DNA of 64,000 nucleotides from Paucibacter sp. DJ2R-2 (lineage in GTDB: Bacteria > Pseudomonadota > Gammaproteobacteria > Burkholderiales > Burkholderiaceae_C): positions 1,550,001 through 1,614,000 of the forward strand of contig NZ_JAJIRT010000001.1 in NCBI RefSeq assembly GCF_025717675.1. Reading direction: 5' to 3'. Made by a program: the position numbers and the translations under genes. A model generated the notes under the pieces. The model was not told where the DNA came from, searched no databases, and saw only the letters and a program-made list of their open reading frames with translations. Shown here in pieces: positions 1 through 64,000 of this stretch. How positions within the stretch are numbered: position 1 is the stretch's first letter; each line of letters opens with the position of its first letter.

Positions 1-1023
1 GCCTTCCAGCAGAAGATCGCCTCCTGCCTGGTCAACCCGCGCGCCTGCCATGAGCAGGAGCTGCCCATCATCCCGATTGCCGCGCTGAAGGCGCCGCGCA
101 AGAAGCTGGCCGTGGTCGGCGCTGGTCCTTCGGGCATGGCGGCTGCCACCACCTTGGCCGAGCGCGGCCATGAGGTCCATCTCTTCGACGCCGCGGCGCA
201 GATTGGTGGCCAGTTCACCATGGCCAGCCGCATCCCGGGCAAGGAAGAGTTCCGTGAGACCCTGCGCTATTTCGCGCGCCGCATCGAGCTGACCGGCGTG
301 CAGCTGCATTTGAACCGTCGCGTCGATGCCGACGCGCTGCTGGGCTTTGACGAGGTGCTGCTGGCCACCGGCGTGACGCCGCGTGACCCGCGCATCAAGG
401 GGCAGGCGGAAGGTCAGGCACGGGGTCAGGTCTTGACTTACATCGATGTGCTGCGTCACAAGAAGCCGGTCGGTGCGCGCGTGGCCATCGTTGGCGCCGG
501 CGGCATCGGCTTCGATGTGGCCGAGTACCTGGCCGAAGCGGGCGCCGAGGACGGCCACTCGCTGACCCTGGACCTGCCGGCCTGGCAGCGCGAATGGGGC
601 GTGGGCGACCCGCAGCTGCTGCGTGCCGGTTATGTGCGGCCCGAGCCGGCCGCGCCGGCCCGCGCCATCACCTTGCTGCAGCGCCGCGCCGGCAAGCCTG
701 GCGCCGGCCTGGGCAAGACCACGGGCTGGATCCACCGCGCCGCGCTGAAGATGAAGCAGGTGGAGATGCTGTCCGGCGTCAACTACGAGGCCATCACGCC
801 TGAGGGCCTGTGGGTCAGCTACGGCGAGAAGCATGCCGACAGCGAGCTGATCGCCTGCGACAGCATCATCCTGTGCGCCGGCCAGGAGCCACTGCGCGAG
901 CTGGAAGCACCGCTGCGTGCGGCAGGCGCCCGCGTCCATGTGATCGGCGGCGCCCTCGAGGCCGGCGAATTGGATGCAAAGCGTGCAATCTTGCAGGGAA
1001 CCCGGCTCGCAGCGACCCTGTAA
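1..1023 (+). CDS. fadH: 2,4-dienoyl-CoA reductase, C-terminal part
   Basis: This is the 3' part of an NADPH-dependent 2,4-dienoyl-CoA reductase, which removes conjugated double bonds during beta-oxidation of unsaturated fatty acids. The reading frame is open from base 1, so the TIM-barrel half lies outside the window. The first residues include SCLVNPRACHE, the family segment that follows the iron-sulfur cysteines. A dinucleotide-binding fold starts at about residue 38 with VVGAGPSGMAA, and a second glycine motif, IVGAGGIGFDVAEYL, lies near residue 163. The end is intact, with a TAA at 1021-1023. The NADH:flavin oxidoreductase family has relatives with the same fold, but the CLVNPRACHE segment favours FadH. 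Confidence 0.9.
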   Translation, partial: AFQQKIASCLVNPRACHEQELPIIPIAALKAPRKKLAVVGAGPSGMAAATTLAERGHEVHLFDAAAQIGGQFTMASRIPGKEEFRETLRYFARRIELTGVQLHLNRRVDADALLGFDEVLLATGVTPRDPRIKGQAEGQARGQVLTYIDVLRHKKPVGARVAIVGAGGIGFDVAEYLAEAGAEDGHSLTLDLPAWQREWGVGDPQLLRAGYVRPEPAAPARAITLLQRRAGKPGAGLGKTTGWIHRAALKMKQVEMLSGVNYEAITPEGLWVSYGEKHADSELIACDSIILCAGQEPLRELEAPLRAAGARVHVIGGALEAGELDAKRAILQGTRLAATL

Positions 1024-1195
1024 ACCCTAGCCACCCTCAAGCCCGCCACGGACACTACCGAAACGGCGAGAACGAGGGGTCACCTGTGGTGCGGGGTGGC
1101 GTCGGATCGACAAAACACAACAGGCGAAACGCAGCGCTCGGGCCATGAACCCGGTGGCGCCCAGCGAGTCCTGACCGACGAGACGGGTTTCAGGA

Positions 1196-3517
1196 ATGAG
1201 CGAAATTTTCAATCGCTGGTGGCTTCGGCTGCCGGCTGGGATGTCCCTGCTGCTGGGCTGCGCGCCGGCGGCCTGGGCACAGGCACCCGCGGGCGGCGGC
1301 GATGTGATCGCGCTGGACCTGCGCAGCCCGATGCTCTGGCTCAGCGTCTTCGGCCTGCTCGGCGCCCTCGGCCTGGGCCTGGTTCTGGGCTTGGTGCAGT
1401 ACCAGCGTTTGCGCCTGAGACAACGCCGCGCTGAGCTGCTGCTGGTGCGGCGCGAGCGCACCAAGCTGAGCGCCTTGCTCAATGCCATTCCCGACCCGGT
1501 CTATTTCAAGGACGCCAGTGGCGCCTACGAGGGCTGCAACCCGGCCTTCGAGCAATGCACGGGCTTGCGCGAGGCCGATCTGATCGGCCGCCGCGACGAG
1601 CAGCTGGCCGATCGCCCGGCCTGGAGCCAGGCCCTGGGTCTCGCCGCTGCCGAGCAGCGCGGGCCGCAGCGCACCTTGAGCTGGCTGAGCCAGGCGGACG
1701 GCAGCCGGGCCTGCCTGGACGTGGTGCAGGCGCCGGTGTTCGACGAGGGCTTGTGCCTGGGCCAGGTCGGCGTGGCGCGTGATGTGACGGCGCTGCGTGA
1801 GGCCATGAGCCAGCTGCACCGCGCGGTGACCGTGTTCGAGCATTGCGGCGAAGGCATCATGGTGATGGACGCCGACCTGCGCATCCGCGACGTCAACCCG
1901 GCCCTGTGCGCCATCACCGGCTACAGCTGCGAGGAGCTGGAAGGCAGCATGCCCCACTACCTGCGCTTGAGCGAGCAGGACCCCGATTTCCTCGAGAGCC
2001 TCTGGGCCGAGGTGGCCGCCCATGGCAAATGGAGCGGCGAGCTGACCGACCGCCACAAGAACGGCGAGACCGTGCCGCTCTGGGCCACCATCGTCAAAGT
2101 GCCGCCGGCCGAGGCCCATGGCGAGCCGCACTACCTGTCGGTGCTGACCGACATCTCGCGCATCAAGCAGACCGAAGCCGAGCTGCTGCACCAGAAGCTG
2201 CACGACCGCCTGACCGGCCTGCCGAATCTGGCCTTGCTGCGCGACCGCATCGAGCGCCAGGTCGGCCTGGCCCAGCGCGACCACACCTGCGTGGCCGTGC
2301 TCTACATCGACCTCGACGGCTTCCGGGACGTCAACGACATCGCCGGCCATGCCGCCGGCGACGCGGTGCTCAAGGAGACCGCCGCCCGCTTTATCAATGT
2401 GGTGCGCGCCAGCGATTCGGTGGCCCGGGTGGGCGCGGACGAGTTCGTGGTCGTGCTGTCCGGCCTGGTGGACGAAGAAACCTCTATGCGCCTGGGCGAG
2501 CGCCTGATCGACGCCATGCGCGAACCCATCCTGATGGGCGACAAGAGCTTCACGCTCGGCGCCAGCATCGGCCTGGCCCTGTTCCCGGCCGATGGCGTCA
2601 GCGTGGACGAGCTGCTGCGCAATGCCGAGGCGGCCATGTGCCGGGCCAAGGCCCATGCCCGCAACACCGTGCAGGCCTACCGGCCCGAGCTGACCCAGGC
2701 GGTGCAGCAGCGCTTTGAGCTGACCCATGCGCTGCGCCACGCCAATGAGGCCGCGCAGTTCCGCCTCGAATACCAACCCCAGGTGCGCCTGTCCGACGGT
2801 GCCCTGATCGGCGCCGAGGCCTTGCTGCGCTGGCGCCACCCGACCCGCGGGCCGATCTCTCCGGCCGAGTTCATCCCCCTGGCCGAGGACACCGGCCTGA
2901 TCATCCCGATCGGCCGCTGGGTGCTGGAAACCGCCTGCGCCCAAGCCGCGCGCTGGCAGGGCCAGCCGGGCAAGCCGCAGCAGGTGGCCGTCAATGTGTC
3001 GGCGCGCCAGCTGCGCCAGCCCGATTTCATCGAGACCGTGGACTTCATCCTGGCCGAGACCGGCTGCCCGGCCCATGCCCTGGAGCTGGAGGTGACCGAA
3101 AGCCTGCTGTTGGAGGACGCCGAGGCCGCCATCGAGCTGCTGGGTGCGCTGACCGCGCGCGGCGTGCGCGTGGCCATCGACGACTTCGGCACCGGCTATT
3201 CCTCGCTGTCCTATCTGCGCCGCATGCCGGTGCGCACGCTCAAGATCGACCGTAGTTTCGTCTCCGAGCTGGGCCAGGACGCCCATGTGGCGGCGATCGC
3301 CCGCACCGTCATCGTGCTCGCGCGCAGCCTCAACCTCGATGTGCTGGCCGAGGGCGTGGAAACCGCCGAGCAAGCCGCCTGGCTGCAGCGCGAGGGCTGC
3401 GACTGGGCCCAGGGCTGGCATTTCGGCCGCCCCATGCCGGCCGAGGACTTCGTGCTGACGCCGCATGCCTTGCCGGTCGGTCCGCGGCGCACGCTACGGC
3501 ATTTGCAGCTGGCTTGA
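1196..3517 (+). CDS. Membrane PAS-GGDEF-EAL cyclic-di-GMP protein
   Basis: This 773-residue protein is predicted to make or break cyclic di-GMP at the inner membrane. It has a signal-like N terminus, a membrane helix at about residues 46-68, and two PAS-like sensor regions (about 90-200 and 205-325). A GGDEF domain follows at about 335-490 and an EAL domain at about 505-750. The GGDEF signature is altered to GADEF (413-417), while an RxxD inhibitory-site motif (RASD, 404-407) sits five residues before it. The EAL motif is intact (E541), as is DDFGTGYSSL. I therefore expect phosphodiesterase activity, with the GGDEF domain possibly only binding GTP. The start follows a weak CAGGA. It is not obviously in an operon. 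Confidence 0.9.
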   Translation: MSEIFNRWWLRLPAGMSLLLGCAPAAWAQAPAGGGDVIALDLRSPMLWLSVFGLLGALGLGLVLGLVQYQRLRLRQRRAELLLVRRERTKLSALLNAIPDPVYFKDASGAYEGCNPAFEQCTGLREADLIGRRDEQLADRPAWSQALGLAAAEQRGPQRTLSWLSQADGSRACLDVVQAPVFDEGLCLGQVGVARDVTALREAMSQLHRAVTVFEHCGEGIMVMDADLRIRDVNPALCAITGYSCEELEGSMPHYLRLSEQDPDFLESLWAEVAAHGKWSGELTDRHKNGETVPLWATIVKVPPAEAHGEPHYLSVLTDISRIKQTEAELLHQKLHDRLTGLPNLALLRDRIERQVGLAQRDHTCVAVLYIDLDGFRDVNDIAGHAAGDAVLKETAARFINVVRASDSVARVGADEFVVVLSGLVDEETSMRLGERLIDAMREPILMGDKSFTLGASIGLALFPADGVSVDELLRNAEAAMCRAKAHARNTVQAYRPELTQAVQQRFELTHALRHANEAAQFRLEYQPQVRLSDGALIGAEALLRWRHPTRGPISPAEFIPLAEDTGLIIPIGRWVLETACAQAARWQGQPGKPQQVAVNVSARQLRQPDFIETVDFILAETGCPAHALELEVTESLLLEDAEAAIELLGALTARGVRVAIDDFGTGYSSLSYLRRMPVRTLKIDRSFVSELGQDAHVAAIARTVIVLARSLNLDVLAEGVETAEQAAWLQREGCDWAQGWHFGRPMPAEDFVLTPHALPVGPRRTLRHLQLA

Positions 3518-3580
3518 GGGTGGGTGCAGGGCCCTGAGCCTGTAGTTTGCAAGGTAGCTGCGTGCTGCGCGGGAGCTTCC

Positions 3581-3856
3581 GTGAAGTTCAATTTCGATCT
3601 GGTGACCCTGGTCCTGCTGATGGTCTATTCCATCCAGGTCCTCGTGCCCAGAATCATCCGGAGCAAGCATTGGCTGCCTTGGATGCTGGCATTGATACTG
3701 ATGTTCGGCGTCCGCGGGCTGCTGCTCAATCCATTTGAGATGTCGGACGCAGAAAAGCTCACCCGAGGCTGTTCGAACGGGCTCACGGCTCTTGCACTCG
3801 GTGCCTTGGTGACGTGGTGGAACCGCAGAAAGCAGCGGCCACCGGATTCGTCTTGA
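3581..3856 (+). CDS. Small three-helix membrane protein, unknown function
   Basis: This 91-residue hypothetical protein has hydrophobic stretches at about residues 6-24, 31-50 and 65-82, joined by short charged loops. It ends in a basic tail (NRRKQRPPDSS). I chose the GTG at 3581 because GGGAG lies just upstream at 3571-3575. A longer in-frame reading from 3524 would add an unlikely cysteine-rich leader. It lies 63 bases after the GGDEF-EAL gene on the same strand, so co-transcription is possible. I do not recognise the family. Confidence 0.6.
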   Translation: MKFNFDLVTLVLLMVYSIQVLVPRIIRSKHWLPWMLALILMFGVRGLLLNPFEMSDAEKLTRGCSNGLTALALGALVTWWNRRKQRPPDSS

Positions 3857-3944
3857 TTGAGGGTGTGAGGCATGGCACCCGTGTTGGTGTGCGCGTCAGG
3901 CCGGATTTGCCATGGGTGCGACTGAGGTCCGGGCCGGGTTGGGC

Positions 3945-3961
3945 ACGCAGCTTCGCTGCGT
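3945..3961. repeat. Small GC-rich hairpin upstream of the lectin gene
   Basis: ACGCAGC and GCTGCGT form a perfect 7-bp stem around a TTC loop. It lies 55 bases before the ricin-lectin gene. There is no run of T residues after it, so it is not a classical terminator. A leader structure or a small dispersed repeat are both possible. Confidence 0.35.
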
Positions 3962-4015
3962 TACGCTTGAGGGCCAGGCGGCCGACATTGGCCGCGGCCC
4001 AGCCAAGGAGAAGCC

Positions 4016-4858
4016 ATGACCCGCCCCTTTAACCGTCTTGTCTGCAGTCTGAGCGCGCTGGCGCTCTCGCTCGCACCGGCCACGTCGGCCCTGGCCGCCG
4101 AGCCTGCCAATCGCGGCGTCGAGCTCAAGACTGTGGAGCTGCGCTCCCATGGCCGCTATGAGACTCTGCGCTTGGATGATCAGGTCCTGGATGTCGAGCT
4201 GGACCAGCAACTGAGCGGCGCCTGCCGCTTCAACCGCAGCTGGGGTTTTGACCTGGGCAAGCGCGAGCTCTGGGTCAATGACGGCTGCGCCGGCCGCTTC
4301 AAGCTGTTTGGCGCGGCCGCCAACGGCGAGGATGGCAACAAGGAGTCCTCGGGCGTCAGCACCGGCGCCGTGGTGGCCGGCGTGGCGGCGGTGGCCGCGA
4401 TTGCCTTGCTGGCCTCCAAGTCCGGCAAGGACAAGGACAACAACAACAACAACGATGACTGGCAGGGCCCGGACCGCCCGCAATGGGGCGGCAGCCAGAT
4501 CCGGGGCAAGAACGGCCTGTGTCTGGACATGGCCGGCCGGGTGCAGCAAGGCACGGCGGCCATCGTCTACAACTGCCATGGCGGCAACAATCAGCGCTTC
4601 AGCTGGAGCGGCCGAGGTGAGCTGCGTGTGGACGGCATGTGCCTCGATGTGGCAGACGGCAACCGCAACGACGGCGCGCGCGTGATTGCCTGGCCATGCA
4701 ATGGTGGCGACAACCAGCGCTGGACCCGCAGCGGCAGCCAGATCCGCAGCCGCATGAATGGCAAGTGCCTGGACATCAAGGACGCCCGCGCCCAGCCCAA
4801 CCAGCCGGTGCTGCTGTGGCGCTGCAACAGCGGCAGCAACCAGCGCTGGAGCTGGTGA
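4016..4858 (+). CDS. Secreted DUF3011 / ricin-type beta-trefoil lectin protein
   Basis: This 280-residue exported protein starts with a clear signal peptide (cleavage near residue 28). Residues about 32-105 resemble DUF3011, with WGFDLGKRELWVNDGCAGRF as the typical conserved block. A hydrophobic alanine/valine stretch (about 115-140) and an Asn/Asp-rich linker follow. Residues about 158-280 form a ricin-B-type trefoil with three repeats, each carrying CLD and a QRWSW-like QxW motif. Such domains bind carbohydrate, so a cell-envelope or extracellular glycan-binding role is likely. No enzyme domain is visible. AAGGAG at 4006-4011 is an ideal ribosome-binding site for this ATG. Confidence 0.8.
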   Translation: MTRPFNRLVCSLSALALSLAPATSALAAEPANRGVELKTVELRSHGRYETLRLDDQVLDVELDQQLSGACRFNRSWGFDLGKRELWVNDGCAGRFKLFGAAANGEDGNKESSGVSTGAVVAGVAAVAAIALLASKSGKDKDNNNNNDDWQGPDRPQWGGSQIRGKNGLCLDMAGRVQQGTAAIVYNCHGGNNQRFSWSGRGELRVDGMCLDVADGNRNDGARVIAWPCNGGDNQRWTRSGSQIRSRMNGKCLDIKDARAQPNQPVLLWRCNSGSNQRWSW

Positions 4859-4928
4859 GGTCACGCGCCTGTCACGCCGCGCTGGCAGTCTGCAGCGCTC
4901 AAATCCCTCTTTTTTTGAAGCCGACGCC

Positions 4929-5858
4929 ATGAGCACGCCCACCCAGCCGCCCGCCGACCCTGCCGACATGATGCAGCGCATGCAGGCCGATTTGATCGAC
5001 AGCTATGACGAAGAGCTGGAGATGGAGATCGACGACCGTGGCTTCGACGAAGACGCGGTTCGCAGCAGCTTCACGGCCGAGCAGCGCTTGCAGCGCCGCG
5101 CCTATTTCCAGGAGCTGTTCCGCCTGCAGGGCGAGCTGGTCAAGCTGCAGGACTGGGTGGTGGCGACCAAGCACAAGGCCGTGATCATCTTCGAAGGCCG
5201 CGATGCGGCGGGCAAGGGCGGCGTCATCAAGCGCATCACCCAGCGCCTGAATCCGCGCGTCTGCCGCGTGGCGGCCCTGCCGGCACCGAACGACCGCGAG
5301 CGCACGCAGTGGTACTTCCAGCGTTACATCTCGCACCTGCCGGCTGGCGGTGAACTGGTGCTGTTTGACCGCAGCTGGTACAACCGCGCCGGCGTCGAGC
5401 GGGTGATGGGCTTTTGCAGCGACGACGAGTACGAAGAGTTCTTCCGCTCGGTGCCCGAGTTCGAAAAGATGCTGGTGCGCGCCGGCATCCAGGTCATCAA
5501 GTACTGGTTCTCGATCTCCGACGAGGAGCAGCACACCCGCTTCCTGGGCCGCATCCACGACCCGCTCAAGCAGTGGAAGCTCAGCCCCATGGACCTGGAG
5601 TCGCGCCGCCGCTGGGAGGACTACACCAAGGCCAAGGAAGTGATGATGGAGCGCACCCACATCAATGAGGCGCCCTGGTGGGTGGTGCAGGCCGACGACA
5701 AGAAGAAGGCCCGCCTCAATTGCATGGCCCATCTGCTGGCGCAGATGCCGTATCACGAGGTGCCGCATGACCCGGTCATCCTGCCCTCGCGCGAGCGACA
5801 TGAGGACTATGAACGGCAACCGGTGCCGCCGCAGATGGTGGTGCCCGAGTTGTACTGA
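4929..5858 (+). CDS. ppk2: Polyphosphate kinase 2 family protein
   Basis: This 309-residue protein belongs to the PPK2 family, which transfers phosphate between polyphosphate and nucleotides in the cytoplasm. The Walker A loop is GRDAAGKGG (about 90-98). The Walker B and lid region is LVLFDRSWYNRAGVERV (about 143-159). The conserved FLGRIHDPLKQWKLSPMD block is present. Length and the single catalytic domain match the nucleoside-diphosphate-phosphorylating class I enzymes, although the class should be confirmed by phylogeny. The start at ATG 4929 begins MSTPTQPPAD. A longer reading of the same frame would overlap the lectin gene in a different frame and is not credible. Confidence 0.9.
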   Translation: MSTPTQPPADPADMMQRMQADLIDSYDEELEMEIDDRGFDEDAVRSSFTAEQRLQRRAYFQELFRLQGELVKLQDWVVATKHKAVIIFEGRDAAGKGGVIKRITQRLNPRVCRVAALPAPNDRERTQWYFQRYISHLPAGGELVLFDRSWYNRAGVERVMGFCSDDEYEEFFRSVPEFEKMLVRAGIQVIKYWFSISDEEQHTRFLGRIHDPLKQWKLSPMDLESRRRWEDYTKAKEVMMERTHINEAPWWVVQADDKKKARLNCMAHLLAQMPYHEVPHDPVILPSRERHEDYERQPVPPQMVVPELY

Positions 5859-5879
5859 TTCACCGGCTAGCATGGCGGC

Positions 5880-6551
5880 ATGTTGTCGTTTCCGCCTTTC
5901 TGGCCCTGGTTAACTCGCCTGGGCGAGGCTCAGTTTTTGCTCCCCCTGGCTTTGCTGGGCCTGTTTTGGGCCTGGCGCAGCGCGGGCGCGCGGGCTGCGC
6001 AGCGGGCCTGGGTGGCGCGCAGCCTGCTGCTCTTGGCCGCTGTCATCGCCGTGACGACTGCCAGCAAGCTGGCCTTCATGGGCTGGGGTTGGGGCTGGGC
6101 CCGTTTTGATTTCACCGGTTTTTCCGGCCACGCCATGTTCGCGGCCGCTGTCTTGCCTCTGTTGACCGGGCTGGCGCTGGCCGCCCATGGCCCATCGCAT
6201 GAGCCGGGTCGGCCCGGGGCCGGGCGCGCTCGCGCCGGCATTGCCCTGGCCTATCTGCTGGCCGCCTTGATCGCGTATTCACGCCTCAAAGTTGGTGCCC
6301 ACTCTGTCTCTGAGCTTGTGACCGGCTTTCTGCTCGGTGCCGCAGCCAGCGGGCTGAGTTTGTGGCTGGCGCCGCCTTTGCGCCGCCCTTTGCCGCGCAG
6401 CCTGCCGCTGGCTGCCCTTGCCGTGCTGCTCTTGCTGCCCGTGGCGGCACCCTTGTCGCGCAGTCATGATTGGGTGATCCACTGGGCGCTGCAGCTGTCC
6501 GGCCGCAGCCAGCCTTTCGATCGCTTGGAACTGCAGCGCGAACCCTCGTGA
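5880..6551 (+). CDS. PAP2-family membrane phosphatase
   Basis: This 223-residue integral membrane protein has about six hydrophobic helices. It carries the two better-conserved motifs of the PAP2 acid phosphatase family: FSGHAMFAA (about 82-90) and YSRLKVGAHSVSEL (about 136-149), which supply the active-site histidines. The first PAP2 motif (KxxxxxxRP) is not clear, and the last acidic residue is Glu rather than Asp. Likely substrates are lipid phosphates such as undecaprenyl or phosphatidyl phosphates, but none can be chosen here. It begins 21 bases after ppk2 on the same strand, so the two may be co-transcribed. Confidence 0.75.
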   Translation: MLSFPPFWPWLTRLGEAQFLLPLALLGLFWAWRSAGARAAQRAWVARSLLLLAAVIAVTTASKLAFMGWGWGWARFDFTGFSGHAMFAAAVLPLLTGLALAAHGPSHEPGRPGAGRARAGIALAYLLAALIAYSRLKVGAHSVSELVTGFLLGAAASGLSLWLAPPLRRPLPRSLPLAALAVLLLLPVAAPLSRSHDWVIHWALQLSGRSQPFDRLELQREPS

Positions 6552-6579
6552 TTGCCGTGCCTGCGGTTCGGCGCTGGCA

Positions 6580-6780
6580 TCAGTGGCAGACCCGGCCCAT
6601 CTGCAGTGCCTGGGCCCAGAGTTGCAGGAGGCAGGTATCGGTGTCTTCGGTCACCACCAGGCCCTGACTGAGCTCGTAGCTGGAGTCGAACCAGCCGCAG
6701 CCGCGATTGGCCTCCTCGGAGTCCGGCGCGGGCTGGGGCTTGCGAGGAGCGGTGGTGCTCGGCGTGGCTTGAATTCGCAT
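6580..6780 (-). CDS. Small conserved-type hypothetical protein (66 aa)
   Basis: This is a short minus-strand gene with an excellent ribosome-binding site: GGAGAAG lies six bases before the ATG on that strand. The product has a flexible Thr/Pro-rich start and a compact C-terminal half, GCGWFDSSYELSQGLVVTED, followed by an acidic/hydrophobic segment. I recall similar short proteins with a CGWFDSS-type segment in Burkholderiales, but that cannot be checked here. No function is known to me. It is convergent with the PAP2 gene. Confidence 0.6.
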   Translation of the reverse strand: MRIQATPSTTAPRKPQPAPDSEEANRGCGWFDSSYELSQGLVVTEDTDTCLLQLWAQALQMGRVCH

Positions 6781-7066
6781 GATGAGCTTCTCCAGTGGGA
6801 TTGTTGCCGGTGCCGGCGGCCTGGTTTGGAGCCAGTGCGCGGCGTCTGGAACTCATATTCGGCGACACAAAGCGTGCTTCCCATCACACTTCGGGCCGTG
6901 AGATGGGGGAGTGAGGGGGGGCAGGCGAGGGCTGGCACCCGCATCCCCCCCAAGGTGGGGTGGCGCAAGGACCTCGCTTTCTGACCCGCAAGCAGGTGCC
7001 TTGGCCTCATAGAAAGTCAAGGCAAGTCGCGTATGCTCCCGCAGCGCGAAAGGGACGGATCAGCTG

Positions 7067-8029
7067 ATGCTCAATGTTTTTTACACAGTCGACGTAGAAG
7101 TGTGGTGTGACGGTTGGAACGATATTGATTCCAAGTTTCCCGCTGCATTCCAGAGCTATATGTACGGGCCGACGGCTGCTGGGAATTTTGGTCTGCCCTT
7201 CCAGTTGAAACTGCTGAGCGACCATGGCCTGACCGGCGTGTTTTTTGTCGAGCCCCTATTCGCCGCGCGGTTCGGGATCGAGCCGCTGCGGGAAGTCGTT
7301 GGCCTGATTGAATCGGCCGGCCATGAAGTGCAATTGCACCTCCACACCGAATGGGTGGACGAAGGGCGGCCGACCATCCTTCCCAACAGCACGCACAAAC
7401 GCCAGTACCTGCGGATGTTTGATCTGGCCGAGCAGACCCAGCTGATTGGTATCGGCATGGACTATCTGGCCCAGGCCGGCGCGCGGCGCCCCAATGCCTT
7501 CCGCGCCGGCAGCTTTGGCTTCAATCACCTGACCCTGCAAGCCTTGCAAGCCCAGGGTCTGAGCCACGACTCCAGCTACAACGCCACCATGTTCGGCCCC
7601 GACAGCGGTCTGGCGCCCGGAACTCTGCTGACCGATTGCTGCGCTTTTGAGGGGGTGCTGGAGCATCCCATGACGGTCTACGATGATGGCTTCGGTCGTC
7701 TGCGTCACACCCAGTTGACGGCCACCTCCAGCGCTGAAATGGAAGCGCTGTTGTGGCAGGCCCTGGAGCGCGGTCAGTCCGAGTTCGTCATCCTCTCGCA
7801 CAACTTCGAATTGCTGAATCCGGCCAAGAACCGGGCCGATGCGGTGGTGGTGAAGCGCTTCGAAAAGCTGTGCCGCTTCATCAGCGACAATCGCGCGAAT
7901 TTCAATATGTCGGGCTTTCATGGTTTGAATGCCCGGACGGTTCAAGCCCAACCCTTGCCCTTGGTTTCCACGCGTTGGAAAACCGGGATGCGAACGCTGG
8001 AACAAGCGTATCGCCGGAGATATCTGTGA
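7067..8029 (+). CDS. Polysaccharide deacetylase family protein
   Basis: This 320-residue protein resembles NodB-fold deacetylases, which remove acetyl groups from surface glycans. The N-terminal strand FYTVDVEVWCDGW carries the metal-binding aspartate pair. GHEVQLHLHTEW supplies the histidines, RAGSFGFN matches the third motif, and VILSHNFEL carries the late histidine. No signal peptide is visible, which suggests a cytoplasmic or lipid-linked substrate. It is the first gene of a four-gene cluster, and its TGA overlaps the GTG of the next gene. The cluster partners are GNAT/FemAB-like transferases. Confidence 0.8.
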   Translation: MLNVFYTVDVEVWCDGWNDIDSKFPAAFQSYMYGPTAAGNFGLPFQLKLLSDHGLTGVFFVEPLFAARFGIEPLREVVGLIESAGHEVQLHLHTEWVDEGRPTILPNSTHKRQYLRMFDLAEQTQLIGIGMDYLAQAGARRPNAFRAGSFGFNHLTLQALQAQGLSHDSSYNATMFGPDSGLAPGTLLTDCCAFEGVLEHPMTVYDDGFGRLRHTQLTATSSAEMEALLWQALERGQSEFVILSHNFELLNPAKNRADAVVVKRFEKLCRFISDNRANFNMSGFHGLNARTVQAQPLPLVSTRWKTGMRTLEQAYRRRYL

Positions 8030-8964
8030 ATTCCTGGTTTGTCGCGCAGGTACCTTTCAAGTTTCAGCTGAGTGACTGGACTTGGTTTCGATTCAATTTG
8101 AATCTGCAGTGCACCCAGGTGCGTCTGTCGGACCCGGGCGAGCCGGTGCTGCAACCGGTCGCGCCGGACCGTGAATTGCCGGCCGACTGTGCCGGCTATT
8201 TGATTCGTTCATTGCCTGTGCAGGCCACCTTGCCGGTTCTGGGAAAGCAGGGTAACTATCTGGTGTATGTGCGCCAGCATTACCCGCGCTACTTCATCGA
8301 TCTGAACCAGTCGTTTGACGGTTACAAGGCGAAGTTTTCGGCCAAGACGCGCTCGACCATCAACCGCAAGATCAAGAAGTTCGCCGAACACTGCGGGGGC
8401 AGCTTGGACTGGCGCCAATATACGCGCCCCGAGGAGATGGCCGAATTTCTGAAACTGGCGCGTCAGGTTTCGGCCCTGACCTATCAAGAGAAATTGCTCG
8501 ATGCCGGTATTCCCAATTCAGAGGAGTTCACGGCTGAGGTGATGAAATTGGCAGCCCAGGATTTGGTGCGCGCCTATATCATTTTCCATGAGGGTAAGCC
8601 GATCTCTTACCTGTATTGCCCGATCGAAGAGGGTGTGCTGGTTTATTCCTATCTCGGCTATGACCCCGGTTATATGAAGTTGTCGGTGGGTACCGTGCTG
8701 CAATGGCAGGCCTTGGAAACAATATTCGCGGAGAACAAACACAAGTTCTTTGATTTCACCGAAGGTGAATCCGAGCACAAAAAGCTATTTGCCACCGGCC
8801 ATCGGCAATGCGCCGATGTGTTTTTCATCCGCCGCAGCTTCGCCCATTGGGGATTGGTGCAAAGCCACCGGACTTTCAATTCGGCCGTCGAGAAATTCGG
8901 CGAGTTTCTCGAGCGCCACAATTTGAAGACACGCATTCGCCAATGGATGCGTTTCGGCGCCTGA
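8026..8964 (+). CDS. FemAB/CelD-like GNAT acyltransferase
   Basis: This 312-residue protein resembles the GNAT-fold family annotated as CelD/BcsL or FemAB-like, which attaches acyl or aminoacyl groups to cell-wall or exopolysaccharide precursors. The central block, KFSAKTRSTINRKIKKFAEH, followed by a C-terminal FFDFTEGESEHKKLFATG, is characteristic. I chose the GTG at 8026 because it overlaps the previous stop (GTGA) and has GGAGA at 8016-8020. Longer readings would run antiparallel in frame through the deacetylase gene. It is probably translationally coupled to the deacetylase. Confidence 0.75.
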   Translation: MNSWFVAQVPFKFQLSDWTWFRFNLNLQCTQVRLSDPGEPVLQPVAPDRELPADCAGYLIRSLPVQATLPVLGKQGNYLVYVRQHYPRYFIDLNQSFDGYKAKFSAKTRSTINRKIKKFAEHCGGSLDWRQYTRPEEMAEFLKLARQVSALTYQEKLLDAGIPNSEEFTAEVMKLAAQDLVRAYIIFHEGKPISYLYCPIEEGVLVYSYLGYDPGYMKLSVGTVLQWQALETIFAENKHKFFDFTEGESEHKKLFATGHRQCADVFFIRRSFAHWGLVQSHRTFNSAVEKFGEFLERHNLKTRIRQWMRFGA

Positions 8965-9015
8965 GTTGGTTTCGCAGCCGGCGCGCTTGGTCTTGATTCT
9001 TGAGTCGGAAGTGAC

Positions 9016-10125
9016 ATGAATACATCGGAGGGTCGTGCGCTCATCAGCGACGAGGAGCTGTCTCAAGCCGGGGCCGGTGGCTGGCCGATACATCAGTTCA
9101 AGGATCAGGCTTTTTGCAGCCCCAAGAGCTTGCGCGCCTGGGCGCAGGCCTTTTTGCCCGGGCGCGGCTGGAGTGGCCCGCTGTGCCATGTGGTGAGCCG
9201 TGAGCACGGCGCCATCCAGGCCTTTGTGCCTTTCGCCCAGCAGAAGATCGCGCTGTTTTCCATCCACTCGCTGGCGGGCTATTACTGGCCATTCCGAACC
9301 TTGTTTGTAGCGGCGCAGAAAGCGCCGGGCTTGGCAGCCGCCGAGGCGCTGGGGCGTGAGCTGGCACGCCGCCCGCCGGGCGCCGTGCTGCGCTTCGGGC
9401 CAGTGTCCAGCCGCGATGCCGCCTTGCATGCCGTCCTGCGCGAGCTGACTCGCCAGGGCTGGCGCTATCTGTGCCGGGAAACCGGTGCGGTCTTCGAGCT
9501 GGATCTGTCGCAAGGCATGGAAGGGCTCAAGCCCAAGTTCAGCAACTCGCTGATCAAGAACATCGAGTATTCGCGTCGGCGCTTGGGCAAGACGGTGGGC
9601 GAGGTGAGCGTGGAGCGTCATGTGATGGGCCGCTCGCTGGACATCCTTGACACCCTGGCCGGCATCGAGTCGCAATCCTGGCTGGCCAAGAAGGGCGGTG
9701 AACTGAAGTTCATCGGCCCGGCCAACCAGCGTTTCTGGGCGCTGATGGGTGAGCAACCCGATGGCCACTCGGAGGCGGTGTTCTGGGTGCTGCGCTGCAG
9801 CGGCCAGCCGGTGGCGTTCTCGGCGCATCTGGAAACCGAGACCGCGGTCTACATCATCGCCAACTCCTACGACGAGCAATGGAAGAGCCACAGCCCCGGC
9901 TCCATCCTCACCTTTGACGTGCTGCAGGACGCTGTCGCGCGCGGCAAGCGCTTGCTGGACTGGGGCCAGGGCGATTCGGGCTACAAGCAGCGCTGGGGTG
10001 CGCAGGACGCGTCCTTGCTGCATGACGTGATGGTGTTCAAGCCGGGTCTGATCGGTGGTCTGCTGGCCTGGGTGGCCAAGAAGGCCCTGCCGTCCTGGAC
10101 CGCCCGCCTGGATTCCTTGGCCTGA
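9016..10125 (+). CDS. FemAB/CelD-like GNAT acyltransferase (second)
   Basis: This 369-residue protein is in the same broad family as its upstream neighbour. KFSNSLIKNIEYSRRRLGK (about 173-191) corresponds to the basic central block. The C terminus has the expected LTFDVLQDAVARGKRLLDWGQGDSGYKQRW segment (positions about 9909-9995). It shares little direct sequence with the 8026 gene, so it is not a recent duplicate. GGAAG precedes the ATG at a good distance. It probably acts with the adjacent deacetylase and transferases on a surface glycan or its precursor. The substrate is not visible. Confidence 0.75.
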   Translation: MNTSEGRALISDEELSQAGAGGWPIHQFKDQAFCSPKSLRAWAQAFLPGRGWSGPLCHVVSREHGAIQAFVPFAQQKIALFSIHSLAGYYWPFRTLFVAAQKAPGLAAAEALGRELARRPPGAVLRFGPVSSRDAALHAVLRELTRQGWRYLCRETGAVFELDLSQGMEGLKPKFSNSLIKNIEYSRRRLGKTVGEVSVERHVMGRSLDILDTLAGIESQSWLAKKGGELKFIGPANQRFWALMGEQPDGHSEAVFWVLRCSGQPVAFSAHLETETAVYIIANSYDEQWKSHSPGSILTFDVLQDAVARGKRLLDWGQGDSGYKQRWGAQDASLLHDVMVFKPGLIGGLLAWVAKKALPSWTARLDSLA

Positions 10126-10139
10126 GCGGGCGCCACCGC

Positions 10140-10796
10140 ATGAATCAACGCCTGTCTTTCCTGCTCGGCCCTGGTGGCCTTACGGCCTCGGCATTCTTCG
10201 GCTTCAAGCTGCTCAGCGGGCTTGAGGTCTTTCGCTTCGCCAGCAAGGTTTTGCCGGCTGCGGCGGCCCCGGTATTGCCGGAGGGCTGGGCCTATCAGTG
10301 TCTGTCCAGCCTGGCTGACCTGGCGCGCTTGCCGGCCGGCACGGCCACGCAGATCGCCGCTCAGTCGGGGGCTGAGCCCGAGCGCCTGCTGCAGCGCGGC
10401 TGCAGCATCCATGTCTTGCGCTGCGGTGAGGCGGTGGTGGCCCAACTCAATATCGAAACTGGCCCGGCCTGCGAGGTTGACGATCCCAAGCTGGCTTTGC
10501 ATCTGTCTGCGGGCGACGGTTTCCTCGGTTTTCTCTACACCTGGCCCGAGTTCCGCCGCCGTGGCGCGGCGCAGCTGCTGATCGCCGCCACCGAGCAGGG
10601 CATGCGTGAGCAGGGCCTGCAGCGCTTGGTCACGCATGTGCGGGCCACCAACGTGCCCTCCATGGCCGTGTTCAAGAACCTGGGCTGCCGCTTCAGCGCT
10701 GTCGTGTTCAGCAAGACTTCGGGTGCCTTGGTTGGATCCTTGGGCATGCGTCGCTTGGGCTTGCGCGCCTTGCCGGCCTCACAAGTCCAAACCTGA
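10140..10796 (+). CDS. GNAT-family N-acetyltransferase
   Basis: This 218-residue protein has a GNAT core in its second half. GFLYTWPEFRRRGAAQLLIA (about 124-143) is the acetyl-CoA pyrophosphate-binding loop, and TNVPSMAVFKNLGCRFSAV is the typical final strand and helix. The N-terminal half is less conserved. It follows the second FemAB-like gene by 14 bases and closes the four-gene cluster that started at 7067. Its small-molecule or glycan target is unknown. Confidence 0.75.
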   Translation: MNQRLSFLLGPGGLTASAFFGFKLLSGLEVFRFASKVLPAAAAPVLPEGWAYQCLSSLADLARLPAGTATQIAAQSGAEPERLLQRGCSIHVLRCGEAVVAQLNIETGPACEVDDPKLALHLSAGDGFLGFLYTWPEFRRRGAAQLLIAATEQGMREQGLQRLVTHVRATNVPSMAVFKNLGCRFSAVVFSKTSGALVGSLGMRRLGLRALPASQVQT

Positions 10797-10813
10797 CACC
10801 GTCGCTTGCCCCT

Positions 10814-11287
10814 TCAGAACGGCAACGCCGTCGTGTTCTTCACCTCTTCCATCACCGCGTAAGTCCGCGTCTCGCGCACACCGGGCAGGGTCCAGATGAC
10901 GCTGCCGATGAACTCGCGGTAGGCGCCCATATCGGACACGCGGGTCTTGAGCAGGTAATCGAAACCGCCGGCCACCAGATGGCATTCCAGGATCTCCGGC
11001 CGGGCCTGGACGGCGGCCTTGAAGTTGTCCATCACGTCCTGTACCGTGCGGTCGAGCAGGATTTCGATGAAGACCAGCATGGCCGCGCCCAGCTTTTCCG
11101 GGTTCAGTCGTGCTTCGTAGCCCAGGATGTAGCCCTCGCGGGTCAGGCGCTTGACGCGCTCGAGCACGGCGGTGGGGGAGAGGTGCACGGCCTCGGCCAG
11201 CTTCAGATTGGAGATGCGGCCGTCGGTCTGCAGCACACGCAGGATGCGGGCATCGGTCTTGTCCAGGGTGGGGGTGTCGCTGCTCAT
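10814..11287 (-). CDS. putR: Lrp/AsnC-family regulator, likely PutR
   Basis: This 157-residue regulator has an N-terminal winged helix (LDKTDARILRVLQTDGRISN...LSPTAVLERVKRL) and a C-terminal RAM ligand-binding domain. It is divergent from putA with a 103-base gap. In several alpha- and betaproteobacteria an Lrp-type PutR activates putA in response to proline. PutA here lacks its own ribbon-helix-helix domain, which fits that arrangement. I start at ATG 11287 (MSSDTPTLDK), because the longer in-frame reading would run through the palindromic operator. The symbol is an inference from position and family. Confidence 0.85.
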   Translation of the reverse strand: MSSDTPTLDKTDARILRVLQTDGRISNLKLAEAVHLSPTAVLERVKRLTREGYILGYEARLNPEKLGAAMLVFIEILLDRTVQDVMDNFKAAVQARPEILECHLVAGGFDYLLKTRVSDMGAYREFIGSVIWTLPGVRETRTYAVMEEVKNTTALPF

Positions 11288-11319
11288 GCTGAATTTTCGA
11301 CTAGGGGAGTGCTGATGTT

Positions 11320-11334
11320 CTGAATTTAATTCAG
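11320..11334. promoter_or_regulatory. Palindromic putR-putA operator candidate
   Basis: CTGAATTTAATTCAG is a perfect 15-bp palindrome in the putR-putA divergent gap. A matching half site, CTGAATT, begins at 11289, which is 31 bp (about three helical turns) away. AT-rich, helically phased, imperfect palindromes are typical of Lrp-family binding sites. I infer that PutR binds here to control both genes. Confidence 0.65.
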
Positions 11335-11390
11335 GGCCAGCACACATAAAGTTCGACGCTTCGCTAGTTTCGCCCATTACGAGGTTTTCC

Positions 11391-14300
11391 ATGACCGCTT
11401 TCGCCCTGCTGCCCGAAGCCGCCCGCCTGCCCGACCCCTATCGCGACGAGATCGGCGTGGTCAACACGCTGGCTCAGAGCCTGGGCGCTGGCCTGAATTG
11501 GCCCGCCGTCATCGAGCAAGCCCGCCCCTGGGTGGAGCAGGTGCGCGCCAACCCCGCGCCCTTCTGGGCCATGGAATCGCTGCTGCGCGAATACCCCATC
11601 ACCAGCTCCGAAGGCCTGGCCCTGATGCGCCTGGCGGAGGCCCTGCTGCGCGTGCCCGACGCCCCCACCGCCATCGCCCTGACGGCCGACCAGCTGGGCC
11701 GCGGCCAGTTTGACGGCGGCTCGGACGGCCCGCACAAGCTCTGGTCCAGCCTCTCGGCCTCGGCCATCTCCCTGTCCAAGAAGTTCCTGCCCGATGCCGA
11801 AGGCCAGGGCGGCTTGCTGACCCGCTTGGGCGCGCAAACCGTGGTGGGCGCCACGGTGCGCGCCATCCAGCTCTTGGGCCGACAGTTCGTGCTGGGCCGC
11901 AATATCGGCGAAGCCATGGACGAGGCCAGCTCGGCACGCAAGGCCCAGCCCATGCTGCGCTTCAGCTACGACATGCTGGGTGAGGGCGCCCGCACCGAGG
12001 CCGATGCGCGCCGCTATCAGGCCGCCTACGTTGGCGCCATCAAGGCCATTGCCGCCGGCGCCAAGGCCGATTCGCCGGAAGCGGCGGACGGCATCTCGAT
12101 CAAGCTCAGCGCCCTGTTCTCGCGCTATGAAGTGCTGCAACGCGAGCGCGTGTTCGCCGAGCTGCTGCCGCGCGTCTGGGAGCTGATCACCCTGGCCGCG
12201 CAGGCCAATATCAACCTGACCATCGACGCCGAGGAGGTGGACCGCCTCGAACTCTCGCTCGATGTGCTGGACGCCCTGGCCGCCCGCATCGCCAGCCATT
12301 ACCCGCAGTGGCGCGGCTTCGGCCTGGCCGTGCAGGCCTACCAGACCCGCGCTCTGGCCGTCATCCACGAGGTGGCTGCCATCGCCAAGAAGCACCATCT
12401 GCGCTTCATGGTGCGCCTGGTCAAGGGCGCGTATTGGGACGGCGAAATCAAGCGCGCCCAGGAGCTGGGCCTGGCCGCCTACCCCGTGTTCACGCACAAG
12501 CAGCACACCGATGTGTCCTATCTGGCGTGCGCCCAGGCCTTGATCGAACACGCCGATGTGATCTACCCGCAGTTCGCCAGCCACAACGCCGGCACCATCG
12601 CCGCCATCGTGCAGATGGCCACCTCGGCCAATGCCAAGTTCGAAATGCAGCGCCTGCACGGCATGGGCGAAGGCGTGTACCGTGAGGTGCTCAAGGCCGG
12701 CACGATTCCCTGCCGCGTCTACGCTCCGGTCGGCGAACACCGCGACCTGCTCGCCTATCTGGTGCGCCGCCTGCTTGAAAACGGCGCCAACTCGTCCTTC
12801 GTTCACCAGCTGGCCGATGTCAACGTGCAGGTGCCCGAGCTGCTCGGCTCGCCGGTCGAGCAAGTTCAGCCCTACAGCGCCCTGCCGCTGCCGCGCTCGC
12901 TCTATCAAGACCCCAAGGGCGAAGGCCGCGCCAACTCCACCGGCGCCGACCTGACCGATCTGGCCCAGCGCCAGGCCTACCTCGACGCCTTGGCCCGCAG
13001 CGAGATCAAGCCCGTGCCCGAAGCCACGGCCGAGCAGGTCAGCGAGGCCATGGTCCGCTTGCAAGCCGGCTTCACGCCCTGGAACACCACACCCGCTCAT
13101 GAGCGCGCCGACATCCTGCGTCGCGCCGCCGATTTGCTGGACGGCCGCATCCACGAGTTCTGTGCCCTGCTGGTCAAGGAAGCCTACAAGACCCAAGGCG
13201 ACTGCGTGGCCGAAGTCCGCGAAGCCGTCGACTTTCTGCGCTACTACGCCGACCAGGCGGAACTCGACGGCCCGCGTATGCAAGGCCGTGGCGTCTTCGT
13301 CTGCATCAGCCCCTGGAACTTTCCCCTGGCCATCTTTGCCGGCCAGGTCGTCGCCGCCCTGGTGACGGGCAATACCGTGGCCGCCAAGCCCGCTGAACAA
13401 ACGCCTTTTGTGGCCCAGCAGTTCGTCGAGCTGCTCTACGCCGCCGGCCTGCCGCAGACGGCGCTGCAGCTGCTGCACGGCCCGGGTGAAACCGTCGGCG
13501 CCGGCCTGGTGGCGGCGCCGCAGACCGCCGGCGTCTGCTTCACCGGCTCCACGCAAGTGGCGCAGATCATCAACCGCAGCCTGGCCGCCAAGGACGGCGC
13601 GGTCGTGCCCCTGATCGCCGAGACCGGCGGCTTGAATGCCATGGTGGTCGACTCGACCGCCCTGCCCGAGCAAGTGGTCGATGCCGTCGTGCAATCGGCC
13701 TTCCGCTCGGCCGGCCAGCGTTGCTCGGCCCTGCGCCTGCTGTGCGTGCACGAGAGCATTGCCGACGGCGTGATCGAGATGCTCAAGGGCGCGTTGCAAG
13801 AGCTGTGGGTCGGCCGCCCGGCCGAGCTGGCCACCGATGTCGGCCCGGTCATCGACGACGAGGCCTTCGACAACATCGCCAAGAACGTCGCCCGCCTCAA
13901 GCGCGAGGCGAAACTGATCGCCGAAGCGCCGGTGCATGACGCCCTGCCGCGCCTGATCCAGCCCGTGGCCTTCGAGATTGCCTCGATCGGCAGCCTGCGC
14001 CAGGAAATCTTCGGCCCGGTGCTGCATGTGGTGCGCTGGGGCGGCGATGTCGACGCGGTGGTCGAGCAGATCAACGCGCTCGGCTATGGCCTGACCCTGG
14101 GCATCCAGACCCGCATCGACAGCCGCGCCCTGCGCCTGGCCGAGTTGGCCCGCATCGGTAACGTCTACGTCAACCGCAATGTCATCGGCGCCGTGGTCGG
14201 CGTCCAGCCCTTCGGCGGCGAAGGCATGTCCGGCACCGGCCCCAAGGCCGGCGGCCCGAACTACCTCTACCGCTTCTGCGCTCTGCCGCATGTGGTGGCG

Positions 14301-14999
14301 CCTGCCGCAGGTGCCGGCTTGAAGCCCGAGGCCGCCGCTACGGCCGGCTTGGCCGCCACCGTGGCCGCCCTGGCTGCGGGCCACGAGGCCTGGGCCTCAC
14401 GCCCGCTGGCCGAGCGTGCGACAGTGCTGCGCCGTGCCTTCGAAGGCCAGGCCGGTGGCCTGTCTGTCAATGCTCGCTTGAGCCTGGCCGAGCGCGTGCT
14501 GGCCGACCTGCGCCTGCCCGGCCCCACTGGCGAGAGCAATGAGCTGCGTCTGCATGCCCGCGGCGTGCTGCTGCTGCTGGCGCAGTCCGCTGCTCTGCCC
14601 GAGCTGGCCCTGAGCCTGGCCGCGGCCCTGGTGGCCGGTAACAGCGTGGCCCTGCTCTGCGATGCGCCGGCCGAGGCTGAGCTGGTGCAAGCCCGGCTGC
14701 GTGCCGCCGGTCTGCCGGCCGAGGCCTTGCTGATCCTGCCTCAGGCAGGCAGCGCCACGGTGGCTGCTTTGCTCGACGACGAGCGCGTCGCCGGCGTGGT
14801 GCTGGCCGCACCCGACCGCCCGGCCGAGCGCGCCTTGCTGCGCCAGCTGGCCGCCGGTGACGCCGCCATCCGCCCCCTGATCACTGCGCAGGAGGTGCAT
14901 GACCCGCTGCAGCAATACCGCTTCAGCGCCGAGCAGACCTTGACCATCAACACCGCGGCCGCTGGCGGCAACGCGGCACTGCTGGCCGGCCTGCACTGA
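11391..14999 (+). CDS. putA: Bifunctional proline dehydrogenase / P5C dehydrogenase
   Basis: This 1202-residue enzyme oxidises proline to glutamate. Residues about 90-450 form the FAD-dependent proline dehydrogenase barrel (SIKLSALFSRYE, INLTIDAEEVDRL, FMVRLVKGAYWDGEIKRAQ). Residues about 540-1000 form the aldehyde dehydrogenase, with catalytic Cys778 in GQRCSALRLL. Beyond about 1010 there is a degenerate aldehyde-dehydrogenase-like C-terminal domain. There is no N-terminal ribbon-helix-helix DNA-binding domain, so it should not autorepress as the E. coli enzyme does. That layout matches the PutA class that has the C-terminal domain but lacks DNA binding. It is divergent from putR. Confidence 0.95.
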   Translation: MTAFALLPEAARLPDPYRDEIGVVNTLAQSLGAGLNWPAVIEQARPWVEQVRANPAPFWAMESLLREYPITSSEGLALMRLAEALLRVPDAPTAIALTADQLGRGQFDGGSDGPHKLWSSLSASAISLSKKFLPDAEGQGGLLTRLGAQTVVGATVRAIQLLGRQFVLGRNIGEAMDEASSARKAQPMLRFSYDMLGEGARTEADARRYQAAYVGAIKAIAAGAKADSPEAADGISIKLSALFSRYEVLQRERVFAELLPRVWELITLAAQANINLTIDAEEVDRLELSLDVLDALAARIASHYPQWRGFGLAVQAYQTRALAVIHEVAAIAKKHHLRFMVRLVKGAYWDGEIKRAQELGLAAYPVFTHKQHTDVSYLACAQALIEHADVIYPQFASHNAGTIAAIVQMATSANAKFEMQRLHGMGEGVYREVLKAGTIPCRVYAPVGEHRDLLAYLVRRLLENGANSSFVHQLADVNVQVPELLGSPVEQVQPYSALPLPRSLYQDPKGEGRANSTGADLTDLAQRQAYLDALARSEIKPVPEATAEQVSEAMVRLQAGFTPWNTTPAHERADILRRAADLLDGRIHEFCALLVKEAYKTQGDCVAEVREAVDFLRYYADQAELDGPRMQGRGVFVCISPWNFPLAIFAGQVVAALVTGNTVAAKPAEQTPFVAQQFVELLYAAGLPQTALQLLHGPGETVGAGLVAAPQTAGVCFTGSTQVAQIINRSLAAKDGAVVPLIAETGGLNAMVVDSTALPEQVVDAVVQSAFRSAGQRCSALRLLCVHESIADGVIEMLKGALQELWVGRPAELATDVGPVIDDEAFDNIAKNVARLKREAKLIAEAPVHDALPRLIQPVAFEIASIGSLRQEIFGPVLHVVRWGGDVDAVVEQINALGYGLTLGIQTRIDSRALRLAELARIGNVYVNRNVIGAVVGVQPFGGEGMSGTGPKAGGPNYLYRFCALPHVVAPAAGAGLKPEAAATAGLAATVAALAAGHEAWASRPLAERATVLRRAFEGQAGGLSVNARLSLAERVLADLRLPGPTGESNELRLHARGVLLLLAQSAALPELALSLAAALVAGNSVALLCDAPAEAELVQARLRAAGLPAEALLILPQAGSATVAALLDDERVAGVVLAAPDRPAERALLRQLAAGDAAIRPLITAQEVHDPLQQYRFSAEQTLTINTAAAGGNAALLAGLH

Positions 15000-15003
15000 G
15001 GTC

Positions 15004-15250
15004 TTAACCCGGATATTTCACGAGGTCGGCCCTGGCTGTTCCGCAGCGCCGATGAGCACGACATGCTCTCGCTTCAAGGTTAGATCCATGTTGGCAACTA
15101 GGCCTACGCGGGCTTGCGCGGCCCAGACCTTGCCCCTGACGCTTCAAACCTCGCCGATGCCACTGGGCATCGGCTGCGGCCGTCTCAGCGCCATTGGCTG
15201 CGGCCTCGACTCACGCAATTCCCGCTTCCCTCGTGAAACTTCCGGGTTGA
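15004..15250. mobile_element. 247-bp MITE-like element with terminal inverted repeats
   Basis: The left end (15004-15025) and the right end (15229-15250) are 22-bp inverted repeats that match at 19 positions. The shared core reads AACCCGGA-N2-TTTCACGAGG. The interior is non-coding and contains a 9-bp stem (15153-15161 with 15166-15174) and a repeated GGCTGCGGCC. It starts five bases after the putA stop and ends about 30 bases before a strong terminator, as if inserted between gene and terminator. No clear target-site duplication is visible. The parent transposon family is not identified. Confidence 0.6.
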
Positions 15251-15280
15251 CGCACCGTTCCTGGAAGCCGGTTCGCTCTG

Positions 15281-15313
15281 GCCACCCGAGTCCTCGGGTG
15301 GCTTTTCTTTTTC
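15281..15313 (+). terminator. Rho-independent terminator downstream of putA
   Basis: GCCACCCGAG and CTCGGGTGGC form a perfect 10-bp stem with a two-base centre, followed directly by a T-rich tract (TTTTCTTTTTC). It is the strongest intrinsic terminator I see in the window. It lies 280 bases after the putA stop, but only about 30 bases after the inserted element. Confidence 0.85.
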
Positions 15314-15520
15314 TGTTGGCTGGCGACCCGTCCGGCACTTCGCGGCGGGAATATTCCACTTGTTCGCGGGGGGTGAATAGTGGCTCACATCCAGTAACCT
15401 CTCGCCCTGGCCTGCGCGCCGTTCGCCTTGTTGGAGCGGATAGGGCAGAGGCCATTGCTTTGCGACAACACGGGCGATGCCGAATCAGCGTCCTTGGCCC
15501 CGAATCATTGAAAGAGACAG

Positions 15521-16318
15521 ATGATGGAAAACAACTTGGGCTTGAAGAGCTGGGGCGGCGTGTCGGTGCGCAAGGGATTTGCGGCGTGCTTGCTGGGTGC
15601 CAGCCTGGCCCTGAGCGGCGCTGCGCAAGCGGGCGTCGTGACCGGCAATTTCGACCCGCAGTTCGGCGCGGTTTTGCCGGGCGTGTCCTACGAGTACGAC
15701 TTCAGCTTCAACGTGGCCGACAGTTGCATCGGCAATGCACCGGGCCAGGTCACCGTGAACCTGGACGGCTCTGTCCCTGGCTGTAACGCGGTGCCGGTCA
15801 ACATCGATTTCCGCATCTACGCCACCGGCGCGCCGGCCGTCTTTGAGAACAAGGTGTTGAACCTGGACGTGTTGCAGATGACGGTGGTGGATGGCTTCGT
15901 GATGGGCATCTCCACGAACATCGCCGGTGCCGCCTTTTTCAACGACTTCGAGGGCGGCACCATTGCGCCGGGCAAGCTGTTCAACTTCGCCAGCGTGGGC
16001 TACCACTTCATGCCTTACATCCAGGTGGGCACCAGCTGCGGCTTTGGCTGCATCAACTTCGACGGCGTGGCCGACACGGTCGGCGCGGTGGCCACCATCT
16101 ACAACTACGACGACAACGCCGTCAGCAAACTCGGCTACGACAACAGCGGTGCGGCCATCGGCTATCGCATAAGCCGCAACCTGGACAATGACGGTTGGCC
16201 GGTCGACACCATCGAACCTACCGGCGTCCCTGCCAACAACCAAGTGCCCGAGCCCGGCAGTCTGGCCCTGGCTGCACTCGGTCTGATGCTGCTGGCCGCA
16301 GGCCGACGTCAAGCCTGA
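15521..16318 (+). CDS. PEP-CTERM sorting domain protein
   Basis: This 265-residue secreted protein has an N-terminal signal peptide (LLGASLALSGAAQA) and ends with VPEPGSLALAALGLMLLAAG plus a basic tail. That tail is the PEP-CTERM signal recognised by an exosortase for surface attachment. The body is rich in Asn, Phe and Tyr, with pairs of cysteines, and shows no recognisable domain. It could be an extracellular matrix or structural component. No exosortase gene lies in this window, so it must be elsewhere. Two ATGs lie side by side at 15521 and 15524, after a GAAAGAGA leader. Confidence 0.85.
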   Translation: MMENNLGLKSWGGVSVRKGFAACLLGASLALSGAAQAGVVTGNFDPQFGAVLPGVSYEYDFSFNVADSCIGNAPGQVTVNLDGSVPGCNAVPVNIDFRIYATGAPAVFENKVLNLDVLQMTVVDGFVMGISTNIAGAAFFNDFEGGTIAPGKLFNFASVGYHFMPYIQVGTSCGFGCINFDGVADTVGAVATIYNYDDNAVSKLGYDNSGAAIGYRISRNLDNDGWPVDTIEPTGVPANNQVPEPGSLALAALGLMLLAAGRRQA

Positions 16319-16725
16319 ATCGCCCCACCACCATCTGCTCGCAAGCCCTGGGCGAGGCGCATCAACTCTGAGGTGCCGCTACCCCAGGCCTGCTGCCAAG
16401 CCGTGGCATGCGCCTCGGGTGACATGGCATCTTGCAGGCGCTGAAGAAAAGCCTGCCAGGTCAGTTCGGCTGTGGGCGAACGCGCCAGCTGAGCCTGTTC
16501 ACGCAGGCAGTCGGTGCCAGCGGCCAAGCTGAGGGCGCTGTCTGAAGACCCAAAGGCCAGCGCCAGCTGCGCTCGCGCCTGACGCAGCACGCTGGTGAAT
16601 TCCCAGACCCATGAGTTCCGTTTTTTGGCCGAAGTCCCGACAGCCAATTCGGTGCCCGAGCCGGCCAGCCCGGGCCTCTTGCTGGCGGCCCTGGCTGGAC
16701 TGGGTTTGAGCTCGCGCAGCAACAA
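16309..16725 (-). pseudogene. Remnant of a second cyclase/TPR regulator C terminus
   Basis: This minus-strand reading frame has only a TTG to start it and no clear ribosome-binding site. Its last 75 residues resemble the end of the adjacent 941-residue regulator. SLAAGTDCLREQAQLARSP parallels ASAAEQLRRKAGLPLPEHA, and AWQQAW parallels AWQAAQ, in the same order and spacing. I read it as the surviving C-terminal piece of a tandem paralogue lost by deletion. It could instead be a short expressed gene. It overlaps the convergent PEP-CTERM gene by ten bases. Confidence 0.4.
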
Positions 16726-16744
16726 GCGCCGGCTTTGAACGCGA

Positions 16745-16761
16745 GCCGGGCGCAGCCCGGC
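16745..16761 (-). terminator. GC hairpin right after the cyclase/STAND gene
   Basis: GCCGGGC and GCCCGGC form a 7-bp all-GC stem with a three-base loop, beginning two bases after the stop codon of the minus-strand regulator. No U-run follows, so it is a candidate terminator or 3'-end stabiliser rather than a textbook intrinsic terminator. Confidence 0.4.
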
Positions 16762-16762
16762 C

Positions 16763-19585
16763 TCAGGTTCGCAGGCCCTCGGGCATGGACAGGGCGAGTG
16801 CCTGACGCAAAGCCTCGGCGGTGTCCCAGTCCTGCGCTGCTTGCCAGGCCTCTTGAAATGCCGAGGCGTCCGGGATGGCGGCCTTCAGCTCGGCCTGCCG
16901 GCTGAGCCAAAGCCGGTGTGCATGCTCAGGCAAAGGCAGGCCGGCCTTGCGGCGCAGCTGTTCGGCGGCGGACGCCAGTGCGCAGGCCTGTTGAGCTTGG
17001 CCCAGTGCCAGCCCCAAGGCCGCGTGGTCCTCGAGGCAAGCGATCAGCTGCTCGCGCATTTCAAAGGCATTGAAGGCCGTCAAAGCCTCGGCCAGCCGGC
17101 TGCGGGCCAGGGGCAGGCGGGCGGCTTGCACATCGAGCTTGCCCTGCCAGGCGAGCGCATTGGCCGCACCGCGCCGGTCACCCGCGTTCAGGCAAATCTT
17201 CAGCGAACGCGCCAGGGCCGCTTCTGCTGCGGCCAGGTCAGCTTGGTAGAAAGCGAGCTGACCCAAGGCCAGCTCACTTTCGGCTTCGGTCTCGGGGTTT
17301 TTGATCTGGCGGGCCAGCTGCAAAGCCGCTTGCAAGTGCACCTCGGCTTGCGGCCAATGGCCCAGATAAGTCTCAATCTGACCGAGTTGCAATCGAACCG
17401 TCGTCTCGCCAATCGCGTAAGCGCATTCTTGAAACAAGGTCAGGCTTTCGGTGGCCGCTTTGAGCGCGCCTTGAGCGTCGCCACAGCTGAGGCGGGCCAC
17501 CGCGAGCGTCGACAAAGTGGCGGCGGTTTCCTCCGGCTTGCCGAGCTTGCGACGCAAGTCCAGACAGGTGCTCAGATTCGTTAAGGCCGCTTTGTGGTCG
17601 CTCTGGCTCCAGGCCAGGCAGCCGTCCACATACAGCGCGAACCCATGCACCATGTCCGAGGCCTGAACCGCCGGCAGCTTGAGCATGGCTTGCAGGCTGG
17701 CCCGGCCTTCGCTGACATGGCCGCGCAAGATCCAGAAGCCCTGCAGGGCCACGGCTAGCTTGACGGCAATGATGGGGTCGACCGGCCCGTGCTCGGCCAT
17801 GGCCAGGTTCACCGCCGCGCGCAGATTGTCATGCTCGCTTTCCAGGCGGGCCAGCCATTCGCCCTGTTGCGGCCCCCGCATGCCATTGCGCCCTTGCTTG
17901 GCCAGTTCGAAAAAATACAGGCAGTGGCCGGCGCTGAGCTCAGCTGCGCGCTCGCTGTCGTTGAGCTTCTCCAGCGCATAGTCGCGGATCGTCTCCAGCA
18001 TCTTGTAGCGCGAAGACTCTTCGGTTTCGACCTGCATCAGCAGCGACTTTTCGATCAGGGCGCCCAAGAGGTCGAGCACGTCTTCCGGCGCGATCGGGTC
18101 TTGGCCGCACACCGCTTCGCAGGCTTCCAGGTCAAAGCCGCCTTTGAACACCGCCAGGCCTTGCAGCAGGCTGCGTTCGACATCGCTCAGCATGTCGTAG
18201 GACCAGTCCACCAGGGCGCGCAAGGTCTGCTGGCGATGCTGCAGCACGCGTGAACCGCCGGTCAGCAGTTTGTAGCGGTCGTCCAGGCGGCGATTGATCT
18301 CGGCCACCGACAACATCCTTACCCGGGCGGCCGCCAGTTCCAGCGCCAGGGGAATGCCCTCCAGCCTTGCAACCAGCTCGGCCACGGCCGGTGCTTGATC
18401 CTCATCCAGCGTGAAGCTGGGCTTGTGGGCCTGGGCCCGGTCGACGAAGAGCCGCACCGCGGGCGATGCCATCAGCACCGCCATCGAGGCGCCGACCGGC
18501 GGGAGCGCCAGGGGCAGGATGGGATAAGTGCGCTCGCCGGGAATGTTCAGCGCTTCGCGGCTCGACGCTGCCAGGCGCACATGTGGTGCGGCGCGCATGA
18601 CCGCATGGGCCAGCGCGGCCGCCGGCTTGATCAGGTGCTCGCAGTTGTCGAAGATCATCAAGACCCGGCGATGCTTGAGATGCGCACAGACCGATTGCAG
18701 CAAGCTGCATTCCGGTTCCTCGCGCACGCCCAGGACTTGTGCCGCTTCGCTCAGTGCGAGCTCCGGGTCGGTGATGGGCGCCAGATCCAGAAACCAGACG
18801 CCGTCCGGGAACTGGTGCATCAACTCGGCGGCCGCTTGCAGGCTGAGCCGGGTCTTGCCCAGGCCGCCCATGCCCAGCAGGGTCACCAGGCGGGCGCTGC
18901 CGAGCAGCTTTTTGATGTCGCGCAGTTCCTGGTCCCGGCCGACGAAGCTGCTCGCTTGTTGAGGCAGGTTGTTCGGGATCTCGCGGACCGGCAACCAGCG
19001 CTCGCCCGAGCGAATCACGCGGTAGACCTTCTCGCCATCGGCCAGTGCGGTGAACCCAGCGCCGTCGAGGCTCGCTTCGAACAGTTCGATGGGCTCGGAC
19101 ACCCCCTTCATCATCCAATGGCCATGCGACTCGATCGGAAGCTCGCTGTCGGGCAGGGCCGCCCGAGCTTCCGCGCTCAGCAGGGTCTGGCCGGCGCCGG
19201 CGACCGACATGATGCGTGCCGCCGTGGGCTTGGCCAGGCCCTCCACCTCCAGTGGCTTGGCACCTCGCTGCACATCTTCAGGGCAGTTCTCGCGCAGAAT
19301 CACGGCGCCGACATGAAGGCCGGCCCGCGCCTTGAGCGCCACCGGCAGCTGGGCCAGGGCCTGGTGGTAGGCCTGGGCATAGTGCAGCGCGTCTTCGCAA
19401 CGTTCAAACAGCAGCAGCATGCCGTCGGTCTTGTCGATCTCGCGGCCTCGCCACACGGGCAGGAGGTCGCGCGCCAGCCGGTCGTGCTGCAGCCAGACCT
19501 CGGCCATGGCCTGGTCGCCCAACTCTTCGGAAAGCTTGGTGCTGTCCACCACGTCGGTCAGCAGCAGTGCGCGAATCTCAGACAT
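16763..19585 (-). CDS. Class III cyclase-domain / STAND ATPase / TPR regulator
   Basis: This 941-residue signalling protein has three parts. Residues 1-165 form a class III nucleotidyl-cyclase-like domain with both metal-binding aspartates (D11 in LLTDVVDST and D54 in DKTDG). The usual transition-state Asn is replaced by Pro120 in LAKPTAAR, with R124 kept. Residues about 205-520 form an AfsR-like NTPase with Walker A LLGMGGLGKT (K244) and VLMIFDNCEHL. The rest is TPR-like helices. There is no DNA-binding domain. Catalytic activity is doubtful. I start at MSEIRALL (19585); an ATG at 19612 would add nine residues. It is last in a run of four minus-strand genes. Confidence 0.85.
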   Translation of the reverse strand: MSEIRALLLTDVVDSTKLSEELGDQAMAEVWLQHDRLARDLLPVWRGREIDKTDGMLLLFERCEDALHYAQAYHQALAQLPVALKARAGLHVGAVILRENCPEDVQRGAKPLEVEGLAKPTAARIMSVAGAGQTLLSAEARAALPDSELPIESHGHWMMKGVSEPIELFEASLDGAGFTALADGEKVYRVIRSGERWLPVREIPNNLPQQASSFVGRDQELRDIKKLLGSARLVTLLGMGGLGKTRLSLQAAAELMHQFPDGVWFLDLAPITDPELALSEAAQVLGVREEPECSLLQSVCAHLKHRRVLMIFDNCEHLIKPAAALAHAVMRAAPHVRLAASSREALNIPGERTYPILPLALPPVGASMAVLMASPAVRLFVDRAQAHKPSFTLDEDQAPAVAELVARLEGIPLALELAAARVRMLSVAEINRRLDDRYKLLTGGSRVLQHRQQTLRALVDWSYDMLSDVERSLLQGLAVFKGGFDLEACEAVCGQDPIAPEDVLDLLGALIEKSLLMQVETEESSRYKMLETIRDYALEKLNDSERAAELSAGHCLYFFELAKQGRNGMRGPQQGEWLARLESEHDNLRAAVNLAMAEHGPVDPIIAVKLAVALQGFWILRGHVSEGRASLQAMLKLPAVQASDMVHGFALYVDGCLAWSQSDHKAALTNLSTCLDLRRKLGKPEETAATLSTLAVARLSCGDAQGALKAATESLTLFQECAYAIGETTVRLQLGQIETYLGHWPQAEVHLQAALQLARQIKNPETEAESELALGQLAFYQADLAAAEAALARSLKICLNAGDRRGAANALAWQGKLDVQAARLPLARSRLAEALTAFNAFEMREQLIACLEDHAALGLALGQAQQACALASAAEQLRRKAGLPLPEHAHRLWLSRQAELKAAIPDASAFQEAWQAAQDWDTAEALRQALALSMPEGLRT

Positions 19586-19796
19586 CTGGAACCATGAATC
19601 CGGTGCGGGCAAGGCGATTGCCCTGGCATATGGCCTGCATTCTAGGAAGCTGCAGCAGGCCCTGTCACCCTGCGGCTGCGGGTGTCGACAGAATCGCGCC
19701 GCGCCGGGCCCGCAGATCTGCCCGAGTTGGCTTGCGCCTTGCCCCTTCTGTCGCAGTCTTCAGCGCCCGAAAGTGGCTAAAAAATAACTTGGCAAT

Positions 19797-20510
19797 TCAG
19801 CTGATCTTGCCCAGATCACGGTCTGCGCCTTGCAGCTGGGTCTGGGCGCGCTGCACATCGCTGCTGAGCCGGTTGGCCAGCAGGTTGAGTAAATGAAAGC
19901 CGAAGGCCGGGTCCTGAAAATAGAGCTGGCGGACCGTGCTGTCGTGGATTTGCAGGACGGTGCCGGCCCTCAGGCAGCGAACCGTGTGGGTGCGAACGCG
20001 TTCGGGCGAGAACAAGGCGATCTCGCCAAAGATATGGCCGGCTTCCAGGGTCTTGCCCAATTCGACCAATTCCAGTTCGCCGTCCACCAACAGAAACAGG
20101 TGCTCGGCGGCGTCACCCTTGCTGAACAGGGTCTGGCCGGCCTTGAGCTTTCGGGCCTTCATATAGGGCTTGAGCCACAAGCCGGCGCTGTCGCCGGCCG
20201 CTTCGGCACTGCGCACCCGGCGTGTCAGCCGGCTCACCTCGGCCGCCCGGTACAGATTGACCGGCAGCAGCACCGCAGCGATGCAAAACGTGATCGGCGA
20301 TGGCCGCAGGGCGCCGTAAACCATCAGGCCCACATTGCTGCCGGCGGCCAGCCAGCGCAAGGGCGACATGGTCTTGGCCAGCGCGCCTGCCATGATCAAG
20401 CCAATGGCGATGGCGGCGGCCAGATGAGCCAGCATCTGCTGTGGCGAAGCGAGCACGCTGCTCAGCCATGCGCTGGCCAAGGTGCTCAGGTGTGTGAACC
20501 ACTCGTTCAA
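19797..20510 (-). CDS. Three-helix membrane protein with cyclic-nucleotide-binding domain
   Basis: This 237-residue protein has three hydrophobic helices (about 29-46, 52-70 and 72-88) and a C-terminal cyclic-nucleotide-binding domain (about 118-225). FSKGDAAEHLFLLVDGELEL and the phosphate-cassette-like GEIALFSPERVRTHT are present. The layout resembles Popeye-type proteins, in which three membrane segments carry a cNMP-binding domain. The only upstream start in frame is TTG at 20510, with a weak ribosome-binding site. It lies between a GNAT fusion gene and the cyclase-like regulator, which suggests a common nucleotide signal. Confidence 0.75.
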   Translation of the reverse strand: MNEWFTHLSTLASAWLSSVLASPQQMLAHLAAAIAIGLIMAGALAKTMSPLRWLAAGSNVGLMVYGALRPSPITFCIAAVLLPVNLYRAAEVSRLTRRVRSAEAAGDSAGLWLKPYMKARKLKAGQTLFSKGDAAEHLFLLVDGELELVELGKTLEAGHIFGEIALFSPERVRTHTVRCLRAGTVLQIHDSTVRQLYFQDPAFGFHLLNLLANRLSSDVQRAQTQLQGADRDLGKIS

Positions 20511-20582
20511 GAAGTTGCTCGCTGCTGGGGCTGGGGCCGGGGTGCCGAATTTTGCATCGGGATGCGGGAAGCGTCGCCTGCT

Positions 20583-20598
20583 GCAGCCCTGAGGCTGC
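20583..20598. repeat. Small hairpin between two minus-strand genes
   Basis: GCAGCC and GGCTGC form a perfect 6-bp stem around CTGA, eight bases beyond the stop of the minus-strand CoA-transferase/GNAT gene. No U-run follows. It may mark a processing or pausing site in the operon-like run. Confidence 0.3.
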
Positions 20599-20605
20599 GC
20601 CGGGT

Positions 20606-22576
20606 CTAGAGCAGGCTGGTGATCCGCACCGAGGAGCCCATGCTTTCCAGCTGAATATTGCTGCTCAGGCTGCGTGCTAGGCGAATCATGCGTTCGTTAT
20701 TGCTCAGCACTTCGGCCACGAAGCCACGCACGCCGCGCAGCCGGGCGTGTTCGCTCATGCGCTCCTGCAAGAGGGCGCCCAGGCCTTGGCCCTGCCAGTC
20801 GGGGTGCACCATGAACGCGGTCTCGGCGAGATTGGTGCTGGGGTCGATGACATACATGGCGTGCGCAATGATGACGGGGTGCTCGCGTGTGCCGACACAG
20901 GCGACCATGCCGACCTCGGTCTCCGAATTCAGATTGCACAGGCGTTGCACATCACGACTGGAAATGCCGCGCAGTTGGCGGAAGAAACGCGTGTAGACGT
21001 CGTGCTTGGGCAGGTGGTGGAAGAGATCGCGGATGGCGTCGCCATCGGTCGGCATCGTCGGGCGCAGCAGCACCGGGCGCTTGTCCTTGAGTTGCAGCTG
21101 CCGCTCGTCCTCGACGGCATAGGCCTGCAGATTGCGCAAGGTCTGGTCGGCCGGAACATAGCCCAAGGCCTGCGCCTGGTCGAACAAGGCCTGGCGCACC
21201 TTGGGGTGGGCGATTTGTATCATCGCCAGGGCCCGTTCGCGGACCGACTTGCCGAACAGATAGGCGATGCCGTATTCGGTGATCACATAGTGCACATCGC
21301 TGCGCGCGATGGTCGCGCTCTCGCCGGCGCTCAGGGCGGCGCGGATGCGTGAGCTTTCGCCGTCTTCCTCGGTGGACGGCAGGCAGATGATGGCTTTGCC
21401 ACCGGCTGAGCGCGAGGCGCCCTGCAGGAACTCGGCCTGTGCGGCCAGGCCGCTGTAGAAGTCGCCGTGCAGTTGATCGACGCAGACCTGACCGGTCAGG
21501 TCGACGGCAAAGGCCTGCGTCACCGAAACCAGCTTGTGCTGCGAGCCCAGCGTGAAAGCGTCGCAAACGACTTCGATGGGCTGGAAGGAGAACATGGGGT
21601 TGCCATCGATCAAATCGTAGAGCCGGCGTGAGCCCATGGCAAAGCTGGTGACGATCTTGCCGCGTTGCGTGCTCTTGCGCTGGCCCGTGAGAATGCCGCG
21701 CTCCAGCAGCGGGATGATGGCATCGGTGATCACGTCGGAGTGGATGCCCAGATCCTGCCGGTCGGTCAGGTACTTGAGCGCCTCGTTGCTGAAACGGCCC
21801 ATGCCGATTTGCAGGGTCGAGCCGTCGTCGATCACGCTGCCGATGTAGCGCGCGATCTTCTCCACCACCTCGGTCTGTTGGACCTCGTGCAGGTATTCGA
21901 TCACCGGCGTGTCCACCGGCACCAGATGGTCGATCTCGCCGACATGCAGGGTCGAATCTCCCATGGAGCGAGGCATATTGGGGTTGATCTCGGCAATCAC
22001 CAGGCGCGCTTTGGCCACGGCCGCCGGCGTGATGTCGACCGAGACGCCCAAGGACACATAGCCGAACTCATCGGGCATGGACACCTGGATCAGGGCGACG
22101 TCGAGCGGAATCCGCCCGATGGCGATCAGCTGCGGCACCCGCGCGATCGAGATCGGCACATAGTCCGCCAGCCCCAGCTTGACCGCGGCGCGCATGTCCT
22201 GGCCGACAAAGAAGCAGCGGTGCCGGTACTTGGTCCGGGGCTTGCCCGTGTCGTCAAACTGGACCGCGCGGTCGGTCAGGAAGTGCAGCAACTCCACATC
22301 TTGTGGCGCGTAGGCCAGCGCCTCCAAGGCCTCGACCAGGCTGCGCGGCGTGGCGCAAGCCGTGCCGACGAACACATGGTCACCGGGCTTGATATGACTG
22401 ACCGCCTGCTCCGCCGTGCAGATCTTGGCGGCGAAAGCCTGCAAACGCGGGTCGATGGACGGGCCCGCCTCCTCTTCACCCACGGAGCGAAAGCGCTGCT
22501 CCCACTTCTGTGCTAGGCGGCTCAGAATGCCTTCGGCCGAAGGCTTGACGGTGGTGTTGCCCGGATAGCTTGCCAT
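20606..22576 (-). CDS. Acetyl-CoA hydrolase/transferase fused to GNAT domain
   Basis: This 656-residue fusion has an N-terminal acetyl-CoA hydrolase/4-hydroxybutyrate CoA-transferase part (about 40-470). DGSTLQIGMGRFSNEALKYL and ITEYGIAYLFGKSVRERA are typical of that part. A C-terminal GNAT domain follows (about 485-656), with FMVHPDWQGQGLGALLQER as the acetyl-CoA loop. The first part exchanges or cleaves acyl-CoA thioesters, and the second could acetylate a protein or small molecule. Such fusions are known but their substrates are largely unassigned. It is 56 bases from the cNMP-binding patatin gene upstream, so co-transcription is likely. Confidence 0.85.
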   Translation of the reverse strand: MASYPGNTTVKPSAEGILSRLAQKWEQRFRSVGEEEAGPSIDPRLQAFAAKICTAEQAVSHIKPGDHVFVGTACATPRSLVEALEALAYAPQDVELLHFLTDRAVQFDDTGKPRTKYRHRCFFVGQDMRAAVKLGLADYVPISIARVPQLIAIGRIPLDVALIQVSMPDEFGYVSLGVSVDITPAAVAKARLVIAEINPNMPRSMGDSTLHVGEIDHLVPVDTPVIEYLHEVQQTEVVEKIARYIGSVIDDGSTLQIGMGRFSNEALKYLTDRQDLGIHSDVITDAIIPLLERGILTGQRKSTQRGKIVTSFAMGSRRLYDLIDGNPMFSFQPIEVVCDAFTLGSQHKLVSVTQAFAVDLTGQVCVDQLHGDFYSGLAAQAEFLQGASRSAGGKAIICLPSTEEDGESSRIRAALSAGESATIARSDVHYVITEYGIAYLFGKSVRERALAMIQIAHPKVRQALFDQAQALGYVPADQTLRNLQAYAVEDERQLQLKDKRPVLLRPTMPTDGDAIRDLFHHLPKHDVYTRFFRQLRGISSRDVQRLCNLNSETEVGMVACVGTREHPVIIAHAMYVIDPSTNLAETAFMVHPDWQGQGLGALLQERMSEHARLRGVRGFVAEVLSNNERMIRLARSLSSNIQLESMGSSVRITSLL

Positions 22577-22632
22577 GGCGGTTTCCCAGTTGATGCGTGA
22601 TCGCTGAAGCCTGAGCGATGCCTAAGCGATGA

Positions 22633-24486
22633 CTAAGCGGTCGCGCCGGGTTTGGCGTCAAGAACCTCGCAGCCATGCTCGTAGCCCAGCTGGACCAGCT
22701 CGTCGAAGCGGCTCCATTGCAACATGCCGATGCGGCTCAAGGGTGGATTGAAATAGAGGTCGATCAGCTTGCGCACCTCGCGCTGGCGCGAGGTGCTGCA
22801 CAGCACGGTGACATTCATCAGCAAGGCCGACAGGGCCGGCAGGCGGAAGCGCCGCTGGGCGCGCGGCCGCAGTTTGTCGCGCAACAAGGCCAGGCTGCCC
22901 GGCACCTCTTCAAAATCGAAACGGCGGGCCTTGTTGCTGTCCAGGTCCACGCCGATCACGCGGCCGATGCCCCAACGTCTGCGCATGACATCGGCCGGCA
23001 AATTGTTGAAAGTGCCGCCGTCGCAGAGCAGATCGCCGTTCCAGATGACAGGCGGCAGCGCGCCCGGGATGGCCACGCTGGCCAACAAGGACTTCAGCAG
23101 CGAGCCCTGTTTGATCACCTGCTCGCGGGCTTGAGAGTAGTTGGAGGCGACGCAGAAGAAGTTCTTCCACAAGTCCTCGGCCTGCGCGGCGTGGCCCGTC
23201 AGCTCCAGGATGGAGCCCTCGACCACGCGCCGCAGGCGCCGCCCGCGAATCAGGGAAATCATGGGCAGCCAGTTGAAGTCGCCGGTCGGGTTGCTGGCAA
23301 AGGCGCGCCGGGCGACGGTGGTCATCAAGTCCAGTGGCCGGTCCATGCCCACCAAGGCAGCCATCACCGCGCCGATGCTGGTGCCGCCGACCAGATCGAT
23401 CTCGATCTTGCGTTCGAGCAAGGCGCGGTAGATGCCGATATGGGCCAGGCCCCTGGCCCCGCCGCCGGCCAGCACCAGGCCGACGCCGTTGCGGCTGACC
23501 AGACGGGCCAGCCGGCTGAAGTCGCGCGGAAGCTGTGGGCGGATGTGGACATGGTCGGCCAGCGGCCGGCGCGCCAGCCAGGCCTGGGTTCCCTGCGGCG
23601 ACTGGCGCTCGCTCGGGTGCAGCAGGACCAGGATCTCGGTGGCGTCCGTGCGCGGCGGCCGGCTGATCAGGCACTGCTGCTCGATCGGGTGCAGTTGCGG
23701 CGCTTGATCGGCATCGGCGAGCAGCAGCAACTCATCGCAATGGCGGCAGCAGCGTTCGGTCCAGGGGCTGGCTTCGCTGTCGCTGACCAGGAGGACGAAA
23801 TCGTTCTCGGCCTCGATCTGATCGAGGTGCACCGCAATGCGGCGGGTGGCCGCGGTATCCGACCCTGGCCGTTCGCAAATCGTCGGGTCGTTCAGATCGG
23901 TGCCAATGCTCTGCGCCGACACCAGGGCCACGCGGCCAAAGCCTGCGAGTTCCTGGGCCAGATTGCTCGCGAAGCGGGCATGGTCCACCTGGACCGTGAT
24001 CGGCAGCACGCCGATGGTGACGGGCTTGTCCGGCAGCGAACGGGAGCCTTCGGTCTTGAGCCGCAGGATGATTTGCCGCGTCAGCGCAATCGACACTTTT
24101 TCGCTGATGGAGAGCAGCTGATTGAAGCGCTCCTTGGCCAGGCGCACCAAGACCGAGTCGCGGATGGCGACCAGGGTCGCCGAGCGTGGCTCGTCGGTGA
24201 ACAGGCTCATTTCTCCGACGATCTGGCCGCGCCCGATCTCGCGCACGGTGCGCGTCTCGCCGAATTCGTTGCTGATATAGGTGCGCAGCCGGCCGCTGAG
24301 CAGCAGGTACATGGCGTCGCCCGCTTCCCCCTGGGTCATCAAGGCCTGGCCGGCCGGCACTTCCACCCATTCCAGGTGGGGCAGCAGGACTTCGATGGCC
24401 TGAGGTTCGATGTCGCCCAACAGCTCAGGCAGGTGCCTGCGCAGCAAGGTGTCGAGATGCTTGGGGTGTTCGGTGAAATTCGGCAT
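22633..24486 (-). CDS. Patatin-like phospholipase with cyclic-nucleotide-binding domain
   Basis: This 617-residue protein couples a cNMP-binding domain (about 25-140, phosphate cassette GEMSLFTDEPRSATL) to a patatin lipase (about 335-520). The patatin part has the oxyanion loop GGGARGLAHIG, the nucleophile Ser370 in GTSIG, and the catalytic Asp in the DGG motif. The middle region (about 155-290) resembles the linker of neuropathy-target-esterase-like proteins. It probably cleaves membrane phospholipids, possibly gated by a nucleotide. It is first of four minus-strand genes and divergent from the TPR metallopeptidase. Confidence 0.9.
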   Translation of the reverse strand: MPNFTEHPKHLDTLLRRHLPELLGDIEPQAIEVLLPHLEWVEVPAGQALMTQGEAGDAMYLLLSGRLRTYISNEFGETRTVREIGRGQIVGEMSLFTDEPRSATLVAIRDSVLVRLAKERFNQLLSISEKVSIALTRQIILRLKTEGSRSLPDKPVTIGVLPITVQVDHARFASNLAQELAGFGRVALVSAQSIGTDLNDPTICERPGSDTAATRRIAVHLDQIEAENDFVLLVSDSEASPWTERCCRHCDELLLLADADQAPQLHPIEQQCLISRPPRTDATEILVLLHPSERQSPQGTQAWLARRPLADHVHIRPQLPRDFSRLARLVSRNGVGLVLAGGGARGLAHIGIYRALLERKIEIDLVGGTSIGAVMAALVGMDRPLDLMTTVARRAFASNPTGDFNWLPMISLIRGRRLRRVVEGSILELTGHAAQAEDLWKNFFCVASNYSQAREQVIKQGSLLKSLLASVAIPGALPPVIWNGDLLCDGGTFNNLPADVMRRRWGIGRVIGVDLDSNKARRFDFEEVPGSLALLRDKLRPRAQRRFRLPALSALLMNVTVLCSTSRQREVRKLIDLYFNPPLSRIGMLQWSRFDELVQLGYEHGCEVLDAKPGATA

Positions 24487-24673
24487 AAGGCGCCCGCGCG
24501 CGCTGAAAAACCAACAATGGCTAACTTAACACCACCAGCGCGACACCCCATGAACAGACGGTGGGGGAATTCCCGAACGGACGGTTTCTACTTCGCCCAA
24601 GCGGCGGGCCGCCCCCAGCCGCAGCACGTATGCTTTCGCGCGATCCGTGCCTGACTCCGAGGTTTTGCCCGCC

Positions 24674-27175
24674 ATGCCCCTGCTTGCCTTTCGACGCCCC
24701 GCCCTTGCGGCACTGCCCGTGCTGCTGTCCCTGTCGCTGAACCCCTTGGCGCAAGCCCAGGGTCCAGTCCCCACCCACGCGCCAGCCTCCGCATCGGCTG
24801 CGTTGCCGGGGCCGATCGAATGGCAGCGCCTGCGCCAGCAGCTGCAAGTGCAGGACTACCGCGCCGCGCGGCCGGCCTTGCAGCTGCTGCTGCGCCGCCA
24901 TGCGGCCGGCCAGGCGCTGGACAGCGAGGCCGGCGAGCTGCTCTACCGCTGGCTGTTCGCCAGCGAGAACCTGGCCGAGGTCGGCCGCCGCACGGCCGCG
25001 GTGTTGGAGGATGGCGCTGCAGCCACGGCCGCCGACCTGCTGGCCGCCGCGCGCCTGGCCCTGGAGCTGCGCGATTTCGGGCGGGCCGAGGCCTGCCTGC
25101 AGCGGGCGCAGCACAGCGCGCGCAGCCCGGCCGAACGCGCCAGCGTCTTGCGCGGCCAGGGCCAGCTGGCTTACCAGCGGCGTGACTACGACGCGGCCCT
25201 GGCCCTGCACCAGCAAGCCCTGGCCCTGCAGCCCAGTGCCGATGGCGAGCAAGCCCTGGCCGAGACCCTGATCCGCCTGGGCCGCACGGCCGAGGCGGTG
25301 GCCGCCGCCGAGCGCGCCGTGGCCCTGGATCCCTTCCACGAGCAAGCGCATTACCACCTGGGCAATGGCTATGCCCGCAAGAACTACAGCGAGCTGGCGG
25401 CTGAGGCGCCGGCCGCTTTTGCTGCCGCCAACACCTTGATCCGCCGCGCCGCGCGTGCCTTTGACCGCGGCGATCTGCTGGCCGCGCGCCGCCTGGCCGC
25501 CAGCTCCCTGGCACGTTGTCCCGGCCATGGCCGCGCCCATGCCGTGCTGGCCAAGGCCATCGAAGGCCTGCGCCTGCGCCAGGACCCACACCGCGCGGCC
25601 GACGAAGCCCGCTTCGCCGCCACGCCCATGCCGCAGGTGCCCGCCATCGAGCGCTATGTGCTGAATTGGGCGCAGCTCTCGCCACGCCACCAGAAGCGCG
25701 TGGCCCTGTCGCTGGCACCCTGGAAGGCCTTCATTCCGGTGCTGGTCGAGGGCGGCGCCACGCATTTCATCAAGCCCCTGGACATGCGCCTGTCCGAAAC
25801 CCCCGGCGCGCTGGCGCTCAAGGACCAGCGCATCGGCTACGACTCGCGGCTCTGGGACGATGTGCGCGGCATGGGCGGCTTCAACACCGTGACCGGCATC
25901 GAGGACGTCGAGCGCTCCATCTTCGGCCGCTACAACACCGTGCTGCATGAGCTGAGCCACCAGGTCCACGGCGTGCTGACGGCCGACGCCGCGCGCGAGA
26001 TCCAGGAGCTGTACCGCCGCGCCAAGCTGCGCGATGAGCGCAGCAAGAACGGCTTTCTGTCTCGCTATGCCGGTGGCTCGGTCTGGGAGTATTTCGCCGA
26101 GGGCGCCAACGCGCTTGACTCGCCGCGCCGCGATGCCTTCGACACGCGCGAGATCGTGCGCGAGCGTCTGCAGGCTCAGGACCCGGAACTGCTGGCCCTG
26201 GTGCAGCGCCTCTTCAATCAGACCGACACCCGCGCCAGCCTGCCCATCGCCCTGGTCAATGCCGGCCACCATCGCCTGGAGTCCGGCGAGCTGGCCGCGG
26301 CCCGCGGCTTTTTCGAACGCGCCCGCAGCGTGGCGCCGCAGGACGAGCTGGTGCTGACGGCGGCGCTCTACGGCGCGTCCTTGGCCGCGGATGCGGACGC
26401 CGTGCGCCGTCTGGCTGCCGAGGTGCAAACGCGTTATCCGCGCAGCGGCGCGGTGCTGAGCTCAGCGCTGGAGGCTTTGTGGCACAGCGGCCAGCCCCTG
26501 GCCGAGCTGACGGCCCGCCTGAGCGCACAGGCGCAAGGTCTGGAGGGCGAAGACCGGCAGCGCGTTGACCTGGCCCTGGGTGGGCATCAGCTGCGCCTGG
26601 GTGCGGCCGCGCCGGCCCTGGCGGCGTTTGAGTCGGCCCTGGCCTATCAGAGCGACAGCCCCGAGGCCCTCTGGGGCAAGGCCGCCGCCCTGGCCCAGGC
26701 CGAGCGCTGGGACGAGGCCTTTGCCGTCTACGAGCAGGCCCTGCGCCTGCGCACCGGCCTGGTCGAGCTGCGCCGTGACCTGGCCCGCGACCTGCTGCGC
26801 GCCGGCCGCCTGGAGCCCGCCCGCGCCCAGCTCAAGGAAGCGGCGCTGCTGGACCCCAAGGACGCCGGCGTGCTGGCGCTGCAGGCCTGGGCTTCGCTGT
26901 TGAGCGGCGACGCCGCTTCGGCTCTGCGCCAGGCCGAGGCCGCCCTGGCCCTGAACCCCTGGACCGACCTGGCCCTCATCATCCAGGGCGCCGCCCAGGC
27001 CCGCCTGGGCCGCCCCGAGCAGGCCAAGGCCAGCTTGGCACCGCTGCGCCAGCGCTATGCCAATGCCGCCAGTGCGCCGCATTATGTGTACCGCAGCGAA
27101 GCCTCGGGCTGGATCTCGGTCAACGAGCAGCCGGCCTGGGAGCGGCGGCTGCTGGAGAAGCTGGCGAGCGAGTGA
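24674..27175 (+). CDS. Secreted TPR-flanked zinc metallopeptidase-like protein
   Basis: This 833-residue exported protein starts with a signal peptide ending in LAQAQ. TPR-like helices fill residues about 50-300 and 510-820. Between them sits a gluzincin-like core with HELSH (about 425-429) and a downstream WEYFAEGAN glutamate at about 472. The two histidines and the late glutamate are the expected zinc ligands. A periplasmic protease that recognises partners through its repeats is likely. I start at ATG 24674, after GAGG; the longer frame from 24647 has no signal peptide at its start. The family is unfamiliar. Confidence 0.7.
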   Translation: MPLLAFRRPALAALPVLLSLSLNPLAQAQGPVPTHAPASASAALPGPIEWQRLRQQLQVQDYRAARPALQLLLRRHAAGQALDSEAGELLYRWLFASENLAEVGRRTAAVLEDGAAATAADLLAAARLALELRDFGRAEACLQRAQHSARSPAERASVLRGQGQLAYQRRDYDAALALHQQALALQPSADGEQALAETLIRLGRTAEAVAAAERAVALDPFHEQAHYHLGNGYARKNYSELAAEAPAAFAAANTLIRRAARAFDRGDLLAARRLAASSLARCPGHGRAHAVLAKAIEGLRLRQDPHRAADEARFAATPMPQVPAIERYVLNWAQLSPRHQKRVALSLAPWKAFIPVLVEGGATHFIKPLDMRLSETPGALALKDQRIGYDSRLWDDVRGMGGFNTVTGIEDVERSIFGRYNTVLHELSHQVHGVLTADAAREIQELYRRAKLRDERSKNGFLSRYAGGSVWEYFAEGANALDSPRRDAFDTREIVRERLQAQDPELLALVQRLFNQTDTRASLPIALVNAGHHRLESGELAAARGFFERARSVAPQDELVLTAALYGASLAADADAVRRLAAEVQTRYPRSGAVLSSALEALWHSGQPLAELTARLSAQAQGLEGEDRQRVDLALGGHQLRLGAAAPALAAFESALAYQSDSPEALWGKAAALAQAERWDEAFAVYEQALRLRTGLVELRRDLARDLLRAGRLEPARAQLKEAALLDPKDAGVLALQAWASLLSGDAASALRQAEAALALNPWTDLALIIQGAAQARLGRPEQAKASLAPLRQRYANAASAPHYVYRSEASGWISVNEQPAWERRLLEKLASE

Positions 27176-27868
27176 TCAGAACCAGCTGCTGATCGCCTCC
27201 AGCGGCTTCTTGATGCCACCATGCACCGGCACCAGGCAGCCCGGCTTGGGGTAGCCCACGACCAGCAGGATGACCGGCTTTTCTGATTCCGGCCGGCCGC
27301 AGATCTTGCTCAGAAAGCCCATGGGGCTGGGCGTGTGGGTCAGGGTGGCCAGGCCGGCGTCGTGCAGGGCGCTGATGAGGAAGCCGGTGGCAATGCCCAC
27401 CGACTCGGGCACGTAGTAGTGGCTGTAGCGCTCGCCCTGGGCGTCGATGCCGTACTTCTGCGCAAAGATGGCGATCAGCAGCGGCGCCTCTTCCAGAAAA
27501 GGCTTGTTGGCGTCGGTGCCCAGGGGCGCCAGCGCGCGCAGCCATTCCTCGGGGGCGCGGCCGTTGTAGAAGGTGCGCTCCTCTTCCTCGGCTTCGATGC
27601 GGATCTGATGCTTGATCGCCGGGTCGCTGATGACGGCGAAATGCCAGGGCTGCTGGTTGGCGCCCGAAGGCGCGGTGCCGGCGGCCAGCAGGCATTGCTC
27701 GATCACCTCGCGCGGCACGGGCCGGCTGTCGTAATCGCGCACGGTGCGGCGGCGCAACTGCTGCTGGTAGTGGGCGCGCGCCTGGGCCAGCATCTGCTCG
27801 GGCGGCAGTTCGCGGTAGTCGCGCAGGGGCTCCATGGCAGGAGCGGGCAGTTCGTGGGTCTCGGTCAT
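27176..27868 (-). CDS. Nitroreductase family protein
   Basis: This 230-residue flavoprotein is in the nitroreductase superfamily. [20 protein letters not shown] is the FMN-phosphate-binding start, [12 protein letters not shown] is the next conserved block, and [20 protein letters not shown] closes the fold. The long form with an N-terminal extension resembles the iodotyrosine-deiodinase-like subgroup. The substrate is unknown. A strong GGAGGAG precedes the ATG. It ends back-to-back with the metallopeptidase gene and is divergent from proC. Confidence 0.85.
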
Positions 27869-28026
27869 GGTGGTTTCTCCTCCGTCGCGTCTTGTGGTTT
27901 GGGAACTTTCGCGACGCGGGCAGCGTAGCCGGTGTCGGCCGGCTTGACCATCGGTGCCGGGCCCGAGTCCTGCGCGGCGCGCCTACACTTCGACCTCCAT
28001 CCCATGAGCAGGAAGCGGCGTCAGCC

Positions 28027-28842
<816 letters not shown>

Positions 28843-28950
28843 GCCGACCCGCCAAGCCCGACCGACGCGAGCACGACCTGACCCCAAGCTGACAGCGATG
28901 TCCCACGGAACCCTGAACTCGACCTTGTCGCTGACCCTGAGGGTGCTGCT

Positions 28951-29523
28951 TTGGGCATAGCCAGCCGCGACAGTTTGCGCAAATGGCTGCACGCCCCCGG
29001 CTCGCTGAGCCGGCGCCTGGCCTGCCTGGGCGAACGCTTTGAAGTGACGGTGCTCAGTCAGCGCACCGCGCCCCTGCGCACGGCCGAACTCAAGGCCCTG
29101 GGCCTGCCGCGGCACGGCTGCACCGTGGTGCGCGAGGTCATCCTCAGCGTCGACGGCCGTCCCCTGGTCTGGGCGCGCTCCAGCCTGCACCAGAGCGCCC
29201 TGGCCGGTCCCTGGCGCGCCCTCAAGGGCCTGGGCCCCCGGCCGCTGGCCAATCTGCTCTATGCCGACCCGCGCGTGCGGCGCAGCGAGCTGCGGCCGCG
29301 CCGCCTGTCCCGCTTCGGCCACACCCGCCGGCAGATGGAAAAGCAGTGGTTGGCCGCCACCGGCAGCCCCGCATCGGCCCAAATGTTGTGGTCACGCAAC
29401 TCTGTTTTCAGCCGCTGCGGGGCTCAGTTACGGGTGATGGAGCTATTTGTGCCGGAACTGGCAGGAAATATGCCGACAGTTGGTCGCGTTAGGTGTGTAA
29501 AGAGGCGTAACAATAGGGCCTAG
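28951..29523 (+). CDS. ubiC: Chorismate lyase
   Basis: This 190-residue enzyme turns chorismate into 4-hydroxybenzoate, the first committed step of ubiquinone synthesis. VVREVILSVDGRPLVWARS and MLWSRNSVFSRCGAQLRVMELFVPEL match the substrate-binding arginine and the late catalytic glutamate region. No ATG or GTG exists in this frame after the stop at 28879. A TTG at 28951 with GAGGG eight bases upstream is the best start. The last 25 residues are basic and unlike the family, and their DNA overlaps an AT-richer stretch that looks like the promoter of the next gene. ubiA lies at 37.4 kb. Confidence 0.8.
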   Translation: MGIASRDSLRKWLHAPGSLSRRLACLGERFEVTVLSQRTAPLRTAELKALGLPRHGCTVVREVILSVDGRPLVWARSSLHQSALAGPWRALKGLGPRPLANLLYADPRVRRSELRPRRLSRFGHTRRQMEKQWLAATGSPASAQMLWSRNSVFSRCGAQLRVMELFVPELAGNMPTVGRVRCVKRRNNRA

Positions 29524-29566
29524 AACAATAAGGTAGGGAGGTTCATCAGCTGTTTTGAGGAATCTC

Positions 29567-30331
29567 ATGAAAACTCGTGACGTCGTTATTTTCAGTGGCC
29601 AGCAATTCGCTGTGCCGCAATGCATTCAGCGTATCGACCATCAGTCGACGCACGGTTGGCAGCTGCGTTATGGCGGCACCAAGCTTTTCTCCGATCACTC
29701 GCAAGACGGTAGCGGTGCTGCGGCGGCCTTGGCCGAAGCCACCAAGGCCTTGCTGAGTCGCATCGCCACCTTGCCCGCGCCTTCGCGCTTGCAACGCCGC
29801 CCCAGCGGCAACAAGGGCAGTGGTCTGCCGGTTGGTATCTCTGGCCCCATCGTGCGTCAGCGCGCCAGCAGCCGCGTGCGCGACTGCAGCTTTGCCGTGT
29901 CCTTGCCGCGCTTCGGCGGTTCGCCGCGTGGCCGCAGCGTCTACATCGGCACCGAGAACACCTACACGGTGGAGAAGTACCAAGCCGCCCTGGCCAAGGC
30001 CGTGGCCCTGCGCGAGTCGGCCGAAGAAGCCTACCAACGCGCCGCCACCCGCGCCAAGCGCGCCGAGGGCAAGGCCTTGAAGGAGCAGCTGAAGTCCATC
30101 ATCGCCGCAGCGCCGGCAGCGAAGGCGCCCAAGGCCGCGCCCAAAGCCGCCGCCAAGCCGGCTGCAAAGGCTGCACCCAAGGCAGCCGCCAAGCCGGCCA
30201 GCAAGGCGGCGCCCAAAGTTGCCGTGAAAGCTGCACTGAAACCGGCCGCAAAGACTGCTGTGAAAGCCGCCGCCAAGCCCGCGGTTCGCAAGGCAGCCGG
30301 CAAGGCCGCCGCCAAGAGCGCGCGTGCCTGA
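29567..30331 (+). CDS. Putative DNA-binding protein with histone-H1-like Lys/Ala tail
   Basis: This 254-residue protein has two parts. Residues 1-165 form a compact domain (GWQLRYGGTKLFSD, GLPVGISGPI, SVYIGTENTYTVEKYQAAL) that faintly recalls bacterial AP2-type DNA-binding domains. Residues about 180-254 are a near-pure Ala/Lys/Pro tail with repeated AAKPA units, like histone H1 and the phasin/nucleoid-type tails of betaproteobacteria. DNA binding is therefore likely but inferred. GAGG six bases before ATG 29567 fixes the start. Its end overlaps the next gene by eight bases. Confidence 0.7.
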   Translation: MKTRDVVIFSGQQFAVPQCIQRIDHQSTHGWQLRYGGTKLFSDHSQDGSGAAAALAEATKALLSRIATLPAPSRLQRRPSGNKGSGLPVGISGPIVRQRASSRVRDCSFAVSLPRFGGSPRGRSVYIGTENTYTVEKYQAALAKAVALRESAEEAYQRAATRAKRAEGKALKEQLKSIIAAAPAAKAPKAAPKAAAKPAAKAAPKAAAKPASKAAPKVAVKAALKPAAKTAVKAAAKPAVRKAAGKAAAKSARA

Positions 30332-31376
30332 AGCGCGGGCCTTGCGCTGGGCCCTGGTCGGCCCCGGCAATATCGCCGGGCGCTTTGTCCAGGCCTTGCA
30401 AGGCCTGCCCGGTCATGAGCTGAGTCTGGTGCTGGGCCGCGACCTGGCCCGCTCGCAGGCCTTTGTGGCCGAGCATTGCGCGAGCGACCGGCCGGCACCG
30501 CGTCTGGCTCTGGCGGCCGATGCGGCCGAGCTGCAGGCCGCCCTGGCCAGCAGCGAGGTCGATGCGGTTTACATCGCCACACCCCATGCCCAACACGGCC
30601 TGGCCGTGGCCGCCGCCCTTGAGGCCGGCAAGTCTGTGCTGTGCGAGAAGCCCTTGGTGCCAGGTCTTGCCCAGGCGCTGCCCCTGGTGGCCTTGGCGCA
30701 GCAGCGCCAGCTGTTCCTGATGGAAGCGCTGTGGACGCGCTTTCTGCCGGTCTACGCGCAAGTGCGAGCCTGGCTGCAAGCCGATGCGATCGGCCCGCTG
30801 CGGGCCATTCAGTCGAGCTTTTGTTTCTCCATCCCTTTTGACGCCCGCAGCCGCTGCTTTGACCCGGCCCTGGCCGGTGGCGCCTTGCTGGACATCGGCA
30901 TCTACAACCTCAGCATGACGCGCTGGGTGCTGCAACAGGCGCTCGGTGCATGCCCCGAGCCGCTGCAGATCCAGGCCCAAGGCGTGCTGGCGCCCACCGG
31001 AGTCGACCAGCGTCTGGCCGCCAGCCTGCATTTTCCCGGCGGCATCAGCTCGCAATTCGTCTGCGCCTTCGACGGCATGGCCGACAACGGCCTGCGCATC
31101 TTCGGCGAGCGTGGCGTCATCGAGCTGCCGCGCAACTTCTGGGAGGCGACCGAAGCCCGGCTGCAGGTCGCCGGTCAGCCGGAGCAGACCGTGCAGGCGC
31201 CGTTCCAGATCAATGGCTTCGAGGGCGAGATCCTCGAGGCGGCAGCCTGCATTCGCGCCGGCCGCAGCGAGAGCGCGCACATGCCGCTCAGCGAGACCCT
31301 GGCCACCCTGGCCTGGATGGACCAGATCCGCGCCCAGCTGGGCGTGCGCTACCCCTTCGAATCCGCCTTGCACTGA
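30324..31376 (+). CDS. Gfo/Idh/MocA-family oxidoreductase
   Basis: This 350-residue NAD(P)-dependent dehydrogenase has an N-terminal Rossmann loop (WALVGPGNIAGRF), the family EKP motif (CEKPLVPG, about 109-116) and a C-terminal alpha/beta domain. GGALLDIGIYNLSM carries the conserved active-site segment. Members oxidise sugars, inositols or trans-dihydrodiols, and the substrate cannot be told here. The GTG start at 30324 overlaps the previous gene by eight bases, which suggests coupling. Its last 28 bases overlap the convergent kinase gene. Confidence 0.85.
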   Translation: MPEARALRWALVGPGNIAGRFVQALQGLPGHELSLVLGRDLARSQAFVAEHCASDRPAPRLALAADAAELQAALASSEVDAVYIATPHAQHGLAVAAALEAGKSVLCEKPLVPGLAQALPLVALAQQRQLFLMEALWTRFLPVYAQVRAWLQADAIGPLRAIQSSFCFSIPFDARSRCFDPALAGGALLDIGIYNLSMTRWVLQQALGACPEPLQIQAQGVLAPTGVDQRLAASLHFPGGISSQFVCAFDGMADNGLRIFGERGVIELPRNFWEATEARLQVAGQPEQTVQAPFQINGFEGEILEAAACIRAGRSESAHMPLSETLATLAWMDQIRAQLGVRYPFESALH

Positions 31377-34201
31377 GCCAGGCTTTGGGCCTGGCTGTCC
31401 AAGGCCTGCAGATTGGCCGGCAGGCGCTGCTCTGTGCGCAGCCGCGCCAGGCCGGCCGCGGCCGCCTTGAGCAGGGCGCAGGCAGCGGCCGGGTCATGAC
31501 CTGCCGGGCCTTGCAGCGCGCGGCCCAGCCAGAACTCGGCCAGATGAGCCTCGCGGGCGAACAAGGCGTTGAAGGGCTCGCGCAGGGCTGAGGCGCGCAA
31601 GGTCTTCAGCGCCGCCTCGCCGGCTTGGCGCGCCGCGGCGCGGGCGGCCGGGCTGAGCATGGCGGCCGGGGCCGCCAGCAGGATGCGGGCCTCGACCAGG
31701 CCGTACTTGGCTTCGCCCTCGGGGTCGTCATTGGCGCCGCCGGCCGCGCGCCGTTCGGTCAGGGCGCGCCAGCGCTGGACCGCCTCGCCATGCCGGCCGG
31801 CCAAGGACAGCTGCAGGGTCAGGTCGCGCTCCGACTCGTCCAGGCGCGGCGCCAAGGCCTTCACTTGCGGAAACTTCTGCCGCAACTCGCTCAGCAGCTT
31901 GAACTCGCGCTGGTACCAGACCAAAGCGCGCGCCGGGCGGCCCAGGCTGTCCAGGGCCTCGGCCAGGGGGCCGTAGCCATTGGCCAGGTTGCGCTGCGCC
32001 CGCTCATTGCCCGGGTCCGCGCGGGCGCCGCGTTCGCGCCGCTCGATCGAGCTGATCCACATGGCCAGGCCGCGCTCGGTGTCCCCCGTCTCCAGCAAGG
32101 CATCGGCCAGGCGACCTTCGGCCAGGTAGAGCCAGCGCTGCCAGCGCGGGTTGTCGGGTGCGCTGGCGAGCAGGCGGGTCGCCAGCTGGTGGCTCTTGAG
32201 TTGAGTCTGCAGGCTGGCCGGGAACTCTCCCGCCACGCGCTGGAAGTCGGAGAGCTGGTTGAGCAGGCCGCCGTAAGCCTCCAGCACTTCGCTGCGTTCG
32301 GGGTGGCGCTGCAGCAGGCCGTCCATCTCGCGGTCCAGCGCTTCGATGCGCTGGCGCGCCGGCTGGTACAGGCCCAGGCTTTCCTTGAAGGGCCAGTAGT
32401 CGACCGAAGCGAGGTAACGGTCGGCCTCGATGCGCTTGAGTTGCACCGCCAGGTCTTGTGGCTGGGCCTGCGCCAGGCTGGCCGCATGGGCGGCTGCGGT
32501 GCGGTAGAAGCCCTTGGCTTCGGGCAGCTTGCCGGCGGCGCGGGCGCTGTCGCCGAAGCGTTCGTTGATGGACTTCAGCCCCTGCACATTCTTCAGGTCC
32601 AGCGGGTCCAGCGCCGCCAGGGCCTCGCGCATGCGCAAGGCCTTCTCGTAGGCGGCGCGGGCCTCCTGGGGCCGGCCCAGGTTGGCCTGCATGCTGTTGC
32701 CGAAGATGTCGCCGATGCGCTCATAGCCCTCGGCCACATCGCGCAGCAGCTCGCGGTCCTCGAGGCGCTCGCTGGCCAGGCGGTCGAGATAGCTGAGCGC
32801 GCCGGCGACCAGCTTTTCGCGGCCGGCGGTCGGGCCGTCGCGCAAGGCGGTGTCCACCTCGAACAGCATCAGGCGCGCGAACTGGCGCACATCGTTGAAG
32901 CGCCGCTCGGCCAGCTGGCTCTGCGCCTGCGCCACGCGCGCCTGCCAGAGCGCCAGGCCGGCGCCGCCGACCACGGCCGCCAGGGCCAGGCTGCCGGCCG
33001 CCACCGGCCATTTGTTGCGGCTGACAAAACGGCCCAGCAGATAGCCCAGGCGGGGCTTGCGCGCGCTGACTGGGTAGCCCTGCAAGTGGGCGCGGAGGTC
33101 GGCGGCCAGGGCGTCAACGCTTGCATAGCGCGCACTGCTCTGCTTCTCCAAGGTCTTGAGCAGGATGTTGTCGAGATCGCCACGCAGGCGCTTGCGCCGG
33201 TTCAGCCATTGTGGGTCCTTGATCAGCTCGGGCGACAGGCTGCTGGGCCGGGTCGGCAGCTCTTCCAGCACGCAATGTGCGGCCTGCAGCGGCGTGCTGG
33301 CCTGGCGGCCATAGGGGCGCACGCCGGTCAACATCACATAGAGCAGCACACCCAGGGAATAGAGATCGGTGGCGGTGCTGACCGGGTCGCCGCGCACCTG
33401 CTCGGGGCTGGCGTAGTTGGGTGTGAAGGGGCGCTGGCCGGCCTGCGTCTGGTCGGTCGGGCTCTGCTGGCCCGGCAAGGCCTCTTGCGGGTCCAGGGCC
33501 TTGGCGATGCCGAAGTCCAGCAGCTTGACCTGGCCTTCGCCGTTGACCAGCACATTGCCGGGCTTGAGGTCGCGGTGCACCAGCAGATGGCGGTGCGCAT
33601 AGGACACGGCGTCGGCCAACTGCAGGAACAGCGCCAGCCGCGCCTCCAGGCTCAGGCCTTCGCAGGCCTGGTCGATGGCCCGGCCCTGCACCAGCTCCAT
33701 GACGAAATAAGGCAGGCCGCTGGGGCTGAGCCCGGCATCAAAAAGGCGCGCGATATGCGGGTGGTCGAGCCGGGCCAGAGCCTGGCGCTCCTGCGCAAAG
33801 CGCTGCAGCACGGCACTGGAATCCATGCCGCGCTTGAGCAGCTTGACCGCCGCCTCGCCCTGGTAGGCGCCGTCGGCCCGGCGCGCGCGCCAGACCTCGC
33901 CCATGCCGCCGCAGCCCAGGACGTCAATCAGCTCCCAGGCCCCCAGGCGCAGACCCGGCCAGGCCACGGCATCCGCTTCTTCCTTCGTGTGTGCGCCAGA
34001 CTCGGCGAGTGCCGCCTGAGCCAGAAAGCCCGGGTCTTCGGCGCCGCCGCCGGTGCTGTGTGCGAGCAGAGACAGGACCTCGGCTTGCAACTCGGCGCTG
34101 GCCGCGCTGGCGCGCACAAAGGCTTCGCGCTCGGCCGCCGGCAGGCTCGCGGCGGCGTCAAACAGCTGCCGGACGTCCGGCCAGGCGGGTGGAATGCTCA
34201 T
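31349..34201 (-). CDS. Membrane Ser/Thr protein kinase with TPR-type sensor
   Basis: This 950-residue kinase has a short N-terminal helical region and a complete Hanks-type kinase domain (about 88-370). Lys120 binds ATP, Asp211 lies in HRDLKPGN, and DFG spans 229-231. A single membrane helix follows at about 397-415, and about 530 residues of TPR-like helices lie beyond it, presumably in the periplasm. LGCGGMGEVWRA is the glycine loop. The architecture matches the large kinase-TPR family of Burkholderiales and myxobacteria. No phosphatase gene is adjacent, and its targets are unknown. Confidence 0.9.
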   Translation of the reverse strand: MSIPPAWPDVRQLFDAAASLPAAEREAFVRASAASAELQAEVLSLLAHSTGGGAEDPGFLAQAALAESGAHTKEEADAVAWPGLRLGAWELIDVLGCGGMGEVWRARRADGAYQGEAAVKLLKRGMDSSAVLQRFAQERQALARLDHPHIARLFDAGLSPSGLPYFVMELVQGRAIDQACEGLSLEARLALFLQLADAVSYAHRHLLVHRDLKPGNVLVNGEGQVKLLDFGIAKALDPQEALPGQQSPTDQTQAGQRPFTPNYASPEQVRGDPVSTATDLYSLGVLLYVMLTGVRPYGRQASTPLQAAHCVLEELPTRPSSLSPELIKDPQWLNRRKRLRGDLDNILLKTLEKQSSARYASVDALAADLRAHLQGYPVSARKPRLGYLLGRFVSRNKWPVAAGSLALAAVVGGAGLALWQARVAQAQSQLAERRFNDVRQFARLMLFEVDTALRDGPTAGREKLVAGALSYLDRLASERLEDRELLRDVAEGYERIGDIFGNSMQANLGRPQEARAAYEKALRMREALAALDPLDLKNVQGLKSINERFGDSARAAGKLPEAKGFYRTAAAHAASLAQAQPQDLAVQLKRIEADRYLASVDYWPFKESLGLYQPARQRIEALDREMDGLLQRHPERSEVLEAYGGLLNQLSDFQRVAGEFPASLQTQLKSHQLATRLLASAPDNPRWQRWLYLAEGRLADALLETGDTERGLAMWISSIERRERGARADPGNERAQRNLANGYGPLAEALDSLGRPARALVWYQREFKLLSELRQKFPQVKALAPRLDESERDLTLQLSLAGRHGEAVQRWRALTERRAAGGANDDPEGEAKYGLVEARILLAAPAAMLSPAARAAARQAGEAALKTLRASALREPFNALFAREAHLAEFWLGRALQGPAGHDPAAACALLKAAAAGLARLRTEQRLPANLQALDSQAQSLAQCKADSKG

Positions 34202-34279
34202 GGCTGCCCAGTGTGCGCAAGTTCGGCGCCGCCGTCATGCTGACAAGCCCGAGGGTCAGGGCTTGCCTGCTGAGGCCGT

Positions 34280-35761
34280 TCAGCGCGGCGCCTTGGTGAA
34301 AGCGATCACCTCCTGGGTGCTGGTGACCGCGCCAGTCGGTGCGGGCAGGGTGCTGACGGTCACGCTCTTGGGCAGCATGAAGGGCAGGGCATCGCTGCTC
34401 CAGAGGGTCAGCTCGGTCGGCACGACGAAGCTGGACTGCAGCAGCGGCAGCATCATGCTGAGCAAGGGGCTGGTGGCGGCCGGGCCTTGAACCTGGAAGT
34501 CCTTGAGCGCGAACTCGACCCGGAACTTGCAGCTGTTGGCAAAGCTGCCCGCAGCCGTGCTGACGGTTTCGTTGGCCTCGCGCCGAACCATGAACTCGTA
34601 TTTCATCACCAGGGCCGTGGCGCCACCCAGGGAGGCAAAGGCGTCGCTGACGCTCTTGCCCTGGGTGGTGGCCGTGACGCTGATCTTGCCGCTGCCGCCG
34701 CCGGGGATGCCGGCTTGGGTCAGTCTTTGCTGCCAGTCGGCCGGCTCGTAGCGGGTGACGGTGTCGGCGGCACCCGGTGTGGCCGCGTCCTGCGCCAGCG
34801 CGGCGCCGCTGACCGGGTCGAGGTAGAAGGTACCGACACCTGCCTGGGCGGCCGTGATGCCGCTGGTGCTGACCGTGCCGACGATGGCGGCCCGGCCCTG
34901 ATAGCTGCCGGCGCTGAAATCGTACTTGACAGTGAAGGGAGCGGCTCCGGCCGCGCTGGAGGTCTGCCGGTAGGTGACCGAGTCTCCGGCGCGTGCCACC
35001 AGCGGCGCGCATTCATTGCCGCTGCTGGGAGCGGGGGAGGGTGCGTGGGTAGGCGACGGGGCAGGCGATGGGGCCGGTGTCGGCGCCGGGCTGGCGCCGC
35101 TCCCGCCGGCGGCCGGGTTGCGCCCTTGCAGATAGCGCCCGGAGCCCGTGGCGCTGCCCATGTCGGTGCCCGAGACATAGAGGCCGTTGAAGGCCGGGGC
35201 AAAGAAGTCGATGTGGCGCTGCTCGTCCAGCACCGCCACCACGCCGATGGGCTGACCGGCCATATTGGTGTTTTGGCAGACCGCGCGCACGGGGGCTGTG
35301 GCGGCGCTGGCGCCGGCGAGGCCGGCAGCGGGGGTGTAGCTCAGCACGCCGCCGGCCAGGCGCAAGCTGGCGGCGCCGAGCTCGGCCGCCGTGTTGCTGT
35401 CAAACACGGTCACGGCATACAGGCCATCGAAAGCGTTCAGGGCCGAGGCATTGAGCTCGGTTTGATTGCCGCAGCTGGCGGGGCTGGGCGCCGGAACCGG
35501 AGCCGGAGCCGGAGCTGGTGCTGGTGCTGGTGCTGGTGCTGGCGCTGGCGCAGGAGTGGGCGCGGGTGCAGGTGCAGGTGCAGGTGTGGGCACTGGGCTT
35601 GGCGTGCCGGCGGGCGCAGTGTCAGGCGCGGCGGTGCCGTCGTCTCCACCGCCGCCGCAGGCGCTCAGCGCCAAGGCGGCCGATGCTGCAATCAGCAAGG
35701 TACGGCCGTGGCTGGCTGGGCGAGCGCGGCGAGCGGGATGGGGCAGCAGACGTGGGTTCAT
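34280..35761 (-). CDS. Lipoprotein with proline-alanine repeat linkers
   Basis: This 493-residue protein has a lipobox (LALSAC, about 29-34) followed by GGGG, so it should be lipid-anchored. A long Pro-Ala repeat tract (about 51-93) spaces a first domain, and a second Pro/Ala/Ser stretch (about 225-247) spaces another. The C-terminal part (about 255-490) is beta-rich with scattered cysteines. I recognise no domain. The linkers suggest two globular units projected from the membrane. GGAGAA precedes the ATG on the minus strand. It is divergent from the secreted protein at 36003. Confidence 0.7.
   Translation of the reverse strand: MNPRLLPHPARRARPASHGRTLLIAASAALALSACGGGGDDGTAAPDTAPAGTPSPVPTPAPAPAPAPTPAPAPAPAPAPAPAPAPAPVPAPSPASCGNQTELNASALNAFDGLYAVTVFDSNTAAELGAASLRLAGGVLSYTPAAGLAGASAATAPVRAVCQNTNMAGQPIGVVAVLDEQRHIDFFAPAFNGLYVSGTDMGSATGSGRYLQGRNPAAGGSGASPAPTPAPSPAPSPTHAPSPAPSSGNECAPLVARAGDSVTYRQTSSAAGAAPFTVKYDFSAGSYQGRAAIVGTVSTSGITAAQAGVGTFYLDPVSGAALAQDAATPGAADTVTRYEPADWQQRLTQAGIPGGGSGKISVTATTQGKSVSDAFASLGGATALVMKYEFMVRREANETVSTAAGSFANSCKFRVEFALKDFQVQGPAATSPLLSMMLPLLQSSFVVPTELTLWSSDALPFMLPKSVTVSTLPAPTGAVTSTQEVIAFTKAPR
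35484..35608. repeat. Low-complexity (Pro-Ala)n coding repeat
   Basis: Tandem six-base units (variants of GGAGCC, GCTGGT, GGCGCT and GGTGCA on the plus strand) encode the Pro-Ala linker of the minus-strand lipoprotein. The runs of identical GCTGGT and GGTGCA units could slip during replication and change linker length without shifting the frame. Confidence 0.7.
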
Positions 35762-36002
35762 GGCGTGGTTCTCCGGTTCAGGTGAGGCAGGGCCGGTACG
35801 TTCTTTCTGGCAACTGGCACCGGTACAAGACGGGCAGAGGAAGCGAAGTCGCAGCAGACCGTTCGCTCCTTCCTGCTTTGGATACGCAGCTCACAACCAG
35901 CAAAAGGATCAAGGGCCTGGGGAAAGGTGCTTTTTCACCGCCGGGGCGGCGCTACAGTGCCGGCGCGGAGCCTGTAGAGCTCTGAACCGAGGGGGCTTGA
36001 AC

Positions 36003-37340
36003 ATGGGGTTCAGGAAGGACGCTGCGGGAGCAGCAGTGGTGGGTGACCGGCGACACCGAGGACGCTGGCTCTTGCTGGCAGCGCTGTGCCTGGTCTGGTG
36101 CGGCCAGGCTCTGAGCTCAGCTCAGGCGGCTGAGACGCTGATCGTCGGCCGTGCCGACGCCGACAGCCTGCCGGGTGTGAGCCTGGGCCTCTTGCTGTTG
36201 GACGGGCCCCGGCGAGTGCTGACGCTTCGATTGCGGGACGGCGCCCGGCCCGGCTCGTCGGGCTTGTCCTGGCGCGAGGTCGATGCCACCGGCTTGCGCA
36301 AGATCGACCGCTTTGCCGCGCCCCGCCTGCAGCTGCGGCGAGAGCCTGAGCCGTGTCAGTTTTCGCTGCGCTGGGGTGCTTTGCTGCCGCCCCCGCCACC
36401 TTTGCATGGATCGAGTGAGCGCGAGCACTTGCTCCAAGCCAACCACGCCGACGCGGAAAACGAACAGCCGGCCTGGCAGACGGACTTGCCCGCGGATGCG
36501 CAAACCTTGGCCCTGCGAGCCTGGCTGCTGGCCGATGCCAGGGCGGAGGCGGAGCTCGTCCTCTACGTGCTGGATCTGCAAGCCGGGTTGGGTTCGGCGG
36601 GGGAGTACCGCTTGGCGGGCTTGCCCACCCTGCCGCCGCTGAGCTGGAAAGGCAGGGATGAGCCGTGGTCCTGGCTGAAGGCTCCGGTGCGCCTGCCGCT
36701 GGAACTGGCCGGACAGTTTCCGCAGCTGTTCCGGGCGGTCTGGGCTGAACAGGCGCGTCAGCAGAAGAGGGGCGAGGCGTCGCTGCTGTTCAGCAGCGAA
36801 TGGGTGAACGGCCTTCATGCCTTTCGCCGGAGCCGCTATCTGGATTTGCAAACGCATGAACTGCTGGCACTGGGAGCGCCGGAGCTGCTGGCCTCTTTGA
36901 AGACTGCCCAGCTTCACCGCCTTTATCTGCGTCTGCGCGCTGCCGATGCACCCGAGCAGCTCAGTCTGCAAAAGCTGCCCAGGGCTGGTGCCGGGAGCCG
37001 CTCCTGGCTGGCGATTCAAGCGGCACAGGAGGATGGCGCCCAGTGCAGCGCGCATCTGGCCACGCTCTCGTGCGCGGCGCTGTGCCATGAGCGGATCGAG
37101 CGCTTGGCGCTCGACCCACCGGGCACCTATCTGCTGGAGCCACGGCGTGGCGAGCTGCCCGAGTCCCGCAGCGAGCAAATGCAGGCGTGCCGGGCTTCCT
37201 GCAATGCCCAGATGGCGCGGCTGGCCGCAGACGCTCAGGACTACGCGAGCGAGGGCCGCGCCCAGGCGCAGCAGGAGTTGTTGGATGGCTTGAGGCGGAT
37301 GACGGGGCCGGGATTCCTTGCCGCTGAGCGTCAGCGCTAG
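36003..37340 (+). CDS. Secreted protein of unknown function (445 aa)
   Basis: This protein has a long N-terminal region with a clear signal peptide (WLLLAALCLVWCGQALSSAQA). The mature part is about 405 residues, acidic/basic mixed and Leu-rich. It has six cysteines, four of them clustered near the C terminus (CSAHLATLSCAALC and CRASC). That spacing suggests disulfides. I see no known domain. I start at ATG 36003, which has GGGGG upstream; longer in-frame readings would be antisense to the lipoprotein's repeat tract. It is convergent with ubiA. Confidence 0.6.
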   Translation: MGFRKDAAGAAVVGDRRHRGRWLLLAALCLVWCGQALSSAQAAETLIVGRADADSLPGVSLGLLLLDGPRRVLTLRLRDGARPGSSGLSWREVDATGLRKIDRFAAPRLQLRREPEPCQFSLRWGALLPPPPPLHGSSEREHLLQANHADAENEQPAWQTDLPADAQTLALRAWLLADARAEAELVLYVLDLQAGLGSAGEYRLAGLPTLPPLSWKGRDEPWSWLKAPVRLPLELAGQFPQLFRAVWAEQARQQKRGEASLLFSSEWVNGLHAFRRSRYLDLQTHELLALGAPELLASLKTAQLHRLYLRLRAADAPEQLSLQKLPRAGAGSRSWLAIQAAQEDGAQCSAHLATLSCAALCHERIERLALDPPGTYLLEPRRGELPESRSEQMQACRASCNAQMARLAADAQDYASEGRAQAQQELLDGLRRMTGPGFLAAERQR

Positions 37341-37364
37341 CCCGCCAGTTGGCCCCGCGGCCCC

Positions 37365-38270
37365 TCAGCGCAGCGCCAGATCCGCCACCGTGCCCGCGAA
37401 CACCGCCAGGCCAACCCAGTGGTTCTCGCGGAAGGCTTTGAAGCAGCCCTCGCGGCTGCGGTCCTTGATCAGGGTGTAGTGCCAGACCACTTGCGCCGCC
37501 GCCACGGCCATGCCGAGCAGAAAGACGCGGCCAAGGCCCAGGCGCAGGCCCAGCGCCGTCCAGGCAGCGAGGTAGATGGCGTAGAAGGCCATCACGCCGG
37601 CCACATCGAAGCGGCCCAGAGTCAGGGCCGAGGTCTTGATGCCGATGCGGATGTCGTCATCGCGGTCGACCATGGCGTATTCGGTGTCGTAGGCCAGCAC
37701 CCAGAACAGATTGGCCACCAGCAGGGCCCAGGCCGACAGCGGCACGGCGGCGTTGATGGCGGCCAGGCTCCATTCGGTGCCACCCAGGGCGGCCGAGAAG
37801 GCCATGGGGATGCCAAAGCTGAAGGCCACGCCCAGCACCGCCTGCGGCATGTTCAGCACCCGCTTGGCATAGGGGTAGAGCAGGGTCACGGCCAGGGCGG
37901 CGAAGGACAGCAGGATGGTCGGCGCATTGGTGGTCAGCACCAGGCCGAAAGCCAGCAGGGCAAGACCTGCCCCCAGGGCCAGGGCTTCCTTCACCGAGAC
38001 CGCGCCGCTGGTGACGGGGCGCTGGGCCGTGCGTTTGACATGTTTGTCGAAATCGCGGTCGGCGACGTCGTTGACGCAGCAGCCGGCCGAGCGCATCAGC
38101 ACGGTGCCGCCGATGAAGACGGCCAGCAGGTGCCAACCCGGCCAGCCGTCGGCCGCGATCCAAAGGCTGCTGAGCGTCGGCCAGAGCAGCAGCAGCCAAC
38201 CGGCGGGCCGGTCCCAGCGGATCAGGTTCAGGTAGAGCTGCAGTCGTGTGGGCGAGGCGTGGGAACTCAT
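37365..38270 (-). CDS. ubiA: 4-hydroxybenzoate polyprenyltransferase
   Basis: This 301-residue membrane enzyme attaches the polyprenyl tail to 4-hydroxybenzoate in ubiquinone synthesis. It has about eight hydrophobic helices and both Asp-rich motifs that bind magnesium diphosphate: [19 protein letters not shown] (about 68-86) and [12 protein letters not shown] (about 191-202). I start at ATG 38270 ([10 protein letters not shown]), since a longer reading crosses the promoter region of the divergent sigma gene. Its partner ubiC is at 28951, not adjacent. Confidence 0.95.
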
Positions 38271-38319
38271 GGGGCGGATTGTCGCCGCGGCAGAGAACTG
38301 CGCTGTAATGTGGGCCAGT

Positions 38320-38340
38320 CTTCCGCCGACCAAGCGGAAG
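38320..38340. promoter_or_regulatory. Inverted repeat upstream of the sigma factor gene
   Basis: CTTCCGC and GCGGAAG form a perfect 7-bp inverted repeat with a seven-base centre, ending 26 bases before the sigma factor ATG and lying in the ubiA-sigma divergent gap. It could be an operator or a 5' leader hairpin. No matching second copy was seen. Confidence 0.4.
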
Positions 38341-38366
38341 CTTCATTCCTTGCCACCGGCCTGCCC

Positions 38367-38924
38367 ATGACCCTTGAATCCCAACTTGCGGCCCTGCATC
38401 AGCCCTTGCTGCGCTTTGCGCAGCTGCAGCTGCGCCATGACAGCCTGGCTGAGGACGCGGTGTCCGAGACTTTTCTGGCCATCCTGGAGAAGCCCGAGGC
38501 CTTCGAGGGCCGCAGCTCGCTGCGCACTTACGCCACCGGCATCCTCAAGTTCAAGATCATCGACCTGCTGCGCAAGCGCGGGCGCGAGGTCCATATCGAG
38601 CCGCTCGATGAGCAGAGCATGGACGATGCGCTCGACGCGCTGTTCGCCAGCAACGGCCATTGGCAGGAGCCGCAGGCGGCCTGGCGCGAGCCCGAGCGGG
38701 CGCTGGAGCAGCAGCAGTTTTTCGCCACCTTGCAGGACTGCATCGACCGCCTGCCGGCCAAGGTGGCCCGGGTCTTCATGATGCGGGAAAGCCTGGACCA
38801 GGAGGTCGAGGACATCTGCGGTGAGTTGGGCATCACCAGCAACAACTGCGGCGTGATGCTGTACCGGGCGCGCATGTCGCTGCGCGAATGCCTGGACAAG
38901 AACTGGTTTCAGGTGCAGGCATGA
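38367..38924 (+). CDS. ECF-type RNA polymerase sigma factor (TIGR02943-like)
   Basis: This 185-residue sigma factor has a region 2 (AEDAVSETFLAILEKPEAF, TYATGILKFKIIDLLRK) and a region 4 (IDRLPAKVARVFMMRE, GITSNNCGVMLYRAR). The sequence matches the Burkholderiales-type family TIGR02943 as I know it. The next gene overlaps the stop by ATGA and encodes a small zinc-finger protein, which is the usual sigma/anti-sigma pairing. The start at ATG 38367 gives MTLESQLAAL. The signal it answers is unknown. Confidence 0.9.
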   Translation: MTLESQLAALHQPLLRFAQLQLRHDSLAEDAVSETFLAILEKPEAFEGRSSLRTYATGILKFKIIDLLRKRGREVHIEPLDEQSMDDALDALFASNGHWQEPQAAWREPERALEQQQFFATLQDCIDRLPAKVARVFMMRESLDQEVEDICGELGITSNNCGVMLYRARMSLRECLDKNWFQVQA

Positions 38925-39136
38925 AGCTGATGTTCGATTGCCGCGAGATGGCCCGCCTGATCAGCGATCGCCATGAGCAAGCGCTGGAACCGGGCGAACG
39001 CGCCCGCTTCCGATTGCATCTGGTGATGTGCCGCAACTGCCGTACGGTGGAGGAGCAGATGGCGTTTCTGCACCAGGCCATGCGTCGCCTGGGCCAAGCG
39101 AACGACAGCGAAGGCGACCCGGCCGTGCGCGGCTGA
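38921..39136 (+). CDS. Small zinc-finger putative anti-sigma factor
   Basis: This 71-residue protein has the HxxxCxxC zinc motif (HLVMCRNC, about 33-40) of ZAS-type anti-sigma factors. It lacks a membrane helix, so it should act in the cytoplasm. Its ATG overlaps the sigma factor stop codon (ATGA), which implies translational coupling. By analogy it binds the sigma factor and releases it on a redox or metal signal, but that is inference. Confidence 0.8.
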   Translation: MKLMFDCREMARLISDRHEQALEPGERARFRLHLVMCRNCRTVEEQMAFLHQAMRRLGQANDSEGDPAVRG

Positions 39137-39172
39137 AGGCTGCGTTGCAGTCGCTGCGCTGGTTTTGCCTGC

Positions 39173-39796
39173 TCAGCGCTTGCTGTTCATGCGTTCCACT
39201 TGCGCCTTGGCAGCCGCCAGCGGCCGCACGCCCAAGGCGGCGCGGTCTGCGTCGGTGACGGCGCTTTCGTCCACCTTGTAGAGCTCCCAGAGCTGGGAGC
39301 CTTCGGGCTTGGTGAACTGGGTGCCGTACCACTGCGGCTTGTTCAGGCGCATCAGGATGCGGTCCCAGGACGCGGCCCGCAGCCAGAGGGCTGACTCGTT
39401 GTCGGGCTGCAGCAGGGTGGCGACAGTGGCCAGTGCGTGGGCCTGGCGGATGTCTTCGACGCCGTCACCATGCTGGTAGACCATGGCGGCGTTGTAGAAA
39501 TCGGCGCTGGTGCGCGCCTTGCCGGCCTTGAGCAGGGCGAGCACTTCGACTCGGCGCTCCTGGTCTTGTTTGGCGACGATGCTCCAGTCGATGTTGTCAC
39601 GGCCCGGCGAACGTGCCGCCTGATCCGCGTCTCGGAGGCGCTGCAGATCGGCGTTGTTTTCGAGCGTGGCCTGGCCAGCACTGCTGCTCAAGGGCGCAGC
39701 TTGCGCTTGCGCGGGCAGGCTGACGGTGGACAGGGCCGCGCTCAACGCGGCCGCCAGCAGGGGGGCCGTCATCGGGCTTCGAGAGTGTTTATTCAT
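39173..39796 (-). CDS. Secreted DUF6624-like protein
   Basis: This 207-residue protein starts with a signal peptide (LLAAALSAALSTVSLPAQAQA). The mature part has YNAAMVYQHGDGVEDIRQAH and WDRILMRLNKPQWYGTQF, a pattern I associate with the DUF6624 family, often found next to sigma or signalling genes. Function is unknown. I start at ATG 39796 (MNKHSRSPM) rather than the upstream ATG at 39820, because the shorter start gives a cleaner signal peptide. It is convergent with the anti-sigma gene. Confidence 0.65.
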   Translation of the reverse strand: MNKHSRSPMTAPLLAAALSAALSTVSLPAQAQAAPLSSSAGQATLENNADLQRLRDADQAARSPGRDNIDWSIVAKQDQERRVEVLALLKAGKARTSADFYNAAMVYQHGDGVEDIRQAHALATVATLLQPDNESALWLRAASWDRILMRLNKPQWYGTQFTKPEGSQLWELYKVDESAVTDADRAALGVRPLAAAKAQVERMNSKR

Positions 39797-39816
39797 GGGG
39801 TCCGGTTCTCGGGGAA

Positions 39817-40893
39817 TCATTCGGTGCCTGGGGCCTGTGATGTGCTGCGCAGCTGGTGGGCCAGGGCCTCAATGTCCTGCGGCAGCAGGGCCTGTGCCTC
39901 CAGCACCTGGCGCTGTGGCCATTGCTGAAAGTTGGCGGCCTGGGAGCGGGCGTAGTGCGGGTCGTAGTGGCTGCGCATCAGCTCGGCGAACAGCGGCGCC
40001 AGGGTGGCGCTGCGCGCCCAGTCCTGCCAGCGGTTGACGGTTTCATGGCCGTGGCTGGGGCGCAGCCGGTCGAGGATCTGGGCCAAGCCGGCACCGTCTG
40101 CGCCCAGATAGGCGTAGTCGCGCAGCAGGAACTCCAGGCGCGCCTCTTCGCTGGCGCGCAGCTCGATGCAAGGGCTGGCGCGCATGCGCTCCAGCAGCGC
40201 TGACGGCACCGTGATGCGGCCGATCTTGCGGCTCTCGGCTTCGATGTAGACGGGCTGGCTCAGGTCCAGGCCGGCCAAGGCGGCATACAGCGCGGTGTCG
40301 AATGCTTTTTGCGAGGGCTGGGCTTGACCTGGCAGATCGCCCAGCATGGACCCCTTGTGGCAGGCCAGGCCTTCCAGGTCCAGCACCTGGGCACCTTGCC
40401 GGGCCAGGGCCTGCAGCAGCTGGGTTTTGGCACTGCCGGTGGCGCCGCAGACCACGCGCAGCGGCAGCGCCGGGCAGCGCTGGTCCAATGTTTCCATCAC
40501 ATGCTGGCGGAAGCGTTTGTAGCCGCCGGCCAGCTGCTGCGCGTCCCAGCCGACCAGGCGCAGCCACTGCACCATGGAGCCGCTGCGCAAGCCGCCGCGC
40601 CAGCAGTAGACCAGGGGCTTCCAGCCGATCGGCTGGTTCTTGAACTGCTCGGACTGCAGATGCCGCGCCAGATTGGCCGCCACCATGGCGCCGCCGACGC
40701 GGCGGGCCTCGAAGGCGCCTTCTTGTTTGTAGAGCGTGCCGACGATGCGGCGCTCTTCGTCGTCGAGCACCGGGCAGTTGATGGCGCCGGGGATGTGGTC
40801 GAGCGCGAATTCGGCCGGCGAGCGGGCGTCGATCAGGCAGTCGAAGCGAGGCAGTTCGTCGATGCCGACAGGGCCACGGTGGCTGCTGCTCAT
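39817..40893 (-). CDS. mnmH: tRNA 2-selenouridine synthase
   Basis: This 358-residue enzyme replaces sulfur by selenium at the wobble 2-thiouridine of some tRNAs, and also geranylates it. An N-terminal rhodanese domain has its catalytic Cys97 in YCWRGGLRSG. A P-loop, CGATGSAKT (about 149-157), opens the second half. KQEGAFEARRVGGAMV is also typical. The presence of mnmH suggests selenophosphate synthase elsewhere in the genome. The gene is also called selU or ybbB. Confidence 0.95.
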   Translation of the reverse strand: MSSSHRGPVGIDELPRFDCLIDARSPAEFALDHIPGAINCPVLDDEERRIVGTLYKQEGAFEARRVGGAMVAANLARHLQSEQFKNQPIGWKPLVYCWRGGLRSGSMVQWLRLVGWDAQQLAGGYKRFRQHVMETLDQRCPALPLRVVCGATGSAKTQLLQALARQGAQVLDLEGLACHKGSMLGDLPGQAQPSQKAFDTALYAALAGLDLSQPVYIEAESRKIGRITVPSALLERMRASPCIELRASEEARLEFLLRDYAYLGADGAGLAQILDRLRPSHGHETVNRWQDWARSATLAPLFAELMRSHYDPHYARSQAANFQQWPQRQVLEAQALLPQDIEALAHQLRSTSQAPGTE

Positions 40894-40935
40894 GGCATCA
40901 AAGGAGGCAGAAAGTTCATGCGCAGGCTCTCGAAA

Positions 40936-42282
40936 TCAGGCGGATCGCAGTGTCGCATGGGCGGTGTTCACCGGCGTGGTCAGCAGTTCGCGCAAGCGCA
41001 TGCGAACCAGCTGGATGTCGCTTTGCAGCTCGAAGAACAGGTCTGAATGGCGCGAAGGCACGCCGAGCTGCCGGACCTTGTCGCTCAGCGCATCGAGCTC
41101 GCGCAGCAGGCGGGCGGCGTCCAGCTCGCTGATCGGCTCTTGCAGCCGCGCCTCCACGGCGCGCAGCTGGCGGTAGGGCAGGTGCAGGCGTTCGCGTATC
41201 CACCAGCGGTAGATGCGTGGGGCGTAGTTGAAGAGCGGAAAGAACAGGGCCGCCGCTGACAGCAGCAGGGCGGCCATGCGTTCCACCTGCACCGCCATGC
41301 TCAAGGGCAAGAGGCGTTGCAGGAAGCTGGGCCCCTGCTTGTAGTAACGCAATGCCGCAGCGGCCATCGGGTACTCGGGGTCGCTGTTCAAAGGGAACTC
41401 CCCGGCGCGCTGGAACAAGCCGGCCTGGCCATGCTCGGCCACCAGGAAGCGGGTCAGCAGCTGGACCAGGTCGGGGTGCAGATCCTCCCTCACCAGCACA
41501 GCATTGGTGGTGGCCAGCAGTTCGACATCGACCATGGGCTGGTTGCGTTCCAGGTCGATGGCGCCTTGCGGCAGCACCAGGCGCACCAGAAAACTCAGGT
41601 GCCGCGTGATGGCCTCGGCCTGGCGCAGGCTAAGCAGTTGCACGCGATCGTCGTGCAGGAGTCGCTGCACCAGCGGTGAGTCGGCCGCGAAAGCCATGAA
41701 GATCACATCGGCCTGGCTCGTCAGCAAGGCCTCGGCCGCGGCCTCGCCGGCCAGGGGCAAGAGCTGGGCATTGGCCGCGCCGATGCCGTGCAGCTTCAAG
41801 ACCTGATCGGCCAGAACCCGCGTACCGCTGTCCTGCGGGCCGACCGCGATGCGCTTGTTCTTCAGCTGGGTCAGGTTGTTGAAGGGGTACTCGGCACGAT
41901 GAAAGATCCAGAGGATCTGGTGGTTGATGCGGCCCAGCGAGACCAGGCCTGGGCTTCGCTCTGCGTTCGAGACACCGCCTTGCACAAAGGCCAGATGCAC
42001 GCCGGAAGCGGGGTCCTTCAGCAGGCGCAGGTTTTCCAGCGAACCCTGGCTGGGAACCAGGGTGGAGCGGATGTGCTCGGCCTGCAAGGCCTGCTGGTAG
42101 CGCTGACCGAAATGCTCATACGCCCCGCCCTTGAAGGCTGTGGCAATGCCCACCTGTTTGGGCGGCGCGGGCATGGCATGGGCCAGCAGCAGCCAGAGCG
42201 CGGCCAAGAGCACCAGGAACAGGGCGAGGGCTTGGTGGGAGTAGCGCAGGCGTCGGGGCAGCGGGACGGAGAGGCGAGGCAT
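40936..42282 (-). CDS. TAXI-family TRAP solute-binding-like membrane protein
   Basis: This 448-residue protein resembles TAXI-type solute receptors of TRAP transporters (about 40-300: GIATAFKGGAYEHFGQRYQ, IAVGPQDSGTRVLADQVL). It is anchored by an N-terminal helix (about 18-36). A second helix near 332-352 leads to about 95 further residues that end in a likely coiled coil. No TRAP permease gene is nearby. A sensor or orphan-binding role is more likely than direct transport. I start at ATG 42282 (MPRLSVPLPRR), since the longer frame adds an unlikely cysteine-rich leader. Confidence 0.75.
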   Translation of the reverse strand: MPRLSVPLPRRLRYSHQALALFLVLLAALWLLLAHAMPAPPKQVGIATAFKGGAYEHFGQRYQQALQAEHIRSTLVPSQGSLENLRLLKDPASGVHLAFVQGGVSNAERSPGLVSLGRINHQILWIFHRAEYPFNNLTQLKNKRIAVGPQDSGTRVLADQVLKLHGIGAANAQLLPLAGEAAAEALLTSQADVIFMAFAADSPLVQRLLHDDRVQLLSLRQAEAITRHLSFLVRLVLPQGAIDLERNQPMVDVELLATTNAVLVREDLHPDLVQLLTRFLVAEHGQAGLFQRAGEFPLNSDPEYPMAAAALRYYKQGPSFLQRLLPLSMAVQVERMAALLLSAAALFFPLFNYAPRIYRWWIRERLHLPYRQLRAVEARLQEPISELDAARLLRELDALSDKVRQLGVPSRHSDLFFELQSDIQLVRMRLRELLTTPVNTAHATLRSA

Positions 42283-42496
42283 GGTCGGGGAGGGGCCGTT
42301 GCAAGAGGGCGAGGTGTTCAAACAGAGCGCGAAGTATCTGGCCCGACATGTCGGCGCGCTGCAAGTCATGCCGCGGCCGTGCGCAGTGCGCGCAAATGGC
42401 GGCTGAGGCCTGGCTATGCTTCGCCGCGCCGGCTTTGATTGCCGTTCAAGCCTTTATTCAAGACACAGGCGCCGCGGCAGCGTGGCGCCAGGAGAC

Positions 42497-43594
42497 ATGC
42501 GCGTGCCCCAGATCAATGTGGACTCTCGGCTGGCGACCCCCGTGGCCTCAGGCCCTTGTTTGCGCCAGGTTTGCGGCATTGCTCTGAGCGTGCTGGCCTT
42601 GCTGGCCTCCTTGCCGGCGGCTGCGGCCGAGGCCACGCCAGCCCCAGGCTTGGCATCGGCAGAAGGGCCTGTGCAGCGCCTGCGCTTCGATTACCACAGC
42701 AGTTTCCTGATGAACCTGCACCACTTCTTGCTTGACGCCTCGCGCCGCAAGCCGGAGCTGGCGGCCGAACAAGCCGCCTGCCGGCTTGAACCCACCGAGC
42801 TGGCGCCGCTGAACCAGGCGCGGGCCTTCTATGCCGAGCAATTTGAGCAGCGCCACCCCTTGTTCGATGCGGGCCTTGCCGCCATCAAGCAGGCCCTGCG
42901 TCAAGCTGAGGACGGCCGCCGTGACGCGCAGGGGCTGCGCGGCCTGCCGGAGCCTCTGGCGCTGCAGCTGAGCGCGGCCGCGCCCGCCTATGGGCGTTGC
43001 GTCTGGCCGGCCCACGAGGCCAGCAACCGGCGCTGGATCGAGCAAGCCCAGGCTCTGGACACACGATTTGGCGCTGCCGTGCAGGCGCGGCTCGAACGCC
43101 AGTTCACCCAGCCCTTCACCCGCCTGCCGCTGCGCACCGATCTGGTCCACATGACCGGAACCTACGAGGGCGCCTACAGCAGCGACGAGCCCGAGCATGT
43201 GCTCATGCCCAGCGGCCGCCCCGATTACCAGGGCGATGCGGCGCTGGAGATGCTGTACCACGAGGCCAGCCATGTGGGTGTGATGCGCCCCTTGTTCCGC
43301 AGCACGGCTGCCGCTCTGAAGGCCACGCCGCGCCCGAATGCCCAGCTGCTTTGGCATGCGATTCAGTTCTATACCGTCGGCCTGGCTGTGCAGGAGGTGC
43401 TGCGTCAGGACGGCGAGCGGGAGTACACGCCCTATGCGGTGCAGGGCGGGCTTTACCGACGCGCTCGTTGGCAGCAAGCGCTGCCCGCCATCGAAGCGCA
43501 TTGGCTGCCGTGGTTGCGCCAGGGGCGCCCCGGTTTCAGCGAGGCCGTGGAGGCCGTGGTGCAAGCCCTGCCCATGCAGCCGGTCTCGGACTGA
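42497..43594 (+). CDS. Exported HExxH putative zinc metalloprotein
   Basis: This roughly 365-residue protein has a signal peptide (IALSVLALLASLPAAAAEA). The only catalytic hint is YHEASHVGVM, an HExxH zinc motif at about 255-259, with no clear third ligand. The rest is helix-rich and has two or three cysteines. I do not recognise the family. Candidate starts are ATG 42497 and GTG 42503; GGAG at 42491-42494 is better spaced for the GTG. It is divergent from the TAXI-type gene and convergent with the Liv permease gene. Confidence 0.65.
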   Translation: MRVPQINVDSRLATPVASGPCLRQVCGIALSVLALLASLPAAAAEATPAPGLASAEGPVQRLRFDYHSSFLMNLHHFLLDASRRKPELAAEQAACRLEPTELAPLNQARAFYAEQFEQRHPLFDAGLAAIKQALRQAEDGRRDAQGLRGLPEPLALQLSAAAPAYGRCVWPAHEASNRRWIEQAQALDTRFGAAVQARLERQFTQPFTRLPLRTDLVHMTGTYEGAYSSDEPEHVLMPSGRPDYQGDAALEMLYHEASHVGVMRPLFRSTAAALKATPRPNAQLLWHAIQFYTVGLAVQEVLRQDGEREYTPYAVQGGLYRRARWQQALPAIEAHWLPWLRQGRPGFSEAVEAVVQALPMQPVSD

Positions 43595-43619
43595 AACGCG
43601 CCGCCGGGCGCGGCTTGTC

Positions 43620-44618
43620 TCAGCCTCGGGCCGGCGCCTGCCTCCGCTCCCACCAGGCCAGGACCTCGCCGACCAGGCCGCGGCGGAAGGCCAGCACGCA
43701 GACGATGAAGATCAGGCCCGTCACCAGGCTGACCGATTCACCCAGGCCGTTGAACCAGGCGATGCCCGAGACATCGGCCAGGGCCTTGCCCAGATCGCCG
43801 ATCTTGTTCTCCAGCGCGATGATGATGAGCGCGCCCAGCATGGGCCCGACCAGGGTGCCCATGCCGCCGACCAGGGTCATCAGGATGACCAGGCCCGAGG
43901 TGGTCCAGACCGCGTCGGTCAGCGTGGCGAAGCCCAGCACCAGGGTCTTTGTGGCGCCGGCCAGGCCGGCCAGCATGGCCGAGAGCACAAAGGCCAGCAG
44001 CTTGAAGCGGTCGACGTCGTAGCCCAGCGAAATCGCGCGCGGCTCGTTCTCGCGGATCGAGGTCAGCACCTGGCCGAAGGGCGAGTGCACCGTGCGGTAG
44101 ATCAGCCAGAAACCGGCGATGAAGAGGCCCAGCACCACGTAATACAGCGTCAGGTCATTCGCCAGATCGAGGCCGAGGAAATGCCCGCGCGGCACCGACT
44201 GCAGGCCGTCCTCGCCGCCGGTGAAGGGCGCTTGCAGGAAGACGAAGAACAGCATCTGGCTCAGGGCCAGGGTGATCATTGAGAAGTAGATGCCGGTGCG
44301 ACGGATCGCCAGCAGGCCGAAGATCAGGCCCACGCCGCCAGCTGCCAGCATGCCGAACATCAAGCCCAGCGGCGTGGGCAGACCCCAGACCTTGAGTGCA
44401 TGGCCGGCGCCGTAAGCGGCCGTGCCGAGAAACGCCGCATGGCCAAAGCTCAGCAGGCCGGTGAAGCCCACCAGCAGATTGAAAGCGCAGGCGAACAGGG
44501 CGAAGCACAGCACCTTCATCACGAAGATGGGGTAGACGCCCAGGGCCGGCAGGAGGGCGATGGCGCCGAACAGCAGGCCGTAGCCGAGCAGGGGGTTGCG
44601 GTTCTGGGTGGCGCTCAT
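43620..44618 (-). CDS. livM: Branched-chain-type ABC transporter permease (LivM)
   Basis: This 332-residue inner-membrane permease belongs to the LivM half of Liv-type importers. FTGLLSFGHAAFLGTAAYGAG and SIRENEPRAISLGYDVDRFK are typical of the family. It is the last gene of the first Liv-type operon (G-F-binding protein-H-M). Its ATG overlaps the stop of livH (ATGA). The actual solute may be a branched-chain amino acid, an amide, or an aromatic acid. Confidence 0.9.
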   Translation of the reverse strand: MSATQNRNPLLGYGLLFGAIALLPALGVYPIFVMKVLCFALFACAFNLLVGFTGLLSFGHAAFLGTAAYGAGHALKVWGLPTPLGLMFGMLAAGGVGLIFGLLAIRRTGIYFSMITLALSQMLFFVFLQAPFTGGEDGLQSVPRGHFLGLDLANDLTLYYVVLGLFIAGFWLIYRTVHSPFGQVLTSIRENEPRAISLGYDVDRFKLLAFVLSAMLAGLAGATKTLVLGFATLTDAVWTTSGLVILMTLVGGMGTLVGPMLGALIIIALENKIGDLGKALADVSGIAWFNGLGESVSLVTGLIFIVCVLAFRRGLVGEVLAWWERRQAPARG

Positions 44619-45502
44619 TTTTCTTTTCCGAAGAGACCGGCGGGGCGGACCAGCAGGACCAGGGCCATGACGACGAACACGACCGTGCTGGACGCCTCAG
44701 GGTAGAAGACCTTGGTCAGGCCCTCGACCAGGCCCAGGCCCAGACCGGTCAGGATGGAGCCGAGGATGGAGCCCATGCCGCCGATCACGACCACCGCGAA
44801 GACCACGATGATGAGGTTGCTGCCCATCAGCGCCGTCACCTGCAGGATGGGCGCGGCCAGCACGCCGGCAAAGGCGGCCAGGGCCACGCCGCCGGCGTAG
44901 GTCAGGGTGATCATGCGCGGCACATTGATGCCAAAGGCCTGCACCAGCTTGGGGTTCTCGGTGCCGGCGCGCAGGGTGGCGCCCAGGCTGGTTTTCTCGA
45001 TCAGGGCCCAGACCGCCAGGCAGACGGTGATGGAAGCCACCACCACCCAGGCACGGTAATTGGGCAGCACCATGAAGCCCAGATTGGTGGCGCCCTGCAA
45101 GGCCTCGGGCACCGCGTACTGCTGGCCCGAGACGCCGTAAAAGCTGCGGAAGATGCCCTCCATCACCAGGGTGATGCCGAAGGTCAGCAGCAGACCGTAG
45201 ATGTGGTCGAGCTTGTACAGCCACTGCAGCAGCAGGCGCTCGATCAAGATGCCCAGCACGCCGACGAGCAGCGGTGCCAGCAGCAGCATCACCCAGTAGT
45301 TGAGGCCCAGGTACTCCAGCCCCATCCAGGCCAGGAAGGCGCCCATCATGTAGAGCGCGCCGTGGGCGAAGTTGATGATGTTGAGCATGCCGAAGATCAC
45401 GGCCAGGCCCAGGGACAGCATCGCGTAGAACGAGCCGTTCACCAGGCCCAGCAGCAGCTGGCCCAAGAGTGCAGGCAGGGGAATGCCGAGTAGGTCAGTC
45501 AT
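44615..45502 (-). CDS. livH: Branched-chain-type ABC transporter permease (LivH)
   Basis: This 295-residue permease has eight or so helices and the LivH signatures GLAVIFGMLNIINFAHGALYM and LRAGTENPKLVQAFGIN. It pairs with the LivM protein encoded immediately downstream. A 167-base gap with repeats separates it from the binding-protein gene upstream, which may tune permease levels against binding protein. Confidence 0.9.
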   Translation of the reverse strand: MTDLLGIPLPALLGQLLLGLVNGSFYAMLSLGLAVIFGMLNIINFAHGALYMMGAFLAWMGLEYLGLNYWVMLLLAPLLVGVLGILIERLLLQWLYKLDHIYGLLLTFGITLVMEGIFRSFYGVSGQQYAVPEALQGATNLGFMVLPNYRAWVVVASITVCLAVWALIEKTSLGATLRAGTENPKLVQAFGINVPRMITLTYAGGVALAAFAGVLAAPILQVTALMGSNLIIVVFAVVVIGGMGSILGSILTGLGLGLVEGLTKVFYPEASSTVVFVVMALVLLVRPAGLFGKEK

Positions 45503-45540
45503 GGTCGGTCAGGTGATGTGGCGCTGTGGGGCTGGAGGGT

Positions 45541-45660
45541 TCAGGACGCAGAGGCCGCAAAGGAACGCAGAGCTCGCAAAGAGCGTTGAGGCAGGAACGA
45601 GCGCTGCCTCGGCGCCCTCGGCGTCACTCTGAGCGCTCTGCGTTCTGTTTCGGTGCGCTC
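45541..45660. repeat. Dispersed GACGCAGAG-type intergenic repeat, copy 1
   Basis: This gap between the binding-protein gene and livH holds CAGAGGCCGCAAAGGAACGC, which matches part of copy 2 at about 47857-47882. An 11-bp inverted repeat, GAACGCAGAGC (45563-45573) with GCTCTGCGTTC (45635-45645), could form a long-range hairpin. It does not code for protein. Confidence 0.65.
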
Positions 45661-45669
45661 AGGACCGCT

Positions 45670-46878
45670 CTACTTCTTCACTGCGGGGCACTTGGAATCC
45701 ACCAGCTTGGTGAAGGCTTCTTCACCGGGGATGCGGGTCACGACCTTGAAGTAATCCCAGGGTTCCACGGAGTCCTTCTGCGACTTGACCTGCAGCAGGA
45801 ACATGTCGTGGACGAAGCGGCCGTCTTCCTTGCGGATCTGGCCCTTGGAGAAGAAGTCGTTGATGGGCGTGGCCTTCATCTGCGCGATCACCTTGTCGGC
45901 ATCGTCGGTCTTGGTGGCTTCCACGGCCTTGAGGTAGTTCCAGGCGGCGGAGTAGTCGGCCGCCTGCAGCGAGGAGGGCATGCGCTTCATCTTCTCGAAG
46001 AAGCGGCGGCTCCAGGCGCGGGCCTCGGGCGTCTGGTTCCAGTACCAGCTGTCGGTCAGGTACATGCCTTCGGTGGTCTTCAGGCCCAGCGAGTGGATGT
46101 CGTTGATGAACATCAGCAGACCGGCCAGCTTCATGGTCTTGGTGACGCCGAACTCATTGGCGGCCTTGACGGCATTGATGGTGTCGCCGCCGGCATTGGC
46201 CAGGCCCAGGATCTGTGCGCCCGAGCCCTGGGCTTGCAGCAGGAAGGAGGAGAAATCGCTGGCATTGAGCGGGTGCTTGACGCTGCCCACCACCTTGCCG
46301 CCGCTCTTGGCCACCACGGCGGCCGTGTCGGCCTGCAGCGAGGCGCCGAAGGCATAGTCGGCGGTCAGGAAGTACCAGCTCTTGCCGCCGCCCTTGGTCA
46401 CGGCCGCGCCGGTGCCGTTGGCCAGGGCCACGGTGTCGTAGGCGTAGTGGATGGTGTAGGGCGAGCAGTCCTCATTGGTCAGGCGGGCGGAGCCGGCGCC
46501 GATGACGATGAAGGGCTTTTTCTTCTCGGCCGCGATCTTGGCCATGGCCAGGCTGGCGCCCGAGTTGGTGCCGCCGATCAGGAGGTCCAGGCCTTGGGTG
46601 TCGATCCACTCGCGCGCCTTGCTGGCGGCCACATCGGCCTTGTTCTGGTGGTCGGCAAAGATCACCTCGATCTTCTTGCCTGCGACCATGCCCTTCATAT
46701 CGGCCACGGCCATCTTGATCGCTTCGACGCCACCGGCGCCGTCGATGTCGGCGTAGACGCTGGACATGTCGGTGATGATGCCGATCTTGATCACATCGCC
46801 GGAGATCTGGGCCTGGGCGGCGCCGGTGCAGGCCAGCAGGCTGGCCAGGGCGAGATGCTTGATGCGGATGGTGTTCAT
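45670..46878 (-). CDS. Liv-type ABC transporter substrate-binding protein
   Basis: This 402-residue periplasmic protein has a signal peptide (LALASLLACTGAAQAQ) and a type I binding fold. Typical segments are IKIGIITDMSSVYADIDGAGG, IEVIFADHQNKADVA and WYFLTADYAFGASLQ. It sits between livF and livH of the first operon. The family covers amino acids, amides and aromatic acids, and the exact solute cannot be assigned. GGAG is well placed before ATG 46878. Confidence 0.9.
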   Translation of the reverse strand: MNTIRIKHLALASLLACTGAAQAQISGDVIKIGIITDMSSVYADIDGAGGVEAIKMAVADMKGMVAGKKIEVIFADHQNKADVAASKAREWIDTQGLDLLIGGTNSGASLAMAKIAAEKKKPFIVIGAGSARLTNEDCSPYTIHYAYDTVALANGTGAAVTKGGGKSWYFLTADYAFGASLQADTAAVVAKSGGKVVGSVKHPLNASDFSSFLLQAQGSGAQILGLANAGGDTINAVKAANEFGVTKTMKLAGLLMFINDIHSLGLKTTEGMYLTDSWYWNQTPEARAWSRRFFEKMKRMPSSLQAADYSAAWNYLKAVEATKTDDADKVIAQMKATPINDFFSKGQIRKEDGRFVHDMFLLQVKSQKDSVEPWDYFKVVTRIPGEEAFTKLVDSKCPAVKK

Positions 46879-46919
46879 GGACGGTCTCCTTCGTTGGAAT
46901 CGATCAATCGATCAAAAGC

Positions 46920-47639
46920 TCACACACTCAACAATTCGTCCAGCTTGGCCTGCTGCGCGGCCAGCTCGGAAGCGGGGAAAGACGCCACCACCTCGCCATG
47001 CTCGACGACGATGAAGTGGTCGGCCAGCGGCGCGGCAAAGCGGAAGTTCTGCTCCACCATGACGATGGTGAAGCCCTGGGCCTTGAGCGTGGTGATCATG
47101 CGCGCCAGGGCCTGCACGATCACCGGGGCCAGGCCTTCGGAGATCTCGTCCAGCAGCAGGATGTCGGCGCCGGTGCGCAGGATGCGGGCCACGGCCAGCA
47201 TCTGCTGCTCGCCACCCGAGAGCCGGGTGCCGGGGCTGTTCCGGCGCTCGGCCAGATTGGGGAACATCTCGTAGATCTGCGCCTCGGTCATGGGCGTCGC
47301 CCGGCCACCGCTGAGTCGCGGCGGCAGGCGCAGGTTCTCTTCGGTCGTCAGCGAGGCAAAGATGCCGCGCTCCTCCGGGCAGTAGCCCAGGCCCAGGTGG
47401 GCGATGCGGTGGGTGGGCAGGGCGATGGTTTCCTCGCCGTGCACGCGGATCGAACCCTGGCGCCGCCCGGTCAGGCCCATGATGGCGCGCAAGGTGGTGG
47501 TGCGGCCGGCGCCGTTGCGGCCCAGCAGGGTCAAGACCTGACCCCGCTGCACGGATAGATTGATGCCATGCAGGATGTGGCTCTCGCCATACCAGGCGTG
47601 AAGGTCGCGGATCTCCAGGGCAGACTCGATCGTGCTCAT
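46920..47639 (-). CDS. livF: Liv-type ABC ATPase (LivF) with Arg in Walker A
   Basis: This 239-residue ATPase has a LivF layout: ABC signature LSGGEQQML, Walker B ILLLDEISEGL and an H-loop-like MVEQN. The Walker A loop reads GRNGAGRTTT, with Arg46 where almost all ABC ATPases have the catalytic Lys. I recall LivF proteins with this variant in Burkholderiales, so it may be natural rather than a mutation. The paralogous LivF at 51958 keeps Lys. Confidence 0.85.
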   Translation of the reverse strand: MSTIESALEIRDLHAWYGESHILHGINLSVQRGQVLTLLGRNGAGRTTTLRAIMGLTGRRQGSIRVHGEETIALPTHRIAHLGLGYCPEERGIFASLTTEENLRLPPRLSGGRATPMTEAQIYEMFPNLAERRNSPGTRLSGGEQQMLAVARILRTGADILLLDEISEGLAPVIVQALARMITTLKAQGFTIVMVEQNFRFAAPLADHFIVVEHGEVVASFPASELAAQQAKLDELLSV

Positions 47640-47999
47640 GCCGCCACTCCTGTTTGAGCTGTGGCTGTCCTGGGCCCGTGAAACGGGCCGGGAGATCCTG
47701 AAAGCGAGAATGGACGCAGAGCCCGCAGAGGGAAAGCGCAGAGCTCGCGGAGGCAGTTCATCTCGACGCTCTCCGGAAGACGCTGCGAACTCGGCGCTCG
47801 CGTTTCAGCGCGTCCAAGGCGTCGGTCTGCGCTAGGCGCCAGCGAAGATACAGATCCGCAGAGGCCGCTAAGAGACGCAGAGAACGCCGAGAGAGCCAAG
47901 GCTGTAGCAGTGTTCTCTGCGCGCTCTGCGTCCCTCGGCTGTTGGCTCTGCGTCCGTACTTTGGATCCCGTCTTTTGAGGGTAATAAGGTGAAGACATC
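47640..47999. repeat. Repeat-rich 360-base gap (GACGCAGAG family, copy 2)
   Basis: This gap between livG and livF is filled with variants of GACGCAGAG and CTCTGCGTC in both orientations. Examples lie near 47711, 47735, 47876 and 47925-47960. One clear inverted pair is CGCAGAGAAC (47876-47885) with GTTCTCTGCG (47912-47921). The segment around 47857-47882 closely resembles copy 1. I see no gene in it. It is most likely a cluster of dispersed palindromic repeats. Confidence 0.65.
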
Positions 48000-48770
48000 T
48001 CAATGCGCCCCCTGCAACTCGGTCGCCTCGGTGCCCATATACGCCTCCAGCACGGCGGGGTGGCGCGAGACTTCGGCATAGTCGCCCTCGGCCAGCACCG
48101 AGCCGCGCGCCAGCACGGTGATGCGGTCGGCAATGGTGCTGACGACCTTCATATTGTGTTCAACCATCAAAACAGTACGGCCCTCGGCCACGCGTTTGAT
48201 CAGGGCGGTGACACGGTCCACATCCTCGTGGCCCATGCCCTGGGTCGGTTCGTCCAGCAGCATCAGCGCCGGCTCCATGGCCATGGTGGTGGCGATCTCG
48301 AGCGCGCGCTTGCGGCCGTAGGGCAGGTCGCCGGCCTTGAGGCTGGCCATCTCGCGCAGGTCCACCAGCTCCAGCAGGGCGAGCACGCGCGCGTCCAGCT
48401 GCTTCAGGCCGGTCAGGCCCTTCCAGAAATGGAAGCTGGTGCCGGTGAAACGCTGCAGGCCGATGCGCACGTTCTCCAGCACCGTCAGGTGCGGAAACAC
48501 CGCCGAGATCTGGAAGCTGCGGATCACGCCGCGCCGCGCGATTTCGGCCGGGCGCTCGCCGGTGATGTCCACCCCGTTGAACAGGATCTGGCCGCGCGTC
48601 GGTTCCAGGAACTTGGTCAGCAGATTGAAGCAGGTGGTCTTGCCCGCCCCGTTGGGGCCGATCAAGGCATGGATGGCGCCGCGCGCGACTTGCAGATTCA
48701 CCCCGTCCACGGCGGTGAAGCCCTTGAAGTCCTTGCCCAGACCTCGCGTTTCAAGAATCAGTTCGCTCAT
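48000..48770 (-). CDS. livG: Liv-type ABC transporter ATPase (LivG)
   Basis: This 256-residue ATPase has Walker A GPNGAGKTTCFNLL, a signature region LPYGRKRALEIATTM, Walker B LMLLDEPTQGM, and a C-terminal extension typical of LivG. It is the first gene of the first Liv-type operon on the minus strand, separated from livF by the repeat-filled gap. The 128-base gap upstream reaches the alpha/beta hydrolase of the next operon, so read-through from that operon is possible. Confidence 0.9.
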   Translation of the reverse strand: MSELILETRGLGKDFKGFTAVDGVNLQVARGAIHALIGPNGAGKTTCFNLLTKFLEPTRGQILFNGVDITGERPAEIARRGVIRSFQISAVFPHLTVLENVRIGLQRFTGTSFHFWKGLTGLKQLDARVLALLELVDLREMASLKAGDLPYGRKRALEIATTMAMEPALMLLDEPTQGMGHEDVDRVTALIKRVAEGRTVLMVEHNMKVVSTIADRITVLARGSVLAEGDYAEVSRHPAVLEAYMGTEATELQGAH

Positions 48771-48898
48771 CGTCAGACGTTCGCCGGTTCATTCAGGGTG
48801 GGGTCGATTCGAGCGTAGCAGCAGCGCATGTCCGCTGGTGCGTTGGCCGGTGCTGCTCTGCTGCGTAGATACCCGCGTGTTCGACCGTCTTGAGTCGT

Positions 48899-49750
48899 TC
48901 ATGCCTGTATCCCGTCGGCGCGCAGAAAGCGCTCCACCAGGTCCAGCTGCTCCGGCACATTGAGGGCCGGCGCATGGCCGCAGCCGGGGATGGTGACCAC
49001 GGCCGCGGCCGGGCCGCGCTCACGCATGGCCTGCACCGTGCTTTCCAGCAGCAGGTCGGAATGCTCGCCGCGCAGGCACAGAACCGGCAGGGCCAGGCTG
49101 TCCCAGGCGTCCCAGAGCAGGTAGTCATCCGGGTGGTGGGTGAACTGCAGGGCCATGGCCGGGTCGTAGTGCGGGGTGACCCGGCCGTCGGGCAGGCGGC
49201 GCACCGAGGTCTCGGTCAGCTGCCGCCACTGCGCGTCGCTGAGCCAGCCATAGGGCTTGTAGACGCTGCGGAAGTACTGCTCCAACTCGCTGACGGTGGC
49301 AAAGGCCGCCGGCTGGCCGGCATAGCTGCGGATGCGCTGCAGCGCTTCCTCGGCCAGCTGCGGGCCGTTGTCATTGAGAACCAGGCGGCGGATGCGGCCG
49401 CGCAGACGGGTGGCCGCCGCCAGCGTGCCGATGGCGCCGCCCATGGAGGTGCCAACCCAGTGGAATTCCTTCAGGCCCAGCTGGTCCACCAGGGCCGTGG
49501 CCTGTTGCACATAGAAAGCCAGGCAGTACTCGGTGGCCGGCGCCGGGCTCCACTCGGAGAGGCCGCGGCCCAGGGTGTCCGGGCAAATGACGCGGTAATG
49601 CGTGGACAGGTGGCGGGCCAGCTCGTCCATGTCGCGGCCGGTGCGGGCCAGGCCGTGCCAGGCGATCACGCATTCGCGGTGCTCGCTGCCCCATTCGGTG
49701 TAGTGCAGCTCGCGGCCTTCGCAGCGCAGGTAGTGGGAGCTGGGGTTCAT
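48899..49750 (-). CDS. Alpha/beta hydrolase
   Basis: This 283-residue cytoplasmic protein has an alpha/beta hydrolase fold, with nucleophile Ser102 in GTSMGG, an acidic residue near GEHSDLL, and a histidine in PGCGHAPAL. The oxyanion segment WHGLARTGRD follows strand 3. It is the last gene of the second Liv-type operon, overlapping the upstream permease stop by ATGA. That coupling strongly suggests it hydrolyses the imported compound, probably an ester, lactone or amide. It has no signal peptide. Confidence 0.85.
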   Translation of the reverse strand: MNPSSHYLRCEGRELHYTEWGSEHRECVIAWHGLARTGRDMDELARHLSTHYRVICPDTLGRGLSEWSPAPATEYCLAFYVQQATALVDQLGLKEFHWVGTSMGGAIGTLAAATRLRGRIRRLVLNDNGPQLAEEALQRIRSYAGQPAAFATVSELEQYFRSVYKPYGWLSDAQWRQLTETSVRRLPDGRVTPHYDPAMALQFTHHPDDYLLWDAWDSLALPVLCLRGEHSDLLLESTVQAMRERGPAAAVVTIPGCGHAPALNVPEQLDLVERFLRADGIQA

Positions 49751-50871
49751 GATGAGGACACCTCCGCCGATGTGGCTGTCTGCTTGTGAGCCCGCAGTGC
49801 CGCCGCAAGGCGCAGGCGCCCGACGATGCCGCTGGGGAAGTGGTACACGGCCAGCACGAAAAGAATGCCCAGCCAGAGCAGCCAGCGGTCCGGCGACACC
49901 AGCTGCGAGAGCAGGGGCACGCCCTGCAGCGCGCCTTCGCCCAGGCGCAGCAGGTCTTGCAGATAGTTCTGCGCCAGCACGAACACCAGGCTGCCCAGCA
50001 CCGCGCCGTAGATGGTGCCCATGCCGCCGATGACGACGATGAGCAGGATGTCCAGCATGATCTCGAAGGACATGGCCGTGTCCGGCCCGGCGTAGCGCAG
50101 CCAGATGGCGAGCAAGGCGCCGGCGCTGCTGGCGAACAGGGCGGCCAGCACATTCGACAAGGTGCGGTAGACGACGGTGCGGTAGCCGATGGCCTCGGCC
50201 CGGAACTCGTTCTCGCGGATGGCTTGCAGCACGCGGCCAAATGGCGAGTTGACGATGCGCAGCAGCAGCAGCACAAGGCCCAGCACGGCGAAGAACAGCA
50301 AGTAGTAGCTGAGCAGGCGGCCGTCGATCGTCACGCCCAGCAGCGGCTCTTCCAGGTACTCGGTCGAAGCTTGCAGGGCGGCGGGCAGCTTGAAGTTCAG
50401 GCCGTCCTCGCCGCCGGTGAAGTCGGAGAGCTGCGAGGCCAGGGTCAGAAAAGCCGAGGCCACGGCCAGGGTGATCATGGCGAAGAAGATCGCCTTCACG
50501 CGCAGGCTGAAGAGCCCGATTACCAGGCTCAGCAGCAGGGACAAGGCCAGGCCGGCCGCCCAGCCCGTGGCCAGCGCCGGCCAGCCCGCGCCCATGCGGC
50601 TGCTGGCGATGGCAATGCCGTAGGCGCCGATGCCGAAGAACATGGTGTGGGCAAAGCTGACGATGCCGGTGTAGCCCAGCAGCAGGTCGTAGCTGGCCAC
50701 CAGTACGATGAAGACCAGCACTTTCGCCGCGACATTGAGCGCCTTGGTCGAGGGGAAGATGAAGGGCAGCAGGGCCAGGCCCAGCACGCTCAGGCTCAGC
50801 AGCAGGGCCAGCCAGCGGCTGCGCGGCAGGTCGTGGGACAGGAGGTTCTTGAGGGAGAAGGAGGAATGCAT
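49747..50871 (-). CDS. Liv-type ABC permease (LivM), second operon
   Basis: This 374-residue permease has a longer N terminus than usual and the LivM signatures LLGYTGIVSFAHTMFFGIGAYG and AIRENEFRAEAIGYR. I start at ATG 50871 (MHSSFSLKNLL). The longer frame would run into livH in a different frame. It is 20 bases downstream of the LivH-type gene and overlaps the hydrolase gene, so the operon is tight. Confidence 0.9.
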   Translation of the reverse strand: MHSSFSLKNLLSHDLPRSRWLALLLSLSVLGLALLPFIFPSTKALNVAAKVLVFIVLVASYDLLLGYTGIVSFAHTMFFGIGAYGIAIASSRMGAGWPALATGWAAGLALSLLLSLVIGLFSLRVKAIFFAMITLAVASAFLTLASQLSDFTGGEDGLNFKLPAALQASTEYLEEPLLGVTIDGRLLSYYLLFFAVLGLVLLLLRIVNSPFGRVLQAIRENEFRAEAIGYRTVVYRTLSNVLAALFASSAGALLAIWLRYAGPDTAMSFEIMLDILLIVVIGGMGTIYGAVLGSLVFVLAQNYLQDLLRLGEGALQGVPLLSQLVSPDRWLLWLGILFVLAVYHFPSGIVGRLRLAAALRAHKQTATSAEVSSS

Positions 50872-50891
50872 GGCTTGAGGTCCCTGGCTGT

Positions 50892-51935
50892 TCAACGCTG
50901 ACCCAGCGGGTACAGGCCTTGCGGCCGCCACATCAACACCGCCACCATCAGGCCGATGTTGGAGAACAGGGCCAGCTTGGGCGCGAGGAAACCGGTGTAG
51001 TTGGCCAGCAGGCCGACCAGCAGGGCGCCGACCAGGCAGCCCACGGTGGAGCCCAGGCCGCCGATGATGATGACGATGAAGATCAGCACATTGACCTGTG
51101 CGCCGATCTGCGGCGTCACGCCTTGTTGGTACAGGCCCCACATCACGCCGCCCAGGCCGGCCAGGGCCGAGCCGCCGACGAAGACGGCGACAAAGAGGCG
51201 ACGCACGCGGTAGCCCAGGCTCTCGACCATCTCGCGGTCCTGCACGCCGGCGCGGATCAAGAGGCCCAGCTTGGTGCGGTTGAGCAGCCAGAGCAGGGCC
51301 AGCAGCACGGCCAAGCCAGTCAGCACGGCGACGATGCGGAACTTCTCCACCGCCGCCTCGCCCAGCAGCAGCGAGCCGCGCAAACCCTCGGGCAAGGGCA
51401 GGGGAATCATCTGCGCGCCCCAGACCACCTTGAGCAGCTCCTCGCCGATGATCATGCCGCCCATGGTGATGAGGATCTGCTTGAGGTGCAGGCCGTAGGC
51501 CGGCCGCACCAGCACGCGCTCGAACAGCAGGCCCACCGCGCCCGCCACCGCCATGCCGGCGCTGCAGGCCACGGCCACGGCGAAGAGATTGGCGCCCAGG
51601 TGAGGCGTCTCGGTGAAGCTGCTCATGGCGCCCAGCACCGTGGTGGCCATGAAGGCCCCGAGGGCGATGAAGACGCCGTGGCCGAAGTTCAGCACATCCA
51701 TCAGGCCGAACACCAGGGTCAGGCCCGAGGCGATGATGAAGATGATCAGGCCCATGGCCAGGCCGGCGATGGTCAGCGTCAGCCAGGTGCTGCCGCTGCC
51801 GACCAGGGGCAGGGCCAGCAGGGGCAGGGCGGCCAGCAGCCAGAGCGGCCGCATGTCGAAGCGGGCCTTGGGGATGGCCGCGGCGGCATCCGCCGCGGAA
51901 GGGAGGGTGCTCAGGGTCTCAGCTTGTGTGCTCAT
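50892..51935 (-). CDS. Liv-type ABC permease (LivH), second operon
   Basis: This 347-residue permease has the LivH signatures ASGLTLVFGLMDVLNFGHGVFI and IRAGVQDREMVESLGY. It has an extended N terminus of about 40 residues before the first helix. I start at ATG 51935 (MSTQAETLS); a start at 51950 would add five residues. Upstream is the LivF-type ATPase, 22 bases away. Confidence 0.9.
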   Translation of the reverse strand: MSTQAETLSTLPSAADAAAAIPKARFDMRPLWLLAALPLLALPLVGSGSTWLTLTIAGLAMGLIIFIIASGLTLVFGLMDVLNFGHGVFIALGAFMATTVLGAMSSFTETPHLGANLFAVAVACSAGMAVAGAVGLLFERVLVRPAYGLHLKQILITMGGMIIGEELLKVVWGAQMIPLPLPEGLRGSLLLGEAAVEKFRIVAVLTGLAVLLALLWLLNRTKLGLLIRAGVQDREMVESLGYRVRRLFVAVFVGGSALAGLGGVMWGLYQQGVTPQIGAQVNVLIFIVIIIGGLGSTVGCLVGALLVGLLANYTGFLAPKLALFSNIGLMVAVLMWRPQGLYPLGQR

Positions 51936-51957
51936 TCGGCCGGTCCTCATTTTTCTT

Positions 51958-52755
51958 TTACTGATGAGCCGCCAGGCTCAGGCCCAGCAGGCGCTGCTGC
52001 AGGGTCTCGTCCTCGGCCAAGGCCTGCATGGCGCCGGCGTGGACCACGCGACCGTTGTCCATCACCGCGACCCGGTCGCCCAGGGCGCGGGCGACCATGA
52101 AGTTCTGCTCGACCAGCAGCACGGTGGTCGGGGCCTGACCTTGCTCGCCGCCGCGCTTGAGCTCGCGCAGCGCCTCGATCAGGTTCAGGATGATGGCGGG
52201 CGCCAGGCCCTTGCTGGGCTCGTCGATCAGCAGCAGGCGGCGCGGCTCGATCAGAGCACGGGCGATGGCCAGCATCTGCTTTTGCCCGCCGCTGAGCTTG
52301 CCGGCCGGGTAGAGCCAGAACTTCTTGAGCGCGGGGAAATGGCCGAACAGCCAGTCCAGGCGCTGCCCATCCAGCTCGCTCAGGCGGCGCGCGGCGCGCG
52401 CGGCCAGCAGCAGGTTCTCGGCCACGCTGAGGTCGGCAAAGATGCCCATGTTCTCGGGCACATAGGCAATGCCGCGCTGGGCGATCTCGGGCGTTTGCGC
52501 CGGCTCGCGCGGGCTGCTGGCGCTGATGCGCTGGCCGTCGAAGTCGATGCGGCCCTGGCTGGCTTGCCACAAGCCCATGATGGTGCGCAGGGTGGTGCTC
52601 TTGCCCGCGCCATTGCGGCCCAGCAGCATGGTGACCTGGCCGGCCGGCACCTCCAGATCCACGCCGTGGAGGATGTGATACGCGCCGATGTGGGTGTGAA
52701 CGCCCTGCAAGGTCAGCAGCGATGGTGCGTTATGGTTGCTCGTGTTTGCATTCAT
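51958..52755 (-). CDS. Liv-type ABC ATPase (LivF), second operon
   Basis: This 265-residue ATPase has an intact Walker A GRNGAGKSTTLRTIMGL, the signature LSGGQKQMLAIARAL and Walker B LLLIDEPSKGLAPAI. In contrast to the first operon's LivF, the catalytic Lys is present. Its ATG overlaps the stop of the LivG-type gene (ATGA). Confidence 0.9.
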   Translation of the reverse strand: MNANTSNHNAPSLLTLQGVHTHIGAYHILHGVDLEVPAGQVTMLLGRNGAGKSTTLRTIMGLWQASQGRIDFDGQRISASSPREPAQTPEIAQRGIAYVPENMGIFADLSVAENLLLAARAARRLSELDGQRLDWLFGHFPALKKFWLYPAGKLSGGQKQMLAIARALIEPRRLLLIDEPSKGLAPAIILNLIEALRELKRGGEQGQAPTTVLLVEQNFMVARALGDRVAVMDNGRVVHAGAMQALAEDETLQQRLLGLSLAAHQ

Positions 52756-53525
52756 GTGCCGGCAGCCTCCATCTCAGCCACGGGCAGCGCCGCGCCGAGG
52801 TAGGCGTTCTGCACCACGGGCGAGGCGATCACGGCGGCCGGTTCGCCGTCGGCCACCAGCTGGCCGTTGTGCAAGACGATGATGCGGTCGGCCAGCTCGC
52901 GCACCACGTCCATCTTGTGCTCGACCAGCAGGATGGTGTGCTGGCCCTGGGCGTTCAGCTCGCGGATCAGGTCCAGCACCACGGGCACTTCGTCCACGCT
53001 CATGCCGGCGGTCGGCTCGTCAAACATATAGACCTTGGGTTGCAGGGCGATCAGCAGGGCCACTTCGAGCTTGCGCTGGTCGCCATGCGGCAGGCTGGCG
53101 GCGGTGGCCTGGGCGCGCGCTTGCAGCCGCACGCGCTCGACGATGGCCATGGCTTCGTCGATCAGGTCCTGGTGCTGCAGCCAGACCGAGAACATGCGCA
53201 GGCCCAGGCCGCGCCGTGCCTGCACGGCCAGGCGCACGTTCTCGAGCACGCTCAAATGCGGGAACAGCTGGGTCAGCTGAAAAGCCCGGCCCAGGCCCAG
53301 GCGGGTGCGGGCCGGCGCGGGCAGGTTGGTCAGGTCGAGGCCGTCCAGCCAGACGCTGCCGCTGCTGGCTTTCAGCTGGCCGGAGATCAAGTTGAAATAA
53401 GTGGTCTTCCCGGCGCCGTTGGGGCCGACGATGGCGGTGAGGGTGCCCGGTTGGAATTTGCAAGACACCCCGTCAACCGCTTTGTGGCCGCCGAAGTGGA
53501 TGGAGAGGTTCTTTGTTTCAAGCAC
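52752..53525 (-). CDS. Liv-type ABC ATPase (LivG), second operon
   Basis: This 257-residue ATPase has Walker A GPNGAGKTTYFNLISG, a signature variant LPHGDQRKLEVA and Walker B VYMFDEPTAGM. It starts with GTG at 53525 and has only a weak ribosome-binding site. The 421-base gap upstream to the binding-protein gene holds the large inverted repeat. Lower expression of the ATPase and permease genes than of the binding protein would be expected. Confidence 0.9.
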   Translation of the reverse strand: MLETKNLSIHFGGHKAVDGVSCKFQPGTLTAIVGPNGAGKTTYFNLISGQLKASSGSVWLDGLDLTNLPAPARTRLGLGRAFQLTQLFPHLSVLENVRLAVQARRGLGLRMFSVWLQHQDLIDEAMAIVERVRLQARAQATAASLPHGDQRKLEVALLIALQPKVYMFDEPTAGMSVDEVPVVLDLIRELNAQGQHTILLVEHKMDVVRELADRIIVLHNGQLVADGEPAAVIASPVVQNAYLGAALPVAEMEAAGT

Positions 53526-53551
53526 GGGTGCGTTCCACGTTTTTTGAGGTT

Positions 53552-53925
53552 AGAGCGCTGAATGCTCGGCTACTGCGCGGCTCCAGGCCGTCGTTGCGGG
53601 TCCTCCCACAGATCCTCACGTAGCGCTGCTACGCTCCGGTCTGTGGGTCCCCCCGCGCCTAGCCCAACGGCCGCTCGCTACGCCTCGCGCGCTAGCGATG
53701 CGCGTACCGAACGTCGGCGCTATCGTTGCTTTCGGCCCGTCCGTGTTTCATCGTTTGAGCTTCACGGGTTCGCCCCCTGTGCCAGCGCCCGAGGCGTAGC
53801 GAGCGGCTTCAGGACTAGGCGCGGGAGGACCCGAGAACCGGAACGTAGCGGCGCTACGTGAGGATTCGCGGGGGGACCCGCAACGACGGCCTGGAGTCGC
53901 GCAGTAGCCGAGCATCCGGCGCTCT
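53552..53925. repeat. Long inverted repeat: two 145-bp arms, about 86 percent identical
   Basis: The left arm (53552-53696) and the right arm (53781-53925) are reverse complements with about 21 mismatches in 145 bases and no gaps, around an 84-base spacer. Each arm also folds on itself. On the left, CCCACAGA (53605-53612) pairs with TCTGTGGG (53640-53647) around CGTAGC-GCT-GCTACG. On the right, the equivalent outer stem has different bases that still pair at seven of eight positions, around ACGTAGC-GGC-GCTACGT. It lies between the binding-protein gene and livG of the second operon and has no gene. Confidence 0.85.
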
Positions 53926-53946
53926 GGTTTCTACGGCTTCTACGAC

Positions 53947-55176
53947 TCAGCGCTGATTCCGAATCGGCACATTCATCTCTTCGGCTTTGATCTCTCGTAC
54001 GAGTTCCGGGACCCCCCACGCAAACGCCGGATCCACCTTGATCTTGAAGTGATACATCGCCTGCATCGCCTGATGATCCTCGGGTCTGAACGTCATCTTC
54101 CCTTTGGGTGTTTCAAAACTCATGCCTTCCATGGTCTTGATCAGCTTGTTGGTGCTGGTGTCACCGCCGGTCTTTTTGAGCGCCTCCACCACGGCGATGG
54201 CGGCCGTCATGCCGCCGGCGGTGAAGAAGTCGGGCGGCGCCTTGAACTGCTTGTAGTGGTTGGCGACCAGCCACTCGTTGACCGGGTTTTTGGGGATGCC
54301 GAAGTAGTAGTACGCAGCGCCCTCCATGCCGGGAAACTGCTTGTAGGCCGTCATGGCCGGCAGGATGTTGCCGCCGGTGGCGATCTCGATGCCATAACGC
54401 TTCAAGTCCAGGTCAGCGATCTTGAAGGGGTTGCCCGCGCCAGCCCAGAGGATGAAGACGACTTTGCGGCCGGGCTCGTTCTTGAGCTTGTCGATCAGGC
54501 GCTGGGCGCCGGCGGTGAAATCGGTGGTCGTCGTGGGCAGGTATTCCTCGTGGACGATGCGGGCCTTCTTGATCGCATCACGGAAGGCCTTCACGCCGTC
54601 GCGGCCGAAGGCGTAGTCCTGCGCCAGCGTGGCAATCGTGACGCCGGCTTTGTCCAGGGCCACGGCATTGGAGATCGCGTCTTGCGAGGAATTGCGGCCG
54701 GTGCGGAAGATGTATTTGTTCCACTTGTCGCCGGTGATGGAGTCGGCCACGGCCGGCTCGACCAGCAAGATCTTTTTGTACTCCTCGGCCACCGGCAGCA
54801 TGGCCAGGGCCACGCCCGAGGCAGTGGGGCCTACGGCCAGATCGGCCTTGTCGTCGCCATAGGCCGTGGCCAGCAGGTTCTTGCCCACATCGGGCTTGCC
54901 CTGGTCGTCTTTCTCGATCACCACGATCTTCTTGCCGCCCACCGTCATGGTGCCGCCGGTGGCGTAGTCCAGGCCCATCATGAAGCCGGTCTGGGTCTGC
55001 TTGCCGTAGGCCTCCAGTGGGCCGGTCTTGCTGTAGATCAGGGCGACGCGGACTTCGCCCGCTGCAGCTTGGGCGGCCATGGGCGCTGCCAAGGCCAAGG
55101 CCAGCCAGCTGCAAGCGCCGATCAGGGCCAGGCTCGCCGCGCGGCGGGGGATGAGGAATTGAGGGAGGGGGGGCAT
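53947..55176 (-). CDS. Liv-type ABC transporter substrate-binding protein, second operon
   Basis: This 409-residue periplasmic protein has a signal peptide (CSWLALALAAPMAAQA) and a type I binding fold: VRVALIYSKTGPLEAYGKQT, VVIEKDDQGKPDVGKNL and LAQDYAFGRDGVKAFRD. It is first in the operon, ahead of the large inverted repeat and livGFHM-like genes. A near-consensus sigma-54 promoter lies about 58 bases upstream of the start by predicted transcription start. The solute is unknown; the linked hydrolases suggest an ester or amide. Confidence 0.9.
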   Translation of the reverse strand: MPPLPQFLIPRRAASLALIGACSWLALALAAPMAAQAAAGEVRVALIYSKTGPLEAYGKQTQTGFMMGLDYATGGTMTVGGKKIVVIEKDDQGKPDVGKNLLATAYGDDKADLAVGPTASGVALAMLPVAEEYKKILLVEPAVADSITGDKWNKYIFRTGRNSSQDAISNAVALDKAGVTIATLAQDYAFGRDGVKAFRDAIKKARIVHEEYLPTTTTDFTAGAQRLIDKLKNEPGRKVVFILWAGAGNPFKIADLDLKRYGIEIATGGNILPAMTAYKQFPGMEGAAYYYFGIPKNPVNEWLVANHYKQFKAPPDFFTAGGMTAAIAVVEALKKTGGDTSTNKLIKTMEGMSFETPKGKMTFRPEDHQAMQAMYHFKIKVDPAFAWGVPELVREIKAEEMNVPIRNQR

Positions 55177-55244
55177 GATGAATCAGGTCTCCGGTTGTGG
55201 TGCGGCCTTGTTGGGTCTGCGCCCGGGCTTGGTGTCCATCATGG

Positions 55245-55260
55245 TGCAAGGCCCGTGCCT
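55245..55260 (-). promoter_or_regulatory. Sigma-54 promoter of the second Liv-type operon
   Basis: Read on the minus strand the site is AGGCACGGGCCTTGCA. It matches the TGGCACG-N4-TTGCA consensus at all but the first base, with exactly ten bases between GG at -24 and GC at -12. Transcription should start near 55234, about 58 bases before the binding-protein start codon. Confidence 0.75.
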
Positions 55261-55475
55261 GCGGCAGGCACTCCCCTGCTGCAGACCGCCCAAACTGGCG
55301 TAAACCCCGAGCTAGGAGGCGCCATAGGCCTCGCTGGAGCGCCCTACCATGGCCCGGCCCGCGGCTTGGCTGCTGAGGGGTCAGGTCTTGCCCGGCTCGG
55401 AAGCGGGGCCTGGGTCCAGTCACCTTGGCTGAAGCCTGGACAGGGGTGTATGAATTTCAAACAGCCATATGGAGC

Positions 55476-55492
55476 TGTCTGCTCTCCAGACA
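55476..55492. promoter_or_regulatory. Candidate activator box (TGTCTG-N5-CAGACA)
   Basis: A perfect 6-bp inverted repeat with a five-base centre lies about 230 bp upstream of the sigma-54 promoter and 47 bases before the serine hydrolase start. A related box, TGTCTG-N5-CAGGCG, lies at a similar distance from the TonB receptor promoter. I infer that it is the binding site of the sigma-54 activator encoded at 56710. Confidence 0.5.
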
Positions 55493-55538
55493 CAGCTTGG
55501 CTGTGCCGATGAGCGCAGCCGGGAACGAGGAGCCCACC

Positions 55539-56690
55539 ATGAACCCTTCACCGCAACGACGCCAGCTCTTGCAGACCGTGCTGGCCGCCGGAGGCCTGGG
55601 CCTGGCCGGCCGCGCAGGCGCCGCGCTGGCCCGCACCTCGCCCTCGGCCGCCGCCCTGGACCGCGTGGATGCCTACGCCCGGCAATGGCTGCGCGACCAG
55701 CAGATGCCCGGACTGGCCCTGGCCCTGCTGCAGGACGGTGAGCCCATCTACGCGCGCGGCCTGGGCTGGGCCGATGTGGGACAGCAGCGCCCGGTCACCG
55801 AAGACATGCGTTTTGCCATTTGTTCCATTTCCAAGCCTTTGCTGTGCTGCGCCGCGCAGTTGATGGTGGAAGACGGGCAGCTGCGCCTGGACCAGCGCCT
55901 GGCCGGTCTCTTCGACGGCCTGCCGTTGGCCTGGCAGGCCATCACCTTGCGCCAGCTGATGCAACACAGCTCGGGCCTGCCCAAGAACGTCGACTTCGGC
56001 GACCCCGAGGTGCAGGCCCTGTTTCCGCGCAACTACGGTGAGGCCGAATGGTTGCCCATCGTCATGCGCCAGCCCTTGCTGAGCCCGCCCGGCCAACGTT
56101 TCCTGTACAGCAATGTGGGCTACAACGTTCTGGCCAGCGCCATCGGCCGGCTGGCTGGCCGGCCCTATGAGCAGGTGCTGGCGCAGAAGCTGTTCGAACC
56201 CCTGGGCATGAAGAGCGCTCGCCTGATGCAGCCCGCTCCGGGCTTTGCCGACATGGCGGCCCCGCATCAGCGTGGGCCCGGCGGAGGGATCGTCGACATC
56301 GGCGCCCAGCAGCCGCCGGGCGTTCGCAGCTGGATGGCGGCCGGCTGCGGCGGCTTTGAAATGAACCTGCGGGACATGATTCAGTGGGAGCGCGCCCTGC
56401 AAGGTTGGGGGCCGTTCAAGCCCTATCGACGCGTGTTCGAGAAGCTCTGGGCCCAGGGCGTGCGCACCGACTCGGGCGACAGTTATGGCCTGGGCTGGAG
56501 TTTCAAGCGCGGCCCAGGCGGCCCGCTGCACTGCTGGCACGAGGGCCAAAGCGAGGGATTTTCGGCGCGCTTCGAGCGCTTCCCTGGCCAAGGCCGTGCC
56601 GTCGTGGCCCTGGGCAATCTGGGCGATTTCCAGCCCGCCGGGCTGAGTCGTGCGGTGCAGGATCTGGCCTGGAACCCCAGCTACCGTTGA
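55539..56690 (+). CDS. Tat-exported serine hydrolase (beta-lactamase/esterase fold)
   Basis: This 383-residue protein belongs to the class C beta-lactamase-like serine hydrolases, which include esterases, amidases and peptidases. The nucleophile is Ser96 with Lys99 (SISK), and the tyrosine is Tyr190 in YSN. HEGQSEGF probably supplies the third motif. The N terminus has a twin-arginine-like signal (PQRRQLLQTVLAAG), so it should be folded before export to the periplasm. ACGAGGAG is ideally placed before ATG 55539. It sits between the sigma-54-type operon and the activator gene, so it probably cleaves the same substrate outside the cytoplasm. Confidence 0.85.
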   Translation: MNPSPQRRQLLQTVLAAGGLGLAGRAGAALARTSPSAAALDRVDAYARQWLRDQQMPGLALALLQDGEPIYARGLGWADVGQQRPVTEDMRFAICSISKPLLCCAAQLMVEDGQLRLDQRLAGLFDGLPLAWQAITLRQLMQHSSGLPKNVDFGDPEVQALFPRNYGEAEWLPIVMRQPLLSPPGQRFLYSNVGYNVLASAIGRLAGRPYEQVLAQKLFEPLGMKSARLMQPAPGFADMAAPHQRGPGGGIVDIGAQQPPGVRSWMAAGCGGFEMNLRDMIQWERALQGWGPFKPYRRVFEKLWAQGVRTDSGDSYGLGWSFKRGPGGPLHCWHEGQSEGFSARFERFPGQGRAVVALGNLGDFQPAGLSRAVQDLAWNPSYR

Positions 56691-56709
56691 ACCCGCCGCG
56701 CCTGCTTCC

Positions 56710-58257
56710 TCATTCCTGCGTGAGCAGAGGCAGCTTGTCGTAGAGCGAGGCACGCGACATGCACAGCAGCTTGGCCGCGGCGAACTTGTTGCCGCCGGTG
56801 GCGCGCAAGGCGGCGCGCAGGGCGCTGCGTTCCAGCTCGGCGATCTGCTCGGCCAGGGGGCGCAGCAGGCTGGCGTCATCGGGGCCTTGGACCGGTGGGG
56901 CCGGCAGCGCCGGCGCCGGGCGCAGTTCACTGCCAGCGAGCGTCACGTTGCGGCCCGACGTACCTGTGGCACCTGTGGCACCTGTGGCGGGCTTCAGATA
57001 GGGCGCCAGCTGAGCGGCCTGCAGCAGCATTTCATCGCCCATCAGGCAGGCCAGTTCCAGGACATTGCGCAGCTCGCGGATATTGCCGGGCCAGTCCTGC
57101 TGCATCAGCAGCTCCAGCGCATCGGGCGCCAGGCTGCGCGAGGCCATGCCGGCGCGCCGCACGATGTCCTCCAGCAGGGCTTCGGCCAAGGCCTCGATGT
57201 CGTCCAGGCGCTCGCGCAAGGCCGGCACGCGCAGGGGCAGCACATTGAGGCGGTAGTACAGGTCGGCACGGAACTCGCCGGCCGCGACCATGGCGCCGAG
57301 GTCGCGGCTGGTGGCGGCGATCACGCGCACATCGACCGGGATCACGGTGTTGCTGCCCAGCGGCTCCACCTCCTGCTCCTGCAGCACGCGCAGCAGCTTG
57401 CTTTGCAGCGTGGTCGGCATGTCGCCGATTTCGTCCAGGAAGAGCGTGCCGCCGTCGGCCAGCTTGAACTTGCCTTCGCGGCCCTTGCGGTCGGCGCCGG
57501 TGTAGGCGCCGGGGGCGACGCCGAAGAACTCGGCCTCCAGCAAGGTGTCGGGCACGGCGGCGATATTGATGCTGACAAGGGGCTTGTGCGCGCGCCGCGA
57601 GGCGGCGTGGATGGCATGGGCCAGCAACTCCTTGCCGGTGCCGGTCTCGCCCAGCAGCAGCACGGTGGAGCTGCTCAGCGCGGCGCGGCGGGCCTGGCGT
57701 TTGACTTCCAGCGCGGGGGCGCTGCTGCCGATGAAACTGGCGATGGTGTGCTTGGAACGGCGGTTCTTGCTCTGCTCGGCGGCCAGCTGGCGGCGGGTGT
57801 CGTCCAGCTCCTGCTGCAGCCGGCCGAACTTGGAGATCAGCGGCTGCATGGTGGTTTCGGGGTGGTCCAGCAGCACCAGTCCGAGCGCGCCGATCACCTC
57901 GCCGGCCTCGTTGCGCAGCGGCAGGCGGGTCACCAGAAAGGTGCCGGCCCGGTTGGTCAGCAGGTCGATCAGCATCGGCTTGCCCGAGGCGATCACTTGC
58001 GGGATCAAGGTGTTGGGCACCACTTCCTCGACCGACCGGCCGACGAACTCCGTCTCGTCACCAAAACCCAGGGCCGGCAGAAAGCGCTTGTAGCCCTCGC
58101 TGATCCAGACGATGCGATGCGATCGGTCCACCACCATCATGCCCTCGGTGGCTTGGGCCAGCACATCGAACAAGGACTGCGCAGCCATGCGCAGCACGCC
58201 ATCGGCATCGGCGGGCAGTTCGGGGATCAGGGAGCTGGAGACGGGCACGGCGGGCAA
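56710..58257 (-). CDS. Sigma-54-dependent activator with PAS-like sensor domain
   Basis: This 515-residue activator has a PAS-like N-terminal domain (about 25-135), a short coiled linker, an AAA+ domain and a Fis-type helix-turn-helix. The AAA+ domain has Walker A GETGTGKE (203-210) and Walker [13 protein letters not shown]. The sigma-54 contact loop reads GAYTGA (250-255) instead of GAFTGA, a tolerated variant. There is no receiver domain, so it should sense a ligand directly, not a histidine kinase. It lies between two sigma-54-type promoters and is the best candidate to drive both. Confidence 0.95.
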
Positions 58258-58310
58258 AGGGCAGTGAGGCAGGAGTTAAAAAAACGGAAAGAGCGAGGGC
58301 CCGATCGACG

Positions 58311-58333
58311 GGGCTGCGTCAATGTAGCAGCCC
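58311..58333. terminator. Hairpin between TonB receptor and activator genes
   Basis: GGGCTGC and GCAGCCC form a 7-bp stem with a nine-base loop in the 133-base gap between two minus-strand genes. A run of seven T residues occurs about 30 bases further along the minus strand, not directly after the stem. It may attenuate read-through from the receptor gene into the activator gene. Confidence 0.4.
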
Positions 58334-58390
58334 TGTCCGGCACCCCCGCTCGGCCGGCGGCCTGTTCGAGGCCGCGGCGCATTGGCGTGT

Positions 58391-60658
58391 TTAGAACTTG
58401 TAGCCGACGCCCGCCGTGATGGTCCGCGGCGCGCCGTAAAAGCCGCTCAGCACGCCCAGCGAGGCGATGTTGTAGCCGTCCGTGCGGTAGGCCTTGTTGG
58501 CCAGATTGCTGCCTTGCAGGGAGAAGCTCAGGCGCTCGGTTTTCTCCCAGATCATGCCGGCCGAGACCAGGCCGTAGGCGTTCTGGGCGATCACCTCGCT
58601 GAGGTCGGTGGTCGGGTAGACCTTGGTGCGGTAGTTCAGGCCCAGGCGGGTCTTGAGCACGCCGCCCAGGGCCAGGCCGGTGCGGTACTCGATGTTCAGC
58701 GCGCCCTGGAATTTGGGCGTGTTGCTGAACTTCTTGTCCTTGGCCACGTTGACGCCGCGGTCGATGTACTCGTCGTACTTGGCGTTCACGTAGGCCACAT
58801 TGCCGCTGATGGACCAGGCCGAGTCGGGGCGCCAGGCAAATTCCACTTCCGCGCCCTGCACCGTGGCCTGGCCGGCGTTGGTGAAGTCACCGAAGAAGCT
58901 GGGCACGCCATTGGCGGCGGTGTAGGACGTGAAGATGGACAGCTGCACGTTCTTGTACTTGTTGTGGAAGACGGCGCTGTTGATCTCCAGGCGGCCGCCG
59001 TCGAGCACGGTCTTGGCGCCCAGCTCCAGCGAGTCCAGGGTTTCGTCGTTGAAGGGCTCGGCCGAACGCGGCACGGCCGTGGCTTGGGCGCGCACGTTGT
59101 AGCCGCCCGATTTGAAGCCGCGCGAGGCACTGGCGTAGAGGTTGGTCGTGCCGCTGAGCTTGTAGTCCAGGGACAGCTTGGGCGCGGTGTTGCTGACTTC
59201 GCGGGTCTTGTCGAAGTCGGCCGTGGCGGCGGTCACCTGGCTGAAGGTGGCGTCCTTGAAGCCTTGGTTCAGCACGCGCGCGCGTTTGCTTTCCTTGGTG
59301 TAGCGCAGGCCGGTGCTGAGGCTGAAAGCCGGGCTCAGGCGCCAGCTCCAGTCGGCGTAGGCCGCCTTGCCCTTGGTGTAGACGGTGCCATTGGTGCTGC
59401 CGAAGAGCAGGTTGAAGAAGTTGTTCAGCACCGTGCCGCCGGCTTCGCCGTCGAACTGGTACAGGCCCAGCACGCCGGCGTGGCCGCTGCCGCTGTCGTA
59501 GCTGAACTGCAGCTCGTTGCTGGTCTGCTTGTCGGCATAACGGGCCAGCACATCGGCGGTCTTGGCGGGCAGGCCGTCGAAATCGATGCCGGTGTTGGTC
59601 AGGCCGCGGCGGTTGGCGTGGACGAACTTGGCCGTCCACTCGTTGGACAGGTTCAGCGTCGCCGTCAGCGAGTGGCCGCGCGTGTCGGTGCTGTTCTGGT
59701 TGGCCATGCCGGTGGCGATGTCGTAGTTGCTCTCCACCGGCGGGTTGGCGTTCAGGCGTTTGAAGCCGCGCATGCCGGACTCATCAAGCGCCCGGTCGGC
59801 GCTGAAGACCACGGTCAGCGGCAGGTCCTTGGCGTAGTAGCCCACGGTGGCGCGGGCGGCCGTGGTGTCCTGGTTGCTGACATCGCTGCCGTCCGTCAGG
59901 TTCTTGCCATAGCCTTCGCGGTTCAGGTTGGCCACGGCAAAGCGAGCGCGGATCTGGCCGTCGGCCGCCGAGCCGCCGACCGAACCCTTGAAATTGGCCT
60001 GACCGTAGTTGCCGGTTGAGAAGCTCAGCGAACCCTCGGTCGCTGTACCCAGCGGGCGCGACACATACTTGATGGCGCCGCCGATGGTGTTCTTGCCGTA
60101 GAGCGTGCCCTGCGGGCCGCGCAGCACTTCGATGCGCTGGACATCGAACACTTCCAGCAGCGCGCCCTGCGGCCGGGCCATATAGACATCGTCCAGGTAG
60201 ATGCCCACGCCTGGGTCTACGCCCCAGAGCGGGTCGGCCTGGCCGACGCCGCGGATGAAGGTGGTGATGGTCGAGTTGCTGCCGCGCGCGGCATACACGG
60301 TCAGGTTGGGCACCTGGCCTTGCAGGTCGCCGAGGTTCTTCACATTGAGCGTTTCCAGCGCCGTGGCGCTGAGGGCGGTCACGGCCACCGGCACATCACG
60401 CAGGGTTTCCTCGCGGCGGCGGGCGGTCACCTTCACGGCTTCGAGCTTGTTGGTGCTGGCTTCTGTTGCTGCTGCTGTGTCTGCCTTCGCAGCGTCCGCG
60501 CTGGTCTGCGCCTGGGCGCTCAGCGGCAAGGCGAACAGCGCGGCCATGGCCAGGCTCAGCGGCGAGAGGCGGATCTGGCCATGGGCTTGCTGCTCATGCA
60601 CGCTGCGGGTGCATGAGCTCTGGGTGGTCTTGGCGGTGGTGGTGGTGGTGAAGCGCAT
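58391..60658 (-). CDS. TonB-dependent outer-membrane receptor
   Basis: This 755-residue receptor has an export signal (LAMAALFALPLSAQAQ), a TonB box-like region, a plug domain (about 75-190: RREETLRDVPVAVTAL, IEVLRGPQGTLYGKNTIGG) and a C-terminal beta barrel ending in GVGYKF. The Phe-terminated last strand fits outer-membrane insertion. I start at ATG 60658, after GGAGACAAACCG; longer readings go through untranslated leader. The substrate is unknown and need not be iron. A sigma-54-type promoter lies upstream at 60855-60870. Confidence 0.95.
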   Translation of the reverse strand: MRFTTTTTAKTTQSSCTRSVHEQQAHGQIRLSPLSLAMAALFALPLSAQAQTSADAAKADTAAATEASTNKLEAVKVTARRREETLRDVPVAVTALSATALETLNVKNLGDLQGQVPNLTVYAARGSNSTITTFIRGVGQADPLWGVDPGVGIYLDDVYMARPQGALLEVFDVQRIEVLRGPQGTLYGKNTIGGAIKYVSRPLGTATEGSLSFSTGNYGQANFKGSVGGSAADGQIRARFAVANLNREGYGKNLTDGSDVSNQDTTAARATVGYYAKDLPLTVVFSADRALDESGMRGFKRLNANPPVESNYDIATGMANQNSTDTRGHSLTATLNLSNEWTAKFVHANRRGLTNTGIDFDGLPAKTADVLARYADKQTSNELQFSYDSGSGHAGVLGLYQFDGEAGGTVLNNFFNLLFGSTNGTVYTKGKAAYADWSWRLSPAFSLSTGLRYTKESKRARVLNQGFKDATFSQVTAATADFDKTREVSNTAPKLSLDYKLSGTTNLYASASRGFKSGGYNVRAQATAVPRSAEPFNDETLDSLELGAKTVLDGGRLEINSAVFHNKYKNVQLSIFTSYTAANGVPSFFGDFTNAGQATVQGAEVEFAWRPDSAWSISGNVAYVNAKYDEYIDRGVNVAKDKKFSNTPKFQGALNIEYRTGLALGGVLKTRLGLNYRTKVYPTTDLSEVIAQNAYGLVSAGMIWEKTERLSFSLQGSNLANKAYRTDGYNIASLGVLSGFYGAPRTITAGVGYKF

Positions 60659-60854
60659 CGGTTTGTCTCCGTGGGGTGGCTTGCTTGCTTTTGATCTAGG
60701 TCTGGCTGCTGCAGCTGAAAAAAGTAAGAAGGGGCTGCCGTGCTCTTGCTGGCTCGGCTCGCCTGGTACTTGTTGCTCCTTGCCGTCGAATGAATCGAAC
60801 GGTGGCTCGATCCAGGAACCCAAGGACCAATCGGGTGCAGCGACCCCCTGCTTC

Positions 60855-60870
60855 TGCAATAGCTGTGCCC
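60855..60870 (-). promoter_or_regulatory. Sigma-54 promoter of the TonB receptor gene
   Basis: On the minus strand the site reads GGGCACAGCTATTGCA, against the TGGCAC-N5-TTGCA consensus. Only the first base differs, and the -24 to -12 spacing is exact. Transcription should start near 60844, which gives a 5' leader of about 186 bases before ATG 60658. Confidence 0.7.
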
Positions 60871-61063
60871 ACGAAGCGTGCACGGCTCCCAGACTGGTGC
60901 AAACCACTAGGCCACCGCCCCTTCCGCCTCCCGGCTGGGCCGCGGCGCGCATGGTTTTGGGGCGAACCGGGGCGCAAACGCTGCGGAAGGCGGGAGATTT
61001 TGCGCAAACGGCGGCGAGTTGTGTCACCGATGACTGAGTTTCAGGCAGTTCTGTGTGCCGGAG

Positions 61064-61080
61064 TGTCTGAAAAACAGGCG
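61064..61080. promoter_or_regulatory. Candidate activator box (TGTCTG-N5-CAGGCG)
   Basis: This site shares the left half and four of six right-half bases with the box at 55476-55492. It lies about 210 bp upstream of the receptor's sigma-54 promoter, close to the distance seen in the other promoter. It could be the activator's upstream site. Confidence 0.4.
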
Positions 61081-61213
61081 GTGGATGATGTTTGGACGGA
61101 GTGTTGCGCGCCATGCGCTCGCGCTCCTCCTGAAGCACCAAGTGAGCCTCATACAATTTCGCGCGAGACAAAAAGCAGCAGCAGGTCGCTTGAATCTGCA
61201 GAACAAGCAAGAA

Positions 61214-61233
61214 GACATGACGTCGATCATGTC
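61214..61233. promoter_or_regulatory. Inverted repeat upstream of the second PEP-CTERM gene
   Basis: GACATGA and TCATGTC form a perfect 7-bp inverted repeat with a six-base centre, 96 bases before the PEP-CTERM start codon. It is a candidate operator. No second copy was seen in the window. Confidence 0.4.
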
Positions 61234-61328
61234 CAGCTTGTCGCCGGGCACTTTGTGAAAGCGAGTGCAGATCTATGAGGGGCTCGCACAGTGGGGTGCT
61301 AGAGCCATGCAGAGGGAGTTGAAGAGGG

Positions 61329-62087
61329 ATGAAGACCAACAAGAAGTTCCTGGCCGCCATCGGCCTGGGCATGGGTATGGCCTTGGCCGCGCTGCCGAGC
61401 GCACAAGCGGCCCTGCAAGGGCGTGATCTCGACCCAGCCAAAGCGGGTTTCGAGGCTTACTACGACAGCGAACTGAACATCAGCTGGCTGGCTGACTTCG
61501 GAGCGGTCCGCAGCTTTGAGGCCGACGGACGCCTCAGCTGGGACGGTGCCCAGAGTTGGATCGCCCAGCTCAACACCCAATCGCTTTACGGTTTCAACAA
61601 CTGGCGCTTGCCCAAGGTCACGCCGGTCAACGGTACTGCTTTCCAGTATGGCAACAGCAACAACGGCAGCTCCGACTACGGCGTGGCGGCCACCGGCCAA
61701 GGCTGGGGCAAGGCCTCAGAAATGGGCCATCTCTACTATGTGACCCTGGGCAACAAGGGCTACTGCACGCCGACCCCGGCCGGCAATGACGCTTGCACCA
61801 TCCAGCCTGGCTGGGAGCAGAAGGACTTCGGCCCCTTCACCGGCCTGTCGACCTTTGTGTTCTGGTCTGGCACCGAGCTGCCGAACCGCCCGAACCAGGC
61901 CTGGTACTTCTATGCCTATTACGGCAATCAGTACTACCAGACCAAGGACCAGCAGTACTCGGCCCTGGCCGTGCGCGACGGCGATGTGCTTTCGCAGCCG
62001 GTGCCTGAGCCGACAAGTGCGCTGCTGATGTTCGGCGGACTGCTGGCCTTGGCTGCCGCCGTACGGCGCAAGTCGGTGTTGCGCTGA
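61329..62087 (+). CDS. PEP-CTERM protein with DUF1566-like body
   Basis: This 252-residue secreted protein has a signal peptide (GMGMALAALPSAQAA) and a C-terminal PEP-CTERM signal (VPEPTSALLMFGGLLALAAA plus RRK). The body resembles DUF1566/lectin-like domains: WRLPKVTPVNG, FVFWSGTELP and QAWYFYAYYGN. It is likely exported and handled by an exosortase encoded elsewhere. It lies next to, but is divergent from, the TonB receptor, so it may be independent of the uptake locus. Confidence 0.85.
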   Translation: MKTNKKFLAAIGLGMGMALAALPSAQAALQGRDLDPAKAGFEAYYDSELNISWLADFGAVRSFEADGRLSWDGAQSWIAQLNTQSLYGFNNWRLPKVTPVNGTAFQYGNSNNGSSDYGVAATGQGWGKASEMGHLYYVTLGNKGYCTPTPAGNDACTIQPGWEQKDFGPFTGLSTFVFWSGTELPNRPNQAWYFYAYYGNQYYQTKDQQYSALAVRDGDVLSQPVPEPTSALLMFGGLLALAAAVRRKSVLR

Positions 62088-62099
62088 TCATCGCCACAG

Positions 62100-62124
62100 C
62101 CAGGTCCGGCCGACACCGGCCTGG
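62100..62124. terminator. Candidate bidirectional terminator hairpin
   Basis: CCAGG-T-CCGG pairs with CCGGCCTGG (nine base pairs with one bulged T) around a six-base loop, in the 66-base gap between convergent genes. It lacks a U-run on either side, so it may rely on Rho or only protect 3' ends. Confidence 0.45.
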
Positions 62125-62153
62125 CCTCGCTCGCAGACCCGCGCGGGCCCTGT

Positions 62154-63740
62154 TTACTTGATGGACGTGAACCGCCCCTCAAACTGATCGTTCGAGCGGT
62201 GCAGCGTCTCGACGCCAGGCTTCATGGCCCAGGGGCGCACCTGGTGGTGCAGGGGAATGAACAGGTGCTCGTCGCGCAGGCGCAGCAAGGCCGCGCGGAT
62301 CTGGGCATTGCGCTTGGCCACATCGGGCTCGAACTTGATCTGCTGGATCAGGGCATCGAGCTTGGCATCGCTGACCTTGCCGAAATTGAAGTTGCCGTCG
62401 GCGCCGCTGGTGCGCGTGTGGCCCCAGGCCTGCATGCCGTAGAGCGCGTCGTAGGTGGAGATGCCCCAGCCCAGCATGAAGAAGGGCGACTCGAAGCGCT
62501 GGAAGGTCTGGCTGTGGGTGACAAAGGGCAGGGTGATCAGGCGCACCTTGACGCCGATCCTGGCCCACATGGCCACCGCCGCCTGGCAGATCTGTTCGTC
62601 GTTGACATAGCGGTTGTTCGGGCAGTTCAGCGGCACCTCGAAGCCCTGGGGATAGCCGGCCTCGGCCAGCAGCTTGCGGGCGCGCTCGACATCGGGCTTG
62701 AGGGGCGCGTCGAGCGCGGCGTCGTGGCCGTTCACGCCCGGCGGAATCATCAGGGCCGCGGGCACCGAAAGGCCGCGCATGATGCTGCGCTTGATGGCTT
62801 CCCGGTCCAGGGCCAGGTTGAGCGCCTCGCGCACGCGCCGGTCCTTGAAGGGGTTCTTGCCCTTGACCGAGGAGTCCCGCAGCTCGTCGCTGCCCTGGTC
62901 CATGACGAAGAAGATGGTCCGCACCTCGGGTCCTTCGATCAGCTTGACCTTGCCTTCCTCCTTGAGCTTGAGAAAGTCGGCCGGCGGCAGGTCGGTGACG
63001 ATGTCCACATCGCCGGAGAGCAGGGCTGCCACGCGGGTCGGTGCCGATTTGATGGGCAGGTAGCTCAGCTCGGTCACATTGCCCTTGTTGCTGTCCCACC
63101 AGTCCTTGTTGGCCACCATGCTGACCTTCTGGTCGGGCTGCCAGCCCACCAGCTTGTAGGGCCCGGTGCCCATGGCATTGCGCGAGGCGAAGTTCTCGTC
63201 CTTGGACTTGTAGTCGGAGATGTTCTCGGCCTTGTTCTTGCTCGCCCAGGCCTTGCTCATGATGGAGAAGTTGCTGAGGTTGGTCAGCAGCATGGGCGTG
63301 GGCGCTTCGAGGATCAGGTCCACGGTGTGGCTGTTGATCTTCTTGATCTCCTTGATGCCCGAGACGTAGGTCTGCTTGGTGCCCAAGGGCTGGCGGATGC
63401 GCTCGAAGCTGAACAGCAGGTCGTCGGCCGTGAAGGCGCTGCCGTCATGGAACTTGACGCCCTGGCGCAGCTCGAAGCGCACCTGGGTGGGCGAGACATA
63501 GGTCCATTTGGTGGCCAGCGACGGCTCGACCTGGTACTTGGCGTCCAGGCGGGTCAGGCCCTCGTAGATGTGGGCGCCGATGGTGTTGGAGGTGTTGTGG
63601 TCCTGTGAGTGGGGATCCAGGGTCAGGATGTCGTTCTGGGCGGCCCAGCGCAGGGCGGCGGCTTGGGCGGGCAGGATCGCAGCGGCCGAGAGGCCGAGTG
63701 CCACGGCGAGCAAGCTGGCCTTGAGAATTTGGCGGTTCAT
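62154..63740 (-). CDS. Oligopeptide-type (family 5) ABC substrate-binding protein
   Basis: This 528-residue periplasmic protein has a signal peptide (LGLSAAAILPAQA) and the family 5 fold. LRWAAQNDILTLDPHSQDHN, EPSLATKWTYVSPTQVRFEL and VKFHDGSAFTADDLLFSFERI are characteristic, and NAMGTGPYKLVGWQPDQKV is also typical. Members bind peptides, opines, nickel or sugars, so the ligand is open. No permease gene is in the window, so the rest of the transporter may lie elsewhere. CAGGAG precedes ATG 63740. Confidence 0.9.
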   Translation of the reverse strand: MNRQILKASLLAVALGLSAAAILPAQAAALRWAAQNDILTLDPHSQDHNTSNTIGAHIYEGLTRLDAKYQVEPSLATKWTYVSPTQVRFELRQGVKFHDGSAFTADDLLFSFERIRQPLGTKQTYVSGIKEIKKINSHTVDLILEAPTPMLLTNLSNFSIMSKAWASKNKAENISDYKSKDENFASRNAMGTGPYKLVGWQPDQKVSMVANKDWWDSNKGNVTELSYLPIKSAPTRVAALLSGDVDIVTDLPPADFLKLKEEGKVKLIEGPEVRTIFFVMDQGSDELRDSSVKGKNPFKDRRVREALNLALDREAIKRSIMRGLSVPAALMIPPGVNGHDAALDAPLKPDVERARKLLAEAGYPQGFEVPLNCPNNRYVNDEQICQAAVAMWARIGVKVRLITLPFVTHSQTFQRFESPFFMLGWGISTYDALYGMQAWGHTRTSGADGNFNFGKVSDAKLDALIQQIKFEPDVAKRNAQIRAALLRLRDEHLFIPLHHQVRPWAMKPGVETLHRSNDQFEGRFTSIK

Positions 63741-63873
63741 CGTCTGTCGCTCCTGAGTCCCTGGGAAGGAAACGATGCTAACGAGGGCCGCGCGCTGCGG
63801 GCTAGTGGCTTGCCCGCATGCAGCGTTGCAGGAGCACGGCACCAGATCGACAGGTCATCGTTCGGTCACGGCA

Positions 63874-64000
63874 ATGTCCCGGGCTCTTGTGGCCCAGCTC
63901 AAGCAGACGATCAGGCGCTTTACCATCCAAGACCCCGAGGCCTTCGTTCCTTGCTATGAACATCATCCTCCCGATGCGAGTTTGGTTCGCCGAACTGCTT
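63874..64000 (+). CDS. Possible start of a gene, cut by the window end
   Basis: An open frame from ATG 63874 runs to the window edge without a stop (42 codons: MSRALVAQLKQTIRRF, then DPEAFVPCYEHHPPD). It is divergent from the binding-protein gene, with a 133-base gap that could hold promoters. No good ribosome-binding site is visible, and I do not recognise the family. A shorter start at 63956, in another frame, is also open. Confidence 0.3.
   Translation, partial: MSRALVAQLKQTIRRFTIQDPEAFVPCYEHHPPDASLVRRTA

Follow-up and report, generated by a model that had tools for sequence, protein, structure and literature searches.

Genes and features at the locus

The region under study covers positions 48899-61080 of a 64-kb window (the whole stretch of DNA that was analysed) from Paucibacter sp. 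DJ2R-2. All of the genes that an earlier note on this DNA had named are present, each with its expected Pfam domains. They are given here together with the neighbouring elements:

43620..48770, minus strand: second Liv-type set, consisting of the next five genes
43620-44618, minus strand: LivM2
44615-45502, minus strand: LivH2
45670-46878, minus strand: binding protein of the second set
46920-47639, minus strand: LivF2
48000-48770, minus strand: LivG2
48899..49750, minus strand: alpha/beta hydrolase (ABH), at the 3' end of the conserved operon; Abhydrolase_1, 82.6 bits
49747..50871, minus strand: LivM-type permease; BPD_transp_2, 111 bits
50892..51935, minus strand: LivH-type permease; BPD_transp_2, 127 bits
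51958..52755, minus strand: LivF-type ATPase; ABC_tran, 107 bits
52752..53525, minus strand: LivG-type ATPase; ABC_tran, 97 bits
53552..53925, unstranded: giant inverted repeat in the LivK-LivG gap, 145-nt arms, 86% complementary
53947..55176, minus strand: LivK-type periplasmic binding protein; Peripla_BP_6, 174 bits
55245-55260, minus strand: -24/-12 promoter of the Liv operon, AGGCACGGGCCTTGCA
55539..56690, plus strand: Tat-type serine hydrolase of beta-lactamase fold; PF00144, 201.5 bits
56710..58257, minus strand: sigma-54 activator (enhancer-binding protein), probably of HbcR type; Sigma54_activat, 223.7 bits, and HTH_8
58391..60658, minus strand: TonB-dependent receptor; Plug, 67.8 bits, and TonB_dep_Rec_b-barrel, 131.7 bits
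60855-60870, minus strand: -24/-12 promoter of the receptor gene, GGGCACAGCTATTGCA

The five genes at 49747-55176 (minus strand) constitute a Liv-type ABC importer, with two ABC_tran, two BPD_transp_2 and one Peripla_BP_6 domain in Pfam, i.e. two ATPases, two permeases and a binding protein in a single operon. Close relatives of LivK with solved structures are 3n0x (580 bits) and 3nnd (554 bits); a literature search by PDB identifier found three papers with one or the other, all on different subjects judging by title, and the string 3N0X is absent from PMC3223731. At the position of the giant inverted repeat between LivK and LivG, a matching double inverted-repeat element is found in L039, L044, L047 and L048. 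Downstream of the alpha/beta hydrolase, LivG2, LivF2 and the binding protein follow in identical order in L039, L043 and L064, and in Devosia these three genes adjoin an HbcR-type activator and a 3-hydroxybutyrate (3HB) dehydrogenase. The Liv operon possibly runs past 48899 into this second set as one transcription unit. No RNA families were detected in 47600-61400 at E values up to 0.1.

The receptor gene probably starts at the ATG at 60658, the open reading frame itself opening at 61441. For the alpha/beta hydrolase, the nearest solved chains are 3bwx and 4ose, and its scores with specific NCBIfam models are far under every cut-off (best 69 bits vs 256). The Tat-type hydrolase matches solely the broad PF00144 fold; with the class C beta-lactamase model NF033085, whose cut-off is 415, it scores 60.2 bits.

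Sigma-54 promoters

The short consensus of sigma-54 -24/-12 promoters is TGGCAC-N5-TTGCW. The two near-consensus promoters that had been proposed, 55245-55260 and 60855-60870, indeed each deviate from it by one mismatch, and from the longer form TGGCACG-N4-TTGCW by one and two bases, respectively. By themselves, such consensus sites are not above chance; the scan of the window with up to two mismatches gives 12 matches vs 18.8 expected. In the genome, 83 matches with at most one mismatch are found, vs 28 with the reversed pattern.

As the scan of the window is at chance level, relatives were used instead, and a -24/-12 matrix was trained on 22 of them with the window left out. The LivK-promoter site then ranks first in the window, with 22.4 bits compared to 22.1 for the best of 40 simulated windows. 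The receptor-promoter site ranks fifth, about eight simulated matches per window reach its score, and alone it is not significant. Both promoters stand above chance because of their conservation and the common operator described below. In some loci a GTGTTTRCACC-like element is located 5' of the -24 half, and in other loci an IHF-like site is present.

A common operator

The palindrome TGTCTGA-N3-TCAGACA, together with a -24/-12 site, is found upstream of LivK in 22 of 23 relatives. The corresponding sites in the window are:

55426..55442, unstranded: weak third operator-like site, 4 mismatches
55447..55463, unstranded: putative operator (activator site), 2 mismatches; rank 1 among the operator matches in the window, 25.3 bits
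55476..55492, unstranded: putative operator (activator site), 2 mismatches; rank 5, 11.2 bits
61031..61047, unstranded: putative operator (activator site), 2 mismatches; rank 2, 22.5 bits
61064..61080, unstranded: putative operator (activator site), 3 mismatches; rank 3, 19.1 bits

Scanning the 64-kb window with up to three mismatches gives five matches, and four of the five precede the LivK and receptor promoters. Across the whole genome (5.8 Mb), the same threshold yields 81 places vs 44 for the reversed control, and a threshold of two mismatches yields ten, three of which are at the present locus. With an operator matrix trained without the window, the top three window matches lie upstream of the LivK and receptor promoters.

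The search for other targets in the own genome covered 15 operator places (all ten at two mismatches and five at three), among which two further operator plus -24/-12 pairs were found. The pair at L082 was rejected as a regulon target, since it falls within an opposite-strand coding frame. The pair at L084, in front of a P-loop GTPase gene (G3E/CobW-like by eye), was held unlikely because the GG pair is missing from its -24 half.

Conservation and extent of the regulon

The locus set consisted of the window and 27 fetched loci (n=28). The activator and LivK-G-F-H-M occur together in 24 of the 28, and the alpha/beta hydrolase is present in 21 of these 24 (window counted in both cases). Among the 23 relatives with LivK beside the activator, the hydrolase is found in 20, in two of them truncated by the end of the stretch. 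Hydrogenophaga borbori (L090), a culturable relative, likewise has the activator, the operators, the Liv set and the alpha/beta hydrolase. The Tat-type hydrolase, on the other hand, is found only in the window, L039 and L040 (3/28), and between the operators and its start there is no -24/-12 site scoring at least 8.5. As to whether relatives keep the genes adjacent, the earlier note's proposal thus holds for the activator and the alpha/beta hydrolase, while the Tat hydrolase, which it had also assigned to the regulon, appears to be only a neighbour.

The receptor was found in seven of 99 genomes, the own one included. All seven carry the activator, and at E 1e-120 no genome among the 99 has the receptor without it (Fisher p 8e-5 over the 99 genomes and 0.003 within the family, kinship being ignored). 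A -24/-12-like and an operator-like site lie upstream of every one of the seven receptor genes. Two of these genes are apart from the activator, in G044 (on another contig) and in G024 (~112 kb away), and both have an operator with one mismatch and a -24/-12 site (scores 15.0 and 13.4).

These observations can be held against a reading in which the receptor is an iron-siderophore receptor located nearby by chance, the activator controlling the Liv operon only. The best NCBIfam match of the receptor is indeed the TonB-dependent siderophore receptor subfamily TIGR01783, at 145.1 bits and below the cut-off of 223.5, and the weakness of its -24/-12 site taken alone fits that reading as well. However, the operator-like sites in front of all receptor genes, distant ones included, the constant company of the activator, and the adjoining 3HB dehydrogenases in L050 (gene order LivM-ABH-3HB dehydrogenase-receptor) and L258 (dehydrogenase-receptor) make it highly unlikely. 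The common operator and the relatives instead support the view, put forward in the earlier note, that one sigma-54 regulon comprises the TonB receptor gene together with the Liv operon, alpha/beta hydrolase included.

The activator

The activator has the domains of a sigma-54 enhancer-binding protein, with 223.7 bits for the sigma-54 interaction domain, 72.9 for the AAA lid and 36.1 for the Fis-type HTH. The GAFTGA loop is a motif of such proteins; in the alignment, it reads GAYTGA in the window and GAFTGA in L050 and L061. In the tree (midpoint root), it belongs to a 22-row proteobacterial group (support 100/99) whose members come, among others, from Pseudomonas and Bradyrhizobium.

HbcR (PA2005) was reportedly described by Lundgren, Harris et al. 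in 2015 as an RpoN-dependent regulator of (R)-3-hydroxybutyrate catabolism. The accessible parts of PMC8694187, PMC8657755 and PMC13390443 give this function for the Pseudomonas protein, and that of PMC10482368 a response of P. fluorescens HbcR to (R)-3HB. We examined the HbcR-group loci (L095-L103, L118) for a neighbouring 3HB dehydrogenase, acetoacetyl-CoA synthetase or 3-ketoacid CoA-transferase of at least 45% identity. Such an enzyme is present in 8 of the 10 and, when the two query-source loci are removed, in 6 of 8; among 64 control loci with activators from elsewhere in the family, one has it. At lower identity, 5 of the 64 control loci also show 3HB-catabolic enzymes, so the boundary between the activator groups is not sharp. 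The Pseudomonas relatives are regarded as HbcR on the basis of their gene neighbours, and tree and neighbours together suggest that the present activator is of the HbcR type. Its N-terminal region is similar in length to the PAS region of PA2005 (N-terminal, residues 17-123, according to the accessible part of PMC8694187) and is conserved in the alignment; Pfam reports no PAS domain there.

The substrate

PHB is a natural and biodegradable storage polyester. None of the named PHB or 3HB enzyme families is represented in the window. In relatives, the clusters hold a 3HB-oligomer hydrolase (9 loci), a PHB depolymerase (4) or a 3HB dehydrogenase (1). Eleven activator genomes possess the 3HB-oligomer hydrolase (PF10605), and in nine of them it lies inside the cluster; in L052, its gene has its own operator (three mismatches) and -24/-12 site upstream. 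Similarly, the type-2 PHA depolymerase is located between LivK and LivG in four of the six activator genomes possessing it. The dehydrogenases of L050 and L258 score above one 3HB-dehydrogenase cut-off (258) and slightly under another (307). Genome-wide within the family, a 3HB-oligomer hydrolase or type-2 depolymerase is found in 13/28 genomes with the activator vs 12/31 without it (p 0.60); as there is no association at this level, physical linkage was used instead. Four PHB/3HB enzymes of activator genomes lie away from the cluster (G050 L178, G043 L194 and L204, G037 L216). No operator plus -24/-12 pair was found at any of them, and weak pairs are found by the same rule at L181, L199 and L212, in genomes outside the 28.

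In the own genome, no 3HB-oligomer hydrolase and no type-2 PHA depolymerase is matched by models that both do find relatives. One type-1 depolymerase-family match is present (152.9 bits vs a cut-off of 150); close to the N-terminus, this protein has a hydrophobic stretch. The 3HB dehydrogenase gene, which stands in the neighbourhood of the activator in L050 and L102, is away from it here (C44:219997, 70%), and no operator was found at this gene.

Although the missing genome-wide association and the absence of the two tested PHB-specific families from the own genome speak against it, we consider it likely that the regulon serves the uptake and splitting of 3HB oligomers, i.e. soluble PHB fragments. 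The earlier idea of a pathway for the import and cleavage of a specific ester is supported and narrowed, most likely to 3HB oligomers, by the PHB/3HB genes of relatives and by the activator group. The common operator, the conserved promoters and the gene linkage are read from the sequence, while the inducer, the substrate, the direction and each enzymatic step are inferred.

Instead of 3HB oligomers, the same regulon could handle a different short acid (hydroxy or keto) or a different short ester. Examples would be acetoacetate, short esters from plants and other polyester fragments, and the PHB genes would then reflect related chemistry only. The inserted hydrolases do differ by lineage, including a carboxylesterase (L056) and an Abhydrolase_3 protein (L057), and the lack of PHB-specific hydrolases in the window and of a genome-wide association is in line with this. 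However, the commonest insert, the dehydrogenase of L050 and L258 and the wider group of the activator all indicate 3HB, and we judge a different substrate to be unlikely.

A malonate regulon was also considered, because malonyl-CoA synthase, malonyl-CoA decarboxylase and a Bug-type binding protein occur near the activator in several relatives. The synthase gene is divergent from the activator, adjacent or a few genes off, in 11 of the 27 fetched loci, and the single one tested is well identified (803.8 bits vs a cut-off of 558); the decarboxylase is found in two loci and the Bug protein in three. No operator plus -24/-12 pair toward the malonate genes was found, though, these genes are not adjacent to the activator of the window, and among the matches listed for the 16 named loci there is neither synthase nor decarboxylase. 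This makes malonate extremely unlikely.

Proposed mechanism

In the 3HB-oligomer regulon, the activator (56710-58257) would sense 3HB or a short oligomer via its N-terminal region, and an activator oligomer on the paired TGTCTGA-N3-TCAGACA sites would open the sigma-54 polymerase at both promoters. The oligomers would then cross the outer membrane via the TonB receptor and the inner membrane via the Liv-type system. In the cytoplasm, the alpha/beta hydrolase, predicted to be an intracellular 3HB-oligomer/ester hydrolase, would convert them to 3HB, to be turned into acetoacetate by the 3HB dehydrogenase encoded elsewhere in the genome. The Tat hydrolase, if a member, could contribute some oligomer cutting in the periplasm. 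Since neither of the tested families, secreted oligomer hydrolase and type-2 depolymerase, is present in the own genome, the organism possibly lives on fragments that others release.

The secreted 3HB-oligomer hydrolase is found in none of the seven receptor genomes and in 11 of the 21 receptor-less activator genomes (p 0.023, with kinship and the several tables tested not corrected for). Tentatively, and with some doubt, the locus could be viewed as a polyester counterpart of carbohydrate-utilisation loci. The TonB receptor would take whole PHB oligomers to the periplasm, the Tat hydrolase would trim them, and the Liv importer and alpha/beta hydrolase would finish the process under a 3HB-sensing sigma-54 activator, replacing the secreted 3HB-oligomer hydrolase of sister lineages. 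TonB import in place of a secreted hydrolase would keep the fragments from competitors, and the two arrangements would represent private and public use of a polymer.

A literature search, with most subscription papers outside it, found no account of how soluble PHB fragments pass both Gram-negative membranes. If the proposal is correct, the receptor at the outer membrane and the importer at the inner membrane can be named for this uptake, together with the oligomer hydrolase, the activator and its operator, and the operator offers a handle for finding further parts of the regulon in other genomes.

Comparison with known systems

The present activator falls in the same tree group as the Pseudomonas activators regarded as HbcR, with 49% identity among the matches listed. 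In P. fluorescens PfAR1 (L118), the activator adjoins a 3HB dehydrogenase, an acetoacetyl-CoA synthetase and a third protein without Pfam match, which we take to be a GntP-like permease. Here, by contrast, the genes around it encode the Liv-type ABC importer, the TonB receptor and the alpha/beta hydrolase, and the 17-mer palindrome TGTCTGA-N3-TCAGACA is not seen in the Pseudomonas gaps of L118 and L098.

The importer has the five-part composition of the Liv/HAAT branched-chain amino-acid importers (COG0683 binding proteins), whereas its ligand is probably no amino acid; in R. palustris, according to the accessible part of PMC3223731, binding proteins of the COG0683 group often bind other ligands. 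TonB-dependent uptake of a non-iron carbon source is described, in the part of PMC6874591 that was available, for a lignin-derived aromatic. The present receptor would likewise be tied to the catabolism of a carbon source, the proposed cargo being, in contrast, a polyester oligomer. Finally, compared to extracellular PHB degradation (PhaZ, PhaY/3HBOH), some relatives hold one or both enzymes in the cluster, while the own genome lacks both tested families and has the receptor and the Tat hydrolase.

Conservation of the cluster

The genes and the two -24/-12 sites that the earlier note had described were found in the window as follows:

48899-49750 (-), alpha/beta hydrolase
49747-55176 (-), LivK-LivG-LivF-LivH-LivM
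55245-55260, -24/-12 site before LivK
55539-56690 (+), Tat-type beta-lactamase-fold serine hydrolase (Tat hydrolase)
56710-58257 (-), sigma-54 activator
58391-60658 (-), TonB receptor
60855-60870, -24/-12 site before the receptor gene

A search of 99 whole genomes (the own one and 98 relatives) gave 28 close activator matches, the window counted, at 590 bits or more, with a gap to the next best (434 bits at most). The window proteins were then mapped onto the 27 fetched neighbourhoods of these matches (L-handles below). The five Liv genes follow the activator in 23 of the 27, or 24 of 28 with the window, other genes being sometimes interposed. The set is missing from L053 and L054, in which less than 2 kb of contig remains downstream of the activator, from L062, a 10-kb contig carrying other genes, and from L052, where a 3-hydroxybutyrate (3HB)-oligomer hydrolase takes its place. 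The alpha/beta hydrolase was found in 20 of the 23 activator-Liv loci, truncated by the stretch end in L045 and L058; the remaining loci, L047, L048 and L063, have a 3HB-oligomer hydrolase after LivM, and there the available sequence stops no more than about 1 kb beyond it. That the activator and the hydrolases stay beside the transporter in relatives is borne out for the activator and the alpha/beta hydrolase, but not for the Tat hydrolase (2/27).

Two further neighbours recur. A Cache-domain chemoreceptor gene, possibly for chemotaxis toward the regulon's compound, is close to the activator in 7/27 loci (L041, L042, L044, L045, L047, L048, L053), and a malonyl-CoA synthase gene is divergent from it in 11/27 (L040, L042, L044-L048, L051-L054); malonyl-CoA decarboxylase accompanies it in 2 of these and a Bug-type binding protein in 3.

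Promoters and operator

It should be pointed out that the two -24/-12 sites, although present, are unconvincing by themselves, the window total of such sites being lower than in shuffles. Over the whole genome the pattern occurs 83 times vs 28 for the reversed control, an approximately threefold excess. At 21/23 loci the score of the site chosen before LivK exceeds 10.95, the 95th percentile for random stretches of 400 bases; the two below it are L044 (10.6) and L041 (9.0).

When the loci are aligned on this site, a palindrome, TGTCTGA-N3-TCAGACA, appears upstream in up to three copies. The 23 LivK upstream regions (5,980 bases) hold 33 copies of it with no more than 3 mismatches, vs 0.5 predicted from its density across all fetched loci, these regions counted in. 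The pair of operator and -24/-12 site precedes LivK in 22 of the 23 loci; the exception is L045, with more diverged sites. The motif has five occurrences in the window:

55447 and 55476, operators upstream of LivK, at most 3 mismatches
61031 and 61064, operators upstream of the receptor gene, at most 3 mismatches
19568, stray operator-like site, the fifth occurrence

Because the motif had first been derived from a set that included the window, the matrix was retrained on 22 regions, leaving out the window and its near twin L039. The top three sites in the window were then 55447, 61031 and 61064, followed by the stray 19568 and by 55476. With the promoter matrix retrained likewise, the LivK site ranks first and the receptor site fifth.

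An element common to both window promoters, GGTTTRCRCCAG, is located 36-47 bases upstream of each -24 site (55260, 60870). It resembles GTGTTTRCACC, present about 25 bases upstream of -24 in L045-L048 and L051 and not found in the L055-L065 loci; 9/10 of the latter have an IHF-like AATCAANNNNTTR (0 or 1 mismatch) about 18 bases upstream of -24. Elsewhere in the own genome (L084, C34:98151), a P-loop GTPase gene is preceded by a weak pair of operator (2 mismatches) and -24/-12 site, the -24 half lacking GG; this gene is a conceivable third target, though an unlikely one.

The TonB receptor and the Tat hydrolase

Receptor matches (E <= 1e-120) occur in 7/99 genomes, the own counted, and all seven have the activator. 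The receptor gene lies inside the cluster in the window and in the four loci whose fetched stretch contains it (L039, L041, L043, L050). In genome G044 it is on a different contig from the activator, and in genome G024 about 112 kb away; both genes have kept a one-mismatch operator and, at similar spacing, a -24/-12 site scoring 15.0 and 13.4, respectively. Before all seven, a -24/-12-like site is accompanied by one or more operator-like sites (up to 4 mismatches), L043 being weakest. Of all the findings, these retained sites most strongly support the suggested joining of receptor and importer in one sigma-54 regulon.

Divergent from the receptor promoter region is a gene for an Lcl_C-domain protein (61329-62087), ending in VPEPTSALLMFGGLLALAAAVRRKSVLR, a PEP-CTERM-like sorting signal.

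Membership of the Tat hydrolase, also assigned to the regulon previously, is not supported. It shares a divergent intergenic region with LivK and starts at 55539, 46 bases off the nearest operator. The stretch separating that operator from its start gave no -24/-12 match with a score of at least 8.5. It occurs in 3/28 loci (window, L039, L040), all from genomes having the receptor; Paraburkholderia caledonica has a distant relative (27%) about 1.2 kb from the activator. Its curated score sets it well apart from genuine class C beta-lactamases; at most, it may act in a periplasmic step.

Relatives of the activator

A scan of named genomes, among the matches listed, and a midpoint-rooted tree of 30 rows place the window activator within a 22-row proteobacterial group (support 100/99) including Pseudomonas, Paraburkholderia, Bradyrhizobium, Devosia, Tamilnaduibacter and others. 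Among the matches listed, 3HB dehydrogenase, acetoacetyl-CoA synthetase or 3-ketoacid CoA-transferase (identity at least 45%) neighbours 8/10 group loci (L095-L103, L118; L100 is absent from the tree) vs 1/64 other-activator loci. Since queries were taken from L118 and L099, the former count becomes 6/8 once these are left out. L096 has only the GntP-like permease. With the identity limit dropped, 5/64 other-activator loci among the matches listed also match (L105, L106, L109, L114, L167). As L105, L106 and L109 fall outside the group in the tree, ketone-body neighbours may predate it.

In both Bradyrhizobium loci a related Liv set adjoins activator and CoA-transferase. We take the Pseudomonas locus to have the same make-up as that of hbcR, the RpoN-dependent regulator gene of (R)-3HB catabolism. 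No PAS domain was detected by Pfam in the window activator. HbcR reportedly has one at residues 17-123 (PMC8694187) and is activated by (R)-3HB (PMC10482368).

3HB enzymes in the clusters

The 3HB-oligomer hydrolase (PF10605, 1020 and 1038 bits for two proteins tested) is present in 11/28 activator genomes, in 9 of them inside the cluster, after LivM or, in L052, directly after the activator. Six activator genomes have a type-2 extracellular PHA depolymerase over the cut-off (405 bits vs 280 for the one scanned as protein), and four of them carry it between LivK and LivG; tblastn gave a further one (69%) in L112, from the Burkholderiales PBB3 MAG. A 3HB dehydrogenase is flanked by the alpha/beta hydrolase and receptor genes in L050 and immediately precedes the receptor gene in L258; they score 301 and 297 bits, above one model's cut-off of 258, and 299 and 301 bits with a second model, below its cut-off of 307.

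Speaking against a link to 3HB, the oligomer hydrolase or type-2 depolymerase is genome-wide no commoner within the family with the activator (13/28) than without it (12/31), and the four such enzymes outside the cluster showed no pair of operator and -24/-12 site. The oligomer hydrolase occurs in 0/7 receptor genomes vs 11/21 other activator genomes (p 0.023), with no such contrast for the depolymerase (1/7 vs 5/21) and p 0.08 for either enzyme; because the seven receptor genomes are kin, this is a lead and no proof. The own genome has neither enzyme by our search, and one borderline type-1 depolymerase match.

Repeats and a second Liv set

The 421-base LivK-LivG gap, folding at -320 kcal/mol, contains an inverted repeat (53552-53925; 145-nt arms, 86% complementary), REP-like, which may protect or limit mRNA between binding-protein and transporter genes. 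L039, L044, L047 and L048 have the double copy in the same place; single copies occur in L040, L041, L042, L046, L055 and L059, and single or partial ones at 15 further places in the own genome (40/52 candidates scored).

A second complete Liv-type set (43620-48770) lies on the same strand, 128 bases past the alpha/beta hydrolase, with short direct and inverted repeats of the GACGCAGAG kind between LivG2 and LivF2 (47713-47894, 47915-47960). The order of LivG2, LivF2 and their binding protein is kept in L039, L043 and L064; in Devosia limi (L102) the three adjoin an HbcR-type activator and 3HB dehydrogenase.

Proposed function

From the relatives' cluster genes and the activator's kin, we propose that the regulon would import 3HB oligomers and split them. 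In the literature within reach, most subscription papers lying beyond it, we did not meet an HbcR-type activator, Liv importer, hydrolase and TonB receptor under a common operator. The activator and every single part are of known kinds.
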